Source of the DNA: Neolewinella agarilytica
GTDB taxonomy: Bacteria; Bacteroidota; Bacteroidia; Chitinophagales; Saprospiraceae
DNA length: 64,000 bases
Direction of reading: 5' to 3'
NCBI RefSeq assembly: GCF_900110645.1
Contig: NZ_FOFB01000011.1
Span: 1-64,000, forward strand
In this document: positions 1 through 64,000 of the stretch, piece after piece
Position numbering within the stretch: position 1 is the first letter of the stretch
Layout of the letters: each line of letters starts with the position of its first letter
The notes under the pieces: generated by a model
What the model was told of the DNA's origin: nothing
The model's input: the letters and a program-made list of their open reading frames with translations, nothing else
The model's database searches: none
Program-made: the position numbers and the translations under genes

Positions 1-336
1 CAAGCTAATCAAATATCGAGAGCACGAAGTACTGCGAAGCAAATCGCCAATCGCCAATCAAAAACGTAGCAAACGAAGTTTGATGCGTTTGCCCTACCTC
101 TTCTCCTCCAACTCCTTCGGAAAATCATTCTGCTACCCGGACCCCGTTCAGCCGCCCAATGACCGTTGCCAAACATGCTTTTCCGGAGGAGCGGGAGGAG
201 GAAAGGAGATGGAAGAGAGACTTTTAATTGGTTTTCAGAACTTTACGTAAGAGCACCGGCTGTGCTTAGCCGTTGCCGGTGGTGGGGCAGCCCGGGAAAG
301 GCGCCTACCTGTCTTTGCTTCCAAAAGGTATTGCTT
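1..336. other. Non-coding left edge, no gene supported
   Basis: I see no convincing gene here. A reading frame entering from position 166 runs into the lipoprotein gene at 391, but its product before residue 76 is arginine- and cysteine-rich with no family resemblance, so it is treated as untranslated. A small imperfect hairpin lies at 62-90: arms AAACG/CGTTT and CAAAC/GTTTG, with a 3x3 internal loop and a GAA loop. The short word ATCGCCA is repeated near 43-57. Confidence 0.5.
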
Positions 337-355
337 TGCACCTGCGTTCGCGCCC
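337..355 (+). repeat. Dispersed 19-bp repeat, copy 1
   Basis: TGCACCTGCGTTCGCGCCC, one mismatch from the consensus TGCACCTGCGNCCGCGCCC seen elsewhere in the window. It lies in the leader region just before the -7 element and start of the lipoprotein gene at 391. Copies at 6879, 9254, 14405, 47333 and 48191 make chance very unlikely. Confidence 0.75.
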
Positions 356-368
356 CAATTCCTTTGTC

Positions 369-376
369 TATATTTG
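369..376 (+). promoter_or_regulatory. Candidate -7 element TATATTTG
   Basis: TATATTTG matches the Bacteroidota primary sigma -7 consensus TAnnTTTG exactly and sits 15 bp before the ATG at 391, giving a very short leader. No clear TTG -33 element is seen about 20 bp upstream, so support is the -7 match and position only. Confidence 0.45.
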
Positions 377-390
377 TATGCAACAACCTA

Positions 391-1518
391 ATGACAAGAC
401 CTATTACCGTGAAGCATCTACTCCCACTATTGTTCCTGCCCCTATTTTTTGCCTGCCATCCGGAAAGCCCCGAAGATCTCCTGGCCGACGTCCGGGCAAA
501 AACGGCCATGGCGCAATCCATCAGCTACGAACTGCATGAGATATGGGATAACCGTTTTATGGGGACGGCAGACACCTCTTTCAGTACGGTGAAGCTCTAC
601 CGCAATGAGAAGCCGACCTGGGATTACGATTACATCAAGGAGTCAGAAAGTTATGATAGCTGGCTGATTGGTGAGCGGTCGGGATTGGATTTACATGATG
701 AGGGAATCGCCATCGTGCGTACTGAAGAGGAGACAATGGCTAATTTTCAGAATGATGCTCCCAATTTTACGATCTCTTCCGCTCCTGATTATCTCCTGGG
801 CCTGCCCGACTGGAAGTTTCAATGCGATACCTCCTTTGCTGGCCGTATGACAAAGATGTATACTTATCGCAGCTCCTTTAGCCAGGAAGATACCGTTACT
901 TATCAGCGCTATGAGTATTTATTTATTGATCCGGAAAGCCGGAGAGTGGTAGGGAATCGTTTTATTCACTTTATCAATGAACGAACAAATCAGGTAGTTT
1001 CTTTTTGGTACGAAAACTACGAAGAAGACCAGCTGGAGCCACTCAATTATGTCCCCGTCCGAAACTATGCACAGACCACCCAAACCGCCTACGATGCAAG
1101 CAGAACCAAGGGCCAAATTACCGTAGGGGAACCTGCGCCGGACTTTGTTGCCACGACCCTTTCGGGAGACACCTTTGCGCTGAAGGATTACCGGGGGCAA
1201 CGGCTGATGCTCGACTTTTCCTTCATCGGCTGTGGTGGCTGTGAACTGGCCATGAAAGAATTTAACCGGCCGGGCTTTAAACTGGCTGATGGGATGAAGG
1301 GAGTCTACCTCAGCTACATGAATAAACCGAAGGAGATCAGCACCCACTACAAAGACAAGGGGATGCCCTTCATTGCCATCCCCGAAGCGCGGGATCCGGA
1401 CAGGATGTACGGTATTTACGCTTACCCAACCTTCGTCATCATTGACGAAGAGGGGAAAGTGGAAAGGGTGGAAGTTGGCTTTTCGGAGGAGTTCATTGCC
1501 AGTATCGAAGAGCGTTAG
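391..1518 (+). CDS. Thioredoxin-fold lipoprotein (TlpA/AhpC-TSA-like)
   Basis: Predicted 375-residue lipoprotein. A hydrophobic signal ends in a lipobox-like LFFAC (Cys22). A middle region of about 220 residues has no family I recognise. The C-terminal third (from about residue 250) reads as a thioredoxin-like domain: a PDF entry motif, a Cys-Gly-Gly-Cys pair at Cys281/Cys284 after a hydrophobic strand, and a YPTFVIID segment with the cis-proline expected of the fold. The likely role is thiol-disulfide exchange or reduction at the cell envelope; the substrate is unknown. I chose ATG 391 over upstream starts because it begins the signal peptide and follows a -7 element. Its stop codon overlaps the stop of the convergent acetyltransferase gene (both within 1515-1518). 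Confidence 0.8.
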   Translation: MTRPITVKHLLPLLFLPLFFACHPESPEDLLADVRAKTAMAQSISYELHEIWDNRFMGTADTSFSTVKLYRNEKPTWDYDYIKESESYDSWLIGERSGLDLHDEGIAIVRTEEETMANFQNDAPNFTISSAPDYLLGLPDWKFQCDTSFAGRMTKMYTYRSSFSQEDTVTYQRYEYLFIDPESRRVVGNRFIHFINERTNQVVSFWYENYEEDQLEPLNYVPVRNYAQTTQTAYDASRTKGQITVGEPAPDFVATTLSGDTFALKDYRGQRLMLDFSFIGCGGCELAMKEFNRPGFKLADGMKGVYLSYMNKPKEISTHYKDKGMPFIAIPEARDPDRMYGIYAYPTFVIIDEEGKVERVEVGFSEEFIASIEER

Positions 1519-2042
1519 GTAGTCGTGTTTGACGTTCGCCGCAACAACACCAACTCCTCCGGGTCACCCTCCAGCCGGATCATTTTCTCCCGCTCGAAGC
1601 CCAGCCTGCCCAGTAAGCGTAAGCTCGGGCCATTCGTGGGTAGGGTGATGGCCAGTAGCTCGTTGATGCCATGAGATTTGGCGTAGGCCAGGTTAGCCAC
1701 CGATGCCTCGAATGCGTAGCCCTGACCGTGAAAGGCCTCCAGGAAAGCAAAACCGAAATCTTTCAGGTCGAGCCCCGGCCGATCATAGATGCCGGTGTTG
1801 CCGATGATGGTACCGTCGGATTTAAGGACACAGAGCATAGTGCCCTGTCCGGGCACCTGATACCCCGGGAGAATCTTCTCTTCCAAATACTTTTTAGCGT
1901 CTGCCAGGGTGTATACGCCCCGGTCGCCGATATTGTCCAGCCAGCCCTTACTGGTCAGGAGGGCAAGGAAGAAATGCGCGTCATCGGGGGTGGCTTTTCG
2001 CAGGTAAAGGCGTTCTGTTTCAAGTGGGGGTTGGAGGGCCAT
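1515..2042 (-). CDS. GNAT family N-acetyltransferase (RimJ/RimL-like)
   Basis: 175-residue protein with the layout of RimJ/RimL-type acetyltransferases: an N-terminal LETERLYLRKATPDDA segment, a central strand around GTIIGNTGIYDR, the acetyl-CoA pyrophosphate loop HGQGYAFEA, and a C-terminal LPTNGPSLRLLGRLGFE motif in which an asparagine precedes the helix, as in the family. Such enzymes move acetyl from acetyl-CoA to an amine; the RimJ/L branch often acts on protein N-termini, but the substrate here is unknown. The frame stays open upstream to 2372, but that extension translates an intergenic repeat hairpin and has no family similarity, so ATG at 2042 is preferred. It is convergent with the preceding lipoprotein gene and ends inside that gene's stop. 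Confidence 0.85.
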   Translation of the reverse strand: MALQPPLETERLYLRKATPDDAHFFLALLTSKGWLDNIGDRGVYTLADAKKYLEEKILPGYQVPGQGTMLCVLKSDGTIIGNTGIYDRPGLDLKDFGFAFLEAFHGQGYAFEASVANLAYAKSHGINELLAITLPTNGPSLRLLGRLGFEREKMIRLEGDPEELVLLRRTSNTTT

Positions 2043-2396
2043 AGCTCGACGGTAATTTGGTGGGGTAATATACACTGTACCGGATGATGAACTTCGCCCG
2101 GGCCAGGCCGTGTGTGCACAACAAATTGCAGGTTCCCAGGGAACTTTGCCGCCGGAGACGTCTCCCCTCTCCTCCGGAGAGGGGCCGGGGGAGAGGTTTT
2201 TAGATGGCGTAATAGACTTAGGTTTTACTTCAAACCCGCAATCTGTTATGCACACCCGGGCCGTCGGCCCGATTTCCGGGGGGCGGTTCGCCGGCTGAAA
2301 ATAAATTAACCTGCTCAACGGCATTAGAAAGACTTTCCGCCAACGTTTACAATCGGAACTCCGTCTTCCCATTTGCTAACCAACGATGAAATCCTA
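2043..2396. other. Intergenic region with repeat hairpins
   Basis: Divergent spacer between the acetyltransferase and the small lipoprotein gene. It holds a strong GC-rich hairpin at 2164-2184 (listed separately) and a smaller one at 2258-2270 (GGGCC, GTC loop, GGCCC). No TAnnTTTG promoter element is clear in either direction. Confidence 0.5.
2164..2196. repeat. GC-rich hairpin repeat of the Bacteroidota intergenic type
   Basis: CCCCTCTCC (2164-2172) and GGAGAGGGG (2176-2184) form a perfect 9-bp stem with a TCC loop, followed by CCGGGGGAGAGG and TTTT. CTCTCC/GGAGAGG elements of this kind recur between genes in many Bacteroidota genomes (recalled, not searched). It could act as a terminator for a transcript arriving on the + strand, but no gene there needs one. 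Confidence 0.55.
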
Positions 2397-2828
2397 ATGA
2401 AGTATATCTGTACAGTCCTTGTTGCCTTCTGCTTGTTGAGTTGTGAAAAGTCAGACCCGGATACTCCGCGGGAATTATGCGGCAGTGCCATTATCATTGA
2501 CGCCGACCGGGTGAATGATCCTTCCGACGGCTTTGGCCTCCTCGAGGCTTCCGTGGAGGGGAAATGTCTGACTGTAACCATCGCCACGACGGGCTGTAGT
2601 TCACAGGGCTGGGAACTGGACCTGGTCACCAGTGGGAACATTGCGGAGAGTCTGCCCACCCAGAGTGGTGCGCGCCTTATTTTTACTAATCCGGCTGCTG
2701 GTGGAATTACCTGCCAGGCCGAGATTCAGGAGACATATGTCTTTGACCTGAGTGATTACCTGACGGAAGGAGCTTTGCCCACCCGGTTTACCCTGGACGG
2801 AACGGACCGCGTGCTGGAGATAGAGTAG
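2397..2828 (+). CDS. Small putative lipoprotein, unknown function
   Basis: 143-residue product beginning with a hydrophobic signal and lipobox-like LLSC (MKYICTVLVAFCLLSCEKSD), so probably exported and lipid-anchored. The mature part has several cysteines, which could form disulfides, and beta-rich segments such as GKCLTVTIATTGC; it resembles the small secreted proteins common in this phylum, but I cannot name a domain. ATG 2397 is preferred to the upstream in-frame start at 2373 because the signal peptide begins there. It lies alone, convergent with cbpM. Confidence 0.65.
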   Translation: MKYICTVLVAFCLLSCEKSDPDTPRELCGSAIIIDADRVNDPSDGFGLLEASVEGKCLTVTIATTGCSSQGWELDLVTSGNIAESLPTQSGARLIFTNPAAGGITCQAEIQETYVFDLSDYLTEGALPTRFTLDGTDRVLEIE

Positions 2829-2896
2829 GGGGCTTATTCGTGTAAAGCAGCAAATCTTATGGAGAACGGCGGTTGGCACTGGCCATGACCCGCAGA

Positions 2897-3211
2897 TCAG
2901 TGTTCCCCGTTAGGGTGATCTTCGATTGGTTGTATCGGGAAATCTTCAATACTATTCTGCTGCGACTGGAGCCGATCGAGCAGATTAAGGATGATGTCAA
3001 TGCCTGGAGCATTGACGCCCAGGTCAAGGTGCAGGCGCAGAGCCCGCTCCAGTCGGGGAATTTCCGGTTCCGGGATCAGGAGGATCTCGCGGTCCTGCCG
3101 GACCTGGCAGATGCCATGGTCGATCAATTCCCGGACGAGAATGGTTTCACAGTCGTAGAATTGACAGAATTGCTGCACGGTGATGTAGGAAGTCGTCATG
3201 ATCTTTGCCAT
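2897..3211 (-). CDS. cbpM: CbpM-like MerR-family chaperone modulator
   Basis: 104-residue protein with an N-terminal segment (ITVQQFCQFYDCETILVRELIDHGI) typical of the MerR-like helix-turn-helix fold of CbpM proteins, and a leucine-rich helical C-terminus. In E. coli CbpM binds the J domain of CbpA and inhibits its co-chaperone and DNA-binding activity; the same role is inferred from the gene's position directly after a cbpA-type gene. Its ATG shares one base with the cbpA stop (TAATG), implying translational coupling. A second in-frame ATG four codons on is an alternative start. Confidence 0.8.
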   Translation of the reverse strand: MAKIMTTSYITVQQFCQFYDCETILVRELIDHGICQVRQDREILLIPEPEIPRLERALRLHLDLGVNAPGIDIILNLLDRLQSQQNSIEDFPIQPIEDHPNGEH

Positions 3212-4137
3212 TAGGAGAGGTTAGCTAATTCCTGAAAGAGTTTGCGTTGCGCGTCGGAGAGGGTTTCCGGGAGGAGGACACTGAGCTCAAGGTATAAGTG
3301 ACCGTTTCCATTTCCTTTGTATACGGGCAGCCCCTTGCCTTTGAGCCGGATACGTTTGCCGTTTTGGCTGAGCTCTGGAATGGGAACATTGACGGTGCCG
3401 GTGGGAGTTTCAACGGTTACCTTGCCACCCAGGACCATGGTGGTCAGGTCTACGTTGAGGGTGCGAAACAGGTCAGCTCCCTGGCGGCGATATTCTTTGG
3501 GGAGGCTGACGCGAAAGGTGATGTAGAGGTCACCCGCCGGCCCGCCGCCGGCCCCCGGGCCGCCTTTGCCGCGCAGACGCAGGGTTTGTCCTTCCTCCAC
3601 GCCAGCGGGAATGGTGACCCGCAGCTGCTGGCCGTTGACGGTCAGAACCTGCTTGTTATTTTGGAGAATATCTTCCATCCGGACCTGGAGCTCGGCCTCA
3701 ATGTCCTGCCCCCGATAACCCGCCCGCCGGCGTCCGCCGCCGCCGAAGGATGCGCCGCCGCCGCCGCCGAACATACTTTCGAAGAAGTCAGAGAAATCCG
3801 CTCCGTCCCCGCTGGTATAGGTGTACCGCTGCCCGCCACCAAAAGGATTGCCCGTTCGGCCGCCATAGCCCGCTCCCGCTCCGCCACCGGCTTTTTCGAA
3901 GGCTTCAGCCTGCTCCCAGTCCTTACCGTATTTGTCGTACTTCTTACGCTTTTCCGGATCAGAGAGCACTTCGTTAGCCTCATTGGCTTCTTTGAATTTG
4001 CGCTCCGCTTCCTTGTCGCCCGGGTTCACATCGGGGTGGTACTTCCGGGCTAGTTTCCGAAAGGCCTTCTTAATGGATTTCGCATCGGCGTCTTTAGGAA
4101 CACCGAGAACCTGATAATAATCGATGAATTGTGCCAT
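3211..4137 (-). CDS. cbpA: CbpA-type J-domain co-chaperone (DnaJ C-terminal domain)
   Basis: 308-residue J protein. Residues 1-70 form a J domain with the HPD tripeptide (His34-Asp36) needed to stimulate DnaK ATPase. A glycine/phenylalanine-rich linker follows (about 80-145, with [11 protein letters not shown]), then the DnaJ C-terminal substrate-binding domain. The four CxxCxGxG zinc repeats of DnaJ are absent, placing it in the class II/CbpA type. E. coli CbpA is a DnaJ-like co-chaperone that also binds curved DNA. It is the first gene of a two-gene operon with cbpM (TAATG overlap), and is divergent from the oxidoreductase across 110 bp. Confidence 0.92.
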
Positions 4138-4201
4138 GCCATAAAAACGGATAAGTGAAGGAGGAGGTTTAGCGGGAGAACTGATACCTCCCCACTTTTC
4201 C

Positions 4202-4209
4202 TATCTTCG
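4202..4209 (+). promoter_or_regulatory. Possible -7 element TATCTTCG
   Basis: TATCTTCG is one base from TAnnTTTG and lies 38 bp before the oxidoreductase start within the divergent spacer 4138-4247. No TTG is seen at the right distance upstream, so this is tentative. Confidence 0.25.
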
Positions 4210-4247
4210 CCAACCCTCTTTTTGTTCACGCTGTAGCCTGATTTTAG

Positions 4248-5264
4248 ATGCTTCCCATTCCAACGGCCATCCTTGGCTTCGGCCTCTCCGGCCGACAACT
4301 TCAAGCCCCTTTCTTTACCGTTCATCCCGGTTTTCAACTCAGGTGCGTGATGACGAGCCGAAAGCAGGCCCTGCAGGAGGCGTACCCTGAGGTAATGCAG
4401 GCAAGAACCGTTGAAGAAGTGCTGGCGGATGAATCCATCGAGCTGGTCTCCATCGCTACCCCAAACAGTACTCACTACGAATTGGCGCGGGCGGTTCTGG
4501 AAGCAGGTAAACATGTGCTAGTGGATAAGCCCGCCTGCACAACGGCTGCAGAACTACGGGAGCTACGGGAGCTGGCGGTTAGCAGGGGCCTTCATATTTT
4601 CGTTTTTCAAAACCGCCGCTGGGACAGTGATTTTCTCACCCTTCAGAAAGTACTTCGCTCGGGCAAACTAGGCCGCCTGGTTGCTTATGAGGCTCGCTAC
4701 GATCGCTGGAAGCCAGCGCCCAACGCCAAAGCCTGGAAAGAAACCCCCGGCCCGGGAGCGGGGATGCTCTTCGATCTCGGGGCTCACCTAATTGATCAAA
4801 CCATTGCCTGTTTCGGTATCCCGAAGCACACAAGTGGACGGACCTGGAAACAACGTTCTTTTTCGACTATTCCGGATGCATTCGACCTGCACTTCGAATA
4901 TGATGACTTCGTAGCCGACCTCTCCTGCAGCCTGTTGGTAGCGGCACCGACTCCGCGCTACCGCTTGCACGGAGACCGGGGCGCTTATGTGAAGTACGGT
5001 ATCGACGTACAGGAGGATCATCTCGTGGCCGGGCTGCTACCCGGAGATCCCGGTTTTGGCTGGGAACCAGCGAGCCAGGCAGGAGCTCTTCACACCAAAA
5101 CGGAAGAAGGAGGATTGAAAAAAGAGATTTACCCAACCCTGCAGGGACAATGGATGAGGCTCTTTGATCAACTCCATGCTACGATCAGAGAGGCAGCTCC
5201 ACTGGCGGTTCCAATAGAGGATGTTATCGCTCAGCTGGAAATAATTGAGGATATTCTGGAGTGA
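4248..5264 (+). CDS. Gfo/Idh/MocA family oxidoreductase
   Basis: 338-residue NAD(P)-dependent dehydrogenase. The N-terminal Rossmann half has a dinucleotide motif GFGLSG (residues 10-15), the family ATPNSTHYELA segment, and the signature around LVDKPACT with Lys94, the catalytic lysine of the EKP motif (here DKP). The C-terminal half has GAGMLFDLGAHLIDQ with Asp176 and His180, matching the family's D-x-G-x-H active-site helix. It is closest in feel to the YdgJ/IolW-like branch that oxidises inositols or sugars; the substrate cannot be read from sequence. It stands alone between divergent cbpA and the long non-coding stretch before nrdB. Confidence 0.88.
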   Translation: MLPIPTAILGFGLSGRQLQAPFFTVHPGFQLRCVMTSRKQALQEAYPEVMQARTVEEVLADESIELVSIATPNSTHYELARAVLEAGKHVLVDKPACTTAAELRELRELAVSRGLHIFVFQNRRWDSDFLTLQKVLRSGKLGRLVAYEARYDRWKPAPNAKAWKETPGPGAGMLFDLGAHLIDQTIACFGIPKHTSGRTWKQRSFSTIPDAFDLHFEYDDFVADLSCSLLVAAPTPRYRLHGDRGAYVKYGIDVQEDHLVAGLLPGDPGFGWEPASQAGALHTKTEEGGLKKEIYPTLQGQWMRLFDQLHATIREAAPLAVPIEDVIAQLEIIEDILE

Positions 5265-5372
5265 AAAAGATAGAATACAGGCAAAATGGAAAATCAAACA
5301 CTAACCGTTTTCTATAAAAAACATACCGTTCCCCCTTTATTTTAAACGATTGTTGTTGGTCGGCAAGCATAG

Positions 5373-5499
5373 TTTTCCACGAAAAGCCCCGGTTTTCCAC
5401 ATGTTGAAAATGTTTTCCACAATGTGGAGAAAATGAGGTAAAATGTTAAGTCGTTGATTATCAGCGGTTAATCAAATATTTTCCACAAGGTGTGGAAAA
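5373..5499. promoter_or_regulatory. Cluster of DnaA-box-like sites (TTTTCCACA)
   Basis: TTTTCCACA occurs at 5393-5401, 5413-5421 and 5479-5487 on the + strand and at 5491-5499 on the - strand. Near copies are TTTTCCACG at 5373-5381 and TGTGGAGAA at 5424-5432 on the opposite strand. The word differs by one base from the canonical DnaA box TTATCCACA. Two pairs face each other (5413/5424 and 5479/5491), making short dyads. A cluster this dense could be a replication origin or a DnaA-responsive nrd control region; E. coli nrdAB is known to be DnaA-regulated. Confidence 0.6.
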
Positions 5500-5610
5500 C
5501 TAATCTACCAATCTCTTAATCTTTAGTTTACCTTAGCCATTGCACGAGGGAAAACTACGAATTGTTAGACCATTTCCTCTCCTGCCACTTTACTGATACC
5601 ACTTAGGCTG

Positions 5611-5643
5611 AGGCGGCATTCTTCCATTAAAAGGGTGCCGCCT
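5611..5643 (+). promoter_or_regulatory. Leader hairpin upstream of nrdB
   Basis: AGGCGGCA (5611-5618) and TGCCGCCT (5636-5643) form a perfect 8-bp stem around a 17-nt loop. No T-run follows, so it is not an intrinsic terminator. If the transcript starts upstream this would be part of the nrdB 5' leader; function unknown. Confidence 0.4.
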
Positions 5644-5834
5644 TGGTTGGCCTTAGCCTTTGTGCGGGCCTCAATATGAACTCACGACCTCGTAATCTGA
5701 CACTTCTTTCTTCCGCTGGCTCTATCTTTTTAAGGGCCAAGAAGTAAGCAGGCAGCCGACGGTCTATTCTCGACTTACTGAAACCAGTGCATTTTATCTC
5801 ATCCTTTTTTTCAATATTTCTTTAAGACAAGTTA

Positions 5835-6812
5835 ATGAACGCCAAGATTGAACCGATTTTAGCCGAAAACGACGGCCGTTTTGTACTCTTCCCCATTGAG
5901 CACGACGATATCTGGAAATACTACAAAGACAATGAAGCCTGCTTCTGGACCGCCGAGGAAATTGACCTCAGTGCTGACCTGAACGACTGGAACAACAAGC
6001 TCAATGATAACGAGCGTCACTTCATCAAGCACGTGCTGGCTTTCTTCGCAGCCTCTGACGGTATTGTGAACGAGAACCTCGCGGAGAACTTCGTTGCGGA
6101 AGTACAGTATACGGAAGCGAAGTTCTTCTACGGCTTCCAGATCATGATGGAGAATATCCACTCGGAGACCTACAGTCTGCTGATTGATACTTACATCAGT
6201 GACCCAAAAGAAAAGGACTACCTCTTCAACGCCATCGAAACGATGCCCTGCGTACAGAAGAAAGCCGAGTGGGCGCTGCGCTGGATTGATAATGGCACCT
6301 TCGCCGAACGCATCGTTGCCTTTGCGGCTGTGGAGGGTATCTTTTTCTCCGGCTCGTTCTGTTCCATCTTCTGGTTGAAGAAGCGGGGCCTGATGCCCGG
6401 GCTTACTTTCTCCAACGAACTCATCAGCCGGGACGAAGGAATGCACTGCGACTTCGCCTGCCTGCTCTACAACAACCACATCGTACACAAGCTTGAACCA
6501 GGCGTAGTGACCGGCATTATCAAAGACGCCGTAGCGATCGAGAAAGAATTCGTCTCTGACTCCCTGCCCGTAAATCTCATCGGGATGAACGCTGACATGA
6601 TGTGTCAGTACATCGAGTTCGTGGCCGATCGCCTGCTGTCCGAACTCGGTCAGGAGAAAGTCTGGAACGTAGAAAACCCCTTCCCCTGGATGGACATGAT
6701 CAACCTGCAGGGTAAGACCAACTTCTTTGAAAAACGGGTAGGGGAGTACCAGAAAGCTGGCGTTACCTCTGACCGGGACAAGCAGACCTTTAGCCTCGAC
6801 GAGGACTTCTAG
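5835..6812 (+). CDS. nrdB: Class Ia ribonucleotide reductase beta subunit
   Basis: 325-residue radical-generating subunit (R2), which houses the diiron-tyrosyl cofactor and passes the radical to NrdA for reduction of ribonucleotides to deoxyribonucleotides. All expected metal ligands can be placed: Asp75 (AASDGIV), Glu106 and His109 (ENIHSETY), Glu167 (AAVEGIFF), Glu201 and His204 (RDEGMHCDF). Tyr113 is at the radical position. The tail ends TFSLDEDF, the acidic-aromatic C-terminus that docks onto NrdA. Length is slightly short of eukaryotic and E. coli R2 but complete. It precedes nrdA by 116 bp containing a large inverted repeat, so the pair is probably one operon. Confidence 0.96.
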
Positions 6813-6813
6813 C

Positions 6814-6870
6814 TTGTACCGCCGACTTCGGTCGGCGGGCCCCTTACGCCGACCGAAGTCGGCGGTACAA
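6814..6870. repeat. 24-bp perfect inverted repeat between nrdB and nrdA
   Basis: The arm at 6814-6837 is the exact reverse complement of 6847-6870, with a 9-nt loop. Each arm is itself nearly palindromic: CCGAC-TTCG-GTCGG in the left arm (a UUCG tetraloop in RNA) and CCGAC-CGAA-GTCGG in the right. The transcript can therefore fold as one long stem or as two short hairpins. It starts 2 bp after the nrdB stop and is followed within 10 bp by a copy of the 19-bp dispersed repeat. No T-run follows the right arm, so read-through into nrdA with mRNA stabilisation or attenuation is more likely than full termination. Confidence 0.85.
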
Positions 6871-6878
6871 CCATTCAT

Positions 6879-6897
6879 CGCACCTGCGGCCGCGCCC
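6879..6897 (+). repeat. Dispersed 19-bp repeat, copy 2
   Basis: CGCACCTGCGGCCGCGCCC, differing from the consensus TGCACCTGCGNCCGCGCCC only at the first base. It lies between the large nrdB-nrdA inverted repeat and the nrdA start codon at 6929. Confidence 0.75.
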
Positions 6898-6928
6898 AGC
6901 ATCGTCCGCATCCACAATACCATTCATC

Positions 6929-9463
6929 ATGAAAGTTATCAAGCGCTCCGGACGTAAAGAAGACGTCTCCTTTGATAAAATCACCGCCCGCATTAAGAAA
7001 CTGTGTTACGGGCTGGACGAGAACTTCGTCGACCACATCAACGTAACCAAGAAGGTTATTCAGGGCCTCTATGACGGTGTAACTACCGTAGAGCTCGATA
7101 ACCTCGCTGCGGAAACGGCCGCCAGCATGAGTACTGTCCACCCGGACTACGCCCAGCTTGCTGCCCGCATCGCCATCTCTAATCTGCACAAGGAAACGGA
7201 CAAGAGCTTCTCCGCCACCATGGAGGGCCTCTATAATTACGTTGACCCCAAGACCGGCGCTGCCGCCGGTCTGATCGGCGACGATACAATGGCCGTCATC
7301 CGGGAGCACGCCGGAAAACTGGACGCTGCGATCATCTACGACCGCGATTTCGAATTCGATTACTTCGGCTACAAAACCCTCGAACGCAGCTACCTGCTGC
7401 GGATGGACGGTGCCGTAGTGGAGCGCCCGCAGCAAATGCTGATGCGCGTCTCCGTGGGTATCCACCAGGACGATATCGAGAGTGCGATCGAGACTTACCA
7501 GCTGATGAGCGAAAAGTGGTTCATTCACGCCACACCAACGCTGTTTAACTCGGGAACGCCTAAGCCACAGATGAGCTCCTGCTTCCTGCTGAGCATGACC
7601 GACGACAGCATCGAGGGGATCTTCGAAACCCTCCGCCGTTGTGCCCGCATCAGTCAGGCTGCCGGTGGTATTGGCCTCAGCATTCACAACGTTCGGGCTA
7701 CGGGCTCTTACATTAAGGGAACCGGCGGCACGTCCAACGGTATCGTCCCGATGCTGAAGGTGTTCAACGATACCGCCCGCTACGTAGACCAGGGCGGTGG
7801 CAAGCGCAAAGGCGCCTTCGCCGTTTACCTTGAACCCTGGCACGCCGATATCTTCGAGTTCCTCGAACTCAAGAAGAACCACGGTAAAGAAGAGATGCGC
7901 GCCCGCGACCTTTTCTATGCTTTATGGATGAACGACCTGTTCATGCAGCGCGTCAAAGATGACGCCGACTGGAGCCTCTTCGATCCCAACGAAGCCCCCG
8001 GACTGTTTGACGTGTATGGCGGTGAGTTTGAAGCACTCTACCACCAGTACGAAAAGGAAGGCCTGGCCCGTAAAACGGTTAAGGCGCAGGAGCTTTGGTT
8101 TGCCATTCTCGACAGCCAGATCGAAACCGGCACGCCTTACATCCTGTACAAGGACGCGGCCAATAAGAAATCCAATCAGCAGAATCTCGGTACCATCCGC
8201 AGTTCTAACCTCTGTACGGAAATTATGGAATACACCAGCCCCGATGAGGTGGCCGTGTGTAACCTGGCCAGTCTTGCGTTGCCTAAGTACGTGAAAGAAG
8301 ACGGTACCTACGACTTTGATCGCCTCGTGCAGGTAACCCGCGTGGCCACGCGGAACCTTAACAAGGTGATTGATCGTAACTACTACCCGATTGAGCAGGC
8401 GAAGAACTCCAACTTCAAGCACCGTCCGATCGGTCTTGGTGTTCAGGGCCTGGCGGATGCCTTCATTATGATGCGGATGCCCTTCGACTCTCCGGAGGCA
8501 CGGCAAATGAACAAGGACATCTTCGAAGCGATTTACTTCGCGGCCTGTACGGAATCCATCGAGCTGGCGAAGAAGGAAGGACATTACGAAAGCTACCCGG
8601 GCTCACCGGCCAGTAAGGGCGAACTGCAGTTCGACCTCTGGGGCGTAACGCCATCTGATCGTTGGGACTGGGCCGGACTGAAGAAAGACCTCGCCAAGCA
8701 CGGTATGCGCAACTCCCTGCTCGTAGCACCGATGCCGACGGCCTCCACCAGCCAGATCCTGGGCAATAACGAGTGTTTCGAGGCTTACAGCTCTAATATG
8801 TACACCCGCCGGACGCTCTCCGGAGAGTTCGTAGTGGTAAACAAGCACCTGCTGCGCGACCTCATCGGCCTCGGCTTGTGGGACAACAGCATGCGTAACC
8901 GCCTGATGGCCAGCAATGGCTCGATCGCTGATTTCGACGACGTACCGCAGCACCTCCGTGACCTCTACAAGACGGTCTGGGAGATCAGCCAGAAAGTCGT
9001 TATCGACATGGCCGCTGATCGGGGTGCCTTCATTTGCCAGAGCCAGAGTATGAACCTCTTCGTGGAGAACGTCAACTTCGGTAAGCTCTCCAGTATGCAC
9101 TTCTACGCCTGGAGCAAAGGCCTCAAGACGGGCATGTACTACCTCCGTACGAAGGCTGCACGGGATGCTATCCAATTCACCGTCGACAAGAACGCACTGC
9201 AGAAAGCAGGCGAGCAAGGGGACGGCGAAGTGAAAGCCAAGGTGCTGAAATCCGGCGCGGACGCAGGTGCAGGCAAGGGGACAAAGCAGCAAGGGAGTAA
9301 GGGCGCTGCCGCCGTTGCTACCGCTGAAATCCCCGCCGTCAAGTCAGAAGCCAAAGCTTCCCCCGCCGCCGGCGGTTTTGACGAGCTCAGCGCTGATCAG
9401 GTAGCCAATGTGGGCAAAGCTTGTAGTCTGGATGATCCGGATTGTATTGCTTGTAGCGCATAA
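6929..9463 (+). CDS. nrdA: Class Ia ribonucleotide reductase alpha subunit
   Basis: 844-residue catalytic subunit (R1). An N-terminal ATP cone (about residues 1-90) suggests dATP feedback inhibition. Active-site residues are visible: Cys218 (SSCFLLS), Asn427/Cys429/Glu431 (NLCTE), Cys444 ([11 protein letters not shown]), and the radical-transfer pair Tyr737-Tyr738. The C-terminus ends [10 protein letters not shown], whose Cys839/Cys842 re-reduce the active site. Between the core and this tail is a low-complexity linker (about 757-825) rich in Gly, Lys and Ala; its coding DNA contains one copy of the dispersed 19-bp repeat (9254-9271). The last 210 bp are almost duplicated at 14405-14612. Cotranscription with nrdB is likely, and a strong terminator follows. 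Confidence 0.96.
9254..9271 (-). repeat. Dispersed 19-bp repeat, copy 3 (inside nrdA)
   Basis: The reverse complement is TGCACCTGCGTCCGCGCC, identical to 18 bases of the consensus. On the coding strand it is read in frame as Ala-Asp-Ala-Gly-Ala-Gly within the NrdA linker. It is the left edge of the segment duplicated at 14405-14612. Confidence 0.8.
9254..9463 (+). repeat. Direct repeat of nrdA 3' end, left copy
   Basis: This part of nrdA, from the 19-bp repeat to the stop codon, has a close copy at 14405-14612. Identity begins exactly at GGCGCGGACGC in both copies: the flanking bases differ (TCC before the left copy, GAGT before the right). The two copies bracket the SusC/SusD pair. Confidence 0.85.
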
Positions 9464-9488
9464 ACACTGTCTGACAGCAGAAAACAGA

Positions 9489-9522
9489 AACCCCGGAGTC
9501 ATGAATGGCTTCGGGGTTTTTT
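9489..9522 (+). terminator. Intrinsic terminator after nrdA
   Basis: The arm AACCCCGGAGTC (9489-9500) pairs with GGCTTCGGGGTT (9507-9518) over 12 bp with two G-U pairs and a 6-nt loop, followed by TTTTTT (9517-9522). It sits 25 bp after the nrdA stop and should end the nrdBA transcript. Confidence 0.85.
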
Positions 9523-9831
9523 ATTTGGGGCTGGCCGCTGGAAATTAAGGGCTCTTTTTTGCGAAAAAACCGGAATGATGACGGCGGGATTAAGGGCTTG
9601 TTTTTGGGACTGTACGGTTAATCCAGTCAGGTAAAATTAATGAGTTTTCCAGATGTTTGTCAGGGCTTTTGTCTCTTTAAAATTGATGTTAACAAAATAA
9701 TTAGTGCTTTTTGTCACCCAAAAGGTTGTTTTGTTTCATGTGTCGAGCTGTATTGTATGGACATCTAAAATAAGATGATTTATTCATGCTTAGATTCCTA
9801 TATTGAAGTCTTTACCGAAAATCCATAGTAT
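9523..9831. other. Non-coding region upstream of susC
   Basis: 309 bp without a gene. ATTAAGGGCTCTTTTTT (about 9545) and ATTAAGGGCTTGTTTTT (about 9590) form an imperfect tandem word pair. TATATTG at 9799-9805 resembles a weak -7 element 27 bp before the susC start, but lacks the full TAnnTTTG match. The region becomes AT-rich toward susC, as expected for its promoter. Confidence 0.4.
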
Positions 9832-12800
9832 ATGAAACCGATACACTTGGGCAGGCTTATTGGCCTGCTTCTAATACTGTTCACCACCACCGCCAGCCTT
9901 TTGGCCCAACGGACCATCACCGGAACGGTGACGGGAGACAGTGGAGATCCTCTTATTGGCGTAAGCATTGTGGTGGCCGGGTCCGGCAGCGGTGCGGTTA
10001 CCGACTTTGACGGTAAATATTCCCTGACTGCCAACACCGGGGATAAGCTGATCTATTCCTACACCGGCTACGGAGGACAGGTGCGGACGGTTGGCTCTGA
10101 AAGCGTGATTAACGTTATTCTGGAAGCTGGTGCCTTGCTGGACGAAGTGGTGGTCACCGCCCTGGGCATCAGCCGTGAGCGCAAAGCCCTCGGCTACGCT
10201 GTCGAAGAACTCGGCGAAGAGCAGATCACCCAGCTGAAGCAGACCAACCTCGTTAATGCTCTGCAGGGGCAAGCGGCGGGCGTTCAGGTCTCCAGTGCAG
10301 GTGGTGGTCCCGGGCAGGCGGCCCGGATCATCATCCGGGGGATCAACTCTCTCGACCCCAATGCTGATAACCAGCCGCTCTTCGTGGTTGATGGTATCCC
10401 CATCACCAATGAGACCCTGACGGTAGGCGGAGGAGGCAGCCGGAACGTCTCTAACCGGGTGGCGGACATCAACCCCAACGACATCGAGTCGATGAACATC
10501 CTTAAAGGAGGCGCCGCCACGGCGCTTTACGGGCTGCGTGCCGCCAATGGCGCCGTCATCATCACCACCAAGCAGGGCAAATCCGGAAAACTAAGCATTG
10601 ATTATACCACGACCTACGGCACCGAGGAAGTCAATAAATTTCCCGAAACCCAAAAACAGTTTACCCAGGGCTTTGGTGGAAGCTACGACCCCGACAGCTT
10701 CTGGCCCAGCTGGGGGCCGACGGTAGAAGAGGCCCGGGCTGTTGACCCTGACCACCCCGAAGAGATTTTCAATAATTTTGAAAACGCCTTTACAACGGGC
10801 AACCAGTGGCGTAACACGCTCAGTATTTCCGGAGGCAACGATAAGGCGCAGTTTCGTACCGCCCTTTCTCATCTCGATCATGAAGGTGTACTGCCCTTTA
10901 GTACCTATACCAACACCAGCTTCCGGATCAATGCTAACTATAAAGCCTCGGAGAAATTCAGCTTCGGCGGAGGAGTCAACTACATCCGCAGTGGCGGTAA
11001 TCGGGTAAACGCTGACCGCTTTAATGAACGACTCGTTTATTGGGCTCCACAGGCTGATGTGAATGACTACATCGCTCCCGACGGCTCCATGCGCGGCTAT
11101 CGCCGCAACCAGACAGTGGGCAATAACCCCATTTACGGAGAGGCAACCAATAAATTCATCGACGACGTCGACCGCTATATTGGTAACCTGAAGTTTAGTT
11201 ATTCACCGACGGATTTCCTGACCATCAATTACATTCTCGGGCTCGACCAGTATTCTGATTTTCGGAAAAATTATGGGCAGGGACCGGTTTTTGACGGCGC
11301 GCCTAACTTTGAAAATAACGGCCTCGGCTTCGTAACCGAAACGGGCATACGCCGGCGGGACATAACCTCCAACATCAATGGTGTACTTACTCATCGGTTC
11401 AATGATGATCTGGGGGTACGCTTCCTGGCGGGCTTCGATGTTTTCGACTCCGAATACAACCGGGTAACCACCAGTGGAAGTGAACTGGACATTTTCGACC
11501 TCTTTATCCTGAACAACGCCGCGAACATCACCACCAGCAGCGCCCTTGTTCAGCGTCGCCTGTTGGGCCTCTACGGAGACCTTTCCTTTGATTATCTCAA
11601 CGCCATCTATCTTTCCATAACGGGGCGTAACGACTGGTCCAGCGCCCTGCCCGTTGAGAACCGCTCCTTTTTCTACCCCTCCGTCAGCCTTGGCATTGTG
11701 CTCTCTGATCTGGTGGATCTGCCCGAAGCGATCAGCTTCGCTAAGTTGCGGGCCTCCTACGCGGGTATTGGTAAGGACACAGACCCCTACCGGACGAGTG
11801 TCGTTTATGGTACCAACACTCCCATCGACGGAGTTACCCGCTGGACGCGGGGTAACCAGCAAGGCTCACCCGACCTTAAACCGGAACGCACCAATACTAT
11901 CGAGTTGGGAGCAGACATTCGCTTTGCGGATAACCGCATAGGGGTTGACTTTACCTACTATAACGCTAAAAGTGTTGATCAGATCATCCCCGTGCCAGTG
12001 TCTAATGCAACGGGCTTTACGACCTTTGTGCTTAACGCTGGATCCATGCGTAACCAGGGGGTGGAGCTGGGCATCCGGGCAACTCCGGTAAAAACGGAAA
12101 AATTGAACTGGGACGTCAACCTCAACTTCACGCGCAACCGCAATGAAGTACTGGAAATTTTTGAAGGCGTCGAGGATATTTTCCTGGGTAGTTCCTTCGG
12201 TTATGCCGGTTCCTCGGCAAGCATCCGTCTGGTGCCGGGGCAGCCCTACGGCAACCTGTACGGTACGAGCTATGCCCGCTTCGGAGCGGATGAGGAAAGT
12301 CTGTTCATTGACGAGAGCCTGCCCATCATCATCGGTGAGAATGGTTTCCCCGTTCGGGAAACCGAGCAGAAGATTCTTGGCAACACCCAGCCTAGTTGGT
12401 TTGGTGCCATCACCAATACCATCACCTACGAAGGCCTGAGCCTGTCGTTCATGTTCGACACCCGCCAGGGAGTGCAGAAATATAACCAGCAGGGGAATTT
12501 CTTTGCGGCCTTTGGCATTGCGCCCTACACGACGGACCGGAACGAGACGATTGTCTTCGAAGGTGTTCTTGCCGACGGTACTCCGAATACCAAACCTGTA
12601 TTCCTTGGGCAGGGCGAAGGTCCTGACGGAGAAAACTACGGAGCCGGTTACTACCGGAACACTTTCCGTGGAATCACGGAAAATTTCATTGAGGAGGCTG
12701 ACTGGATCCGTCTTCGCAACGTCAGCCTGAGCTACCAGCTGCCTGCCAGCTTGTTTGCGAACAACTTCGTTTCCGGGGCTAACGTAACCCTGACGGGGAA

Positions 12801-12939
12801 CAACCTCTGGCTCAGTACTCCCTTCAGCGGTTACGACCCTGAAGGCTCTCGCGGCAACCAGAACGGTGATGACGGTTTTGGGGGCTTCACTTACCCCAAC
12901 GTCCGCAGCTTCTTCTTTACCCTTAACCTCAACTTCTAA
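9832..12939 (+). CDS. SusC/RagA-family TonB-dependent outer membrane transporter
   Basis: 1035 residues, normal for SusC. A cleavable signal peptide ends near ALLAQ (about residue 26). A carboxypeptidase-regulatory-like domain follows (RTITGTVTGDSGDPLIGVSIVV, about 27-105), then the SusC junction LDEVVVTALGISRERKALGYAVEEL, a plug domain (GQAAGVQVSSAGG; RGINSLDPNADNQPLFVVDGIP) and a large beta-barrel ending in an aromatic residue (LNLNF). It should import a glycan, peptide or other large nutrient across the outer membrane, driven by TonB. SusD follows 11 bp later. No glycoside hydrolase, peptidase or sigma/anti-sigma gene is adjacent, so the substrate is unknown. The pair lies between two copies of the nrdA tail. 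Confidence 0.95.
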   Translation: MKPIHLGRLIGLLLILFTTTASLLAQRTITGTVTGDSGDPLIGVSIVVAGSGSGAVTDFDGKYSLTANTGDKLIYSYTGYGGQVRTVGSESVINVILEAGALLDEVVVTALGISRERKALGYAVEELGEEQITQLKQTNLVNALQGQAAGVQVSSAGGGPGQAARIIIRGINSLDPNADNQPLFVVDGIPITNETLTVGGGGSRNVSNRVADINPNDIESMNILKGGAATALYGLRAANGAVIITTKQGKSGKLSIDYTTTYGTEEVNKFPETQKQFTQGFGGSYDPDSFWPSWGPTVEEARAVDPDHPEEIFNNFENAFTTGNQWRNTLSISGGNDKAQFRTALSHLDHEGVLPFSTYTNTSFRINANYKASEKFSFGGGVNYIRSGGNRVNADRFNERLVYWAPQADVNDYIAPDGSMRGYRRNQTVGNNPIYGEATNKFIDDVDRYIGNLKFSYSPTDFLTINYILGLDQYSDFRKNYGQGPVFDGAPNFENNGLGFVTETGIRRRDITSNINGVLTHRFNDDLGVRFLAGFDVFDSEYNRVTTSGSELDIFDLFILNNAANITTSSALVQRRLLGLYGDLSFDYLNAIYLSITGRNDWSSALPVENRSFFYPSVSLGIVLSDLVDLPEAISFAKLRASYAGIGKDTDPYRTSVVYGTNTPIDGVTRWTRGNQQGSPDLKPERTNTIELGADIRFADNRIGVDFTYYNAKSVDQIIPVPVSNATGFTTFVLNAGSMRNQGVELGIRATPVKTEKLNWDVNLNFTRNRNEVLEIFEGVEDIFLGSSFGYAGSSASIRLVPGQPYGNLYGTSYARFGADEESLFIDESLPIIIGENGFPVRETEQKILGNTQPSWFGAITNTITYEGLSLSFMFDTRQGVQKYNQQGNFFAAFGIAPYTTDRNETIVFEGVLADGTPNTKPVFLGQGEGPDGENYGAGYYRNTFRGITENFIEEADWIRLRNVSLSYQLPASLFANNFVSGANVTLTGNNLWLSTPFSGYDPEGSRGNQNGDDGFGGFTYPNVRSFFFTLNLNF

Positions 12940-12950
12940 ACTCTACCCTG

Positions 12951-14372
12951 ATGAAACGGAATATCATTCGCTTCGCGCTCTGCGCCGGGGTCCTCTTCAC
13001 CGTATTTAGCTGCGGTGCCGATTACCTCGATATTAACGAAAACCCCAATGTTGCCACCCGTCCGCCATTGGACGGCCTGCTGGCTGAAGCCAGCTATAAC
13101 ACAGCCCTTAACCAGCAAAGAGTAAGTGGCAGCCACGCGGCCTTCTTCGTGCAGTACCTGGCTAGCCCAAATGAAGCCAACACGACCGATATCTACCTGG
13201 AAGTAAGCGGCAGTAGTGCCTGGAGCAACCTCTATAACACCATGACCAATGTCTATGACCTGATTCGTTTCGGCGAAGAAGACGGTGCGCAGGCTCACGT
13301 GGGTATCGGTAAGGTATTGATGGCCATCAATCTTGGTCTGGTAGTTGATAACTGGGGAAACGCTCCCTACACTGATGCATTTTCGGGGGAAACGCTGCGG
13401 CCAACCTATGACTCCGCAGAAGATCTCTACCAAACCATCTTCACCCTGTTGGATGAGGCGGAAAATGCCCTCGATGCCTTTGACGGTACGCCGCGCATTA
13501 AATCCGGCAGCGACTTTATTTTCGAAGTGACGGGGAATGATGACCTCGACCCCTGGCGCAAGACTATTTCCGCCCTGCGGGCACGGTACCTCAACCACTT
13601 GAGTGAAACGGGGCAGTACGATGCCGCAGCAGTATTGGCGGCGGTTGATGACTCTTTTACGAGTACGGACGATGATGCTGACCTGAAGACTTTCCTCGTG
13701 CGTAACCCCTGGGCGCAGGTAGCGGTCAACAACGATGCCCTGCTGCTCGGCGGCTGGCTCTCTGAGCAGTTCGTTGACGCACTGAACGGTACTACCTTCG
13801 GGGTAGCTGACCCGCGCCTGCCGCTACTGACTGACACGACCATCTTCGGAGACTACCGGGGTACACCTAACGGTGTCGGCAGAACGGGGGATGGTACTCA
13901 ACCGGATGAAACCTACCTGCAGTCGGATAAAGGGCCGGCGGCAGTGGATGCTTCCCTGGATATCATTACCTTCATGGAACTTAAGTTTATTGAGGCCGAA
14001 GCGGCACTGGCGACCGGAAGCCAGGAACGGGCAGACGCCGCTTTCCGCACCGGGATTCGCGCCAGCATGAACGAGTTAGGCGTTGCGGCTGATGCGATCG
14101 AGGCTTACCTTACGGATGCTTACGGCGAAGAGGACGAGGACATCGACCGGGACGATATCTTCCGGGAAAAATACGTAGCGCTGTTCCTGCACCCGGAAAC
14201 CTGGGTGGACGCCCGCCGATACGATTATGCCTACGAGGATTTCACCCTTGCGGCCAACGCCGCCATCGCTACTTTCCCCGCCAGACTGCAGTATCCCAAT
14301 ACTGAACTGGATCGCAACCGGGCCAATACTCCGACGGTAACACTGACGGACGCATTGTTCTGGGATCAGTAA
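12951..14372 (+). CDS. SusD/RagB-family nutrient-binding lipoprotein
   Basis: 473-residue outer membrane lipoprotein with signal peptide and Cys21 in FSCGADYLDINENPN, the usual SusD start. The sequence reads as the shorter SusD-like_2 type: an asparagine- and proline-rich N-terminus (NENPNVATRPPLDGLLAEASYN), TPR-like helices, and a conserved C-terminal stretch with EKYVALFLHPETWVDARRYDY. It would cap the SusC barrel as the substrate-binding lid. It is co-transcribed with susC and followed directly by the duplicated nrdA tail, so its downstream regulatory sequence has been changed by that event. Confidence 0.92.
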   Translation: MKRNIIRFALCAGVLFTVFSCGADYLDINENPNVATRPPLDGLLAEASYNTALNQQRVSGSHAAFFVQYLASPNEANTTDIYLEVSGSSAWSNLYNTMTNVYDLIRFGEEDGAQAHVGIGKVLMAINLGLVVDNWGNAPYTDAFSGETLRPTYDSAEDLYQTIFTLLDEAENALDAFDGTPRIKSGSDFIFEVTGNDDLDPWRKTISALRARYLNHLSETGQYDAAAVLAAVDDSFTSTDDDADLKTFLVRNPWAQVAVNNDALLLGGWLSEQFVDALNGTTFGVADPRLPLLTDTTIFGDYRGTPNGVGRTGDGTQPDETYLQSDKGPAAVDASLDIITFMELKFIEAEAALATGSQERADAAFRTGIRASMNELGVAADAIEAYLTDAYGEEDEDIDRDDIFREKYVALFLHPETWVDARRYDYAYEDFTLAANAAIATFPARLQYPNTELDRNRANTPTVTLTDALFWDQ

Positions 14373-14404
14373 CATTGACTCGCTGTAGCTGCGGTGTTTT
14401 GAGT

Positions 14405-14422
14405 GGCGCGGACGCAGGTGCA
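14405..14422 (-). repeat. Dispersed 19-bp repeat, copy 4
   Basis: Reverse complement TGCACCTGCGTCCGCGCC, identical to copy 3. It is the left edge of the duplicated nrdA tail after susD. Confidence 0.8.
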
Positions 14423-14612
14423 GGCAAGGGGACAAAGCAGCAAGGGTAAGTGTGCTGTCGCCGTTGCTGCCGCTGAAATCCCCGCCGCCAAGTCAGAAGC
14501 CAAAGCTTCCCCCGCCGCCGGCGGTTTTGACGAGTTCAGCGCTGATCAGGTAGCCAATGTAGGCAAAGCTTGTAGTCTGGATGATCCGGATTGTATTGCT
14601 TGCTCGGCGTAG
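14405..14612 (+). pseudogene. nrdA 3'-end remnant (duplicate of 9254-9463)
   Basis: A copy of the last 210 bp of nrdA with no rest of the gene. A 2-bp shortening near 14446 shifts the frame of the linker, but from about 14455 the frame matches NrdA and still encodes [20 protein letters not shown] and the CIACSA tail with a stop. A small open frame from 14403 exists but its start lies at the repeat and has no independent support. Several differences from the left copy are silent; the last four codons differ at 6 of 12 bases (TGT AGC GCA TAA against TGC TCG GCG TAG) yet encode the same residues. This suggests the copy descends from a once-functional nrdA allele rather than a recent simple duplication. 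Confidence 0.8.
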
Positions 14613-14989
14613 GTATTGCTGAACAGTGAGAGATAAACATGAGTTATCCCTGTTTTGGATGAGATGACTATGTTTTCTGGTAAATGATAAGATTTTTAGG
14701 GGTCAGCGGACAGTATTCAGGCAAAACGGCTCTGAATACTGTCCGCTGATCGCTTTTTATACCGCTCGAACCAGGTTTCATCCGAGAAAACACAGAAAAG
14801 GCTGCTCAAAATTCGGGATGACTCATGTTTTATTGGTCATAAAGCAACGTTGCAAGAGTGGAGAAAGGGTCTTCTTTTAAACCATGGCCTTCTTAACACC
14901 CGAAATGCATCAAAACACCTAAATTGAGTCATGAAGTCTACGTTTACGATGACTTTTACCCATTTTCTACCTACTTAGCTACCCATACC
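14613..14989. other. Non-coding region with terminator, before the histidine kinase
   Basis: Contains the strong hairpin terminator at 14703-14758 and otherwise no recognised element. No consensus TAnnTTTG promoter was found before the kinase gene. A TTG-initiated extension of the kinase frame from 14924 is possible but less likely than the GTG at 14990. Confidence 0.45.
14703..14758 (+). terminator. Perfect 18-bp hairpin terminator
   Basis: TCAGCGGACAGTATTCAG (14703-14720) is the exact reverse complement of 14732-14749, with an 11-nt loop, followed after TCGC by TTTTT (14754-14758). This is an unusually long perfect stem. It could end transcripts leaving susCD and the nrdA remnant. Confidence 0.8.
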
Positions 14990-16915
14990 GTGAAATCCTC
15001 TTACTGTCTTCTGGCTCTTTGCCTGCTAACCTTCCATTGCACCCGCGTCAGCGCCCAAAAGGCGAACTTTGAGATTTACCGGGACAGTATTTACCGAATC
15101 ATTGATACGGCCCGCAGCGAGAGTGAAAAATTTCTTCAGTACAGCCGTATTCACGATAAGTTGTCACCGAAGGACACCGCTCTCGTTTTGGCCTATCAGG
15201 ACACGATGAGGAGCTTTAAGGGGAAAGTGGACGATGATTTTTTTGAAGCCACCTACAACTTTCAGCTTGCGTGGACACTGCGCCTGCAACGGCGCTTCAC
15301 GGAGGCTCGCCCGGTTATCAAGAAAACCATTGAGGCCTATAAACGACTGGACAGCGTCAGGTTTGCCGCCTCCATCGGGCGGGCTCATCAGATGGGAACG
15401 ATTATTGGGCTGGCTACGCAGGATCTTGCCTTCGGGCACCGTCAGGCAACGCAGGCAATCGAAAAGTTTCGCAGCGTGACCGGGGAGGAAGATAATCTGG
15501 CCGGAACGCTGTCTAACCTTGGTTCTATTCTGATGCAGACTGGTCTGACTGAAGAGGCATTGTCTCCACTGCGGGAGTCAGAGCGGATGTACCGGAAGGC
15601 GAAGCGCCCTGACCGCTACTTTCACCCCGTATTGAATCAGGGCAATGCCCATAATACGATGGGGAACCGCGACAGTGCTGTTTATCACTACGAGCGTGCC
15701 CTGGCCGCTATTGATGAGCAAAGCCGGCCCAATCCCGGGCAAAGGGCTTTCGTGCAGACCAACCTGGGCACAGTGTATTTGCGGCAGGGCAAACTCGCTG
15801 ATGCGAGGGACCAACTTGAATCGGCCTCGATTACCTTTGAAAAGCTGGGGGCTAAACGAGAGTATGCCTCCGCTGCCGGGAACTTAATCGTTGTCTACAA
15901 CAAGCTGGGCGAACACCGGAAAGCACGGGACATCGGCCAGCAGGCACTGAACAGTGCCGCAAAATTTCCTGAGGTAAAGCGTAAAATTTTAGAGAGCCAG
16001 ATCACGACATTTATCAATTTACGGGAGCCGGATTCTACGCAGGCTTACCTCGATGCCTTCCTGAAGGCCACCAATGAGCGCAATGAAGCGCAACTGGAAA
16101 AATCGGTAGCCAATGCAGAAGCACAGTTTCAGAATGACCTGAAAGTAGCGGAAATAGAGCGGCTGGAGCTGGAGGACCAGGTGAGTCAGGACCGCATCAC
16201 CCGTCAAAAATGGTTACTTATCGGGGCGGCGCTCATTTTAGCCTTATTGAGCTTTCTTGCCTATGGGCTCTTTCGGCAGCGGCGGCGTATTGAAAAACAA
16301 AAAGATACGATTGCAAAGGCCCTGAAGGAAAAAGAAACCCTGCTGAAGGAAATTCATCATCGGGTGAAGAATAACCTGCAGATGGTGTCCAGTCTCCTCT
16401 CCCTGCAGGGAAGGTACCTCGAAGATGACGGCGCCAAAGCGGCCCTGAAAATGGGGAACAGCCGGGTGCGCAGTATGGCGCTCATTCACCAGAAGCTTTA
16501 TCTGACGGATGAAGTGAATACCCTGATCAATGCCCGGGATTATCTGGAAAAACTGGTAACCGAATTAGTGAAAAACCTGAAGCGTCCGGATTTGGAACTG
16601 GCTTTACTACTTGATGTGGAAGATACGGAGCTTGACATCGACCGGATGATCCCCCTCGGGCTTATCGTGAATGAATTAGTGACCAACGCACTTAAATACG
16701 CCTATGACGGGCGGGAAAGTGGTCGCCTCTCGATCAAGCTGCAGCCCGAAGGGGAGGGGCATTCACTAACGGTACAGGATGATGGAGTAGGTATGCCAGA
16801 GGAGAGTCGGACGAATTCCTTCGGCCTGCACCTGGTAGAAAGCTTAGTGGATCAACTGGGCGGTAAACTGCAGCGGCAGGAAGGTAAAGGGGCCGGGCTT
16901 GAGCTTAGCTTTTAG
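14990..16915 (+). CDS. TPR-containing sensor histidine kinase (HisKA_2 type)
   Basis: 641 residues if started at GTG 14990, which opens directly into a signal peptide (VKSSYCLLALCLL, then VSAQ). The periplasmic part carries TPR-like helical repeats (for example NLGSILMQTGLTEEALSPLRESE and NLGTVYLRQGKLADARDQLE). A transmembrane segment lies at WLLIGAALILALLSFLAYGLF (about 407-427), followed by a coiled linker. The kinase core starts with the HisKA_2 motif EIHHRVKNNLQ (histidines 456/457) and has an ATPase domain with GLIVNELVTNALKYAY, DDGVGMPEE and FGLHLVESL. Such kinases are PdtaS/LytS-like in layout. No response regulator is adjacent, so the partner is elsewhere. The stimulus is unknown. Confidence 0.88.
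   Translation: MKSSYCLLALCLLTFHCTRVSAQKANFEIYRDSIYRIIDTARSESEKFLQYSRIHDKLSPKDTALVLAYQDTMRSFKGKVDDDFFEATYNFQLAWTLRLQRRFTEARPVIKKTIEAYKRLDSVRFAASIGRAHQMGTIIGLATQDLAFGHRQATQAIEKFRSVTGEEDNLAGTLSNLGSILMQTGLTEEALSPLRESERMYRKAKRPDRYFHPVLNQGNAHNTMGNRDSAVYHYERALAAIDEQSRPNPGQRAFVQTNLGTVYLRQGKLADARDQLESASITFEKLGAKREYASAAGNLIVVYNKLGEHRKARDIGQQALNSAAKFPEVKRKILESQITTFINLREPDSTQAYLDAFLKATNERNEAQLEKSVANAEAQFQNDLKVAEIERLELEDQVSQDRITRQKWLLIGAALILALLSFLAYGLFRQRRRIEKQKDTIAKALKEKETLLKEIHHRVKNNLQMVSSLLSLQGRYLEDDGAKAALKMGNSRVRSMALIHQKLYLTDEVNTLINARDYLEKLVTELVKNLKRPDLELALLLDVEDTELDIDRMIPLGLIVNELVTNALKYAYDGRESGRLSIKLQPEGEGHSLTVQDDGVGMPEESRTNSFGLHLVESLVDQLGGKLQRQEGKGAGLELSF
15038..15056 (+). repeat. Weak variant of the dispersed repeat in the kinase signal-peptide region
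   Basis: TGCACCCGCGTCAGCGCCC matches the consensus at 17 of 19 positions. It encodes Cys-Thr-Arg-Val-Ser-Ala at the end of the kinase signal peptide, so it may be chance codon use rather than a true copy. Confidence 0.35.
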
Positions 16916-17036
16916 AGCCGGACAAGCAGGCTTGAAGTGATCCATCGGGAAAGCAGCTTATTTGCAGTCTGACTAAACGGTCAGGGTGCAGAGCAGGGCG
17001 TCGGACAATCTCAGCGGGAGAAAAAATAATACTTTA

Positions 17037-17097
17037 CTTGTTTTTTAAACTAAGTAGACTTATCTTTGTCGTGCAACTAGTTAGTTTAAAAAACAAG
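17037..17097 (+). promoter_or_regulatory. Promoter flanked by a 17-bp perfect dyad, upstream of the VWA gene
   Basis: The -33 TTG (17038-17040) is spaced 20 bp from the -7 TATCTTTG (17061-17068), matching the Bacteroidota consensus TTG-N19-21-TAnnTTTG. CTTGTTTTTTAAACTAA (17037-17053) is the exact reverse complement of 17081-17097. One arm covers the -33 and spacer, the other lies just after the expected start site near 17074. The dyad therefore brackets the promoter in DNA and only its right arm would be in RNA, which points to a protein operator rather than an RNA hairpin. The palindrome AACTAGTT lies at 17076-17083. Confidence 0.75.
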
Positions 17098-17125
17098 CTA
17101 ACATTTTTTCACCCTTCAAATACCA

Positions 17126-18007
17126 ATGATTATGGGATACGGAAAATGGTCTTCTGCCGAATATAAATCCTACCGTAGTAGCTATGCGGGAAAGAGTCGC
17201 GACGAAATCTTTACTTCCAACAAGCACCGTCGGATGGATCCGAAGCTGGACCCATTTCGGGTGGGGATGCGGGAGAGTCGGGACTCAGAGGAGCATCCGA
17301 ACAGCCTTGCTATCGGTGTTTTTCTGGACGTGACGGGCTCCATGGGGCACATTCCCCATGACCTGGTGGCCAATCAACTTGGTCTGATGATGGATACCAT
17401 TACGGAACACGGTGTAGCGGACCCTCAGCTGATGTTTTCTGCCGTTGGTGATCATCGCTGCGACAAGGCGCCTTTGCAGCTGGGGCAGTTTGAGTCGTCT
17501 ACCCAGTTAGTCAATGATGGTCTCAGCCGGCTCTTTCTGGAGGGCGGGGGAGGGGATGCCCCGGAGAGTTACCTGCTGGCCTGGCATGCTGCTGCCCGGC
17601 ACACCAGCATCGATTGCTGGGAGAAGCGCCGGCAGAAGGGCTTTTTATTTACGGTTGGTGATGACACCAGCCACAGCTCATTCGAAGGTCAGCTGCAGCA
17701 GAAGATCTTCGGCTATGACCGTGCTCAGACTTTGAGCGACCGCGAACTGCTGGCCGAGGCGCAAGAGCGCTACCATGTTTTCCACGTACACGTAGGCCGG
17801 AATAATGCCCAGGCGGGGAATGCCCGTGTACTGAACTACTGGCAACCGTTGCTGGGCAAACGATTCATCACGCTGAGCAACTACAAGCAGCTAGGAAAAC
17901 TGGTGGCCATGGTGGTAGCTATCGTTTCCGGTAGTCCGGTGGCGGAGGTAGTAGGCAAGGAAGATCCTGCACTTGGACGAGCGGTGTCAGAGGCGTTGAT
18001 TGTCTAA
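17126..18007 (+). CDS. VWA-domain protein, unknown function
   Basis: 293-residue soluble protein with no signal peptide. A von Willebrand A fold starts near residue 61: GVFLDVTGSMG carries the MIDAS motif as Asp68-x-Thr70-x-Ser72, and a glycine-rich GGGGDAPESYLLA segment and a GFLFTVGDDTSHSS strand follow. A VWA fold with an intact MIDAS usually binds a metal and a partner protein. The N-terminus (GKWSSAEYKSYRSSYAGKSRDEIF) is unlike any domain I know. It is transcribed from a dyad-flanked promoter and followed 123 bp later by a PurA-like gene on the same strand, so the two probably work together. The role is unknown. Confidence 0.8.
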   Translation: MIMGYGKWSSAEYKSYRSSYAGKSRDEIFTSNKHRRMDPKLDPFRVGMRESRDSEEHPNSLAIGVFLDVTGSMGHIPHDLVANQLGLMMDTITEHGVADPQLMFSAVGDHRCDKAPLQLGQFESSTQLVNDGLSRLFLEGGGGDAPESYLLAWHAAARHTSIDCWEKRRQKGFLFTVGDDTSHSSFEGQLQQKIFGYDRAQTLSDRELLAEAQERYHVFHVHVGRNNAQAGNARVLNYWQPLLGKRFITLSNYKQLGKLVAMVVAIVSGSPVAEVVGKEDPALGRAVSEALIV

Positions 18008-18085
18008 CGGGTTGCTAGCCGTCAGGACAGCCCTTCACCTGCCGGGAGTAGGGGTCGACGGCCTGGCCTTGCAAGCCTTTTGCTC

Positions 18086-18124
18086 TTTACTCCTTTCCCT
18101 TTACTCCCTTACCCCCTTTACTCC
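18086..18124 (+). repeat. Pyrimidine-rich direct repeats before the PurA-like gene
   Basis: TTTACTCC occurs at 18086-18093, 18100-18107 and 18117-18124 inside an almost pure pyrimidine stretch that runs up to the start codon at 18131. No Shine-Dalgarno is present. It may be a protein or ribosome S1 contact site, or simple-sequence drift. Confidence 0.5.
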
Positions 18125-18130
18125 CTTACT

Positions 18131-19303
18131 ATGCAAACCCACATCATTCTCGGCCTCGGTTTCGGTGACGAGGGCAAAGGCCTGACGACGGATTATCTCT
18201 GCCGCCAGTATGAGCGGCCATTAGTCGTTCGCTTTAGCGGCGGGCACCAGGCCGGGCATACGGTGGTTTGCCCGGATGGTCGCCGCCATGTGTTTAGCAA
18301 TTTTGGCGCCGGGACGCTGGCGGGTGCGCCGACCTTCTGGTCGGCCAACTGCACCTTCCATCCCGTTGGCTATGCCAACGAGCGGGAGGCATTGCGGGCA
18401 CTTGACGTAAGCCCTGAGTTCTACGTAGATGGATTAGCACCCGTTACCACACCCTATGATCTGCTGTATAACCGACAACTGGAAGCGGGACAAAAGCACG
18501 GTAGCTGTGGGCTGGGTTTCGGGGCTACCATTGCCCGCCATGAAGGGCCCCACAAGCTTCACGTGATGGACTTGCAGGACGATTTTGTGTTGGAGCAGAA
18601 ACTAACTTCCGTAGCGGCCTATTACCAGAAAAAACTCGGCGTGGTGTATGATGTCGCTATACTGAATCAGATGCTGGAGGATTTCTGGGCGGCCGTCGAT
18701 TATTGCCGCCCAACTTTTCATTGCACGAGTCCCGCAATACTGCGGGACGCCCACCTGAATCAAACCGCTGAAAGCTACGATGCGCTGATTTTCGAAGGAA
18801 GCCAGGGCTTGCTCCTTGATCAGGAATTTGGCTACTTCCCTCACGTTACCCGCGCCCACGTCAGCAGTCGTAATGCCCTTAAGTTGGTCCGGAAATTTCA
18901 CCTCCCTACCCCCGACATTTTTTACGTTACCCGTGCTTACCAAACCCGCCATGGTAACGGCCCCATGACGAATGAGTACCTAAAACCTTCTTTGGTCCCG
19001 ACCCCTGATGAAACGAATGTCTACAACCCCTGGCAGGGGCATCAGCGGCGCAGTTTACTGGATTTAGGGCAGCTTCGTTTCGCCCTGCAGGCGGATGAAC
19101 ACTATTCAGCAGGGTTATCCCGCAGCCTGATGGTTACCTGTCTTGACCAGTTGGATGGAAGTTGGTGGGTAACGGATGAAGAGGAGAAATTACAACTTGC
19201 CGGAATCAAAGATCTGGCGAATAAGTTAGGTGTAAATTGGGCGAGTTGCCTTGTCAGTTACGGCCCATCCGGAGAGAAAATCAGGAAGGGAATTCTGATA
19301 TGA
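18131..19303 (+). CDS. Divergent adenylosuccinate synthetase-like (PurA-like) protein
   Basis: 390 residues, shorter than housekeeping PurA (about 430). The GTP-binding start GLGFGDEGKG keeps the catalytic Asp13 and Lys16, and GGHQAGHTVV keeps His43, the match of E. coli His41. FEGSQGLLLDQEFGYFPHVT and VTCLDQLDG match PurA motifs. The loop that binds aspartate and the nucleotide differs: E. coli Thr300-Thr301-Gly-Arg303-Lys-Arg305 reads here Trp301-Gln302-Gly-His304-Gln-Arg306. GTP-dependent ligation chemistry is plausible but the acceptor or amino acid may differ from IMP and Asp. Phage PurZ is the other known branch, but it replaces the Asp13 kept here. A normal purA is expected elsewhere in the genome. 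ATG 18131 is preferred to an upstream frame start at 18080, which translates the pyrimidine tract. Confidence 0.75.
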   Translation: MQTHIILGLGFGDEGKGLTTDYLCRQYERPLVVRFSGGHQAGHTVVCPDGRRHVFSNFGAGTLAGAPTFWSANCTFHPVGYANEREALRALDVSPEFYVDGLAPVTTPYDLLYNRQLEAGQKHGSCGLGFGATIARHEGPHKLHVMDLQDDFVLEQKLTSVAAYYQKKLGVVYDVAILNQMLEDFWAAVDYCRPTFHCTSPAILRDAHLNQTAESYDALIFEGSQGLLLDQEFGYFPHVTRAHVSSRNALKLVRKFHLPTPDIFYVTRAYQTRHGNGPMTNEYLKPSLVPTPDETNVYNPWQGHQRRSLLDLGQLRFALQADEHYSAGLSRSLMVTCLDQLDGSWWVTDEEEKLQLAGIKDLANKLGVNWASCLVSYGPSGEKIRKGILI

Positions 19304-19513
19304 ACCGTCTCTGCTTTGCTTATTCGACGAGGCTGAACGCTCACTGATCTTTAAGGGAGTTCCTAAAGTCAGACTTTTTGGCTAATTTGCAATATGTTTC
19401 TCATTACAGACCTTTTTCAAAGCTTTCTTTTAGTGATTTTATGTATGTTTAAGGCTTTGATTTATAGTCTTTTGTGAGTTTTCTCTCTTGAATAATTAAC
19501 GACCACGCGCCAT

Positions 19514-22500
19514 ATGTATTCTCTTCCAATTACAGGCCCTTCCATGTTTGGATGGGTTAGAACAGCGGTTATTTCTGCTTTCTCCTTACTTTTTTTGTTG
19601 ATTACCGTTAACACACTAAGTGCTGAAAATTCCAAAGGCTTGACGTCCGCGGGTTTTTCAGATTTACTGCCCGGTGCCTTGTTGACAGAGCAAAGTAAAC
19701 TTCAGCTTACGTACCGGACTCACCGCTTTGTTGCGTTGCCTGCGACCAGCTTGCTTTCACCAGATCCGGACCAATTACGGGTGCAGGATTTGCGCAACAT
19801 CGAGTGTTACGCTCAGCCCGACGCACTGGAGGTCTGCGGTGCGGGAGATACCATTCCGATTATGCTTTTCACTAAGTCTGTTCCTCCGTTGCAGGATATC
19901 CGGCTGGATGTGGTTTTTGAAGATGGCATTGAGTACGGTGGCTTTGCCTACGTAGACAACACGCTCGCAAATTCCGGAGCACAGTTGGATACCATCAGTA
20001 CTGAGAACCCCGAGTCCCCTTCTTTCCTGCTGGACCAGGTGAGTGAAGCAACGGGAGGAGTAATCGTTTATCTCGGTGTACGCGCAGAGTGTGGTGTTGA
20101 CTTTTCTATCAACAACCCGGATGTAACCATTAACTTCTCTTACACCAATGCCGATGGAGTAGCCTGTACGGGCTCCGTTACGCTGGAAGATTATGGTGGC
20201 AATGTTATTATCCCTAAGGTTGTGATTACGAATGACCCGCCAAACCTTAACCTGAACCGCCCCGGTAATATTCGTTGCCACTCCCTTGACGTCAGCCAGT
20301 CTACCATAAATGCCTCAGCGACGGGCTATATCTTTACGGCATCAAACTATGGCTTTGAGGAGGGAATCAGTATCGTCGAGGTGAGAAGAGCCGGTAATGT
20401 TCTGGCAGCTACTGATTATACTATAGATGCGGTCACGGGTGAAATGACCCTGACCGTGACAGATCCTACTGCTGATGGCTTTCTGGACTTCAACGAGATA
20501 GAAACGATCAATGTTTGTTACACTTATACAGAATGCTTCCCCAATGTAGACTTTACCCCGGTTTATACTGCGGTAAGTGCTTGTGACGGGGTATTTTGTA
20601 CCGGTCCCGTAGACCAGCGGAGTGCAGGAGAATTACGCTCTAATTTCCCGCAAAATCCCGCCTGGCAGGCAGAAATTGTGGGTGAGCAACTTCCTGATGT
20701 CTGTACCGGACAACCTTATGTGCTGGATATAGAGCTGGGTGCTGCGGGGGATCTGGAAATAACGGATCAGATGGAAAGCATCAACCTTTTCCTTCGTCGT
20801 TGTAAAAACCCTGGCTTATTTCTGGATACGGTAGCATTGGTATCGTTAGACGGTGCGACTATTTTGGGTGTTTTCGATGAATCTATCTACAGTGTGAGAG
20901 GCGAAGATCAGGTTACTGCCAGCACGGGTGTTCCTACGGCCAACCGTGCGGGAACCGTAACGCTGGATCTGCGCCAAAACGATTTGGTGAGTGGGGGCGG
21001 TCTAACCGATACAGATGGAGACGGCTTTTTTGATGATATGCCAGGCGATGAATCCATACGACTGCGATTTGTCTTTGGGGTAGCCTGTGCTTCAGATGAA
21101 TTAGCGTGTAATTCGGGGGCTAACCTTCCCGGAGGGCCTGATGCCGGGGCAGATTGCCAGTTCCGGGAAATTAGCCTTTCGGGGCGAACGGGTTGCGATA
21201 CCAGAAACAGGACGGCTACTTTACCCTTACTTAATTTACAAAATTTTGATGCAGAGAGTACTTCCGAGTATACTAATGAAGAGACGTTCACTTTTGGAGG
21301 TTCAATGTATAGTGGTTATGACTTTGGCGAAATCGGTCGGAGTACGATGGGTGGCCCGCTGAATGCAACTACCAAGCCAATTAATTTCAGTTATACGCTT
21401 GGAGATAATGACCTCTTCGCTTGTGATCCGGTAGGTACGGGAGTAGCTAAATTGGAGCTATTGATTACGGGTAATGAATACCTGCTCGATAATATGGAAT
21501 TCACGGACATCGCCTTTAACGGCATGACCGTCAGTCCGGGAAAGGTTACTGTAGCGCGTCCGATGACCGGAGAGCTACTCTTTACCGTCGATACGGGTAG
21601 TGTCATGTCAGGAGTCCCCTTTGACTACGATTTTAGTGTTACACTGGATACGCCACGTTGTGCACCTCCTGCACTGCTTTTTGTAGACGCCTTTTTAACG
21701 ACTCAATGTGCAGACGGCTGTGATTGTGCGCCCGTTCGAACGTGTACCTCAACAACTTTTACCGTTGACCCGGATAGCCTGGGTTGTGTTTGTGAGTACA
21801 CTATTTCCACCTTCGTAAAGCGAGTCAACACAAATTTTGAGGATGAAACCAGGACTACCGAAGTGGACCCGGAAACTATTTCACAACAGGATATTCGCCG
21901 GTTCGTATCGGGTGATACCCTTGAAATTCTTTATCAATTAACCGTTGAACCGGGGGCTGATCCCGATTTTAATGAGTCTAATGAATTCCTTGATTTTCGT
22001 ACGGACCTTAGGGTGACAGGGGGCGCTTCTGCAACCTCCCAGAACTTTCAGGCCATGTTTGATCTTCAAACGGCACGTGTGCAATCCTTTACGATTAACC
22101 GGAAAGATGGAACGGAAATTGATGTTGGAGCGAGTATTAGCGGAGATATTAATGTAGGTGCTTCTGGCGTTTTGATAAACTCGGGAGGTGATAATACCTT
22201 TGGTTACGGTATTAACGAGCCGGAAATGGCAGGGCTCCCCAATGGAGGGTATACATTCGGTACGGGTAATTCATCAAATGATGATCTGGATGGTCGGTTG
22301 TTAAGATTGCAAGTCAATAATCTTAATGGACAACCGGATGCCAATACGCCATTCTTTGATTTGGTAGGGGGAAGGTTTATTGGTGAGGATACCATAAACA
22401 TCGTTTGGCATGTTGTGTTAGTTGATAATCCTTCCTGGAACGGAATGGTTTCCACAATGTCGCTCACCGGATTGGTTGACAGCCGAGGATACATCGGGGA

Positions 22501-25500
22501 CCCTGCGGATAATGTGATTTATAATACTGATGGCAACCAATGTTCCCCAACCTCTGAACCTTTTCAATATGCCGATCCAATGGTTGAAGGGAGCTCAAGG
22601 ATCGAGTATACGGACGATTGCGAGGCTACATTGGTAGTTAGCTATGACGTTACGGGGATTCCCTCCGATTGGTATACCAATGAGTACCGGCTTGTGGCTG
22701 GTATTGAAGAGTTCGACATCAATTTTCCTGAGCCCTACTATTACGCAGGAGGAGCTACGGTTGAAACCGGAGGCCTTAGCCCTGTTCCGGTAGAGCCCAC
22801 TGGATCCAGTAATGTGGATACCGCAACCGTTAACGGCCAGCAGGTCTTGTTCCCGAATGGAACGGGCATCCTGAGCTTCGTTGACGCAGAAAAAGCCGAT
22901 GGTGTCCGTCCTGATGGTTATGCAGGATACGGAGGCCCCGATGAAGCACTGAGTGATGTAATCACGGTAGGAGGCACTTACCCCTTGTTGGGCTTCATGG
23001 GAGGGGCTGAGGACTCGTTGGTATTCCGTATTCCACTGGTACGGGGGTGTTCTGCTGAAGCAACAAGCGGAGGAGGGCTAAGCCTGAACTTTGATGCCGC
23101 TAATCTTCACCTTCCAGATTTATTTTCGAATGGTACTTTCCAAACAAGTGGATCTGCAAGTGTCGATGGGGAGGTGTTGGATAACGACGGAAACGTTGTT
23201 CAGGCAAGACGTGAAAGTGATGGCGCTGTATCGGATCCTCCGGTTACTGGTTCCAGATTCTATCCCTTCCTGCGCCTCGAAGATAGCCCACAGTTCCTGC
23301 CGGGTTTCCCGATTAACCGCGAACGACGCATTAATAATGTAGTCGCCGTTACGGAAACCGGTGCCCGCCCCACAGAGATCGTTTCTGCTGCTTCCGTTGG
23401 TATGGACTTCCTCACCGACGATATGGGGACAGAGACAAATACTTACATGCTGTGCCCGGATGGTGGCGAAATTCTCCCCGGCGGCGCCCTCAGCATTGAG
23501 CTGTCCAACAGTGTAGAGCTCCTCTCTATCTCCGGAGATGCAACTTCTTTCAGTATTGCTTCTGCTACAGATTCAAGCATTTTTTACGCGGTCGAAATTC
23601 CCGCCGAAAACGTGGCTGATGATTGTTTCGAAATCACACTTACAACCGACCTGCTATTCTGTGATGCAGGTATGGTTTGCATGACGCCGATCCTGGGCTG
23701 CCCTGGTAGCCAGATTGATATTACACAGCAGGTGAATGTTTATAAAGAATTCATGCTTGAATGCTCACCTGCAGTATGCTATGAGTATCGGGGTGGAACT
23801 ACTGAGGTGGACATCTCCTTCAATCTGCCCACACAGTCAGATCTGTGCTCAGATCAAACTTATAGCATATTGTACGTAAATAACGGCTCGGGCTCGTTAT
23901 CTGACTTACAACCCGTTATTCAGATACCTACTGGATTGGATGTAGACTTCAGCTCCTTTGAAATTACGTTGATCGGAGGAGGCACGATGGCCCTTTCTCC
24001 ACCGGTGGCGAACCCAGACAGCAATACGATCTACGGTAGTGGATACGTCTTTGATCAGACGGAAATTGATGCGTTCCTCTCTCCGAATGAGTTTGAAGTG
24101 GGCGATATCATCGAAATTACCTTCGATGCGGCAACCAGCTGTGACTTCATCAACGGCACCCCGCTCGCTGCGAGGTTGAATGCCGCTGATGCCTGCCAGC
24201 AACCTCAGTACATCATGGATACTACCTCTGATCCCATCAGAGTAGCGACTCCGGATGTTCCGGAGCCTCTCTTTGAGCTGGACCTGCCAGAACTGATTCA
24301 GGTAAGCTGTAGTGAGTCGGGAACAGAACTGCTGATTACAACGCTGAATGTCGGTAAAGCCCCCACGACAGAACTCGAAGTAATGTTTACCCTCCCCGCT
24401 GGCTTCTCTCTGGAAGCAGATGATGTGGTAGTAGTAGCCCCTTCCGATTTCGTTATTGACGATATCGTAGAGGAAGACCTCGGTGGTGGGGTGACTATGT
24501 ACAGCTTTACCGGTCCGGAAAGTATCGCTATTGGCGGTGCGCTATGTGTCAAAGTAATGCTCAACGTCGATGGCATAGACTGTGGTGTTTACCAACTTAG
24601 TGCCGGTTTCAAACAGGCAACGGCACCGCTGACCTGTCCTACAACTATGGAGACCTGCACGCTGGCCTCGTTACTATCTGAAAGCAGCATCTTCGATGTA
24701 GAGGTAGTTCCGACGGTGACCCTTGGTACCGACAACGAGATTACCGCAGATTGTGGCCCGACACCAGGTACTTTCAACATCGCTTACGACTTGGAAATTG
24801 TGGCTCCAAGTGCTGCTTACACCGGCCCCGCGGCCGTAGAGCTTTACCGGGACGCTAATGCAAACGGAACGTATGAGCCAGGAACGGATCAGCAGCTGGG
24901 AACAACGATGAACATCAACGTTGCGATAGACAGCGGTGAGGTGGCTTCCATCAGCGGAATGTTTAATGAAATTGACGTGCTTGACGTATGTCCTGTACTG
25001 ATTAGATTTACGGTGCCCGGTTGTGCCTGTGGCGAGTCGGTGCTTTCCGTAATGGACATCCTGCCCACCTTCCTCAATGACTTGGGAGAATCCGTGGCAC
25101 TTTGCCCCGGTGAAGAAGGAATGTTAACGGGAATCTGCGCTCCCCTGGATTACAGCTTTAATCCCGTTACTGCAGGTACCGTCACGGATAACGGAGATGG
25201 TACGGTGAGCTTCAGCCTTAATGATGGGTTTACCGAAGCCATCCTTCAGGTGGGGGGTACCTTCGGAGTCTGTCCGGTAGATGTTAGCATTCCGGTCATC
25301 TCTAACGATCCGTTCGAATTCGGTCCCTACACTGCAGAGGTATGTAATGAAGGCGCTCAGGAAATTGATTTTAATATTCCGCCAGCATTACAGGAAGATC
25401 TCGAAATCCTGATCCTCCCTTCCATTGGACTGGACGATCCGACGAGCTTCGAACCGACTATTTCCGATCTGCAGGCCGATCAGGTATACACCGTTCAGTT

Positions 25501-25870
25501 TACCCTCAACGGTGAGTGTACGGCTGAAACAACGCTAACGGTTACCGTAGATCAGGCCCCAATGGTAGAGCTGACGGGCTCAACAACCTGTATTACAGGC
25601 TTTGACCTTGAGGATGCCCTTACGATCAGCCCCGCTGACCTGACGGGTGAGTTCCAAACATCGGGTGACGGAACCTTTACTACCGGAAACCGGGTGCCGG
25701 GCGCTACGGAATATATACCCGGACCAATGGACCGCGAGGCTGGTTCTGTGTCTTTCCGTTTTGTTAGCGACGACCCCGAAGGGCCCTGTGGGCCGGATGT
25801 AGCGCGGATGGATTTTACCATCTTGTTAGTAGACTGTGGAAACTTTGGCTGGGACGGATCGAACGACTAA
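19514..25870 (+). CDS. Giant secreted protein, putative surface adhesin-like
   Basis: 2118 residues beginning with a signal peptide (hydrophobic AVISAFSLLFLLITVNTLSA, cleavage near residue 37). The rest is beta-rich, acidic, Gly/Asp/Thr-rich and studded with cysteines, with repeated stretches of the kind found in DUF11/conserved-repeat and SdrD-like surface proteins (for example ITVCYTYTEC-like and GADPDFNESNEFLDF segments). I cannot delimit individual domains by eye. No T9SS sorting domain or anchor is visible; the protein ends abruptly at DCGNFGWDGSND. Secretion route is therefore unclear; it may be truncated or a partner-dependent export substrate. ATG 19544 is an alternative start that shortens the n-region. 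A strong hairpin follows. Confidence 0.75.
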   Translation: MYSLPITGPSMFGWVRTAVISAFSLLFLLITVNTLSAENSKGLTSAGFSDLLPGALLTEQSKLQLTYRTHRFVALPATSLLSPDPDQLRVQDLRNIECYAQPDALEVCGAGDTIPIMLFTKSVPPLQDIRLDVVFEDGIEYGGFAYVDNTLANSGAQLDTISTENPESPSFLLDQVSEATGGVIVYLGVRAECGVDFSINNPDVTINFSYTNADGVACTGSVTLEDYGGNVIIPKVVITNDPPNLNLNRPGNIRCHSLDVSQSTINASATGYIFTASNYGFEEGISIVEVRRAGNVLAATDYTIDAVTGEMTLTVTDPTADGFLDFNEIETINVCYTYTECFPNVDFTPVYTAVSACDGVFCTGPVDQRSAGELRSNFPQNPAWQAEIVGEQLPDVCTGQPYVLDIELGAAGDLEITDQMESINLFLRRCKNPGLFLDTVALVSLDGATILGVFDESIYSVRGEDQVTASTGVPTANRAGTVTLDLRQNDLVSGGGLTDTDGDGFFDDMPGDESIRLRFVFGVACASDELACNSGANLPGGPDAGADCQFREISLSGRTGCDTRNRTATLPLLNLQNFDAESTSEYTNEETFTFGGSMYSGYDFGEIGRSTMGGPLNATTKPINFSYTLGDNDLFACDPVGTGVAKLELLITGNEYLLDNMEFTDIAFNGMTVSPGKVTVARPMTGELLFTVDTGSVMSGVPFDYDFSVTLDTPRCAPPALLFVDAFLTTQCADGCDCAPVRTCTSTTFTVDPDSLGCVCEYTISTFVKRVNTNFEDETRTTEVDPETISQQDIRRFVSGDTLEILYQLTVEPGADPDFNESNEFLDFRTDLRVTGGASATSQNFQAMFDLQTARVQSFTINRKDGTEIDVGASISGDINVGASGVLINSGGDNTFGYGINEPEMAGLPNGGYTFGTGNSSNDDLDGRLLRLQVNNLNGQPDANTPFFDLVGGRFIGEDTINIVWHVVLVDNPSWNGMVSTMSLTGLVDSRGYIGDPADNVIYNTDGNQCSPTSEPFQYADPMVEGSSRIEYTDDCEATLVVSYDVTGIPSDWYTNEYRLVAGIEEFDINFPEPYYYAGGATVETGGLSPVPVEPTGSSNVDTATVNGQQVLFPNGTGILSFVDAEKADGVRPDGYAGYGGPDEALSDVITVGGTYPLLGFMGGAEDSLVFRIPLVRGCSAEATSGGGLSLNFDAANLHLPDLFSNGTFQTSGSASVDGEVLDNDGNVVQARRESDGAVSDPPVTGSRFYPFLRLEDSPQFLPGFPINRERRINNVVAVTETGARPTEIVSAASVGMDFLTDDMGTETNTYMLCPDGGEILPGGALSIELSNSVELLSISGDATSFSIASATDSSIFYAVEIPAENVADDCFEITLTTDLLFCDAGMVCMTPILGCPGSQIDITQQVNVYKEFMLECSPAVCYEYRGGTTEVDISFNLPTQSDLCSDQTYSILYVNNGSGSLSDLQPVIQIPTGLDVDFSSFEITLIGGGTMALSPPVANPDSNTIYGSGYVFDQTEIDAFLSPNEFEVGDIIEITFDAATSCDFINGTPLAARLNAADACQQPQYIMDTTSDPIRVATPDVPEPLFELDLPELIQVSCSESGTELLITTLNVGKAPTTELEVMFTLPAGFSLEADDVVVVAPSDFVIDDIVEEDLGGGVTMYSFTGPESIAIGGALCVKVMLNVDGIDCGVYQLSAGFKQATAPLTCPTTMETCTLASLLSESSIFDVEVVPTVTLGTDNEITADCGPTPGTFNIAYDLEIVAPSAAYTGPAAVELYRDANANGTYEPGTDQQLGTTMNINVAIDSGEVASISGMFNEIDVLDVCPVLIRFTVPGCACGESVLSVMDILPTFLNDLGESVALCPGEEGMLTGICAPLDYSFNPVTAGTVTDNGDGTVSFSLNDGFTEAILQVGGTFGVCPVDVSIPVISNDPFEFGPYTAEVCNEGAQEIDFNIPPALQEDLEILILPSIGLDDPTSFEPTISDLQADQVYTVQFTLNGECTAETTLTVTVDQAPMVELTGSTTCITGFDLEDALTISPADLTGEFQTSGDGTFTTGNRVPGATEYIPGPMDREAGSVSFRFVSDDPEGPCGPDVARMDFTILLVDCGNFGWDGSND

Positions 25871-25902
25871 TCCCCCGATTGATCTCTGACCAGTAAACCA
25901 TA

Positions 25903-25962
25903 AAGCGGTCGGTAATAAGTGTTCAGTGCAAGCATTGCCTGAGTACTTATTACTGGCCGTTT
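25903..25962 (+). terminator. Long hairpin terminator after the giant gene
   Basis: 25903-25926 and 25939-25962 pair over 24 positions in RNA, with all five departures from perfect complementarity being G-U pairs, around a 12-nt loop. TTTTAGGTTTT overlaps and follows the right arm. It lies between the 2118-residue gene and the lipoprotein gene at 25997. Confidence 0.7.
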
Positions 25963-25996
25963 TAGGTTTTGAGGAGGAGCTCCTTTATTTTACGGG

Positions 25997-27229
25997 ATGC
26001 TTCGCTTGCTCCTCCCTTGCTCACTTATATTTTCTCTTTGCACCTGCGCGCCGTCGCCCTCCGAACCACGAAAGTCAGCGAAAACTGCTCTTCAGGACCA
26101 ATTCGAAGGCTTCTGGCTCGGTCAGTGCATCGCAAACTGGACGGGACTTATCACCGAAATGGATAAGATCGGTGAGGTGGGAAACATTAAAACAGCTGCT
26201 TTTTATACCCGTGCTGACTGGGGCGGACCGGATGAGCCGAATATCTGGTCAGGGGACAGTATCAGCAAGATTTCGCCGATCATTGATTTTGTTCTCGTGC
26301 CTCCGGACAGCGTCTGGGGAGCGGACGATGACACCGATATTGAGTATATGTACCAGCACCTGTTGGCACAGCACGAAACGCCCCTGCTTAGGCCGGAGCA
26401 GATCGCCGCTGGCTGGATGGAACATATTCACCATGAAGAAGAAAACTACCTCTGGGTCAGTAACCAGCGGGCGCTTGATCTCATGCTGTCAGATACGCTG
26501 CCGCCGCTAACGGGAGATCCGCGCTACAACGAGCATTATGCGATGATCGATGCCCAGTTAACAACGGAAATATTTGGTCTTTACGCCCCCGGCGACCCGG
26601 CGAAAGCATTGGAAATGGCGCATCTTCCCATTCGTACAACGGCCCGGGAAGAAGCTGCAGAAATCGCCGAATTCAACGTCGTTATGTATTCCCTGGCGGC
26701 GGAGGAGGGCGACGGCGCGCAGGTGCAGCGTTTGGGGGATGAAGCAAGGAAGTACCTCACCAACGGCCGCTACCCGGCGGCCATGTACGACTTCGTTCGC
26801 GCCCGGTACAGCGCCGGCATCCCCTGGGAGCAATGCCGCGATGCCGTCTACCAGCACTATCAGGTTGATCAGGCCGATGGATACGACATCAGTAGCCAGA
26901 ACATCTATTGCAACGGCTGCTTCGCCGCCGGTATCAACTTCGCCGCCTCCATCATCAGCCTGCTCTACGGAGAAGGTGACCTCAAAGAAACCATCAAAAT
27001 CGGTACTCTTTGCGGTTGGGACTCTGATAACCCCACCGCCACCTGGGGCGGCATGCTTGGCTTCATGATGGGCCGCAAAGCCATTGAGGAAACCTTCGGG
27101 CAGCCGCTTTCCTCCAGCTTCTGGATACACCGCACCCGCCGCAATTTTCCCCGGCAGGGAATGGACAACTTTGCCCGCATGGCCCGGGAAGGAATGAAGA
27201 TTCGCGAAATGGTGAGGGAGCAAGGATAG
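25997..27229 (+). CDS. Exported ADP-ribosylglycohydrolase-family lipoprotein
   Basis: 410 residues. The N-terminus (MLRLLLPCSLIFSLCTCAPSP) looks like a lipoprotein signal with Cys15 or Cys17 as the modified residue. The body matches the ADP-ribosylglycohydrolase (ARH/DraG) fold: metal-binding DDDTD at residues 110-114, and GWDSDNPTATWGGMLG with Asp342 and Asp344 near the C-terminus, as in the family's second metal motif. DraG-type enzymes remove ADP-ribose from proteins or related substrates inside cells; an envelope-localised member likely acts on another ligand, such as a nucleoside or glycoside, so the substrate should not be assumed. It stands alone after a terminator. Confidence 0.8.
   Translation: MLRLLLPCSLIFSLCTCAPSPSEPRKSAKTALQDQFEGFWLGQCIANWTGLITEMDKIGEVGNIKTAAFYTRADWGGPDEPNIWSGDSISKISPIIDFVLVPPDSVWGADDDTDIEYMYQHLLAQHETPLLRPEQIAAGWMEHIHHEEENYLWVSNQRALDLMLSDTLPPLTGDPRYNEHYAMIDAQLTTEIFGLYAPGDPAKALEMAHLPIRTTAREEAAEIAEFNVVMYSLAAEEGDGAQVQRLGDEARKYLTNGRYPAAMYDFVRARYSAGIPWEQCRDAVYQHYQVDQADGYDISSQNIYCNGCFAAGINFAASIISLLYGEGDLKETIKIGTLCGWDSDNPTATWGGMLGFMMGRKAIEETFGQPLSSSFWIHRTRRNFPRQGMDNFARMAREGMKIREMVREQG
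26039..26059 (+). repeat. Partial match to the dispersed repeat in the lipoprotein signal region
   Basis: TGCACCTGCG is followed by CGCCGTCGCCC, matching the left half of the consensus exactly but not the right half. It encodes Cys-Ala-Pro at the lipobox region of the ADP-ribosylglycohydrolase-like lipoprotein. It may be chance. Confidence 0.3.
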
Positions 27230-27891
27230 GCTTGAGTTCGTGGGGCCATAAAGTTCGGAGCGCCCCTCAATCTTCGATAAGAAACCTACGGACTAACTAT
27301 AGCAATCGCTACTGCCCGAACCGGGTTTCAGTCGGGGTGAATTGGCAGGACGAGATAGTTTATCGTGCATCGTTTTCCGAACGGAAGCCATTAAGACGGC
27401 CGGAGCCAAAAATATGAAGGTGTAGATGGCCGGAAGGGAGGCGTTTTGTCCGCTTAACTCCATCATCAGCAGGTGAAAAGGGAGAGAGTGTTAACAACAG
27501 GTGAAGCGGTCTGTACGGGGTCGATGGATGTTTTTGGGTGACAGAAAGCTTTATTTTGAGTTTTAATTGAAAAAAGCTGAACTTTTTTTGAAAAAAAGAG
27601 GCGCTCCGAAGGCTTCATATTGTTACGGAATTTAATTTTGATTTTTGACTGTTTTCGATGTAATAGTTTGACGATGATGGTTTTATCAGTGGTAAATATT
27701 CTGCTTCGGGGCTAACTGTTTTTTCAATATTTCAGAATAAAATTTTATTTAAGATTAAAATCAGCCGTTGTTAACGAATAGAATTTGGTAAATTTGAATT
27801 ATAGCTATAATTTAGTGCTAAGGTCATGCTGTGTTTTGCTATTGTGGTGGTATGTTAACTTTTGATTTAAACACAACAGAAATACAGCTCT
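27230..27891. other. 660-bp non-coding region upstream of the polysaccharide locus
   Basis: No gene is supported. Base composition turns AT-rich toward the right. TTCGGAGCGCC at 27254-27264 is inverted at 27600-27610, but 11 bp with no target duplication is not enough to call a mobile element. The best promoter for the locus is at 27768-27796 (listed separately). A second weaker candidate, TTTTG at 27834-27838 with TAACTTTTG at 27856-27864, is spaced 17 bp. Confidence 0.5.
27768..27796 (+). promoter_or_regulatory. Promoter of the polysaccharide locus (TTG-N18-TAAATTTG)
   Basis: TTG (27768-27770) and TAAATTTG (27789-27796), an exact TAnnTTTG, are 18 bp apart, one short of the usual 19-21. This would give a leader of about 90 nt before the upxY start at 27892. 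Confidence 0.5.
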
Positions 27892-28449
27892 ATGGTACAC
27901 ACTAATTTTACAAACGGTATATCAGATATAAGGTGGCTTGTTTTGTACGTCGGCTCAAGAAAAGAGAAGGCAGTACTCAAGTCATTAGAATCTAATCAGA
28001 TCGAGGCCTACGTCCCCCTTAAGGAGCGACTATATAAGTATGCCAGTAAATCACTGGTAAGGCAATTACCGATAATCCCTGGCTATGTATTTGTCCGGGC
28101 CGGAAAAAAAGACCTGGGCCCGATTCTGGGTATCCCATTTGTCTTTGGCTTCCTGAAAACGGGAGATAGCTATTCAGTCGTCTCTGAAGGGGAGATATCC
28201 CATCTGCGAAGATTGTGTAGCGCTGACCAGCTAAGCTGGTGCGAAGAGCCCGTTGATACACTCCGGGCTGGAGCATTGGTGGAAATTGTACGAGGTCCTT
28301 TAGCAGGCGTCAGGGGGCGGTTCGTCGATAAAAAAGGCAAGGATTTATTTGTGGTTTCTTTTGGAGATCAACTTCAGACCCAACTTGGAACCTTTGAGAT
28401 CCGAAGAAAAGATATAACACTTTTAGAAGAGGTATTCATGGACAAATAG
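27892..28449 (+). CDS. upxY: UpxY/NusG-family transcription antiterminator
   Basis: 185 residues. An NGN domain (about 13-115, WLVLYVGSRKEKAVLKSLES and IIPGYVFVRA) is followed by a KOW motif (ALVEIVRGPLAGVRGRFVDK, about 125-155), the layout of specialised NusG paralogues. In Bacteroides, UpxY proteins encoded first in capsule operons prevent premature termination in the long leader of their own operon. Here the gene is the first of the polysaccharide locus and is followed by an intrinsic terminator at 28582-28602, as the UpxY model predicts. No UpxZ-like partner was seen. Confidence 0.88.
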   Translation: MVHTNFTNGISDIRWLVLYVGSRKEKAVLKSLESNQIEAYVPLKERLYKYASKSLVRQLPIIPGYVFVRAGKKDLGPILGIPFVFGFLKTGDSYSVVSEGEISHLRRLCSADQLSWCEEPVDTLRAGALVEIVRGPLAGVRGRFVDKKGKDLFVVSFGDQLQTQLGTFEIRRKDITLLEEVFMDK

Positions 28450-28581
28450 TTTTCCGTGATCACTGTGGTATTAAAGGTAATGTGCACCAATATTTGCTTG
28501 TAAAAGCCAGGGTGCCAGTACCGGATCGCTTTTGTTTAATTACACACTAAATTATTATACAAACAAGCTGTCATCCCCTTG

Positions 28582-28602
28582 AAAGGGTGATCGCACCTTT
28601 TT
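28582..28602 (+). terminator. Leader terminator between upxY and the polysaccharide genes
   Basis: AAAGGGTG (28582-28589) pairs with CACCTTTT (28594-28601) over 8 bp including one G-U, around the loop ATCG. The right arm runs into a T-run (28598-28602). It lies 132 bp after upxY and 134 bp before the phosphatase gene, where an antiterminator would act. Confidence 0.6.
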
Positions 28603-28735
28603 AATAACCCTAGAGGCAATTCTTATTTATTTGTTTTTCTTCAGGAAGTGAGTCTCCCCGACGCATAGAGGGCGAAGCCATTCCATTGATAGTCAGAGCT
28701 TTTACACGGAGGTTTATTCATATCAAAACAGAACG

Positions 28736-29482
28736 ATGAAGAATTTATTTTCCTTTAATTTTTTTCACCGAGCAAACCTGTTGCCTGACTATAGCTTCCT
28801 GGGGACTGATATCCACTCACATATTTTGCCTGGAATTGATGATGGTGCCCAAACGTTAACGGAAAGTTTTCAGTTATTAAACGGGTTGAGCGAATTAGGG
28901 TTTGAACGCTTTTACGCAACCCCTCACGTAATTGCTGATCGGTATCCGAATACGCCGGAGACGATACAGAGTGCTTTAAAAAAAATAACAGATGTCATTT
29001 CTAATCGGGGCGATACATTTCATGTAGAGGCTGCTGCTGAATATCTGATTGATGAAAGTTTTGAGCACTTACTTGATGGCAAAGGAATAATGACGCTGCC
29101 AGGGAAACGGGTTTTAATTGAAATGCCATTTGTCGCTCCTTCTCCGAATATGGAAGAGTATATTTTCAAACTTCAGGTTAATGGACTTCATCCGGTAATG
29201 GCGCATCCTGAGCGTTATAATTACTGGCAGAACGAAACGGAAGAATGGAAACGGGTAGTTAAGCTTGGTTGTGAGTTACAGGTAAATCTACTGTCTTTAT
29301 TCGGGTACTATGGGAAGGGGGCACGTAATCGTGCATTCGATTTAATCAATAAAGGTTGGGTCAGTTTTTTGGCAACGGACATACACAATGTTCAACAGCT
29401 TTCAGTTCTAAAAGCCGGATTAAAAGACCGGTCAGTAGCAAAGCTGTTATCCGAACATGAGTTTTTTAATAATAGGTTGTAA
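28736..29482 (+). CDS. CpsB/YwqE-type protein-tyrosine phosphatase (PHP fold)
   Basis: 248 residues with a PHP-type metal site: DIHSHILPGIDDGA (Asp25, His27, His29, Asp35), later MAHPERY and a C-terminal LATDIHN motif. CpsB/YwqE enzymes dephosphorylate BY-kinases and so tune polysaccharide chain length. Its target is probably the C-terminal tyrosine cluster of the Wzc-like kinase two genes downstream. It is the first structural gene after the leader terminator and is spaced 22 bp from the next gene. Confidence 0.9.
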   Translation: MKNLFSFNFFHRANLLPDYSFLGTDIHSHILPGIDDGAQTLTESFQLLNGLSELGFERFYATPHVIADRYPNTPETIQSALKKITDVISNRGDTFHVEAAAEYLIDESFEHLLDGKGIMTLPGKRVLIEMPFVAPSPNMEEYIFKLQVNGLHPVMAHPERYNYWQNETEEWKRVVKLGCELQVNLLSLFGYYGKGARNRAFDLINKGWVSFLATDIHNVQQLSVLKAGLKDRSVAKLLSEHEFFNNRL

Positions 29483-29504
29483 ACACCAGTTAAAATAAAT
29501 TAAA

Positions 29505-30287
29505 ATGGAACACATAAACACTACCTTATTTATTTTAGTCATACTACTCTCCTCGTGTATAAACCATAAGGAGTTGGTAAACTTTAATGAAGCAAAACTA
29601 CCGGCTGATACGCCCGTGCCTGTACTGAACGCTTTGCAACTTCGGGTGGAGCCTGATGACCTGTTGAGAATTAACGTTCACAGTATTGATCCGGTAGCAG
29701 CGGCTCCCTTCAATATTGAACGACAATCTACGGGGAACACTCAAGGTATTGATTTTAACAGCCTGGAGTTGTTCAGTGGATACCTGGTAGACCGGGAGGG
29801 ATACATTGACTTTCCATTGCTTGGCAGGTTGATGGTGAAAGGGATGAATCTGGAGGAGATTAAAAACCTGATACACGGTAAGCTCAAGGTTTACCTTAAA
29901 GATCCCGTGGTGAGCGCCCGCTATCTGAATTTCAAAATTACGGTTCTGGGCGAAGTGTCTACTCCCGGGATCATACGCCTGACTAATTCACGGGTTACCT
30001 TACTGGATGCTTTAGGGCATGCAGGAGATTTAACTCCATATGCTGATCGTTCAGATATTTTGCTGGTTCGGGAGGGAGAGGAGACGCGTGTTTTTAAGCA
30101 CATTGATCTTCGGCGAGAAGACTTTTTCAATGATCCATATTTCTATTTAAAACAGAATGATGTGGTCTACGTGAAACCAATTAAGGCTAAAACTGCCACC
30201 GTTTCTGACCCTGGCCAACGTTTAATCTCTTATGGTTCGGCACTACTGTCTTTTGTTACCTTAATCTTTGCTTTTACGAGAGATTGA
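29505..30287 (+). CDS. Polysaccharide export outer membrane lipoprotein (Wza/OPX-like)
   Basis: 260 residues with a lipoprotein signal (Cys18 in LLSSCINHKE). A Poly_export domain covers about 48-130 (RVEPDDLLRINV, GYLVDREGYIDFPLLGRLMVKG) and an SLBB-like domain follows (ITVLGEVSTPGIIRL, LLDALGHAGDLTPYADRSDILLVR). A hydrophobic helix near the C-terminus (ISYGSALLSFVTLIFAFT) would span a membrane. It should form the outer membrane exit channel with the Wzc-like protein below. Shorter than E. coli Wza (about 379), which is normal for the phylum. Confidence 0.9.
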   Translation: MEHINTTLFILVILLSSCINHKELVNFNEAKLPADTPVPVLNALQLRVEPDDLLRINVHSIDPVAAAPFNIERQSTGNTQGIDFNSLELFSGYLVDREGYIDFPLLGRLMVKGMNLEEIKNLIHGKLKVYLKDPVVSARYLNFKITVLGEVSTPGIIRLTNSRVTLLDALGHAGDLTPYADRSDILLVREGEETRVFKHIDLRREDFFNDPYFYLKQNDVVYVKPIKAKTATVSDPGQRLISYGSALLSFVTLIFAFTRD

Positions 30288-30574
30288 TTGAGCATTTCTC
30301 ACAGGACATTTTCAGCAGTGTAAGAAGCATCCAGTGCTTCCTGACCGTTGTGCTGCTCAGGTTTAGCTCACTTGCCTGGCATCGTACAACATATTCTTGA
30401 TTTTGTCCGAATATTAAGTTGTGACCTGGCCTGGTCGATTTTTACAAGTCCCAGAAAGCTTTACTTGGGATTTTAGATACTACTGCTGGAAAATGGCAGC
30501 GAGAATCAAGTATTCATCCCATAATTAATTCAAAGTAACTTCTCTTGTCTACTTCAACATTGAATTCCGTACGT

Positions 30575-32893
30575 ATGCGCTCGGAGAATTTGGTGCCAAG
30601 CTTGAGCATCGATTACCGAGCCCTGATTTTTCGCTACCGCAAAAATTGGTTTTGGTTTGCCCTTACTCTATTGGTATTCGGATCTCTGGCTTTCCTGCAA
30701 TTACGATATGCTACACCGGAGTATACTACCAAAGGTAGTTTTATCGTCGAAGACCCGCTAGATAGTGACGGTGTTTCAACCCGGCAGTTCACACAACAAC
30801 TGGGGTTCTTTGATCAGAATAGTATTGAGGATGAACTTAACGTGATGCGTAGCCGGGCTTTGATGTGTGAGGTGGTTAAAAATCTAAAGCTGAATATAAA
30901 AGTGGTTCATAAGGGAAAGGTGCGAGATGTCGACATTTATCAGCCTGATCAGTTTGTCATTCAAATGGTTGATAGCCTTAACCAGGATTCAGTAGAACCA
31001 GAATACGGATCAATATCAATTCTGGGGAATTCGAAGGATGAGTTCAGGCTCGTCTCTCAAGGAGATACAACTGCAATGATCCCGGGAGAATCATTCCTCA
31101 TTGGCAATAAATTCTTTTCATTTAAACTGACGGATAAATACGAAAGTCCGGGAGAGGATGGTTTTTGGTATGTTGTCTCTTATCGTAAAGATGATGATGT
31201 AGCGGGTAGCATGGTGGGGAAATTAAGCATTTCCCAGAAGGGGCAATCCAATACTGTTGACGTGGTATATACAGACACAGATCCGGACCGTGCGGCGGAT
31301 GTTGTTAATGAATTGATCAATGTCTATAACTATAAAACTATAAATGAGCGTAGTCTGACGGGCGAGCAAACCGTTGCTTTCATTGATTCCCGATTGGAGT
31401 ATGTGAGCCGGGAATTATATTCTGTAGAAGCATCCGTTGCCGGGCTTAGGCAAAACGAGGGGATGGTGGTAGATCAGGCAACACGTGGAGCAGATTATTT
31501 AGCTCAGCTCAATGAAGCAGATGCTCAATTAAGTGAGCTTCAGGTAAGAAGAACGTTAATCGATGAGCTCAGGATGGAATTAAGTGGCTCAACGGAGTCT
31601 CATCGTCCACTTTCAGTGGCGTCAGAAATTATTGATGGTACACTTACTTTGTTAGTTGACAGATATAATACACTGATTTTTGAGCGGAGTCAAACACTGG
31701 AAGTCGCTATGCCGAATAACCCCGTGGTAATTACTTTCACGGAAAGGCTGAAAAATCTACGTAGAAGTCTACGGCAGAGTGTGGAAACACTTTATGAAGA
31801 AACAAACGAACGTATCAGTAGAATTGAACAGCGAATTCAGCCAATAGAACAGAGCATGAATCGTATGCCAGAGAATGAAAGAAAGCTTCTTCAGGTACTA
31901 AGACAACAGAAAATAAAGGAAAACCTCTTCGTTTTTCTTATGCAGAAACGTGAGGAAGCTGCTCTGACGGTAGCTGCTCAAATCCCTAATACTCGTATTG
32001 TTGATAAAGCAATTCCTAAACGAGTTCCGATTAGTCCGAAGCCAAAACAAACCTATATGCTGGCTTTTGGCCTGGCATTTCTTATTCCCGGACTCTACAT
32101 GTTTTTACAGGAAGCTTTTGATACGAAGCTTCAGTCAGAAAAAGACCTGGAGAAACTAACGGGTCTGACGGTAATTGGGCGAATCGCTCAGTCCAGTAAA
32201 AAGGCAGCAATTGTTGTTTCACGGGATAACAGATCTGGTGTGGCGGAAATGTTTCGTTTGCTAAGAACTAATCTGGGCTTTATGTTCAAAAAGGATCGTA
32301 CGCCAGTGTTGTTGTTTACTTCTGGAGTTAGTGGTGAGGGGAAGACTTTTGTCGCATCCAATTTGGGTTATAGCCTGGCATTAGGTAATAAGCGTACAGT
32401 ATTGGTAGGGGCAGATTTGCGCAAACCGCGCCTTGCTGAGGCAATGAAAAATGGTGCCAGGAAAACAAAGAGAATTAAGCCTGGTGTTGGGCTTTCAAAC
32501 TATTTGATCGGGCAGGCGACCTACGATGAAATTCTAAAGCCAACCAATAATGAAAATCTTTTCCTGATTGAAAGTGGTCCGATACCTCCCAATCCTTCAG
32601 AGCTTTTGTTGAGAGGGGAGATCGGCGAATTGATCAGACGACTGAGGGAGGATTTTGACGTTGTAATTATCGATTCAACTCCGGTGGGCCTGGTTACGGA
32701 CGCTTTGTTACTCAAGGAGTTGGTTGATATCACTCTGTATGTTGTGCGACTTGGGTATACACCCAAAATGAGCCTCGACGTTTTAACAGATATATCCGAT
32801 AAGGACAAATTACCTAATGTTGGAGTCGTTGTTAATGGTTTACAGCCAAAGCGTGACTATGGTTATGGTTACGCTCAAGGATACTATAAATAA
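30575..32893 (+). CDS. wzc: Wzc-like chain-length determinant and BY-kinase
   Basis: 772 residues from ATG 30575; a TTG ten codons earlier is an alternative start. A Wzz-type chain-length domain with two transmembrane helices (WFWFALTLLVFGSLAFL near the N-terminus; YMLAFGLAFLIPGLYMFL) flanks a coiled periplasmic region. The cytoplasmic BY-kinase follows with Walker A SGVSGEGKTF (from Ser583), A' VGADLRKPRL and Walker B VVIIDSTPVG. The C-terminus carries a tyrosine cluster (YGYGYAQGYY), the autophosphorylated tail. It controls polymer length and export together with the Wza-like protein and the CpsB-type phosphatase. The next gene starts 2 bp after its stop. Confidence 0.93.
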   Translation: MRSENLVPSLSIDYRALIFRYRKNWFWFALTLLVFGSLAFLQLRYATPEYTTKGSFIVEDPLDSDGVSTRQFTQQLGFFDQNSIEDELNVMRSRALMCEVVKNLKLNIKVVHKGKVRDVDIYQPDQFVIQMVDSLNQDSVEPEYGSISILGNSKDEFRLVSQGDTTAMIPGESFLIGNKFFSFKLTDKYESPGEDGFWYVVSYRKDDDVAGSMVGKLSISQKGQSNTVDVVYTDTDPDRAADVVNELINVYNYKTINERSLTGEQTVAFIDSRLEYVSRELYSVEASVAGLRQNEGMVVDQATRGADYLAQLNEADAQLSELQVRRTLIDELRMELSGSTESHRPLSVASEIIDGTLTLLVDRYNTLIFERSQTLEVAMPNNPVVITFTERLKNLRRSLRQSVETLYEETNERISRIEQRIQPIEQSMNRMPENERKLLQVLRQQKIKENLFVFLMQKREEAALTVAAQIPNTRIVDKAIPKRVPISPKPKQTYMLAFGLAFLIPGLYMFLQEAFDTKLQSEKDLEKLTGLTVIGRIAQSSKKAAIVVSRDNRSGVAEMFRLLRTNLGFMFKKDRTPVLLFTSGVSGEGKTFVASNLGYSLALGNKRTVLVGADLRKPRLAEAMKNGARKTKRIKPGVGLSNYLIGQATYDEILKPTNNENLFLIESGPIPPNPSELLLRGEIGELIRRLREDFDVVIIDSTPVGLVTDALLLKELVDITLYVVRLGYTPKMSLDVLTDISDKDKLPNVGVVVNGLQPKRDYGYGYAQGYYK

Positions 32894-32895
32894 TA

Positions 32896-34182
32896 GTGCT
32901 TAAACAGTTAGACAAACTGGCGACGCAGTATCCATTTGTAAGTAAATGGACGAAACTGATTGGAGTAGCAGCAGGGGGGCAATTGGCCATTCAGGCAGTT
33001 GGCTTCATATCGGGTATACTCGTTATTCGACTTTTGCCTACTGAGCAGTACGCTTACTACGTTTTGGTTAATACGATGCTGGGGACGATGGCTGTGTTGG
33101 CAGATGGAGGGATTTCTCTTGGCGTTCTTTCTGAAGGTGGTAAAGTATGGCAGCAGCCTAAAGAATTAGGTAAAGTTTTAGCCACCGGAATGGACTTAAG
33201 GCATAAGTTTGCGATTGGTAGCCTGGCAGTTTCTATGCCGATTTTATATTACCTTTTACGACAACAGGAGCTGTCGCATCTTTGGGTAATCATTTTGATT
33301 CTTTCATTGCTGCCATCCTTTTATGCTTCACTTTCAGGAGGACTACTTAAGGTAGTTCCTCGATTACATCAGGAAGTAAGTTCATCATTAATGATTGATC
33401 TAAAGTCAAACATATGGAGAGCTTTGGCAACTGCTGGAAGTTTGTTGTTCTTTCCCTTAGCGGTATGTGCTGTCTTAGCAAATGGAGTAGGCCAAATCAA
33501 GGCCAATCAACTCCTGAAAAAATTGTCTCAAAAACATATTGCGGAGAACAGTCAATCTGATGACTTTTACCGAAGTCAGATTCTCAAAACTGTATGGAGA
33601 GTTTTACCAGGTAGCATATATTATTGTATATCCGGGCAGATTACTGTTTGGTTAATATCTATTTTTGGTAGTACAAGCGGCATAGCGGAAATCGGGGCCT
33701 TAGGGAGACTGATGGTCTTATTGATGCTTATCCAAAACTCTCTGGATCTGCTGATTGTTCCGCGTTTTGCCCGATTAATGGAAAGACCTGAAGAACTCAG
33801 GCTTCGCTTCATTCAAGTTGTGGGAGCGGTATCAGGAATTTCTCTTTGCTTGATCCTGGGGATTTACCTTTTTCCCAAACCGTTTCTCTTTATTCTTGGT
33901 CCGGATTACATGGATTTAGAATATGAAATGCTCTTAATGACCATAGGGAGCTGTATAACTCTCGTCGCTAATACAGTTAATCGTCTTGCTTCCGCACGGG
34001 GAATTATACCAAACCCAGCTCTCTTTTTGCCCTTTACCGTTTTTAGTCAGATAGTACTACTTGTTTTCTTTATTGATTACTCTTCGGTAGTTGGGGTGCT
34101 GAATTTTAGCATTTTGGGAGCGGCAATCGGCCTTCTGTACAGGATCATCCATTTCTTTACTTACAATCTCTCCTCTGAATAA
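32896..34182 (+). CDS. Polysaccharide flippase (Wzx/MATE-like)
   Basis: 428 residues with about twelve hydrophobic segments and few charged residues, as in the PST/Wzx family. It should flip lipid-linked repeat units across the inner membrane to the periplasm. The start is GTG 32896, just after wzc, and the stop overlaps the next ATG by one base (TAATG). The charged loop around KKLSQKHIAENSQSDD sits between helices. Family assignment rests on topology and on context in a Wzc-Wzy-containing locus. Confidence 0.82.
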   Translation: MLKQLDKLATQYPFVSKWTKLIGVAAGGQLAIQAVGFISGILVIRLLPTEQYAYYVLVNTMLGTMAVLADGGISLGVLSEGGKVWQQPKELGKVLATGMDLRHKFAIGSLAVSMPILYYLLRQQELSHLWVIILILSLLPSFYASLSGGLLKVVPRLHQEVSSSLMIDLKSNIWRALATAGSLLFFPLAVCAVLANGVGQIKANQLLKKLSQKHIAENSQSDDFYRSQILKTVWRVLPGSIYYCISGQITVWLISIFGSTSGIAEIGALGRLMVLLMLIQNSLDLLIVPRFARLMERPEELRLRFIQVVGAVSGISLCLILGIYLFPKPFLFILGPDYMDLEYEMLLMTIGSCITLVANTVNRLASARGIIPNPALFLPFTVFSQIVLLVFFIDYSSVVGVLNFSILGAAIGLLYRIIHFFTYNLSSE

Positions 34183-35075
34183 TGATTGGTAAGATCTACC
34201 TCCGGGTTCGCCAAGGCTGGAATCCCTGGAGAAAAATGTTGTCGTTGATCGTTAAGCGCAGACAGTTAATCGTGAAGGCTGCCCGATTTGAACGACAGGA
34301 GGGAATAATAGTAAGCTTTACCGCTATCCCAGAACGGGTGTCCCAATTGAAATATACCATCTTGTCCATTCTTAATGGGGATGAAATTCCTGAGCGCATT
34401 GTACTTTATGTTAGCGAAAAGACTAAAAAGTCAATTCGTGAGCAGCAAGATAAAGTGTTAAACGAATTACTATTGATTGGCTATCTGGAAATTCGGGAGG
34501 TTAAGGATGTTGGCCCACATACCAAGTTAATCTATGCTCTTGAGGATTTTCCTGGAAAAGCAGTCGTTGTATGCGATGATGATATTGTCTATCCTCCTTA
34601 TTGGTTTCATGCTATCAGGGCCCGATATCATGAGGTGAAGGGCCAGCAAATGGTTGTTGCTCAAAGAGCTCATAGAGTGACCTACTATCCTGATGGGGCC
34701 ATAAAGCCGTACGCTGATTGGGAGAAAGAGGTGCCAACAGTTCAAGGAAAGGCTGTAATAGGTAAGGATCTCTTTCCAACGGGAACAGGAGGCGTACTTT
34801 TTCCACCAGGTAGTATGCCGGAGCTGACAACTACGGTGTCTGAGTTTAAAGAACTAGCACCTAAGGCCGATGATATCTGGTTCTGGTTTTGTGCCTTGTT
34901 GAATGGGAATACGTTTACGCTAACCGACGTTAAATATCAATACGAAGATGCTCCGGAAATTCCTAATTATAAATCGCCAAATCTTTATTATGACAATGTA
35001 GGTGGAAGTGCAAATGACGATCAATTTCAATTGTGTCAAAATTATTTTAAACAAAAGCATAATCTCCAGGTATGA
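34182..35075 (+). CDS. Putative GT-A-fold glycosyltransferase
   Basis: 297 residues. After a short N-terminal extension the protein has SFTAIPERVSQLKYTILSIL, a beta-strand/helix start typical of GT-A transferases, and a DDD metal-nucleotide motif in VVCDDDIVYPPYW. I do not recognise the exact family (it resembles the family of transferases with the DxD placed near residue 130). It likely adds a sugar to the lipid-linked repeat unit. It overlaps the flippase by one base and the next gene by 4 bp. Confidence 0.65.
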   Translation: MIGKIYLRVRQGWNPWRKMLSLIVKRRQLIVKAARFERQEGIIVSFTAIPERVSQLKYTILSILNGDEIPERIVLYVSEKTKKSIREQQDKVLNELLLIGYLEIREVKDVGPHTKLIYALEDFPGKAVVVCDDDIVYPPYWFHAIRARYHEVKGQQMVVAQRAHRVTYYPDGAIKPYADWEKEVPTVQGKAVIGKDLFPTGTGGVLFPPGSMPELTTTVSEFKELAPKADDIWFWFCALLNGNTFTLTDVKYQYEDAPEIPNYKSPNLYYDNVGGSANDDQFQLCQNYFKQKHNLQV

Positions 35076-36004
35076 AAGTTTTAACTACCCTCGCAGAAGG
35101 TAGGTATTTTTTAGGCGCTGCAGCTCTGATCAATTCAGTCGTTCACCATGGTACATATATTGATAAGATCGTGATAGGCTATCGGGATGAACTGCCAAAA
35201 TGGCTTCCTGAATTGAAACCTACGGCCAACGGGCACCAGTTTTCCTTGTCTATGGGAGTCCCCGTAGAGCTCATTGAAATGGCTGGTAGTTTACATATGG
35301 TACATGAAAAACCAAACTGGTTCCGCTATTTGATGGAAGAATTAGAACCTGCCGCTGAAGAATTTTTTTTTTTCGATTCAGATATTATAGTAAACGCAAG
35401 AATGTCATTTTTTGGAGAGTGGGTTCAACAAGGAGTAGCTGTTTGCGGAGACATTAATTATGTTTTTTCTCGTAGACACCCGATTCGCATTCAGTGGGCA
35501 AAACTTGCGGAAACGGAGGGGCAGCTAGTTAAAAATACCTATGATCAATATTACAATAGCGGTTTTTTAGGATGGCGACGGGAGCACAATGAATTCATTA
35601 CTGATTGGAATAATGCTTTTCAGCTACTTGCGCCTCATAGCGGAGGAATGAAGCAGTTTCGGGTTAAAGACCGTACAGAAATGGTCCTTAGCGCGAATCA
35701 GGATTCATTGAATGTAGCCATGATGATTACGGAGGTGCCTACTTCTACAATCGGTCCGGAGGCAATGGGTTTTGAATACGGACTCCAGCTTATGCATCAT
35801 CCGCTTGGCCCCAAACCATGGAATCGGAACTTTTTTCTGGATTTTTTTAAAGGTATGCCTCCACGGCAGGCTGATATTAAATACTGGGAAAATGTGAATG
35901 GTCCTGAATTCAAGCCTGTAAAAAAGCATAAAGTAATTTGGAATATTTTAGTCTGTAAGGCATTCCGGTTTTTAGGCCGATTTTACAGGAAATATGGGGG
36001 CTGA
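35072..36004 (+). CDS. Putative glycosyltransferase with DSD motif (paralogue of next gene)
   Basis: 310 residues with an N-terminal strand MKVLTTLAEGRYFLGAAALI, and FFFFDSDIIVNARMSFFGEW carrying a DxD-type motif. It shares the frame of motifs with the gene at 36254: the substrate-loop HPIRIQWAKL (HPIRLKWKHF there) and NSGFLGWRREHNEFITDW (NGGFVGVHRSYRAFLTRW). Probably a GT8-like or uncharacterised GT-A enzyme. The paralogy suggests an old tandem duplication now diverged, perhaps to different sugars. Confidence 0.65.
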   Translation: MKVLTTLAEGRYFLGAAALINSVVHHGTYIDKIVIGYRDELPKWLPELKPTANGHQFSLSMGVPVELIEMAGSLHMVHEKPNWFRYLMEELEPAAEEFFFFDSDIIVNARMSFFGEWVQQGVAVCGDINYVFSRRHPIRIQWAKLAETEGQLVKNTYDQYYNSGFLGWRREHNEFITDWNNAFQLLAPHSGGMKQFRVKDRTEMVLSANQDSLNVAMMITEVPTSTIGPEAMGFEYGLQLMHHPLGPKPWNRNFFLDFFKGMPPRQADIKYWENVNGPEFKPVKKHKVIWNILVCKAFRFLGRFYRKYGG

Positions 36005-36253
36005 TTTTTAGTGATGTTTTTTAGGAAATTGTTAGTGATTATGTTGGGTGTTGTTTTATAGATTCATGTGTTGTACTAAGAAAGAACGAATGTTTTAAAT
36101 AAAAATGGTCGTTTCGTTTATCCTGTAACTTCATCTTAATGTCAAAGATGAAATTGTCCATTAGTCGTTGATTTATCTAAAAAATAGAATCAAGCTTATG
36201 GGGGCGGAGGTTACGCTTTGTAGTCGTAATTGGCTGCTTTATGAAACTTAGTT

Positions 36254-37204
36254 ATGAATACTATGAACAATTCACCAACAAGTGTAATTTGTACACTTTT
36301 TGAAAAGCAATATCACCTGGGTTTTGCTGTCCTGTTAAATTCACTCTATGCTAATAATTTCCGAGGGGATATTTATGCTGGATATAGAGGGGCGCTACCT
36401 CCATGGGTGAGTGATATTCGAAAAGTAAGCGAAGGCCATGATGTGTTTTCTGTTGCAGAAGACCTTTTTGTGCATTTTTTAAAACAGGCAGATACTGGCC
36501 ATATGACCAATATAAAACCGGATTTCATGCTTGAATTATGGGAAAAATACTGCCCAATGGCTGAGCGCCTTTTCTATTTTGATCCGGATATTGTTGTCAA
36601 AGCAGATTGGAGGCATTTCGAAGAGTGGTCTGACCTGGGAGTCGCAATGGTGGAGGATATGAATTCCCCTATTCCTATGTCACACCCTATACGACTGAAA
36701 TGGAAGCATTTCTATGCTGAAAATGGAATCAGAATAGTGCCAAAAGATGATATTTACGTTAATGGAGGATTCGTTGGTGTTCACCGTTCATATCGTGCTT
36801 TTCTGACACGATGGAAAGAAGTACAGACCCTTATGAAAAGGTGCATCGGTAGCCCTCTTGTTATCGGCATTGCTGATCGCTGGAACCCATTCCATTATAC
36901 TGATCAAGATGCTCTTAATATCGTAAAAGATTTGTACCCGAGCATTTCTATAATGGAAAAAGGAGCAATGGATTTCGGGAAAATTGGATACGTTATGTCA
37001 CATGCAGCGGGTAAGAAAAAACCCTGGACTAAAAATCACTTGAGAGAAATTCTACTCAACAGTGTTAAACCTGCAAATACTGATAAGCTATACTGGAAGC
37101 ATACTAAAACGCCTGTCAAGGTTTATTCAAATCTAACCTATTGGCGGAAACATTCTGCTGTTCGAGTATCTGCTATGTTAGGTCGCGTAATTGGACGGTC
37201 GTGA
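36254..37204 (+). CDS. Putative glycosyltransferase (paralogue of preceding gene)
   Basis: 316 residues. YFDPDIVVKADWRHFEEW gives the DxD motif; the remaining motifs match the preceding gene as given there. It is separated from it by 249 bp of AT-rich sequence with no clear promoter, and its stop (TGA, 37202-37204) overlaps the GTG start of the next gene. Assignment as a glycosyltransferase rests on the motif and locus context. Confidence 0.65.
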   Translation: MNTMNNSPTSVICTLFEKQYHLGFAVLLNSLYANNFRGDIYAGYRGALPPWVSDIRKVSEGHDVFSVAEDLFVHFLKQADTGHMTNIKPDFMLELWEKYCPMAERLFYFDPDIVVKADWRHFEEWSDLGVAMVEDMNSPIPMSHPIRLKWKHFYAENGIRIVPKDDIYVNGGFVGVHRSYRAFLTRWKEVQTLMKRCIGSPLVIGIADRWNPFHYTDQDALNIVKDLYPSISIMEKGAMDFGKIGYVMSHAAGKKKPWTKNHLREILLNSVKPANTDKLYWKHTKTPVKVYSNLTYWRKHSAVRVSAMLGRVIGRS

Positions 37205-38325
37205 ATATTGTCTTCCTTGTTGGCGGTATAGAACCCGGTAGAAACGGAGTTGGGGATTATACCAGAGAGTTGGTTGCAGCTTTAGAGGGGTTTGGACATA
37301 CGGCGAGTATCATTGCTTCGCATGACCCCTGGGTAAGTCATTGCAGGAAAGAGCGGCAAAAGTCGGGACAGCATATGATTCCGGTTTTCAGAATTCCTCG
37401 AAATGCAGGGCAAAGAGAAAGACTCTGTTTAGTTAAAAGAGAAATAGAAAGGCTAAAACCAGACTGGGTAAGTATACAATTTGTCCCTTACGCCTTCCAT
37501 CAAAAAGGTTTGCCATTGTTTTTTCTTCGGCGACTTACACAAGTCTTACAGCCCTATCGTATTCACCTGATGTTTCACGAGTGTTGGATTGGAATTACCA
37601 GAAATTCACCCCTGCAACACCTGATTGTTGGTGCAGGGCAACGGCAGTTAGTCCGGTATTTTGTTAAGAGTGTTAGTCCTGCCGTAATTAATACCTCGAA
37701 TGAACTGTATCAGGCCGTTCTGTCTCGGGCTGGTATTCATGGAGATTTATTGCCGCTTTTTAGTAATATTCCTATAGCCATGGGGGCTCCTGAAAAGTGG
37801 GATGGGGCGGAAGGATCTGCTCTGAATATCGATAAAATTTCATTTAAGCGTAAATATCTGGCCGCTGGAATATTTGGAACAATTTATCCCCAAGTCGACT
37901 TGGTCAGTGCAATAAATGAGTTGCATGAAAGGGCAAGGGGAAATAATCAGGAACTGCTTATCATCACCTTTGGACGTTCGTCATCAGATGGTGAGCAAAG
38001 ATTGGCAGATGCTCTTGTTACAGCTAATTTACCTGTTCGGAATATTCGTTTGGGTGAACTATCCGCTAAACGAGTATCTCAGGTAATGCAAAGATTAGAT
38101 GTTGCTATTTCTTGCACCCCCCGCCAGCATCTGGGGAAAAGCGGGGTCTTTGCCGCATTGCGCTTACATAAGGTCGAAGTCATGGCTACCCTAAATGATT
38201 CTCTGCCAGAGTATGACCACATGATTGAGCCTTCAATCAATACACTATATAATCGACCTTCAGAACGTTGGTCGGTAGAATGGGTGGCAAGGCGATTCCT
38301 TGAACCACTAACTATTATTCATTAA
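37201..38325 (+). CDS. Glycosyltransferase family 4-like protein
   Basis: 374 residues from GTG 37201, which overlaps the preceding stop (GTGA); the open frame upstream to 37141 is not needed. The start VNIVFLVGGIEPGRNGVGDYTRELVAALEG is the classical GT-B N-terminal strand and glycine loop of GT4 enzymes. The C-terminal half has the IRLGELSAKRVSQVMQRLDVAISCTPR stretch, but the usual GT4 EXXXXXXE motif is not clear, so catalytic competence is uncertain. Spacing to the next gene is 18 bp. Confidence 0.7.
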   Translation: MNIVFLVGGIEPGRNGVGDYTRELVAALEGFGHTASIIASHDPWVSHCRKERQKSGQHMIPVFRIPRNAGQRERLCLVKREIERLKPDWVSIQFVPYAFHQKGLPLFFLRRLTQVLQPYRIHLMFHECWIGITRNSPLQHLIVGAGQRQLVRYFVKSVSPAVINTSNELYQAVLSRAGIHGDLLPLFSNIPIAMGAPEKWDGAEGSALNIDKISFKRKYLAAGIFGTIYPQVDLVSAINELHERARGNNQELLIITFGRSSSDGEQRLADALVTANLPVRNIRLGELSAKRVSQVMQRLDVAISCTPRQHLGKSGVFAALRLHKVEVMATLNDSLPEYDHMIEPSINTLYNRPSERWSVEWVARRFLEPLTIIH

Positions 38326-38343
38326 ACCTAATTCTTCATTCTT

Positions 38344-38946
38344 ATGATTAATGTTGAAAAGATTCTGATTTATCAGAAACAGCTTGTTGCTGACTGGCAT
38401 GAAAAACTTGAAGCTACAGAGACGATACTTCCCTGGAAGTATATTGAGGAAAATCATTTTTATAACTTCAGTCTTTGGCACGAGGAGGATGTAGCGCGCA
38501 TCAAAAATATTGATGATGCCCGAATCGTATTGGCAAAACGAAATATTGATCGGTTTAACCAAAATCGAAACAATGCGATGGAACGGATTGATGAATGGGT
38601 ACTCAACTTTACGGAAAAGAATGGTCAGGCCGGCGCAGACGCTATGATGCATTCCGAGACGCCTGGTATGATGATCGATCGGCTAAGTATCATGGCCCTG
38701 AAAAGGTATCATATGCAGGAAGAGGTGGATAGAATTGATGCCAGCCCTGATCACATCGCTAAGTGTGCTGGTAAAGTTGCTGTTTTGGATGAACAGATTA
38801 AAGATCTCGCTAATACTCTAAAAAGAATTCTTTCGGAGCTAGAGACCGGTACTCTTAAGTTTAAAGTGTACCGGCAATTCAAAATGTATAATGACCCTAG
38901 TCTGAACCCCGAGTTGTACAAGCGGCAGCAACAAAGTGTTGAGTAA
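38344..38946 (+). CDS. DUF4254 family protein
   Basis: 200 residues matching the DUF4254 family, a helical protein found in Bacteroidota lipopolysaccharide and glycan clusters. Recognisable stretches are ETPGMMIDRLSIMALKRYHM, VDRIDASPDHIAKC, VLDEQIKDLANTL and the end VYRQFKMYNDPSLNPELYK. No catalytic residues are known to me. No signal or membrane segment, so it is cytosolic. It lies 2 bp before a GT9-like gene, a pairing that suggests a joint role. Function unknown. Confidence 0.85.
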   Translation: MINVEKILIYQKQLVADWHEKLEATETILPWKYIEENHFYNFSLWHEEDVARIKNIDDARIVLAKRNIDRFNQNRNNAMERIDEWVLNFTEKNGQAGADAMMHSETPGMMIDRLSIMALKRYHMQEEVDRIDASPDHIAKCAGKVAVLDEQIKDLANTLKRILSELETGTLKFKVYRQFKMYNDPSLNPELYKRQQQSVE

Positions 38947-38948
38947 TT

Positions 38949-39974
38949 ATGGCAAACTCAAAAACACTCAGAATTGATATTTCGGAGGGTGGTAACGGTG
39001 ATATGTGGATGCGTATGGCTAGTTTCTATGCGATGGCCAAAATTTGTGGTGAGATAAAGTTTGAGCTTTTCGTTCCCGGGTTTATGCAAAATCTTGCCAA
39101 TTATACTTTCAATGACCGCTTAACTTTTCTGGAGGAGAAAGATAATTGCGATATCAGGTTTACCAGTCTTGGACTTAAGCATATGGCTACAGGTATTCGA
39201 AAAGGCAAGAGTTATATCGCCCCCTATCATCGATCCGTTATTACAGATAAAGGAAGCCGTACGGTTAAAGATCAATTGAACATCGCTTTACATAACGTCG
39301 GGCAAGTACTTGGCAAAATCCATCTTCCTCCCTGGGAAGTAATTAACGATTACCAGGGCTACATGGATATAATTGGATTGAAAGTGTTGCGAGGTGTCAC
39401 CTATGAGGCTTATCTCCATCAAATGGAATCGGATTATCATGAGCACGTAGAAAAGTTACGAGCTGCTGCGATGCCTACTTCTCCTGAATTGACCTTTCCG
39501 GATGATATTCAGAAAAGTACCGTTGTGTTTCCAAATGGAACAAGCCGGCAGTTTATTCCGGTATGGTGGGCAAAGAAACATTTGCCCGAAGCTTACTATG
39601 CTTTCTTTATCAAGGATACATACGCAACGGAGTTTCAAAAGGCAAACTTAAAGGTTGTTTACTACTATAGTGAACCGGGAGATATAGTCGCTTTGAGCCA
39701 TCGATCAAACTGGACGATTAGCACGGATAGCTTTAGTTCCCATCTTTTACAATATTCAACCGAAAGGTGCACGATCACCACAACTGAGGTATTGGCTTCC
39801 CGGATAATTACACCAGTTTACCGCGGTAAAGTTGTAGATGCAGTAGCTCCTTGTCACCCTTGCCTGAAAATGGAGCGAAAAGCTCACCCCACTTGTATGG
39901 CTGGCTACGCCGATTGCCTTAATTGGAAAAGCGAGGTGTACTCTCAGAATATACTCCAATCTATTCCAGGATGA
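38949..39974 (+). CDS. Heptosyltransferase-like (GT9-type) glycosyltransferase
   Basis: 341 residues with a GT-B feel. The N-terminus LRIDISEGGNGDMWMRMASFYAMAKICGEI has the glycine-rich loop and the C-terminal half has VVFPNGTSRQFIPVWWAK and IVALSHRSNWTISTDSFSSHLLQYS, which resemble the nucleotide-sugar site of GT9 heptosyltransferases (STDSG...HLA). Two C-terminal CxxC-like pairs (CHPC, CMAGYADC) are unusual and may bind a metal. The start follows DUF4254 by 2 bp and the stop overlaps the next ATG (ATGA). Confidence 0.65.
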   Translation: MANSKTLRIDISEGGNGDMWMRMASFYAMAKICGEIKFELFVPGFMQNLANYTFNDRLTFLEEKDNCDIRFTSLGLKHMATGIRKGKSYIAPYHRSVITDKGSRTVKDQLNIALHNVGQVLGKIHLPPWEVINDYQGYMDIIGLKVLRGVTYEAYLHQMESDYHEHVEKLRAAAMPTSPELTFPDDIQKSTVVFPNGTSRQFIPVWWAKKHLPEAYYAFFIKDTYATEFQKANLKVVYYYSEPGDIVALSHRSNWTISTDSFSSHLLQYSTERCTITTTEVLASRIITPVYRGKVVDAVAPCHPCLKMERKAHPTCMAGYADCLNWKSEVYSQNILQSIPG

Positions 39975-40954
39975 ATAAAGTAACTATCTGTATCCCTACC
40001 TATAACCAGGAAGATTACGTGGAAAAAACTATTCGTAGCGCGGCAAGCCAAATTCCTCCACCCTGCGAAATTATTGTTTCCAACGATTGTAGTACTGATG
40101 GAACTGCAGCTATCCTGGATAATCTGGCAAAGGAAATTGAAATTCTTAAAGTTATTCATCAGCCGGTAAACCTGGGAGTAGGCCGTAACCCCGACACCTG
40201 TCTTCGATTAGCAGAATCTGAATATGTCGTTAAGCTGGATTCAGATGATATTCTCCTGCCGGGGTACATAGCAAGCCTGTCCGCCGCATTGGATAGAAAC
40301 CCACGTGCCGGATATGCGCATGGAGCCGTTCGGGAGATTGATGAAAATGGAAAACAAATTCGCTTGAGAAAGCTGTACAGGAATAAAGAGTACCAAGACG
40401 CTGATACTACACTACGCAATGCTCTGAGCGGTTATCGTGTAGCGGCTAATATTTTGATGTTTCGTAAGGAAGCTCTTGAGGCCGCCAACTTCGTAAACCC
40501 GACAATGCACTTCGCCGAAGACTACTATTTGAATGTCTCTATTGCTGATGCAGGATTCGGAAATGCTTATGTGCCTGAAATACTATCGGAGTACCGCGTT
40601 TGGGAAGACGTTGGAAATACTCGAAATAAACGAAAACAAGTCGAAGTGGAAGGTCTGATTACTGTTTTTGAAGAACGTATTCAGCCTGCTTTTCAAAAAA
40701 GAGGATGGGATATTTCTAAAGTCGCTTCCCGACGAGCAGAACTGGCTCGCCGACAGGCCTCAGCTTTGTCGTGGTCAATATTTTCAGAGGAGGAAAAAGA
40801 AAGTTTGGAAAAGGCAATTCTTAGACTTTCTGATGCCCCTTCGGTTACGCTTGCCATTAAGTGCTACCGTAATAATCTTGGATTTGTATATGACTTAAGA
40901 AAAAATATGACTGGCTTTCTGAAGTCTGCCGTAAAAAAAGTAGCCCTTCGCTAA
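39971..40954 (+). CDS. Glycosyltransferase family 2
   Basis: 327 residues from ATG 39971, overlapping the previous stop. The N-terminus TICIPTYNQEDYVEKTIRSAASQ, EIIVSNDCSTDGT and KLDSDDILLPGY carry the strand, the DxD-like NDCSTD and DSDD motifs of GT2 enzymes, which are metal-dependent inverting transferases. The C-terminal part is helical (ERIQPAFQKRGWDISKVASRRAELARR). The next gene starts 44 bp on; the gap has no evident promoter. Confidence 0.88.
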   Translation: MNKVTICIPTYNQEDYVEKTIRSAASQIPPPCEIIVSNDCSTDGTAAILDNLAKEIEILKVIHQPVNLGVGRNPDTCLRLAESEYVVKLDSDDILLPGYIASLSAALDRNPRAGYAHGAVREIDENGKQIRLRKLYRNKEYQDADTTLRNALSGYRVAANILMFRKEALEAANFVNPTMHFAEDYYLNVSIADAGFGNAYVPEILSEYRVWEDVGNTRNKRKQVEVEGLITVFEERIQPAFQKRGWDISKVASRRAELARRQASALSWSIFSEEEKESLEKAILRLSDAPSVTLAIKCYRNNLGFVYDLRKNMTGFLKSAVKKVALR

Positions 40955-40998
40955 GGGCTATTGACATCTAACTTATCCTTGACAAACAGACCATTTAA

Positions 40999-42252
40999 AT
41001 GATCCTTCTCTCTCACCCTATGGGGAATGCCAATGTAAGAGCCATTGCTAATAGCCTGCATCAAACAGATTTATTGCAAAGCTTTCATACATCAATTGCC
41101 GCTTATTCGGGAAATGTGTGGGATCAGCTGGGACGGCTTCCCGCCCTGAATGATTTTCGCAGGCGGGCGTTTCCTGAAGGTTTAAAGGATTGTACGGTGC
41201 AGTACCCTTTTGGAGAGCTGATGCGGGTAACGGCTAATAAAATGGGCTTAAAAAAACTAACCGCTCGCGAAGTTGGTAAATTTTCCGTTGATGCGATCTA
41301 TCGCGCTCATGACCGAAAGGTTAAAAGCTATGTAAGTCGACATTCCCAGGAATTAAGAGCAGTTTACGCATACGAAGATGGTGCGCTCGATACTTTTATC
41401 GAAGCCAGAAAGCATGGCCTTGTATGTATCTACGACCTGCCAATAGCCTATTGGGAAACAGGACGACAACTAATGATGGAGGAAGCTGAGCGGCGACCAG
41501 AGTGGGCGGGTACGCTTGGTGGAGGAATCATGGATAGTGCTGAAAAAACAGAACGAAAAGTTAAAGAATTAGAACTCGCGGATGTGGTCGTTGGACCAGG
41601 TTACTTCGTGATGGATTCCCTGCCAGAGTGGGCCGCTGAAAAAAAGAAAATTGTGTCACCATTTGGATCTCCAAAAGGAACCAGGGTCAAAATTTCCCCA
41701 GGTGAATTCAATCCTAATCGTCGGTTACGTGTCCTTTTTGTGGGGTCCATGGGACAGCGAAAAGGACTTGGAGACCTATTTGAGGCTATGCGCCAACTCG
41801 ATCCAGACCGTGTTGAACTCGTCGTTTTAGGGAGTCAGCTCGCAGAGCCTGAATTCTACCGTAAGGAGTTTTTCGGGTTTCGATACGAGCCTACACGTTC
41901 TCATCCGGATGTGCTCCAGCTCATGGCTGAATGTGATGTTTTTTGCTTGCCCTCTATTGTTGAAGGGCGTGCACTGGTGATGCAGGAAGCAATGAGCCAG
42001 GGGCTCCCCATCATTATTACGCCCAATACGGGTGGACAGGATTTGGTCGTGCCCGGTGAAACGGGCTTTCTAGTCCCAATACGTTCCCCGGAGGCAATCG
42101 CTGAAAAGATTGATTGGTTCTTAAGCCATCGGGAGGAATTACCCAGAATGGGGGCTGCTGCTGCTGCCCACGCAGCAAGATACACCTGGAGTAGCTATGG
42201 TGGCCATGTAGCCAGTGAGCTCTCCGCAATTCTTGGATCCGTTACAGTATGA
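40999..42252 (+). CDS. Glycosyltransferase family 4
   Basis: 417-residue GT-B transferase. The C-terminal half carries LRVLFVGSMGQRKGLGDLFEAM and the GT4 nucleotide-sugar motif in CDVFCLPSIVEGRALVMQEAMSQGLPIIIT, with glutamates in the E-x7-E arrangement (EGRALVMQE). The N-terminal half (ILLSHPMGNANVRAIANSL) has the acceptor-binding fold. A retaining hexosyl transfer is expected. Its stop overlaps the ATG of the polymerase gene. Confidence 0.9.
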   Translation: MILLSHPMGNANVRAIANSLHQTDLLQSFHTSIAAYSGNVWDQLGRLPALNDFRRRAFPEGLKDCTVQYPFGELMRVTANKMGLKKLTAREVGKFSVDAIYRAHDRKVKSYVSRHSQELRAVYAYEDGALDTFIEARKHGLVCIYDLPIAYWETGRQLMMEEAERRPEWAGTLGGGIMDSAEKTERKVKELELADVVVGPGYFVMDSLPEWAAEKKKIVSPFGSPKGTRVKISPGEFNPNRRLRVLFVGSMGQRKGLGDLFEAMRQLDPDRVELVVLGSQLAEPEFYRKEFFGFRYEPTRSHPDVLQLMAECDVFCLPSIVEGRALVMQEAMSQGLPIIITPNTGGQDLVVPGETGFLVPIRSPEAIAEKIDWFLSHREELPRMGAAAAAHAARYTWSSYGGHVASELSAILGSVTV

Positions 42253-43607
42253 AGACAGGCTATATATCTTACAGTGATCCGGTATCGCACTCGTTACAGG
42301 GTATGACAGATATAAGTAGACCAGGAGAGCGTAAGCTCAAACAACTTATTTGGTTGTATTTCTGGTTGATGTTATTCGAAGGAGCCTTACGAAAATGGGT
42401 GCTGCCACAACTTAGTGTCCCCCTGCTGATTGTGAGAGACCCCGTAGCCATTGCTATTATCTATTACTATATCTCCTATGGGTATCGCTTTTGGAATGCT
42501 TATACCGTAATCATATTTGTTACGACCCTCATAAGTTTTATTACGGCAATAGGACTGGGCCATGGCAGTATTCCAGTAGCTGTTTTTGGCCTTCGGATTT
42601 ACCTTTTTCATTTCCCACTAATCTTTATCATCGGCGAAATTTTTGACCGCGCTGAAGTAGAAAAACTGGGGAGGGTCCTTATGTACCTGATCATTCCCAT
42701 GACAGTCTTGGTGGCACTGCAGTTTTATAGCCCTCAGTCCGCATGGGTAAATCGCGGCGTTGGGGGGAATCTTGAAGGAGCCGGTTTCTCGGGAGCATTA
42801 GGCTTCTTTCGCCCCCCTGGTTTGTTCTCCTTCACAAATGGTAACAGTTTACTATACGGAATGGCCGTAGCCTTCATGTTCTATTTTTGGAGGAACCGCT
42901 CCGGCTTAAGTAAGCTCATATTATTGATGGCGACACTAGCTATTTTTATCACTATTCCTCTTTCCATCAGTCGGGCGTTCCTGTTTCAAACCGTCATTTG
43001 CTTCGTCTTTCTCAGTTTTGCCAGCATCACTGACGTTAAATCCATCTTTACTTTTATCGGAATGATTTTGGTGGTTCCCGTTATTCTGCTGCTTGCAGCG
43101 CAGACGGAAGTCGTGTCTACGGGGCTTGCAGCCTTTGCACAGCGATTCGAAAACGCCGGAGTATCCGAAGGCGGTATTGAAGGCACTTTTACCGATAGGT
43201 TTCTGGGAGGATTTACCCGCCCCCTTGCCTTCTCAGATGAAAGACCCCTTTTCGGATATGGAATAGGCATGGGGACCAATGTTGGTAGTACTATTCTTAC
43301 GGGTGGAGTGTCGTACTTGATTGATGAGGGGGAAACGGGAAGAGTAGTTGGCGAGCAGGGGCTCTTCATTGGCCTCATAAATATTATTACCCGCATACTT
43401 TTAGGGCTTTCCGTCGCTTTCATTTCTTTTAAAAAACTGTTCATGGGTAACGCTCTTCCATGGATGTTATTGAGCTATTCTTTGCTCGGAATGATTAACT
43501 CGCTGTGGGGGCAGCCTACCTCCCTGGGCTTTGCTGTATTCTCAATGGGGCTTACCATTGCCGCTATTAACCCGCCGTTAAACCAGGAACAAGAAGCTTA
43601 TGGATAA
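42249..43607 (+). CDS. Wzy-like polysaccharide polymerase / O-antigen ligase family
   Basis: 452 residues with about eleven transmembrane segments and a long charged loop around residues 295-370 (AQRFENAGVSEGGIEGTFTDRF through SDERPLFGYGIGMGTN), typical of Wzy and O-antigen ligase proteins. The N-terminal LFEGALRKWVLP is a phrase common in Bacteroidota members. It should link flipped repeat units into polymer in the periplasm. Overlapping genes on both sides show it is inside the operon. Confidence 0.8.
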   Translation: MKTGYISYSDPVSHSLQGMTDISRPGERKLKQLIWLYFWLMLFEGALRKWVLPQLSVPLLIVRDPVAIAIIYYYISYGYRFWNAYTVIIFVTTLISFITAIGLGHGSIPVAVFGLRIYLFHFPLIFIIGEIFDRAEVEKLGRVLMYLIIPMTVLVALQFYSPQSAWVNRGVGGNLEGAGFSGALGFFRPPGLFSFTNGNSLLYGMAVAFMFYFWRNRSGLSKLILLMATLAIFITIPLSISRAFLFQTVICFVFLSFASITDVKSIFTFIGMILVVPVILLLAAQTEVVSTGLAAFAQRFENAGVSEGGIEGTFTDRFLGGFTRPLAFSDERPLFGYGIGMGTNVGSTILTGGVSYLIDEGETGRVVGEQGLFIGLINIITRILLGLSVAFISFKKLFMGNALPWMLLSYSLLGMINSLWGQPTSLGFAVFSMGLTIAAINPPLNQEQEAYG

Positions 43608-44616
43608 TTCACGTATTCCTGTCGCCTTCTTTCAACGACTACCAAGGCCTGGCTTCAATTTTAGTATGGAGGCAATTTTTGAAGATGTCCGTCAGAGACT
43701 GGCTGATCGTATCGAGGCAACCGTGTTCATTTCCGGAAAATTTAATGACGGGGTCCGTAGTAAGTTTTTCAATGTATGGGAAGCAGGAAAACGAGAAATA
43801 AAAGGTGTGAATCATATTACAGGTGAGGTTCATTTTCTGAACTTGCTGATGAACGCCAGACGAGTGATTCTTACAATTCATGATTGCCGCTTTATGGACC
43901 GTAAAGCAGGTAGCTATTTTCAGTCCGTCATGATGAAGTGGTTGTATCTGAAAGGCCCGGTACGAAAAGCAGCTGTCGTCACAACAGTATCTCATACAAC
44001 ACGGGCGGATATCATTCGATACACAAACTGTGACCCGGAAAAAATCGTTGTCATTCCCGTTGGTATTAGCGATAAATTTCGCCCTGCCCCGAAGGTATTC
44101 AACACCAAACGGCCAGACATTCTTCAGATAGGTACCGGAGATAATAAAAATTTGGAAAGATTGGTCCGTGCTCTCAAAGACATTCCCTGCCACCTGACGA
44201 TTATCGGAAAACTGAGCGCCGAACAAGAGAAGGAACTTCTTCAGTCCGGCGTCGAATACACTAACCAATACAATCTTAGCCAAAGCGAGGTCGTAACCGC
44301 CTACGAAAATTGTGATATGCTGGCCTTCGTTTCTCTTTTTGAAGGATTTGGTATGCCCATCATTGAAGCTAATTCCGTAGAGCGTGTCGTGCTTACCAGT
44401 AATATTTCCTCCATGCCTGAGGTAGCGGCGGATGCTGCACTATTGGTCGACCCTTATAAGGTGGAGGATATCCGACGGGGAGTACTGCGACTGATTGCAG
44501 ATGGATCCCTTCGCCAAAAACTTATTGATAACGGCCGTCGCAACCGAAAACGTTTTCAGCCGGAAAATATCGCCCAACAGTATTATGAACTCTATCAGAT
44601 GGTAGGCCAGAGCTAA
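43600..44616 (+). CDS. Glycosyltransferase family 4
   Basis: 338 residues, overlapping the polymerase gene by 8 bp. Typical GT4 motifs are in the C-terminal half: a DILQIGTGDNKNLERLVRAL strand (glycine-rich loop), LTIIGKLS and CDMLAFVSLFEGFGMPIIEANS with the E-x7-E pair (EGFGMPIIE). N-terminal half has VILTIHDCRFMD and VVTTVSHTTRADI, acceptor-side motifs. Adds one sugar of the repeat unit. Confidence 0.9.
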   Translation: MDNSRIPVAFFQRLPRPGFNFSMEAIFEDVRQRLADRIEATVFISGKFNDGVRSKFFNVWEAGKREIKGVNHITGEVHFLNLLMNARRVILTIHDCRFMDRKAGSYFQSVMMKWLYLKGPVRKAAVVTTVSHTTRADIIRYTNCDPEKIVVIPVGISDKFRPAPKVFNTKRPDILQIGTGDNKNLERLVRALKDIPCHLTIIGKLSAEQEKELLQSGVEYTNQYNLSQSEVVTAYENCDMLAFVSLFEGFGMPIIEANSVERVVLTSNISSMPEVAADAALLVDPYKVEDIRRGVLRLIADGSLRQKLIDNGRRNRKRFQPENIAQQYYELYQMVGQS

Positions 44617-44687
44617 TGTTCCCGATTCCTGTTTCCTTAATAATAGATATATCTTAACCTGCTACAATAACCTTTATCAACGAGCCA

Positions 44688-45818
44688 TTGTCAAATTTAC
44701 GCATCGTTTTTCCTACAGGTAGCTTCTATCCGGCACAAACTGGCGGCCCTGATAACACCGTTTACTGGATTACAAAGGCACTCATCCGTCAGGGGCACCA
44801 CCCCGTAATCTCTACAACAGACCGTGGCCAACCGGATACTACACCACTGAATCGTTGGTTAGATACTGAATACGGAGAAGTCATTTATACGAGGAACCCC
44901 ATCCACTATCTTCCCATCAGTGTAATGAGGCGCGCGCTCAGCAGGCTGGTTACGGCTGATGTCCTGCATCTTTCAATGATCACTTATCCGGCCGCCTGGT
45001 TAATGGCCATTATAAATACAGTGTTTTACAAGAAGCCGATGCTGTGGTCCTCTCGCGGCGACCTCGACCCACCTATGCTCCTGCGTTCGCGCAAAAGAAA
45101 GAAACTTGTATTGTGGCTCATTAACTCTTTTGTAAATAAGGATCTGGTATATTTTCATTCTACCTGTGATGCGGAAACAACCTATATCCGGGATGCATTT
45201 GGTGCAGACAGTAAGGTGGTCCAGATTCCGAATTATATGGAACTGCCCGATCGCGTCAGTGTACCTAAGGAACATTACCTCCTTTACATTGGCCGTATTG
45301 ACCCTAAGAAGGCAATTGAGAATCTAATCGAGGGCCTGGCGGCCTCTTCCGCCTTTCGTGATTCGGATTTTGTGCTCAAGATCGCAGGCAGCTACGACAA
45401 TGATTATGGTCATAGTTTGATGGCCCAGTCTAAAGCTGCGGGCCTTAATCATAAAATAGAATTTCTGGGTCATCGTGCCGGAGTGGAGAAAGAAAAATTA
45501 CTGGCAGGGGCCTGGTTTAAGATCATGCCGTCTCATACCGAAAATTTTGGCATCGTCGCTATGGAAGCGATGGCTCAGGGAACACCGGTGGTGGCCAGCC
45601 TGGGTACTCCCTGGCAGATCCTTGAAGAAAAGGAAGCTGGTTACTGGGTAGACAACTCACCGGAGTCTCTTCAGGAAACAGTCGAAAAAATATTACGCCT
45701 AAGCCCCGAAAAAGTGGCCGAACTCTCCGCTAACGCCCTCAAGCTAGCCCGGGAAGAATTCAGTATTTACGAAAATGTAAATGAATGGGAAACCGCTTAC
45801 CAGACCGCAATACAATGA
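44688..45818 (+). CDS. Glycosyltransferase family 4
   Basis: 376 residues. The only start giving the expected GT4 N-terminus (LRIVFPTGSFYPAQTGGPDNTVYW) is a TTG at 44688, preceded by 71 bp of spacer. The C-terminal half has HYLLYIGRIDPKKAIENLIEGLA and the sugar-nucleotide motif in HTENFGIVAMEAMAQGTPVVAS (ENFGIVAME). Part of the coding sequence at 45076-45092 matches most of the dispersed repeat. Its stop overlaps the next start. Confidence 0.87.
   Translation: MSNLRIVFPTGSFYPAQTGGPDNTVYWITKALIRQGHHPVISTTDRGQPDTTPLNRWLDTEYGEVIYTRNPIHYLPISVMRRALSRLVTADVLHLSMITYPAAWLMAIINTVFYKKPMLWSSRGDLDPPMLLRSRKRKKLVLWLINSFVNKDLVYFHSTCDAETTYIRDAFGADSKVVQIPNYMELPDRVSVPKEHYLLYIGRIDPKKAIENLIEGLAASSAFRDSDFVLKIAGSYDNDYGHSLMAQSKAAGLNHKIEFLGHRAGVEKEKLLAGAWFKIMPSHTENFGIVAMEAMAQGTPVVASLGTPWQILEEKEAGYWVDNSPESLQETVEKILRLSPEKVAELSANALKLAREEFSIYENVNEWETAYQTAIQ
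45076..45092 (+). repeat. Possible fragment of the dispersed repeat in a glycosyltransferase gene
   Basis: TGCTCCTGCGTTCGCGC matches copy 1 at 16 of 17 bases; the last two Cs of the 19-bp unit are replaced by AA. It encodes Leu-Leu-Arg-Ser-Arg. Chance is possible because the flanking CGT/CGC codons are common. Confidence 0.35.
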
Positions 45819-46747
45819 AAGAACTTACCATTATCATTCTGACCTATAACGAAGAGGCCAACATCAATGCCTGCCTGGATTCCATGGAAAACATCGATGC
45901 CAATATCTTCGTTGTGGATTCCTTTTCGACTGACCGTACGCTTTCGATTCTGGAAGACCGTCAGGTTCGCTACGTGCAGCATGAGTTTAAAAATTATGCG
46001 GCCCAACGAAACTGGGCTCAGGCGAATGAACCTTTCCAAACCGAGTGGGTACTCCACGTTGATGCTGGTGAAACCCTCCTGCCGGGAATGGTAGAGTGGA
46101 TAAATACTTCTTTCGATCCCGGAAACAGCCCGGTCGATGGATATATGTTTGCCCGAAGGGCCATTTTTATGGATCGTTGGATCAAGTATGGTGGGTATCA
46201 CCCCATCTATCACCTTCGCCTTTACCGCCGTCACCTCGGCCATTGCGAGGCTAAAGTGTATGACCAGCATTTCATCGTGAATGGTAAAACCGCCGAAGCT
46301 CCCCGAGGTGCAGATATGGCGGACGGCGTAATGAGCAGTCTGCGTGATTTCACCACCAGTCATGCCCGTTGGGCTGTCTTCGAAGCAGTAGAATTAATTC
46401 ACAGCCGGGAAGACGCCGGCGAGGTGAAAGCTCAGTTTTTTGGTAACCCGATTGAACGAACCCGATGGCTAAAAACACGGGTGTTTCAGCGGGCACCACT
46501 TTTCTTGCGTAGCTTTCTTTACCTCTTCCACCGCTACTTCATAAAACTTGGTTTTCTGGACGGAAAAGAAGGCTTGGTTTTTCACTTTCTGCAGGGCTTC
46601 TGGTTCCGGTTTCTGGTGGATTCCACCGTCCTGGAATTGCGTAAAGAAATGGCGAAGGGAAATACCCTGGCCGAGGTAGTCCGGGAGCGATATGACCTTA
46701 GCATGGATAAGTTTTTGAACAAAGAACCGGAACCCGTCAATGGCTAA
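45815..46747 (+). CDS. Glycosyltransferase family 2 (WaaE/KdtX-like)
   Basis: 310 residues from ATG 45815, which overlaps the previous stop (ATGA). LTIIILTYNEEANINACLDSM, FVVDSFSTDRT and WVLHVDAGETLLPGM place it in GT2. The layout, with a short DxG-type metal site (VDAGE) and a basic C-terminal domain with hydrophobic helices, resembles the WaaE/KdtX branch that adds a sugar to LPS core, but the acceptor here is more likely the lipid-linked repeat unit. Overlaps the acetyltransferase by 8 bp. Confidence 0.85.
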   Translation: MKELTIIILTYNEEANINACLDSMENIDANIFVVDSFSTDRTLSILEDRQVRYVQHEFKNYAAQRNWAQANEPFQTEWVLHVDAGETLLPGMVEWINTSFDPGNSPVDGYMFARRAIFMDRWIKYGGYHPIYHLRLYRRHLGHCEAKVYDQHFIVNGKTAEAPRGADMADGVMSSLRDFTTSHARWAVFEAVELIHSREDAGEVKAQFFGNPIERTRWLKTRVFQRAPLFLRSFLYLFHRYFIKLGFLDGKEGLVFHFLQGFWFRFLVDSTVLELRKEMAKGNTLAEVVRERYDLSMDKFLNKEPEPVNG

Positions 46748-47294
46748 GACCATCATTCAGGACCTTAGCCGTTTCAAAATGCCTGATGGCTTTCGCGGTA
46801 AACCTGGCTGGTACGTTCAGCTTTGGTGGATTGTACAGGGAACCCTCTTTGCGCTTTCCCCTCAGTTCCTCTATGGATACCGGCGGTGGTTGTTGCGCCT
46901 CTTCGGAGCCAAAGTTGGGAAAGGAGCCATTATCCGACCAACGGTTCGCTTCCAGTTTCCCTGGAAGGTGACGTTGGGAGAAAATGCCTGGATTGGAGAT
47001 GACGTCATCTTATACAGTCTCGGGCCGATTTCGGTAGGAGACAACGCCGTTGTTTCTCAACGGAGCTACCTCTGTACCGGAAGCCATGACCCCGGACTGC
47101 CAGAGTTTCCCATCTGGCAACAACCGATCATCATCGAATCAGAGTGCTGGATTGCAACGGACGTTTACGTCGGCCCCGGCGTAACGATCGGTCAGGGGAC
47201 AATTGTTGGAGCCCGTTCCTCCGTCTTCAAAAGCCTGCCACCCATGAAGGTGTGCGTAGGCTCACCGGCACGACCAGTCCGTGACCGTCAATAG
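46740..47294 (+). CDS. wcaF: WcaF-type O-acetyltransferase (hexapeptide repeat)
   Basis: 184 residues with the left-handed beta-helix hexapeptide repeats of WcaF/NodL transferases (VTLGENAWIGDDVILYSLGPISVGDNAVVSQRSY and VYVGPGVTIGQGTIVGARSSV, written in short runs). The catalytic His is expected in CTGSHDPG. It moves acetyl from acetyl-CoA to a sugar hydroxyl, probably decorating the repeat unit in the cytosol. The N-terminal YVQLWWIVQGTLF helix is a family trait of membrane contact. Confidence 0.85.
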   Translation: MAKTIIQDLSRFKMPDGFRGKPGWYVQLWWIVQGTLFALSPQFLYGYRRWLLRLFGAKVGKGAIIRPTVRFQFPWKVTLGENAWIGDDVILYSLGPISVGDNAVVSQRSYLCTGSHDPGLPEFPIWQQPIIIESECWIATDVYVGPGVTIGQGTIVGARSSVFKSLPPMKVCVGSPARPVRDRQ

Positions 47295-47332
47295 ATAAAG
47301 TTGCTTAACCCGGCTTTTCGAGAACTCAAGCC

Positions 47333-47351
47333 TGCACCTGCGACCGCGCCC
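47333..47351 (+). repeat. Dispersed 19-bp repeat, copy 5
   Basis: TGCACCTGCGACCGCGCCC, matching the consensus fully apart from its variable position. It lies in the 85-bp spacer between wcaF and the outer membrane protein gene. Confidence 0.8.
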
Positions 47352-47379
47352 GGATAAAAACACTATACACGAAAAAAGT

Positions 47380-47940
47380 ATGCCCGATTACCCATTTATT
47401 CCACTTTTTGCATTGCTCATCTTTTTGTGCCTATGTCCCGCTTTTCTGACTGGACAGGACCAAACAGATTCCATTAGTCAGGAGTCTGATCAGCTGAAAA
47501 TGGGGGTCTCCTTTTTACTGTCAGCTTACCGGTTTGATGATTTTACCTATGACCCCACTATTCTGCTGGGCGTGCGGGTGTCCCGGCAAATAACAACTGA
47601 CCTGCTTGTCGCTGCGGAGTTTCGTGTTGGAACGCCGGAAGACCGGTTCCGGGAACGTGGCCTTTTAGGGAACGTTAATTTGAATATAAACTACCAGTTT
47701 TTTCCCATAGGAAAAATCAGACCCTATGCTGGCCTTGCTGTCGGTTATTATGATATCACGGGCTTTCAGGACCGGATTCCGGATACCCAATTCGCGGCCG
47801 GAGGAACGGTAGGTCTCACTTTTCCTTTTGGTACTCGGGTGTCGGCATTTACGGAAGTACAGTATACCAATTTTTTTCAAGCTGAAGTCATTCAGCGGGG
47901 ACAGCCTGGAGCCTCCTTTGGCCTTCAAAATTCATTTTAA
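47380..47940 (+). CDS. Small outer membrane beta-barrel protein, unknown function
   Basis: 186 residues with a signal peptide (LFALLIFLCLCPAFLTG, cleavage near residue 26). The mature part alternates hydrophobic and polar residues in short strands (LLVAAEFRVGT, NVNLNINYQFFPIG, PYAGLAVGYYDI, AGGTVGLTFPFG, FTEVQYTNFF), suggesting an 8-stranded barrel like OmpX/OmpW-type porins. It could be a minor envelope partner of polymer export; evidence is topology and position only. Confidence 0.65.
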   Translation: MPDYPFIPLFALLIFLCLCPAFLTGQDQTDSISQESDQLKMGVSFLLSAYRFDDFTYDPTILLGVRVSRQITTDLLVAAEFRVGTPEDRFRERGLLGNVNLNINYQFFPIGKIRPYAGLAVGYYDITGFQDRIPDTQFAAGGTVGLTFPFGTRVSAFTEVQYTNFFQAEVIQRGQPGASFGLQNSF

Positions 47941-47985
47941 GCAAAGTCAGGTTCCCTGCATGTGATTATCCTCTCCGCGCGGTAG

Positions 47986-49437
47986 ATGTTATTTAATTCC
48001 ATTGACTTTGCTTTGTTTTTTCCACTGGTTTTCCTCCTTTACTGGGGGATATTTAACCGGTCGTTACGATGGAGTAATGGCTTCTTGCTCATTAGTAGTT
48101 ACGTTTTTTACGGATGGTGGGATTGGCGCTTCTTATTCCTGATCGCCTTTAGTTCATTGATCGATTATTTTGTTGGACAAGGTGTTTTTCGGGCGCGGAC
48201 GCAGGTGCAAAGGAAGTTTTTATTAGCCGTGAGTTTAACCGTTAATCTGGGCTTGTTGGGGGTGTTTAAGTACTATAATTTCTTCATAGAAAACCTGACG
48301 GAAGCCTTCCGCCTTTTTGGACACCCACTAGAAATGTCAAGTTTACAGATAATCCTCCCGGTGGGTATCAGCTTCTATACCTTTCAAACGCTTAGTTACA
48401 CGATCGATGTTTACCGGAATGAAATAAAACCGACACAGGATATCATTGAGTTTTTTGCGTTTGTCAGTTTCTTCCCACAACTCGTTGCCGGCCCCATTGA
48501 GCGGGCCAGGGAGTTATTACCTCAGTTTGGAGTTAAGCGGGAATTCAATTATGCGGTTGCCGTAGACGGAATGCGACAAATTCTGTTCGGACTGTTTAAA
48601 AAAATGGTTATTGCCGATAACTGTGCTGTATTAGCTAATGATATTTTTAATAACTATGAGTTGTATTCCGGAAGTACACTGCTGTTGGGAGCGATCTTTT
48701 TCGCTTTCCAGATCTACGGTGATTTTTCCGGATATTCAGATATCGCCCTGGGGACGGCAAGTTTACTTGGGTTCAGGCTCAGTCGAAATTTTGCTTACCC
48801 CTATTTCTCCCGGGACGTAGCTGAATTCTGGCGGAGATGGCACATATCACTGACGAGCTGGTTCCGCGATTACGTTTATATCCCCCTTGGCGGAAGCCGG
48901 GGGGGCAAATGGATGGCGGCCCGGAATACTTTTATCATATTTCTGGTAAGTGGTTTCTGGCACGGACCAAACTGGACATTCCTCGCCTGGGGAGGCCTCA
49001 ATGCACTCTTCTTTTTACCCCTGCTGTTAACCGGTAAGAACCGGCAGCATTGGGGAGTAGTGGACGAAGGCTCTCTTTTGCCTTCTCCGATGAATGCAGC
49101 GAAAATAGTATTCACCTTTTTTCTGATCACCTTTAGCTGGGTGTTCTTTCGCGCAGAAAATATCCAGCAGGCACTGGATATTATAAAAAAGATCATTTCT
49201 TCTTCTCTTTTCGAGCTTCCTCACTGGGGCCGGATGAGCATACGGGAGATGGCCGTGATTGGTTTTATACCCGTTTTTCTTGCCCTCGAATGGCATGGCC
49301 GATCGTGGGCGCATGCTTTAGAAAATTTCGGATCACAGTGGCCAAGACCAGCCCGTTGGCTGGGCTACGCGGCAATGATTTTTACAATATTCTTCCTTAC
49401 GGGTGAAGAACAGGAATTTATCTATTTCCAATTTTGA
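47986..49437 (+). CDS. MBOAT family O-acyltransferase (AlgI-like)
   Basis: 483 residues with about ten membrane helices. The MBOAT active-site region is visible: WRRWHISLTSWFRDYVYIPLGG and, downstream, FLVSGFWHGPNWTFLAWGG with the catalytic His. AlgI-type enzymes move acyl groups across the membrane to a partner that acylates the polymer in the periplasm. The partner is likely the SGNH-like gene that overlaps the stop (TGATG). The coding sequence contains a full copy of the dispersed repeat (48191-48209), which adds a basic ARTQVQ-type loop after the second membrane helix without breaking the frame. Confidence 0.93.
   Translation: MLFNSIDFALFFPLVFLLYWGIFNRSLRWSNGFLLISSYVFYGWWDWRFLFLIAFSSLIDYFVGQGVFRARTQVQRKFLLAVSLTVNLGLLGVFKYYNFFIENLTEAFRLFGHPLEMSSLQIILPVGISFYTFQTLSYTIDVYRNEIKPTQDIIEFFAFVSFFPQLVAGPIERARELLPQFGVKREFNYAVAVDGMRQILFGLFKKMVIADNCAVLANDIFNNYELYSGSTLLLGAIFFAFQIYGDFSGYSDIALGTASLLGFRLSRNFAYPYFSRDVAEFWRRWHISLTSWFRDYVYIPLGGSRGGKWMAARNTFIIFLVSGFWHGPNWTFLAWGGLNALFFLPLLLTGKNRQHWGVVDEGSLLPSPMNAAKIVFTFFLITFSWVFFRAENIQQALDIIKKIISSSLFELPHWGRMSIREMAVIGFIPVFLALEWHGRSWAHALENFGSQWPRPARWLGYAAMIFTIFFLTGEEQEFIYFQF
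48191..48209 (-). repeat. Dispersed 19-bp repeat, copy 6 (inside the MBOAT gene)
   Basis: GGGCGCGGACGCAGGTGCA, the exact reverse complement of the consensus with T at the variable position. On the coding strand it reads as Arg-Ala-Arg-Thr-Gln-Val-Gln, a different frame from copy 3 in nrdA (Ala-Asp-Ala-Gly-Ala-Gly). Conservation of the DNA word in two frames shows the constraint is not at the protein level. Confidence 0.85.
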
Positions 49438-50348
49438 TGGTAAAACACTTTGTACTTAAGTGCGGGCTTTTCTTACTGTTTCTGGTGGTAATCGATAAGG
49501 CTTTTCTACCCTTAAGGAATTCTGTTCCAAACCGGGTGTCTGACCCTCGTGTCCGGGAGTTGCTGGAGGGGAATATTGATGCAGATATCCTGATTATGGG
49601 CTCCTCCCGTGGCGATGAGAGTATCCGAAACACGGAGTTGGAGGAAGCCACCGGAAAGAAGGTATTTAACCTGTCTTTTCACGGCACCGAAGTGGAGTTC
49701 TCTACCTTCCTGTTAGAGCTGTTTGTGGATAGAAACCGCTTGCCGGAGACGATAGTAAGAGTTCTTGACGATCCCCATGAGCTTTGCAAAGAGGAATACA
49801 TCGACTTTCGGTTTGATCTGCTTTATCCATTGGTGAAGTACGCCCCGGTTCGAAAGGAACTCGTTAAACGCGGGCAGAAAAATTGGCTGCTCAATGCCTT
49901 GTTTGTGTCGCATCAGGTGAATTGGCAGGCCTTTGATTTTCGGCAGCCACCAGCACATAATGATACCCTTCTCCGATATGGAACCCAGGTGGAACTAAAT
50001 GATAAGAGCTTGCCCAAGGGAGAATATGTCCGGGATTCCAGCCTGAACCAAAGTTTAGAACTGCGGGAAAAAGTGCAGGCCTTCAAACGCTTCGAAGCTA
50101 TTTGCCATGAGCGGGATGTCAATCTGGTGTTGGCTCTGGCGCCAAATTATCGGGAAGTGACACAAGGCTTCATGCAACGTATAAAAGAGTTGGCGGACCC
50201 GGAAACCCACTTGTTTGAATTTGATCGGTGTCTGCAAGCTTATGCAGACTCGACCTGCTATAATGATCCAACGCACCTGAATCGAAAGGGGGCTGGCCTT
50301 TTCACCTCAGAACTGGCTACCTGCCTGAATAAGTTAGAAAGGGAATGA
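49437..50348 (+). CDS. SGNH-like partner of the MBOAT acyltransferase
   Basis: 303 residues from ATG 49437, which overlaps the MBOAT stop; the TTG one codon earlier is not needed. A signal/anchor helix (LKCGLFLLFLVVIDKAF) precedes a periplasmic domain with an SGNH-type nucleophile region ILIMGSSRGDESI and a C-terminal DPTHLNRKGAGLFT (Asp and His of the catalytic pair). The layout resembles AlgJ/AlgX/DltD-like partners of MBOAT proteins, which transfer the acyl group to the polymer. Confidence 0.75.
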   Translation: MVKHFVLKCGLFLLFLVVIDKAFLPLRNSVPNRVSDPRVRELLEGNIDADILIMGSSRGDESIRNTELEEATGKKVFNLSFHGTEVEFSTFLLELFVDRNRLPETIVRVLDDPHELCKEEYIDFRFDLLYPLVKYAPVRKELVKRGQKNWLLNALFVSHQVNWQAFDFRQPPAHNDTLLRYGTQVELNDKSLPKGEYVRDSSLNQSLELREKVQAFKRFEAICHERDVNLVLALAPNYREVTQGFMQRIKELADPETHLFEFDRCLQAYADSTCYNDPTHLNRKGAGLFTSELATCLNKLERE

Positions 50349-51565
50349 AAATTTTGATGTACGGGATTAATTACGCGCCAGAGCTTACGGGTATAGGAAA
50401 GTATAGCGGTGAGATGGCAGAGTTCTTTGTGAGCAAAGGCCATACGGTCGAGTTCATAACGGCACCGCCCTATTACCCGAAGTGGTCTGTCAGTGAGGAT
50501 TACCGTAACAAGGGGTGGTGGAAAGAATACCTGCGAGGGGTAAGAGTGTTGCGCTGTCCCCTTTATGTGCCTGGCCAGGTAAATGGTATGAAACGAATCA
50601 TTCACGAGTTTTCTTTTTTGCTCAGTTCACTTCGATGGTGGATTCCCAGATACTTCCGGCGCTATGATGTTGTGATTGCGATTAGCCCACCTTTTCATCT
50701 CGCCTTTCCCGCTCTGGTACACAAATGGTTGCATGGTACTAAAGTGGTTAATCACATTCAGGACCTTCAGGTCGATGCGGCTCGTGATTTAGGTATTATT
50801 AAATCTAACCCTTTACTCCGGATGCTTGAGAAGACAGAAAAATTTCTTCTGAAAAGGATGAGTCTGGTTTCTACGATTAGCACAGGGATGCGAGATAAGC
50901 TGCGTGCTAAAGGTATTCCTGAAAACAATATTCTCCTTTTCCCTAATTGGGTAGACGATAAGGTGATCTTTCCGGTAAGTCGTGCCGAATCCCTGCGAGA
51001 GGAGTGGGGATTCAGTGATCAGGATAAAATAATCCTGTACGCTGGAAATTTAGGAGAAAAGCAGGGTTTGGAAATATTGTTCGATATAGCGCCAAGGTTT
51101 GAACAACAGCCCGATATCCATTTCCTGATTATTGGGGAAGGGGGTATTAAGGATCGACTGGTGAGGCGAGTTGACGCTGATAAATTAACGAACATAAGGT
51201 TTCTGCCACTGCAGCCATTGGAGAAACTAGCGCCTTGTCTTGCTGCTGCGGACATACATCTGGTCTTACAGAAAAAGGCTGCTGCTGATCTGGTAATGCC
51301 TTCGAAACTCACGAATATACTTGCTGTCGGCGGTCATGCTCTCGTTACCGCTGAACCAGGAACGACCCTGTATGATGTCGTTTCTGAGTTTGAACTTGGC
51401 TCTTTGGTCGCTCCGGAAAATGCTGATGCAATGGCGGAAATGCTGGATGAAATCTTGGCAGGCAACCGACATGCAGACGGTATTGGTGCCCGGGATTTTG
51501 CGGAAACAAAGTTGAACAAAGAAAAGGTGTTGACAAGCTTTTTAACTTCTATTGCGAACACATAG
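50345..51565 (+). CDS. wcaI: WcaI-type glycosyltransferase (GT4)
   Basis: 406 residues, overlapping the previous stop. MKILMYGINYAPELTGIGKYSGEMAE and FITAPPYYPKW are the signature of the colanic acid WcaI branch. The C-terminal half has IILYAGNLGEKQGLEIL and DIHLVLQKKAAADLVMPSKLTNILAVGG, which fit the WcaI subfamily, where the classical E-x7-E pair is modified. Probably adds a fucose- or hexose-type residue. Confidence 0.88.
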   Translation: MKILMYGINYAPELTGIGKYSGEMAEFFVSKGHTVEFITAPPYYPKWSVSEDYRNKGWWKEYLRGVRVLRCPLYVPGQVNGMKRIIHEFSFLLSSLRWWIPRYFRRYDVVIAISPPFHLAFPALVHKWLHGTKVVNHIQDLQVDAARDLGIIKSNPLLRMLEKTEKFLLKRMSLVSTISTGMRDKLRAKGIPENNILLFPNWVDDKVIFPVSRAESLREEWGFSDQDKIILYAGNLGEKQGLEILFDIAPRFEQQPDIHFLIIGEGGIKDRLVRRVDADKLTNIRFLPLQPLEKLAPCLAAADIHLVLQKKAAADLVMPSKLTNILAVGGHALVTAEPGTTLYDVVSEFELGSLVAPENADAMAEMLDEILAGNRHADGIGARDFAETKLNKEKVLTSFLTSIANT

Positions 51566-51576
51566 ATTATTTTGCT

Positions 51577-52992
51577 GTGACGAAAAACCATCAAAAAGCA
51601 AGCTCCCTGGCTACTCGCCCAATCAGAAAAGTACCGCATCGGTACGATCTTATCATCACGGACTTTGTGGCGATAAACCTGTCCTTTTTGGTGGCAGCTT
51701 TCCTGATATACGATAGCCTTGATGTTAATAATATGATCTACAGGCACCTGCCGCTAGTGTTCTTTGTAAATGCTACCTGGGTCGCTTTGTCTATGCACTT
51801 TGAAGCTTATCGCTGGTACGAAAGAATACGAATTGAGTTGCAGCTAGGCAAAATCCTGAAAATCCTGGTGTTTCATCTGGCATTTATTACCGTTTTTTAT
51901 TATCAGATACTATATGATGCTCCTACCTCCGGCTACCTCTGGTTGACGTATGCTATCGCCTTTCTGGCTATTAACACTGGTCGGATTATCCATCACTTGC
52001 GGGTACGCGGACGAAGCGCTTCCTTTAAATATATAGTGGTTGGCGGTGAAGAGGTGAACATCAAAGCATTGATTGAAGCTTTTGAACACTCTTTCCCTAA
52101 GAATGCAACTATGGTAGGGCGTTTTGGCCGCTCAGTATACGAAGGCATTAATAATATAGGGGGGTATCAAGATATAAAACCCTATTTAGCTGGCCGGCCT
52201 GATATTCAGAAAGTGATAATGTTTTATAGTCGCTTAAGCCTGGAAAGTAAGCGGGAAATCCTCAAGATGTGTGAGGCACAGTTTATTGATGTGGAAATTG
52301 CGCCCAGGGAGGTTAGCATATTTCCTCGGGGGTATAAAGGGCATCAGCACGGAGATATGTTCATAATGACGTTGAAGCAGGAGCCGCTGTCAATGTTACG
52401 AAATAAGGTGGTGAAAAGGGCTTTTGATATTTTTTTTAGTCTGCTGGTCATCGTTTTTATCTTGTCCTGGTTAATACCGATTATAGGTATTCTGATAAAA
52501 ATTAAAGACCCGGGACCTGTTTTCTTTGTTCAGGAACGCTCCGGTTACCATAATGAAGTTTTTAAGGTGATCAAGTTTAGGACAATGCGAGTGAATAGCG
52601 ATAGCAACTTGGTGCAGGCACAGAAAGGAGATGAACGAGTTTTTAAGCTGGGGGAGTTTTTACGGGCAAAGAGTATTGATGAGATGCCACAGTTTATTAA
52701 TGTGCTATTTGGTACGATGTCAGTAGTTGGCCCCAGGCCTCATATGCTTAAGCATACCGAGCAGTATGCCGCCTTGATAGAGCAGTATATGATCCGACAT
52801 AAGATTAAACCCGGAATTACGGGATGGGCACAGGTGAATGGATACCGGGGACCTACAGAAGAGCTGTGGAAAATGAAAAAGCGTGTAGAGTATGACGTTC
52901 GCTATTTAGAAAACTGGAGCCTTCCTCTTGATATCAGGTGCATTTTGTACACAGTATTCAATGTAGCAAAGGGAGAAGAAAATGCAGTGTAG
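51577..52992 (+). CDS. Undecaprenyl-phosphate sugar-1-phosphate transferase (WcaJ/WbaP-like)
   Basis: 471 residues from GTG 51577. N-terminal transmembrane helices and a CoA-binding-like domain are followed by the bacterial sugar transferase domain: VKRAFDIFFSLLVIV, KIKDPGPVFFVQERSGYH, FKVIKFRTMRVNSDSN, LRAKSIDEMPQFINVLFG, SVVGPRPHM and KPGITGWAQVNGYRGP. This enzyme starts repeat-unit synthesis by placing a sugar-1-phosphate (usually glucose or galactose) on undecaprenyl phosphate. Its position at the end of the operon after all glycosyltransferases is common in the phylum. Confidence 0.93.
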   Translation: MTKNHQKASSLATRPIRKVPHRYDLIITDFVAINLSFLVAAFLIYDSLDVNNMIYRHLPLVFFVNATWVALSMHFEAYRWYERIRIELQLGKILKILVFHLAFITVFYYQILYDAPTSGYLWLTYAIAFLAINTGRIIHHLRVRGRSASFKYIVVGGEEVNIKALIEAFEHSFPKNATMVGRFGRSVYEGINNIGGYQDIKPYLAGRPDIQKVIMFYSRLSLESKREILKMCEAQFIDVEIAPREVSIFPRGYKGHQHGDMFIMTLKQEPLSMLRNKVVKRAFDIFFSLLVIVFILSWLIPIIGILIKIKDPGPVFFVQERSGYHNEVFKVIKFRTMRVNSDSNLVQAQKGDERVFKLGEFLRAKSIDEMPQFINVLFGTMSVVGPRPHMLKHTEQYAALIEQYMIRHKIKPGITGWAQVNGYRGPTEELWKMKKRVEYDVRYLENWSLPLDIRCILYTVFNVAKGEENAV

Positions 52993-53113
52993 GGAATTCT
53001 GCGCTCTTTCCCTTGTATTAGTGATTGTCCTAATAAATGCGAAGCTGTTTTGCCTGTTTCGGTATTTTAGATGGTTTCGAGCGGTTTGCAAACGTTAAAA
53101 CGGAATATTGTTT

Positions 53114-53142
53114 TTGTAGCCTCAAAATGTGTCTTTATCTTG
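53114..53142 (+). promoter_or_regulatory. Candidate promoter of the DUF1800/DUF1501 pair
   Basis: TTG (53114-53116, inside TTTTTG) is 19 bp from TATCTTG (53136-53142), which lacks one T of TAnnTTTG. It lies 85 bp before the DUF1800 start. A short dyad TGTCAA/TTGACA at 53158-53172 lies downstream. Confidence 0.4.
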
Positions 53143-53226
53143 CCTATGTGTCGTTTTGTCAAGGTTTGACAAGATTCTTTCGCGATTAGTAGAGGGAGGC
53201 TTTGCTTCCCATATTTCAAGATCAAA

Positions 53227-54837
53227 ATGAATTCAGATTCACTAAAATTGGTGGGAGATCCTTTGGAACCATATTCTGGTTCGTGGGGAGAGTCTGAAGC
53301 AGCTTATTTGTTGCGAAGGGCTATGTATGGTCCTAAGCTAAGTGAGATTCATGAGGCAGTGCGGGATGGATTGTCCGCTACAATAGACCGGCTGTTTGAG
53401 CCCATGCCTGTACCGGCTCCCCCCATTAATTACGTCTTTACCGGTGACCCGACCATACCCGTTGGCACCACCTGGGTAGACAAGCCTTACCGCGTTCAGG
53501 ATGATGAGAATTACCGGATTCAGTCTTTAAACGCCTGGTACATACATAACAAACTTTCTGACACGGTTAATATTCAGGAAAAACTAAATCTTTTCTGGGT
53601 AAACCATTTTGGGATGAGCGGGGTGATTGACCATCGGGCTCAGTATAAAACCATTGAGCTTTTTTATACTTACGGTTCGGGGCACTTTGGTACATTACTT
53701 GAGCAAATTACAGTTGATCCCGGTATGCTCCAGTTTTTGGACGGAGAAGTTAATCATCGTAATAACCCTAATGAGAACTATGCCAGGGAGCTCCTGGAAC
53801 TATACACGATTCAGAAAGGCGTGCAAATAGGAGGTGGCGACTACTCAAATTATACTGAACAAGACGTTGCGGCCGCAGCCCGCATCCTGACGGGGTGGCG
53901 AAACTATGATTTTGTTTTTAGCGATAATGATACTCCGGTAGACAGTTACTTCGATAGTTCCTACCATGATGAAGGGGAAAAGATCATGAGTTACCACTTT
54001 GGTAATCGGGTTATCAGTAATCAGGGAGAAGAAGAATACAGAGTATTAATTAGTCTGATTCTGGAACAAGAGGAAACCGCGTACGCGATCAGCCGTGAAC
54101 TTTATCGCTACTTTGTGTACAGTGAAATACCTGAGGAGGTAGAACAAACGGTGATTGCCTGTATGGCTAATCGTCTGCTTAGCAACGGTTATAATATCGG
54201 TACAGTACTTAAAGAACTATTGGGTTCTCAACACTTTTTTGACCTGTCATTCAGGGGGGCGATGATTAAGAACCCTTACGAATTTGTGCTTGGAGTAGTT
54301 CGGCCACTAGGCGGGTATGATCATTTAAATCTGACCACTAATATTCATTACCAGATGGGGAGTCAGTTGAGTAACCTGATCTCAACAATGAATATGTCCT
54401 TTCTCTTCAGCCCTACAGTATCAGGGTGGCGAGCCTACTATGACTCACCAGGCTATACCCGAAATTGGGTTAGTCCGGTATTGCTACAACGCCGCCGGGA
54501 ATTTTCTGACGGAGTTACCAGCCCACACTTTCATACTAATAATTATTTACTCCCTTTGGATTTGATTGGTTTTTTTAGCTCGTTGGAGACCCCCGGGGAT
54601 GTAAACAATTTGATTGATCAACTAATTTTACTTTTTCTTCCGAAAAGACCTTCGCCATTTCGAGTGAGCATTCTTCAGGAGCAAATTTTAGAAGGGCTAC
54701 CGGCCTTTACGTGGTTGGAACTCTACGCCGACTTCATCTCGAATCCAAATGATGAAGAAATAAGTAATCTGATTGAACGTCGTGTCAGACGGCTACTTCA
54801 AGCTATTTTTAATATGGCTGAGTTTCAGCTTCAATAA
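53227..54837 (+). CDS. DUF1800 family protein
   Basis: 536 residues with the DUF1800 pattern: an N-terminal EAAYLLRRAMYGP, then LNLFWVNHFGMSG, LLEQITVDPGMLQFLDGEVNH, the conserved NPNENYARELLELYTI, and AARILTGWR. No clear signal peptide is visible, although family members are usually exported. Function is unknown; members occur next to DUF1501 genes in many bacteria, as here (2-bp gap). It is separated from the polysaccharide operon by 234 bp and a candidate promoter of its own. Confidence 0.88.
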   Translation: MNSDSLKLVGDPLEPYSGSWGESEAAYLLRRAMYGPKLSEIHEAVRDGLSATIDRLFEPMPVPAPPINYVFTGDPTIPVGTTWVDKPYRVQDDENYRIQSLNAWYIHNKLSDTVNIQEKLNLFWVNHFGMSGVIDHRAQYKTIELFYTYGSGHFGTLLEQITVDPGMLQFLDGEVNHRNNPNENYARELLELYTIQKGVQIGGGDYSNYTEQDVAAAARILTGWRNYDFVFSDNDTPVDSYFDSSYHDEGEKIMSYHFGNRVISNQGEEEYRVLISLILEQEETAYAISRELYRYFVYSEIPEEVEQTVIACMANRLLSNGYNIGTVLKELLGSQHFFDLSFRGAMIKNPYEFVLGVVRPLGGYDHLNLTTNIHYQMGSQLSNLISTMNMSFLFSPTVSGWRAYYDSPGYTRNWVSPVLLQRRREFSDGVTSPHFHTNNYLLPLDLIGFFSSLETPGDVNNLIDQLILLFLPKRPSPFRVSILQEQILEGLPAFTWLELYADFISNPNDEEISNLIERRVRRLLQAIFNMAEFQLQ

Positions 54838-54839
54838 GG

Positions 54840-56678
54840 ATGAGCATGAAAAGAAGAAATTTTTTAAAACATGCAGGCTTACTCCCGCTGGCCGTTATGG
54901 GGAATAATCTGGCCGCAAGGGCTCGTTCACATCCTTCACTAAGCAAGTTGAATTTTAGTACAGAGGATCGGGTGTTTGTTCTCATCCAGATGTTTGGAGG
55001 CAATGACGGCCTCAATACATTATTTCCTTTGAGTTCATATGACAGCTTATTGTCAGTAAGAGAAAATCTTCTTGCTCCCGAGAATCGTCTGCTACCTCTA
55101 CAGGAGAATTTGGCCATTCATCCTGCAATGGAAGGCATGAAAAACATGTTTGCAGAAGGTCTGTTGTCGGTTATACAGAGTGTAGGATACCCCAACCCCA
55201 ACCGGAGTCATTTTCGTTCCAGCGATATTTGGGCAACAGGCTCGGCCTCTGATGTGGAACTTGAGACAGGTTGGCTGGGGCGTTACCTCGCAATGTCTGC
55301 TGAAGACTACCCTGATGGCTACCCGAATTCAGAAAACCCTGACCCGTTGGCCATAACTTTTAGTTCAGTAGCTCACCCTACCTGTGAAGGGCCCATTGTA
55401 AACTATTGCCAAACGCTTGATAGTACTAATGGCTTTACTACACTGCAGGAAAATGGGGGGAATATTCCTGAAGACAGTTATTATGGAGAGCATATGGACT
55501 TTCTATTGGACACCATTGAGCAGACCAATGCTTACGGGAATCGAATTGCTAATGCCAGCGACCTGGGAGATAATCTGGTGGAATATCCCAATTCAAAGTT
55601 GGGCCGCGAGCTAAGGGACGTCGCCAGGCTAATTCATGGAGGCTTAAGCACGAAAATATACGTTCTTCGGATGGATGGGTTTGATACTCACGCTCATCAG
55701 GTTGGCGGGGATGGAAGTGAAGGTTTTCATGCTAACTTATTGCAACAGCTTAGTGAAGCAGTAACCGCTTTTCAAAATGATCTCTTTAACCTCAACCTGG
55801 AAGATAGAGTTATTGGAATGACATATAGTGAGTTTGGTCGACGGATAAAGGCGAATGCCAGCCGGGGAACCGATCATGGTGATGCCGGCCCTATGTTTTT
55901 ATTTGGCAACTGTACATTAGGTGCAGTGTTTGGAGACGACGTTACTATTGACCCAGAGGTAAGCATATCTGCTGGTGTAGATATGCAATATGACTACCGC
56001 AATGTATTTGGGTCAGTCCTTATCGATTGGTTAGGAGCAAAAGATCAGGAAATTCGACAAATACTTTTTCCGGATTTCGAGTACTTGCCAATTCTTAGCG
56101 CTTGTGCGTCAACCTTGCCAACATTAATCGAGAACTTTAGAGCATCTGCCTGGCAAAAAGCTATTCGGCTTGAATGGCAGTATTTCAGCGATGAACCCCA
56201 TGATGTATTCAGGATCAGCCGGAGTACGGATGGACAAAATTTTGAGGTGCTTCTTTCCCGGACTGTTGATCCTAATAATAGAAGCTACAGTATACTTGAC
56301 GAAAACGTCGAGCCGGGGGTACTCTATTACTATCAGTTACAGGTGATTGATCTTGCCGGAAATGTATCAACGACCAGAATTGCCTCCGCTATGGTGACTC
56401 CGGACTTAGTCAATGATTGGACGGTAAGCATTCCTTCACCAAATCCGTGTAAGGAATGGACTGACTTTGTCGTCGATGCACCAGGTGATGGTACGGTAAG
56501 GATCACTTGCTACAGCTTCAATGGGGAAACCGTTGCTGAGGTATCTACTGCTGTCGCTGCCGGACCTGGTCATCGGGTAACTCTACCTACTAAAGCACTG
56601 GTTTCAGGGATGTATTCCGTCAAAGTGTCTACTGGCCCCAAAAAAATACATAGTTTCAAACTTGTCGTGGAGAAATAG
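54840..56678 (+). CDS. DUF1501 family protein with T9SS C-terminal domain
   Basis: 612 residues. The N-terminus MSMKRRNFLKHAGLLPLAV has a twin-arginine-like motif (RRNFLK), so Tat export is likely. The DUF1501 domain spans about residues 40-420 (VLIQMFGGNDGLNTLFPL, MDGFDTHAHQVGG, YSEFGRRIKANASRGTDHGDA), related in fold to alkaline-phosphatase/sulfatase-like enzymes. A fibronectin-like module follows (RASAWQKAIRLEWQY) and the last 85 residues (from SIPSPNPCKEWTDFVV to SFKLVVEK) are a type IX sorting domain, so the protein should be exported across the outer membrane and attached to the surface. Enzymatic activity is not established. Confidence 0.88.
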   Translation: MSMKRRNFLKHAGLLPLAVMGNNLAARARSHPSLSKLNFSTEDRVFVLIQMFGGNDGLNTLFPLSSYDSLLSVRENLLAPENRLLPLQENLAIHPAMEGMKNMFAEGLLSVIQSVGYPNPNRSHFRSSDIWATGSASDVELETGWLGRYLAMSAEDYPDGYPNSENPDPLAITFSSVAHPTCEGPIVNYCQTLDSTNGFTTLQENGGNIPEDSYYGEHMDFLLDTIEQTNAYGNRIANASDLGDNLVEYPNSKLGRELRDVARLIHGGLSTKIYVLRMDGFDTHAHQVGGDGSEGFHANLLQQLSEAVTAFQNDLFNLNLEDRVIGMTYSEFGRRIKANASRGTDHGDAGPMFLFGNCTLGAVFGDDVTIDPEVSISAGVDMQYDYRNVFGSVLIDWLGAKDQEIRQILFPDFEYLPILSACASTLPTLIENFRASAWQKAIRLEWQYFSDEPHDVFRISRSTDGQNFEVLLSRTVDPNNRSYSILDENVEPGVLYYYQLQVIDLAGNVSTTRIASAMVTPDLVNDWTVSIPSPNPCKEWTDFVVDAPGDGTVRITCYSFNGETVAEVSTAVAAGPGHRVTLPTKALVSGMYSVKVSTGPKKIHSFKLVVEK

Positions 56679-57008
56679 TGGTTAACATTCGGGAATGTAG
56701 GTAATTTGCCTAATACCCTACAAAGATGTTGGAATTAAGAATGATGTTCCATTTTCTTCCACGAATAGTAGTTCGTCTTATAGGCTATTCATGGAATTAG
56801 CCTGGTTGTCCTAACCTACTCTTAAAAATACCTGTTAAACAAAACTTGCGTCAGCCGATACCGCTCAATGACGCTGATGGACTGACGTTCTGATACCAAA
56901 AACAATTGATTTGTTGATGATCTGCGTCACACTTTATGAAGTCTGTAACTCTAATTTCATTCCAAGTCGCCTGGCCAAATATGGTTAAGGTTTTTTAATT
57001 TCAAAAAA
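56679..57008. other. Non-coding region before gmd
   Basis: 330 bp with no gene. A small hairpin ACATT-CGGG-AATGT lies at 56685-56698, close after the DUF1501 stop, but lacks a T-run. I found no clear promoter; TTTTTT just before gmd is AT-rich filler. Confidence 0.45.
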
Positions 57009-58124
57009 ATGGCAAAACGCGCACTCATCACCGGTATAACCGGCCAAGATGGTACTTATCTTGCCGAATTACTGCTCAATAAAGGGTATGTCGTTCATGG
57101 CGTAAAACGCCGGGCATCTTTGCTGAATACTGACCGAATCGATCACCTTTACCAGGGGCCGGATATTTCGGATCGCAACTTTATCCTGCATTATGGAGAT
57201 TTGACGGATAGTACGAATATAGTTCGCATTGTGCAGGAAGTTCAGCCGGATGAAATTTATAATTTGGCAGCAATGAGCCACGTGAAGGTGAGCTTTGAAA
57301 TGCCTGAGTATACTGCGGACGCTGACGGTATCGGTACAACACGCATACTGGAAGCCATACGTTTGCTTGGGCTCAAAGACAAAACCAAGTTTTATCAAGC
57401 CTCCACCTCGGAGCTATACGGACTTGTGCAGGAAGTTCCCCAAAGTGAAACGACGCCTTTTTACCCAAGATCTCCTTATGCCGCTGCAAAATTGTATGCG
57501 TATTGGATAACGGTTAATTACCGGGAGGCATACGGCATGTTCGCCTGTAACGGAATACTCTTTAATCATGAGAGCCCGCTCAGGGGAGAAACTTTTGTAA
57601 CCCGGAAGATTACCCGTGCCGTTGCCAAGATCAGCCTGGGCCTTCAGGAAAACCTCTATTTAGGTAATCTGGACGCTCAACGGGATTGGGGACATGCCAG
57701 AGATTACGTTGAAGGAATGTGGAAAATGCTTCAACAGGACGAACCTGAAGACTTCGTTTTGGCTACCGGGGTGACTACCCGTGTGCGGGATTTCGTCATA
57801 ATGAGTTTTCGCGAGGTCGGGGTAGAGCTGGAATTTAAAGGTGAAGGAGTGGATGAAATCGGAGTGATTAAATCCATTCGTAATGTAGACTTTCCTCTCT
57901 CAGTAGGTACTCAGGTAGTTGGAGTTGACCCTCGCTATTTCCGTCCTACGGAGGTAGAGTTACTACTGGGAGACCCTACTAAGGCCATTAATAAGCTGGG
58001 TTGGAAGCCAGAATACACCCTGGAGAGGATGTGTTCGGAGATGGTCCAGGCAGATATTGAGCTGTTCCGTAGGGATCAAATTCTAAAACGGGAAGGATTC
58101 CTGATTAAGCAGCAATACGAGTAA
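57009..58124 (+). CDS. gmd: GDP-mannose 4,6-dehydratase
   Basis: 371 residues, normal length. Rossmann start [19 protein letters not shown], and the family-specific [41 protein letters not shown] and [12 protein letters not shown] (YxxxK). It converts GDP-mannose to GDP-4-keto-6-deoxymannose. No GDP-fucose synthase (fcl), RMD or aminotransferase that would finish the sugar lies in the window; the partner is outside or later in the locus. Next gene starts 4 bp downstream. Confidence 0.95.
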
Positions 58125-58128
58125 AGCG

Positions 58129-58806
58129 GTGGCCATTATTTATCCAATAAGGCAGTGGGTTAGAACTGTTTCTGTCCGGTTTGATCGGGCATATTACAGT
58201 ATGGATGACTTTGTGTTAATTGCCAATAATTGCTTTGGTGGAGAAGTTTATCAACGCCTTGGCCGTCCCTATAATACTCCATTTATTGGGTTGTTCGTAC
58301 CTGGGCCAGACTTTGTACGCCTTCTGGCCGATCTGGACAATTACCTGGCCGAACCGATGACCTTCCCAAAGGGTTACGTGTCCCGCTGGAGGCCATCCAC
58401 CGCAATATATCCATTGGGTATACTAAAGGATGTAGAAATCCATTTTGTACATTATGGTTCTGAGGAAGAGGCATTGGAGAAATGGTGCCGCCGGCTGGAA
58501 CGTCAAAAAAAAATGGTGGATGGCTCCCGATTTTTCTTTAAAATTTGTGATCGGGATGGCGGAACCCCTGCGATACTACGTGAGTTCCATCGTTTAAAAT
58601 TACCTAACAAAATTTCTTTCGGAAGACAAAAAATTGACTCTTCGGATCATGTTTTAATTGCCGAAAATGATCAGGGTGTAGTGCCTGACGGGGTCGTACT
58701 CTACCGGGTTTCTCACCATTATTTGGATGTTCTTTCCTGGGTCAGAGACAAAAGGAGAAGCCTCACTTTGAACAGCAAAATAAAATGGTTGCTCAAGATT
58801 TATTAG
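58129..58806 (+). CDS. DUF1919-type polysaccharide biosynthesis protein
   Basis: 225 residues from GTG 58129. The stretch FVLIANNCFGGEVYQRLGRPYNTPFIGLFV matches the DUF1919 family associated with exopolysaccharide loci; later motifs are VEIHFVHYGSEEEALEKWCRR and FFFKICDRDGGTP. Function unknown; some members act as sugar transfer or modification enzymes. It follows gmd by 4 bp. Confidence 0.75.
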   Translation: MAIIYPIRQWVRTVSVRFDRAYYSMDDFVLIANNCFGGEVYQRLGRPYNTPFIGLFVPGPDFVRLLADLDNYLAEPMTFPKGYVSRWRPSTAIYPLGILKDVEIHFVHYGSEEEALEKWCRRLERQKKMVDGSRFFFKICDRDGGTPAILREFHRLKLPNKISFGRQKIDSSDHVLIAENDQGVVPDGVVLYRVSHHYLDVLSWVRDKRRSLTLNSKIKWLLKIY

Positions 58807-58819
58807 TGCACCAGACATA

Positions 58820-59938
58820 ATGAATAACCCAAAAATGTATGGTCCTGATAGAAAAAGAACAGGACAAGATAAGCTTCTTAAACTTGAAGCTATCCGTGGG
58901 GCGGCTGCCTTGTACGTAATACTTCATCACACTTTTAATTCATTTTTCGCTTTTGGATGGGATCTTTCGTTATTATTCCGATTTGGACAGGAGGCAGTTA
59001 TTTTGTTTTTTATTATTTCTGGATTTGTTATAGAAATTTCTTTCTCCAAAGGGAAAGATAAATCGTTTAGTACCTATTTCACCAAACGACTTATCCGAAT
59101 ATATATTCCTCTCCTCTGTGTATTCATGGCCAATTATGCGCTGGTGTTGTTTCAATCTGATTCTGTAAGAGTGAGTTGGACGGATTTTTTGTTAAATATG
59201 CTAATGCTGCAGGATTTAGACTGGATTAAACCTAACGTTATTGTAGCTCCGCTATTTGGCAATTCTCCTCTGTGGTCTTTGAGTTATGAATGGTGGTTTT
59301 ACATGCTTTATTTCCCCATTATGCGCTTTTTTCCACAAAAATCTTCTCAGATAGTTTATGGGCTTGGAGTAATTGCCGCCGGGACATACGTTATTTGCCC
59401 GAATTTCATCAATCGGGAGCTTATGTATCTGGTTATTTGGTGGAGTGGGGTGGTGCTGGCCAGGCTGTATGCCGAAAAAGAAAAAATAACGCTATTAAGA
59501 CTATTGCCTCTTTTGACCATTATGGTAATTATTAGTATTGTTTTAGTACTCAATGTGATTGTTAATTACGAGGAAGGAGGTGTTGGGTTAAGCCCGATAC
59601 TTGAGGTGAGGCACTTTTTTTTTGCTGTATTTGCCATATTGGTCTCCCTTTGTTGGTGTCATTTTAGATGGTTGTTTTTTGATCAATTGATGACTCCCTT
59701 CATTCAATTAGCACCAATATCCTACGGCCTTTATATTTCCCATTATTTTATGATTTCCAATGCTACTTACCTTGATGATCTTCTTTTTGCTCAGTCAGGG
59801 TTAAGACTTCTGCTTTACTCTATTATTTGTTTTGGATTTTCCTGGCTGGTGGAACGCGTAGTCTATGTGAAAATTAATAGAGCATACCGAAAAAAATACC
59901 ACTCCAAGGTCTTAAGTAAATTAAGGTCTTTCTTGTAA
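58820..59938 (+). CDS. Acyltransferase family 3 (OafA/YrhL-like)
   Basis: 372 residues with about ten hydrophobic segments. [20 protein letters not shown] carries the conserved Arg and His-His of the family, followed by a [16 protein letters not shown] helix. Such membrane enzymes move acetyl or other acyl groups to sugars of surface polymers. It is one of three acylation functions in the locus, with WcaF and the MBOAT pair. Confidence 0.9.
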
Positions 59939-59957
59939 ACACAAAAAACAAACTACA

Positions 59958-60920
59958 ATGCAAACTAAAACTGCCCTCATTACCGGCGCCGCCGGTTTTT
60001 TAGGCTCCCATCTGTGTGATCGTTTCCTGGCTGAAGGAATTCGTGTTATTGGCATGGACAACCTTCTGACTGGATCGATGGATAATATTGCTCATCTGAT
60101 GCCTCGTGAAGACTTCGCGTTTTATCATCACGATGTGAGCAAATTCGTTCATGTACCTGGTCAACTGGACTATATTCTACATTTCGCCAGCCCCGCCAGC
60201 CCGATTGATTATTTGAAAATGCCGATTCAGACTCTCAAGGTGGGGAGCCTTGGTACCCATAACTTACTTGGGTTGGCTAAAGCTAAAGGGGCAAGAATGC
60301 TCATCGCTTCCACCAGCGAAGTTTATGGAGATCCCCTGGTTCACCCCCAACCCGAAGAGTATTGGGGAAACGTCAATCCCGTAGGCCCAAGAGGAGTATA
60401 CGATGAAGCAAAGAGATTTCAGGAGGCAATGACGATGGCTTATCATACCTACCATGGTTTGGAGACTCGGATAGTCCGCATCTTTAACACCTATGGCCCA
60501 AGAATGCGTATCAATGATGGACGGGTTTTACCCGCTTTCATTAGCCAGGCGATACGGGGCGAGGGACTAACTGTCTTCGGTGATGGTAGCCAGACGCGGT
60601 CTTTCTGCTATGTAGATGATTTGGTGGATGGTATTTATCGGCTCCTGCTTAGTGATTATGCACAGCCCGTAAATATTGGAAATACTTCCGAAATAAGCAT
60701 GCTGGATTTTGCCCGGGAAATACTGGAGTTGGTCGGGAATCAAGATGCTTTTCTGGACGAACGCCCCTTGCCGGTAGATGATCCTAAAGTGCGTAAGCCT
60801 GACATTAGTCTGGCTAAAAAGGTACTGGGTTGGACTCCAAAAGTAGATCGCGCTGAAGGCTTGAAGCGTACGCTGCCATACTTCTTAGAAACCGTCAAAA
60901 CTAGTCAGACCTCTTGTTAA
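59958..60920 (+). CDS. UDP-glucuronate decarboxylase (UDP-xylose synthase)-like SDR
   Basis: 320 residues. [19 protein letters not shown] starts the NAD fold; [46 protein letters not shown] (YxxxK) and [20 protein letters not shown] are signatures of UXS. It oxidises and decarboxylates UDP-glucuronate to UDP-xylose. Its substrate would come from Ugd, encoded two genes downstream. Some homologues of this type are bifunctional; I cannot tell here. Confidence 0.9.
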
Positions 60921-61058
60921 GGTTACCAGACTACAGAAAACAGTAAATAAGTCATTTAAGCCACGGGGTGTTTTTTACTCCTTCAGGTGTTTCATCGTCC
61001 TTAGCCAAACGTTGAACCTGTCTTCTGGCATAACTACCCATCAAAAAAACAAATTTAA

Positions 61059-62141
61059 ATGAACACCAACACTTATGTAGCCATTATGGCCGGCGGCGTA
61101 GGCAGCCGGTTTTGGCCTGCCAGCCGCGAGCATAAACCTAAACAGTTTCTGGACATTACCGGAGACGGCCGCAGCCTTTTGCGTATTACTTTCGAACGGT
61201 TTCTGAAGGTAACCTCCGCGGAAAAAATTTTCATTGTCACTAATGGGAAATATCTGGACCAGGTAAAACAACACTTACCTGAATTAGCAGACAATCAAAT
61301 CCTCTGCGAGCCAAGCCGTAACAATACTGCTCCCTGTGTAGCCTACACCGCTTTTAAGCTCCATGCGCTGAATGAAGAAGCAAATTTTGTTATTGCACCC
61401 AGTGATGCTCTGATTACCAATGAGACTCTTTTTTCGGAAAATATTAATCGGGCTCTTGAGTTCACGGCTTCCCAAAATGCAATTGTAACCTTGGGTATTA
61501 GTCCTGACAGACCCCATACCGGCTATGGTTACATTGAGTTTGAAGGCGAAGGAGTCGACCATGGAGTCTACCCTGTTCGTCGATTTACAGAAAAACCTGA
61601 TGAAGAGAAGGCACGAGGCTTTTTGGCAACGGGTAACTATTTATGGAACGCCGGAATTTTTATCTGGAGTACAAAAACAATTCTTGCTGCTTATAAAAAA
61701 TTCGCTCCTGAAATTTATGAGCTGCTTCACCGTGGAATGTCAGTTTACAACACTGAAAAAGAACAATCCTTCATCAATGAGTTCTATCCTCAAACTCCTA
61801 GTATATCGGTGGATTATGCCATTATGGAAAACGCTACGAATGTGTTCACCATACCAGCTCAATTTGGATGGTCCGATCTTGGTGCATGGGGAGCCTTGCA
61901 TGATGAAAGTGATAAGGATGCTTTCGGTAACGTAATTTCCGCTGAGCGGACGATTACTGAGGACGTTCATAATACTCTAATCCGTGCCCGGCCAGAAAAA
62001 TTGGTAGTTGTCGGTGGAGTGGATGACCTTATGATCATCGACGAAAAGGACGTGCTACTCGTCTACCCCCGTAACCGGGAACAGGAAATCAAAAAGCTAC
62101 GTGGTTTAGCCGAACAGGAATTTGGGGCGGAATACGTATAG
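61059..62141 (+). CDS. manC: Mannose-1-phosphate guanylyltransferase
   Basis: 360 residues containing the nucleotidyltransferase domain alone: IMAGGVGSRFWPASREHKPKQFL is the GTP-binding signature, and EPSRNNTAPCVAYTA, GYGYIEFEGEG and EKPDEEKA follow. The length shows that the phosphomannose isomerase domain of ManC/AlgA fusions is absent; isomerase is encoded separately by manA downstream. It makes GDP-mannose for gmd. The upstream spacer is 138 bp. Confidence 0.93.
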   Translation: MNTNTYVAIMAGGVGSRFWPASREHKPKQFLDITGDGRSLLRITFERFLKVTSAEKIFIVTNGKYLDQVKQHLPELADNQILCEPSRNNTAPCVAYTAFKLHALNEEANFVIAPSDALITNETLFSENINRALEFTASQNAIVTLGISPDRPHTGYGYIEFEGEGVDHGVYPVRRFTEKPDEEKARGFLATGNYLWNAGIFIWSTKTILAAYKKFAPEIYELLHRGMSVYNTEKEQSFINEFYPQTPSISVDYAIMENATNVFTIPAQFGWSDLGAWGALHDESDKDAFGNVISAERTITEDVHNTLIRARPEKLVVVGGVDDLMIIDEKDVLLVYPRNREQEIKKLRGLAEQEFGAEYV

Positions 62142-62215
62142 CTATCTCTGTCCTGAAATTCCCTTTCGCGAAATACACTTATTATCACTCATTTCTTTAA
62201 GAGAATTCACATAAC

Positions 62216-63544
62216 ATGAAAATTGCAGTAATAGGAACGGGCTACGTTGGCCTGGTTTCCGGAACATGCTTTGCCGAAACCGGAAACTCTGTTCTTTGCG
62301 TCGATATCGATGCGGCCAAAGTAGACAAGATGCGTAATGGCGAAGTCCCAATCTATGAGCCTGACCTCGACGTTCTTTTCGAGCGGAACCAACGACAGGG
62401 GAGACTAAGTTTTACCACAGACTTACAGGAAGCGGTCGATATGGCTGAAATTATCTTTCTCGCCCTACCTACACCTCCGGGGGAAGACGGGCAGGCAGAC
62501 CTTAAATACATTCTTGGAGTCGCCAGCCAGCTTTCTAAAATGATTAACCGCTATACGGTTATCGTGGATAAGAGTACTGTACCCGTAGGGACGGCAGAAA
62601 AAGTCCGGGCAGTATTGGGTGAGCACCTTGATGAAACGCTCTTCGACGTAGTCTCAAATCCTGAGTTTCTTCGGGAAGGGGTGGCCGTTGATGATTTCCT
62701 CAAGCCTGACCGAGTGGTTATTGGCGTAGACTCAAAACGAGCAGCAGATATGATGCAGCGCCTTTATGAACCCTTTGTCCGTTCAGGAAATCCAATTATT
62801 ATCATGGATCTGCGCTCCGCCGAAATGACTAAATATGCCGCCAACTCTTATTTGGCCACTCGCATTTCTTTCATGAACGAAATAGCTAACCTTTGTGAGC
62901 AGGTTGGTGCTGATGTAGATGCAGTTCGGAAAGGTATGGGCAGCGATACCCGGATCGGGAAACGTTTCCTCTTTCCAGGTGTAGGATATGGTGGTAGCTG
63001 TTTCCCTAAAGACGTACAGGCTTTGGCGCATACCTCTGACCAATATGGGTATTCGTTCAAAATCCTTGATGCAGTCATGGATGTCAATACCCGACAGCGG
63101 TTTCGGGTAGCAGATAAACTGGAAGCACATTTTGGAGATGAAATTGGCGGTAAAACCATTGCTCTTTGGGGATTAGCCTTCAAACCCAATACAGATGACA
63201 TCCGGGAAGCTCCTGCTTTGTACACGATAGACCGACTCCTGAAAGCTGGAACTAATGTCCGGGTTTTCGATCCAGAGGCAATGGGCAATGTCCGCAAAAT
63301 TTATGGAGACAAAATAACTTTTTGCGAAGATCAATATGAAGCAATCCGCAATGCTGATTGCCTGGCGATCATGACCGAATGGAGTATGTTTCGTACTCCT
63401 GATTTTAATCATATGAAGTCATTGTTAAAAGACCCCGTAGTTATTGATGGGCGAAACCTCTATGATGTGCAACGAATGCTGGAAAATGGCTTCCAATATG
63501 AAAGTATTGGACGAAAGCCAGTCGGTCGTAAAGCCATGGCTTAA
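62216..63544 (+). CDS. ugd: UDP-glucose 6-dehydrogenase
   Basis: 442 residues, complete. KIAVIGTGYVGLVSGTCFAE (NAD fold), PTPPGEDGQADL, KSTVPVGTAEK, VSNPEFLREG, AKYAANSYLATRISFMNE and the catalytic Cys262 in GYGGSCFPKDV; a C-terminal NAD-binding domain closes with LAIMTEWSMFRTPDF. It oxidises UDP-glucose to UDP-glucuronate, feeding the UDP-xylose synthase gene two upstream and possibly a glucuronosyl unit of the polymer. Confidence 0.96.
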   Translation: MKIAVIGTGYVGLVSGTCFAETGNSVLCVDIDAAKVDKMRNGEVPIYEPDLDVLFERNQRQGRLSFTTDLQEAVDMAEIIFLALPTPPGEDGQADLKYILGVASQLSKMINRYTVIVDKSTVPVGTAEKVRAVLGEHLDETLFDVVSNPEFLREGVAVDDFLKPDRVVIGVDSKRAADMMQRLYEPFVRSGNPIIIMDLRSAEMTKYAANSYLATRISFMNEIANLCEQVGADVDAVRKGMGSDTRIGKRFLFPGVGYGGSCFPKDVQALAHTSDQYGYSFKILDAVMDVNTRQRFRVADKLEAHFGDEIGGKTIALWGLAFKPNTDDIREAPALYTIDRLLKAGTNVRVFDPEAMGNVRKIYGDKITFCEDQYEAIRNADCLAIMTEWSMFRTPDFNHMKSLLKDPVVIDGRNLYDVQRMLENGFQYESIGRKPVGRKAMA

Positions 63545-63588
63545 GCAGGTTTACTTGCGGAATATTACACCTATTTAAACTTAAAAAC

Positions 63589-64000
63589 ATGAGAAATACC
63601 TCCGCCACTTATCTTGAAGGCACTCTTCAGCACTACGACTGGGGGGGCTATGATTATCTGGCTACCTTGACCGGTAAGAAAATGCTCAAGGGAAAAACTA
63701 CTGCTGAACTCTGGTTGGGAGATCACCCCAGAGCCCCGGCCCGCGTTTTAGGACAAGAGCTAAGTTTACGTGATCTGATTAGGGCAAACCCTGTTAAAAG
63801 CCTGGGAGAGACCATAAGTCATCGATATGGTGATCGCCTGCCGTTTCTTTTCAAAGTGTTGGATGTTCGTGAAATGCTTTCTATTCAGGTGCACCCGAAC
63901 AAAGCCGCTGCGGAACGTGGTTTTGCCCGTGAAGAAGCCTGTGGACCTGAGCGGACGGCACCCAATCGTAATTACCGGGACGATAATCACAAACCAGAAC
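63589..64000 (+). CDS. manA: Mannose-6-phosphate isomerase, class I (partial, runs off the end)
   Basis: Only about 137 residues are in the window. LQHYDWGGYDYLATLTGK, TTAELWLGDHPRAPA and FLFKVLDVREMLSIQVHPNKAAA match the N-terminal part of type I phosphomannose isomerase, with the zinc-ligand QxH (QVH). It converts fructose-6-phosphate to mannose-6-phosphate. With manC it supplies GDP-mannose. The catalytic C-terminal half lies beyond 64000. Confidence 0.9.
   Translation, partial: MRNTSATYLEGTLQHYDWGGYDYLATLTGKKMLKGKTTAELWLGDHPRAPARVLGQELSLRDLIRANPVKSLGETISHRYGDRLPFLFKVLDVREMLSIQVHPNKAAAERGFAREEACGPERTAPNRNYRDDNHKPE

Follow-up and report, generated by a model that had tools for sequence, protein, structure and literature searches.

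A SusC/SusD gene pair between two copies of the nrdA 3′ end, joined at a dispersed repeat, in Neolewinella agarilytica

Introduction

At integration sites, the 3′ end of a core gene may be duplicated, with a remnant left on the far side of the inserted block. Duplications that border on repeats are also described for pneumococcal transformation, where repeat-mediated unequal recombination forms merodiploids; in that study, the repeats are kilobase-scale remnants of insertion sequences and the duplications span approximately 100 to 900 kb (Johnston et al. 2013, PMC3784515). Among short repeats found within genes, the REP and Rickettsia palindromic elements are palindromic and tagged by GTAG or CGTC, and many are reported in replication and repair genes (Di Nocera et al. 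2013, PMC3733652).

Here, we describe a locus of Neolewinella agarilytica in which the 3′ end of nrdA recurs behind a susC/susD pair, genes of nutrient uptake. The analysis covers the window, i.e., the whole 64,000-nucleotide stretch at the start of contig NZ_FOFB01000011.1, and 20 other genomes of the genus (G numbers are our genome handles).

Results

Layout of the locus

The features of the locus are listed below (window coordinates, strand, description).

6929 to 9463, +, nrdA, ribonucleotide reductase large subunit; intact open frame of 844 aa (TIGR02506, 724.8 bits; cut-off, 341)
9254 to 9463, +, copy 1 of the nrdA tail: the functional linker and Cys tail, in frame in the 844-aa NrdA
9254 to 9295, +, dispersed repeat copy encoding 14 residues in frame in the C-terminal linker of NrdA; core, GGCGCGGNCGCAGGTGCA
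9464 to 9831, +, nrdA-susC spacer with a terminator-like hairpin
9832 to 12939, +, susC, SusC/RagA TonB-linked outer-membrane receptor of 1035 aa (TIGR04056, 636 bits; cut-off, 368)
12951 to 14372, +, gene for a SusD-like lipoprotein of 473 aa (PF12771, 164.9 bits)
14405 to 14446, +, dispersed repeat copy 3′ of susD, identical to 9254 to 9295; left junction of copy 2
14405 to 14612, +, copy 2: nrdA tail pseudogene with a 2-bp deletion and its own synonymous last codons and stop
14634 to 14828, +, MITE-like dispersed element of ∼195 bp (ends approximate), directly 3′ of copy 2
14924 to 16915, +, TPR/HisKA_2 histidine kinase, for which no close genus relative was found
17126 to 19303, +, two genes, for a 293-aa protein of unknown family (o17126) and an adenylosuccinate-synthetase-like protein (o18080), also paired downstream of nrdA in Lewinella sp. 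W8

The gap between susD and the second repeat copy is 32 bases. Between the two tail copies, susC and susD are the only open reading frames of at least 300 aa, no integrase gene was recognized, and an Rfam search over positions 9200 to 15000 gave no match. The nrdA-susC spacer weakly resembles DNA 3′ of the N. persica nrdA (71% over 87 bp, 24 bp of it coding; E, 0.018). Between nrdB and nrdA, two 24-nt arms of a mismatch-free inverted repeat enclose a 9-nt loop (6814 to 6870), beside a further repeat-like word (6876 to 6895).

The MITE-like element has 13 other near-full copies in the genome, 12 at 84 to 93% identity and a 13th at 78%. Terminal inverted repeats (AACATGAGTCATCCC/GGGATGAGCCATGTT) stand at the ends of most of the 10 aligned copies and, together with the many copies, are what is expected of a MITE. 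The element contains a strong inner hairpin followed by T's, and no target-site duplication is evident by eye in the copy alignment.

Two copies of the nrdA tail

The window was searched for direct repeats of at least 40 nt with 14-nt seeds. Only two families were found, both of which are the nrdA tail pair: one of 42 nt at 100% identity (9254 to 9295 and 14405 to 14446) and one of 157 nt at 96% (9297 to 9453 and 14446 to 14602). Copy 2 was also recovered in a search of the organism's own genome (E, 4.2e-87). The earlier note had reported, from the letters of the DNA, that the nrdA tail recurs after susD at 14405 to 14612, so that direct repeats bracket the pair, and that identity starts exactly at the dispersed repeat in both copies and runs to the stop codon. 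The repeat search and a base-by-base comparison confirm the duplication and show that, in each copy, identity begins with base 1 of the repeat core, but high identity ends at 14602, 10 bp short of the stop. Up to that point (9254 to 9453 against 14405 to 14602), the copies differ by 7 substitutions, located between 9302 and 9412, and by the 2-bp deletion (9296 to 9297), from which copy 2, lacking the gene body, is out of frame. The last stretch (9454 to 9463) adds 6 further substitutions.

With 13 substitutions, a deletion, and distinct unique flanks separating the copies, the assembly duplication that the earlier note had offered as a refutation is unlikely, and although the genome is a draft of 74 contigs, an assembly artefact or a collapsed tandem deserves hardly any credence.

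The final 12 bp read TGTAGCGCATAA in copy 1 and TGCTCGGCGTAG in copy 2. They differ at 6 of 12 sites, and all six substitutions, the change of serine AGC to TCG among them, keep Cys-Ser-Ala-stop, which random DNA would encode at the end of copy 2 with a probability of ∼1.3e-4. Because the changes preserve these codons against such odds, copy 2 is read as the genuine 3′ end of another nrdA allele. Judged by its sequence, it is a complete, frameshifted nrdA end. This observation bears on an explanation in which nothing was inserted: susCD already stood beside nrdA, and a strand broken at the repeat 3′ of susD invaded the nrdA copy of this repeat, from which ∼200 bp of the tail was then copied, by one-ended gene conversion or break-induced copying. 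The junction exactly at the repeat and the near-identity of the copies over 198 bp fit such copying, as does the position of susCD within 42 to 63 kb of nrdA, on the same strand, in clade-2 relatives (described below). Copying predicts unrelated sequence at the end of the tract, whereas another nrdA end with its own equivalent codons is found there, and we regard this explanation as possible but unlikely.

Pairwise comparison of the same positions among 19 relatives gave 171 pairs. In the last 12 bp, the median is 3 differences (range, 0 to 6), with 11 of the 171 pairs at 6; in the 60 bp before them, the median is 17 (range, 4 to 34), and none of the 171 pairs has one difference or fewer. Copies 1 and 2 differ at a single site in those 60 bp. 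Set against these between-species pairs, 1/60 followed by 6/12 means that the copies resemble one lineage up to 14602 and two species after it. The contrast between 6/12 and 7/198 gives a Fisher P of 1.2e-5, with a boundary that was picked after the data had been seen. The sharp step at the edge of homology could also be accounted for by an old tail duplication between diverged alleles that was later homogenized by gene conversion from copy 1, leaving the edge unconverted. The unconverted state leaves no direct trace, no relative has a second tail, and the proposal is a variant of the exchange that we favor (see Discussion) rather than a separate event; it seems to us distinctly unlikely. By eye, the relatives polarize two of the interior substitutions (9339 and 9386), and in both of these, as in the 2-bp deletion, copy 2 carries the derived state; the remaining five fall in linker that does not align or at positions variable among the relatives.

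Distribution of the arrangement among relatives

An nrdA match was present in 19 of the 20 genus relatives, the exception being a 55% complete genome (G009). A second nrdA tail was found in 0/20, and in a protein search of 40 genomes, only N. agarilytica gave a second match to the tail alone (residues 787 to 844). The two tails could in principle form a working device, in which direct repeats allow the reversible pop-out of susCD: they are ∼200 bp long, 96% identical, and 5.15 kb apart, and a crossover to the right of the deletion would yield an intact nrdA. The relatives lack the second copy, no recombinase is tied to the locus, and copy 2 is decaying, all of which make such a device extremely improbable.

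No susC ortholog stands beside nrdA in any of the 19 relatives, in the downstream DNA examined (short in G007, 224 bp; G001, 1.5 kb; and G002, 2.1 kb). Lewinella sp. W8 (G015), which has nrdA and lacks susCD, provides a comparison of gene order. There, the genes behind nrdA are, in order, two AhpC/thioredoxin-like genes, o25997, a Gfo/Idh oxidoreductase gene, o17126, o18080, a TPR protein gene, EF-Tu, and rpoB; in N. agarilytica, nrdA is followed by susCD, copy 2, the kinase, o17126, o18080, o19514, o25997, a stretch from ∼28 to 69 kb without counterpart in the W8 region, and the TPR/EF-Tu/rpoB block. Since W8 shares the o17126-o18080 pair and the EF-Tu/rpoB block, the genes behind copy 2 look like native neighbors, and by this comparison susCD and one of the tails look added. 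The interval is variable in any case, as the AhpC/thioredoxin-like genes, o25997, and the oxidoreductase gene between nrdA and o17126 in W8 indicate; o17126 occurs in 7/21 genomes and lies near nrdA in 2 of those 7.

The earlier note had proposed looking in sister genomes for an uninterrupted nrdA with the histidine kinase next behind it. That check was negative, the kinase having only 33 to 44% matches elsewhere in the genus. In W8, susCD is absent, but other genes occupy its place, and neither an exact empty site nor a donor gene order was found among the relatives examined.

Several further features were seen. Positions 19514 to 25870 encode an uncharacterized 2118-aa protein with no NCBIfam match; in N. 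aurantiaca (G014), two homologues of this protein (27% and 55%) are encoded immediately downstream of nrdA. A low-GC block starting with a NusG-like gene (27892 to 63544) is possibly a polysaccharide cluster, a name that we infer; several homologues of this block lie behind nrdA in N. antarctica (G019). The G002 nrdA is split by an intein-type insert (L201, 3975 to 5222) with a LAGLIDADG domain and an intein splicing domain that scores below its cut-off, and that of G011 is probably split by an intein-type insert at a different site (L200, 1831 to 2906).

Ancestry of the susC/susD pair

Orthologs of susC were found in eight relatives. In five of them (G001, G003, G006, G017, and G020), the pair shares the strand of nrdA and lies 42 to 63 kb downstream of it; in the other three (G008, G011, and G019), the pair is on contigs other than that of nrdA. 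In G011, susD is cut by the contig end. A distant SusC paralogue (27 to 28% identity), not an ortholog, lies on the opposite strand ∼2.2 kb downstream of nrdA in G003, G012, and G016.

In the susC tree, from which G017 was left out and for which the program warned of long outgroup branches, the N. agarilytica sequence groups with that of G019 (support, 97/95) and the six clade-2 sequences group together (99/97). The DNA tree of the nrdA body places N. agarilytica with G007, G014, and G002 (98/96), joins this group to G018, G004, G005, G013, and G019 (84/94), and sets apart a nine-member clade 2 (100/99). The two trees agree on the split of the genus. By the nrdA tree, susCD is absent from the nearest relatives (G002, G007, and G014). 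Given the trees and this distribution, the pair was most likely already in the genus before the split and was then repeatedly lost. A native pair also agrees with the composition of susC (GC, 0.545; GC3, 0.65), which is within the range of the window's other genes.

The ancestry of susCD bears on the idea that a segment from outside the genus brought the pair together with its own nrdA tail. The absence of the pair from the nearest relatives would fit, as would the last 21 bp of copy 2, which are identical to those of one of the 19 relatives (G011, of clade 2), with a 93% match over 27 bp across the stop (E, 0.005). Both stretches are too short to name G011 as the donor of the end. The susC tree, in which the sequence groups with G019 and tracks the species split, already weakens a foreign origin; GC and GC3 are ordinary for the window, and the inserted genes show no sign of alien ancestry by tree or composition. 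A plasmid origin was rejected, as megablast gave no plasmid match. We consider a foreign segment very unlikely. Of what the earlier note had suggested, a segment bringing or displacing an nrdA tail is supported in outline, because susCD and nrdA are adjacent in 0/19 relatives and the W8 order lacks the pair; its description as foreign is not supported, given the susC tree, the eight relatives with the pair, and GC and GC3. Recombination at the repeat, its other suggestion, gains support from the junction at the repeat edge and from the completeness of the nrdA 3′ end in copy 2, whose synonymous codons are its own.

The dispersed repeat

The N. agarilytica genome contains 364 exact copies of the 18-mer GGCGCGGNCGCAGGTGCA, compared with 0 for the reversed control. 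Counts are 205 to 559 in eight genomes (G000, G002, G004, G005, G007, G009, G014, and G018) and 0 to 78 in the other thirteen of the genus. A limited first search with the repeat and tail DNA in 19 genomes outside the genus gave no match, and no description of such a repeat in this genus was found in the titles and abstract openings that literature searches listed. A consensus of 93 sites shows the core followed by a weaker tail to about +40.

The repeat occupies the same place in the nrdA of several relatives, where it was located by DNA match in G005, G007, and G014 and by eye in the others. It reads GADAGA in G002, G007, G014, and G018; in G005, G020, and G008, a different frame is used, giving GARTQV or GARAQV. 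In a sample of sites, 40/60 lie within open frames of at least 150 codons, compared with 541/600 random positions; the repeat is therefore rarer in open frames than expected and prefers spacers. Intragenic copies often occur, in several reading frames.

Five copies fold no better than shuffled sequence (z, −0.87 to +0.80), and the repeat is not palindromic. A Y1 transposase was considered as its mover and rejected: Y1_Tnp matches occur in 20/21 genomes and do not follow the repeat numbers (350 copies and 0 Y1_Tnp in G018; 22 copies and 6 Y1_Tnp in G013).

Flanks were compared at 93 distinct sites of the 364 (from contig C24, 60 stretches, and search matches). Of the 13 flank-to-flank matches listed, the nrdA pair alone begins at the edge of the repeat. 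With an adjoining flank duplicated at only 1/93 sites, general flank duplication at repeats was rejected, and the repeat does not drive such events in general. In relatives, the 1.3 kb downstream of susD held no repeat core in 5/6 stretches; in the sixth (G008), a core-like word lies 42 bp 3′ of susD, inside an apparent lipoprotein signal region.

Discussion

We lean, if only slightly, toward an exchange in which recombination set an nrdA end and susCD, of within-genus origin, against the resident nrdA. The right-hand crossover would lie in the dispersed repeat, and the resident tail would be left stranded as a pseudogene. Two versions of the interval, probably from the same or closely related lineages, would have met. 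The first would have carried nrdA, the terminator, susC, susD, and the dispersed repeat, and the resident one nrdA followed by the present downstream genes. The crossover would have linked the repeat copy 3′ of susD with the one inside the resident nrdA, placing susCD directly behind a complete nrdA and cutting off the resident 3′ end from the repeat onward. The stranded end, copy 2, would be a promoterless pseudogene that was later frameshifted. A single event of this kind would account for the junction, the adjacency, and both ends.

We infer this crossover, the donor, direction, and age of the event, and the reason for the near-identity of the first 198 bp. The latter may reflect close relatedness of the alleles, bridging by a sister chromosome, or later gene conversion that stopped short of the last bases; bridging, as modeled for pneumococcal transformation (PMC3784515), or such conversion would explain the likeness. 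Counting against the exchange are the lack of a donor order and of an exact empty site among the relatives, as well as the post hoc choice of the 12-bp boundary. Because susCD is missing from G002, G007, and G014, its loss and regain are possible; because five clade-2 genomes carry it downstream of nrdA on the same strand, it may also be long resident in the interval.

The locus is most likely a single recombination scar of a known kind, an ordinary rearrangement bordered by a repeat of some interest. More unusual is the repeat family itself, which is partly intragenic and is read in frame in nrdA. A more speculative proposal, which we offer tentatively and think unlikely to hold as a whole, is that the repeat belongs to a family not yet described, which has expanded in one Neolewinella branch both between and within genes, provides an essential enzyme with a linker read in frame, and at times serves as a crossover point at which strains exchange the 3′ ends of genes together with the accessory genes that follow. 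The locus shows how recombination can land on a 42-bp dispersed repeat within an essential gene and leave the gene intact, and how a stranded gene end records a past meeting of two alleles; it also points to a high-copy, partly intragenic repeat family.

As at integration sites that keep a remnant, the nrdA 3′ end is duplicated beyond the intervening block, here susCD; unlike at such sites, no integrase gene was recognized between the copies. The repeat resembles the elements described in PMC3733652 in being short, high-copy, and dispersed between and inside genes, in some cases in frame, and differs from them in folding no better than shuffled sequence and in being untied to a transposase. 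REP elements are recognized by a palindromic hairpin and by an abundance that tracks a RAYT-type Y1 transposase, and the repeat shows neither. The locus does have the marks of repeat-mediated partial gene duplication, namely, the repeat at both junctions and the unduplicated state in relatives. Compared with the pneumococcal merodiploids of PMC3784515, its scale is far smaller, with a 42-bp repeat and ∼0.2 kb duplicated rather than kilobase-scale repeats and ∼100 to 900 kb. The likeness would lie in the mechanism: short repeats pair wrongly, and a donor fragment leaves behind a duplication bordered by the repeat.
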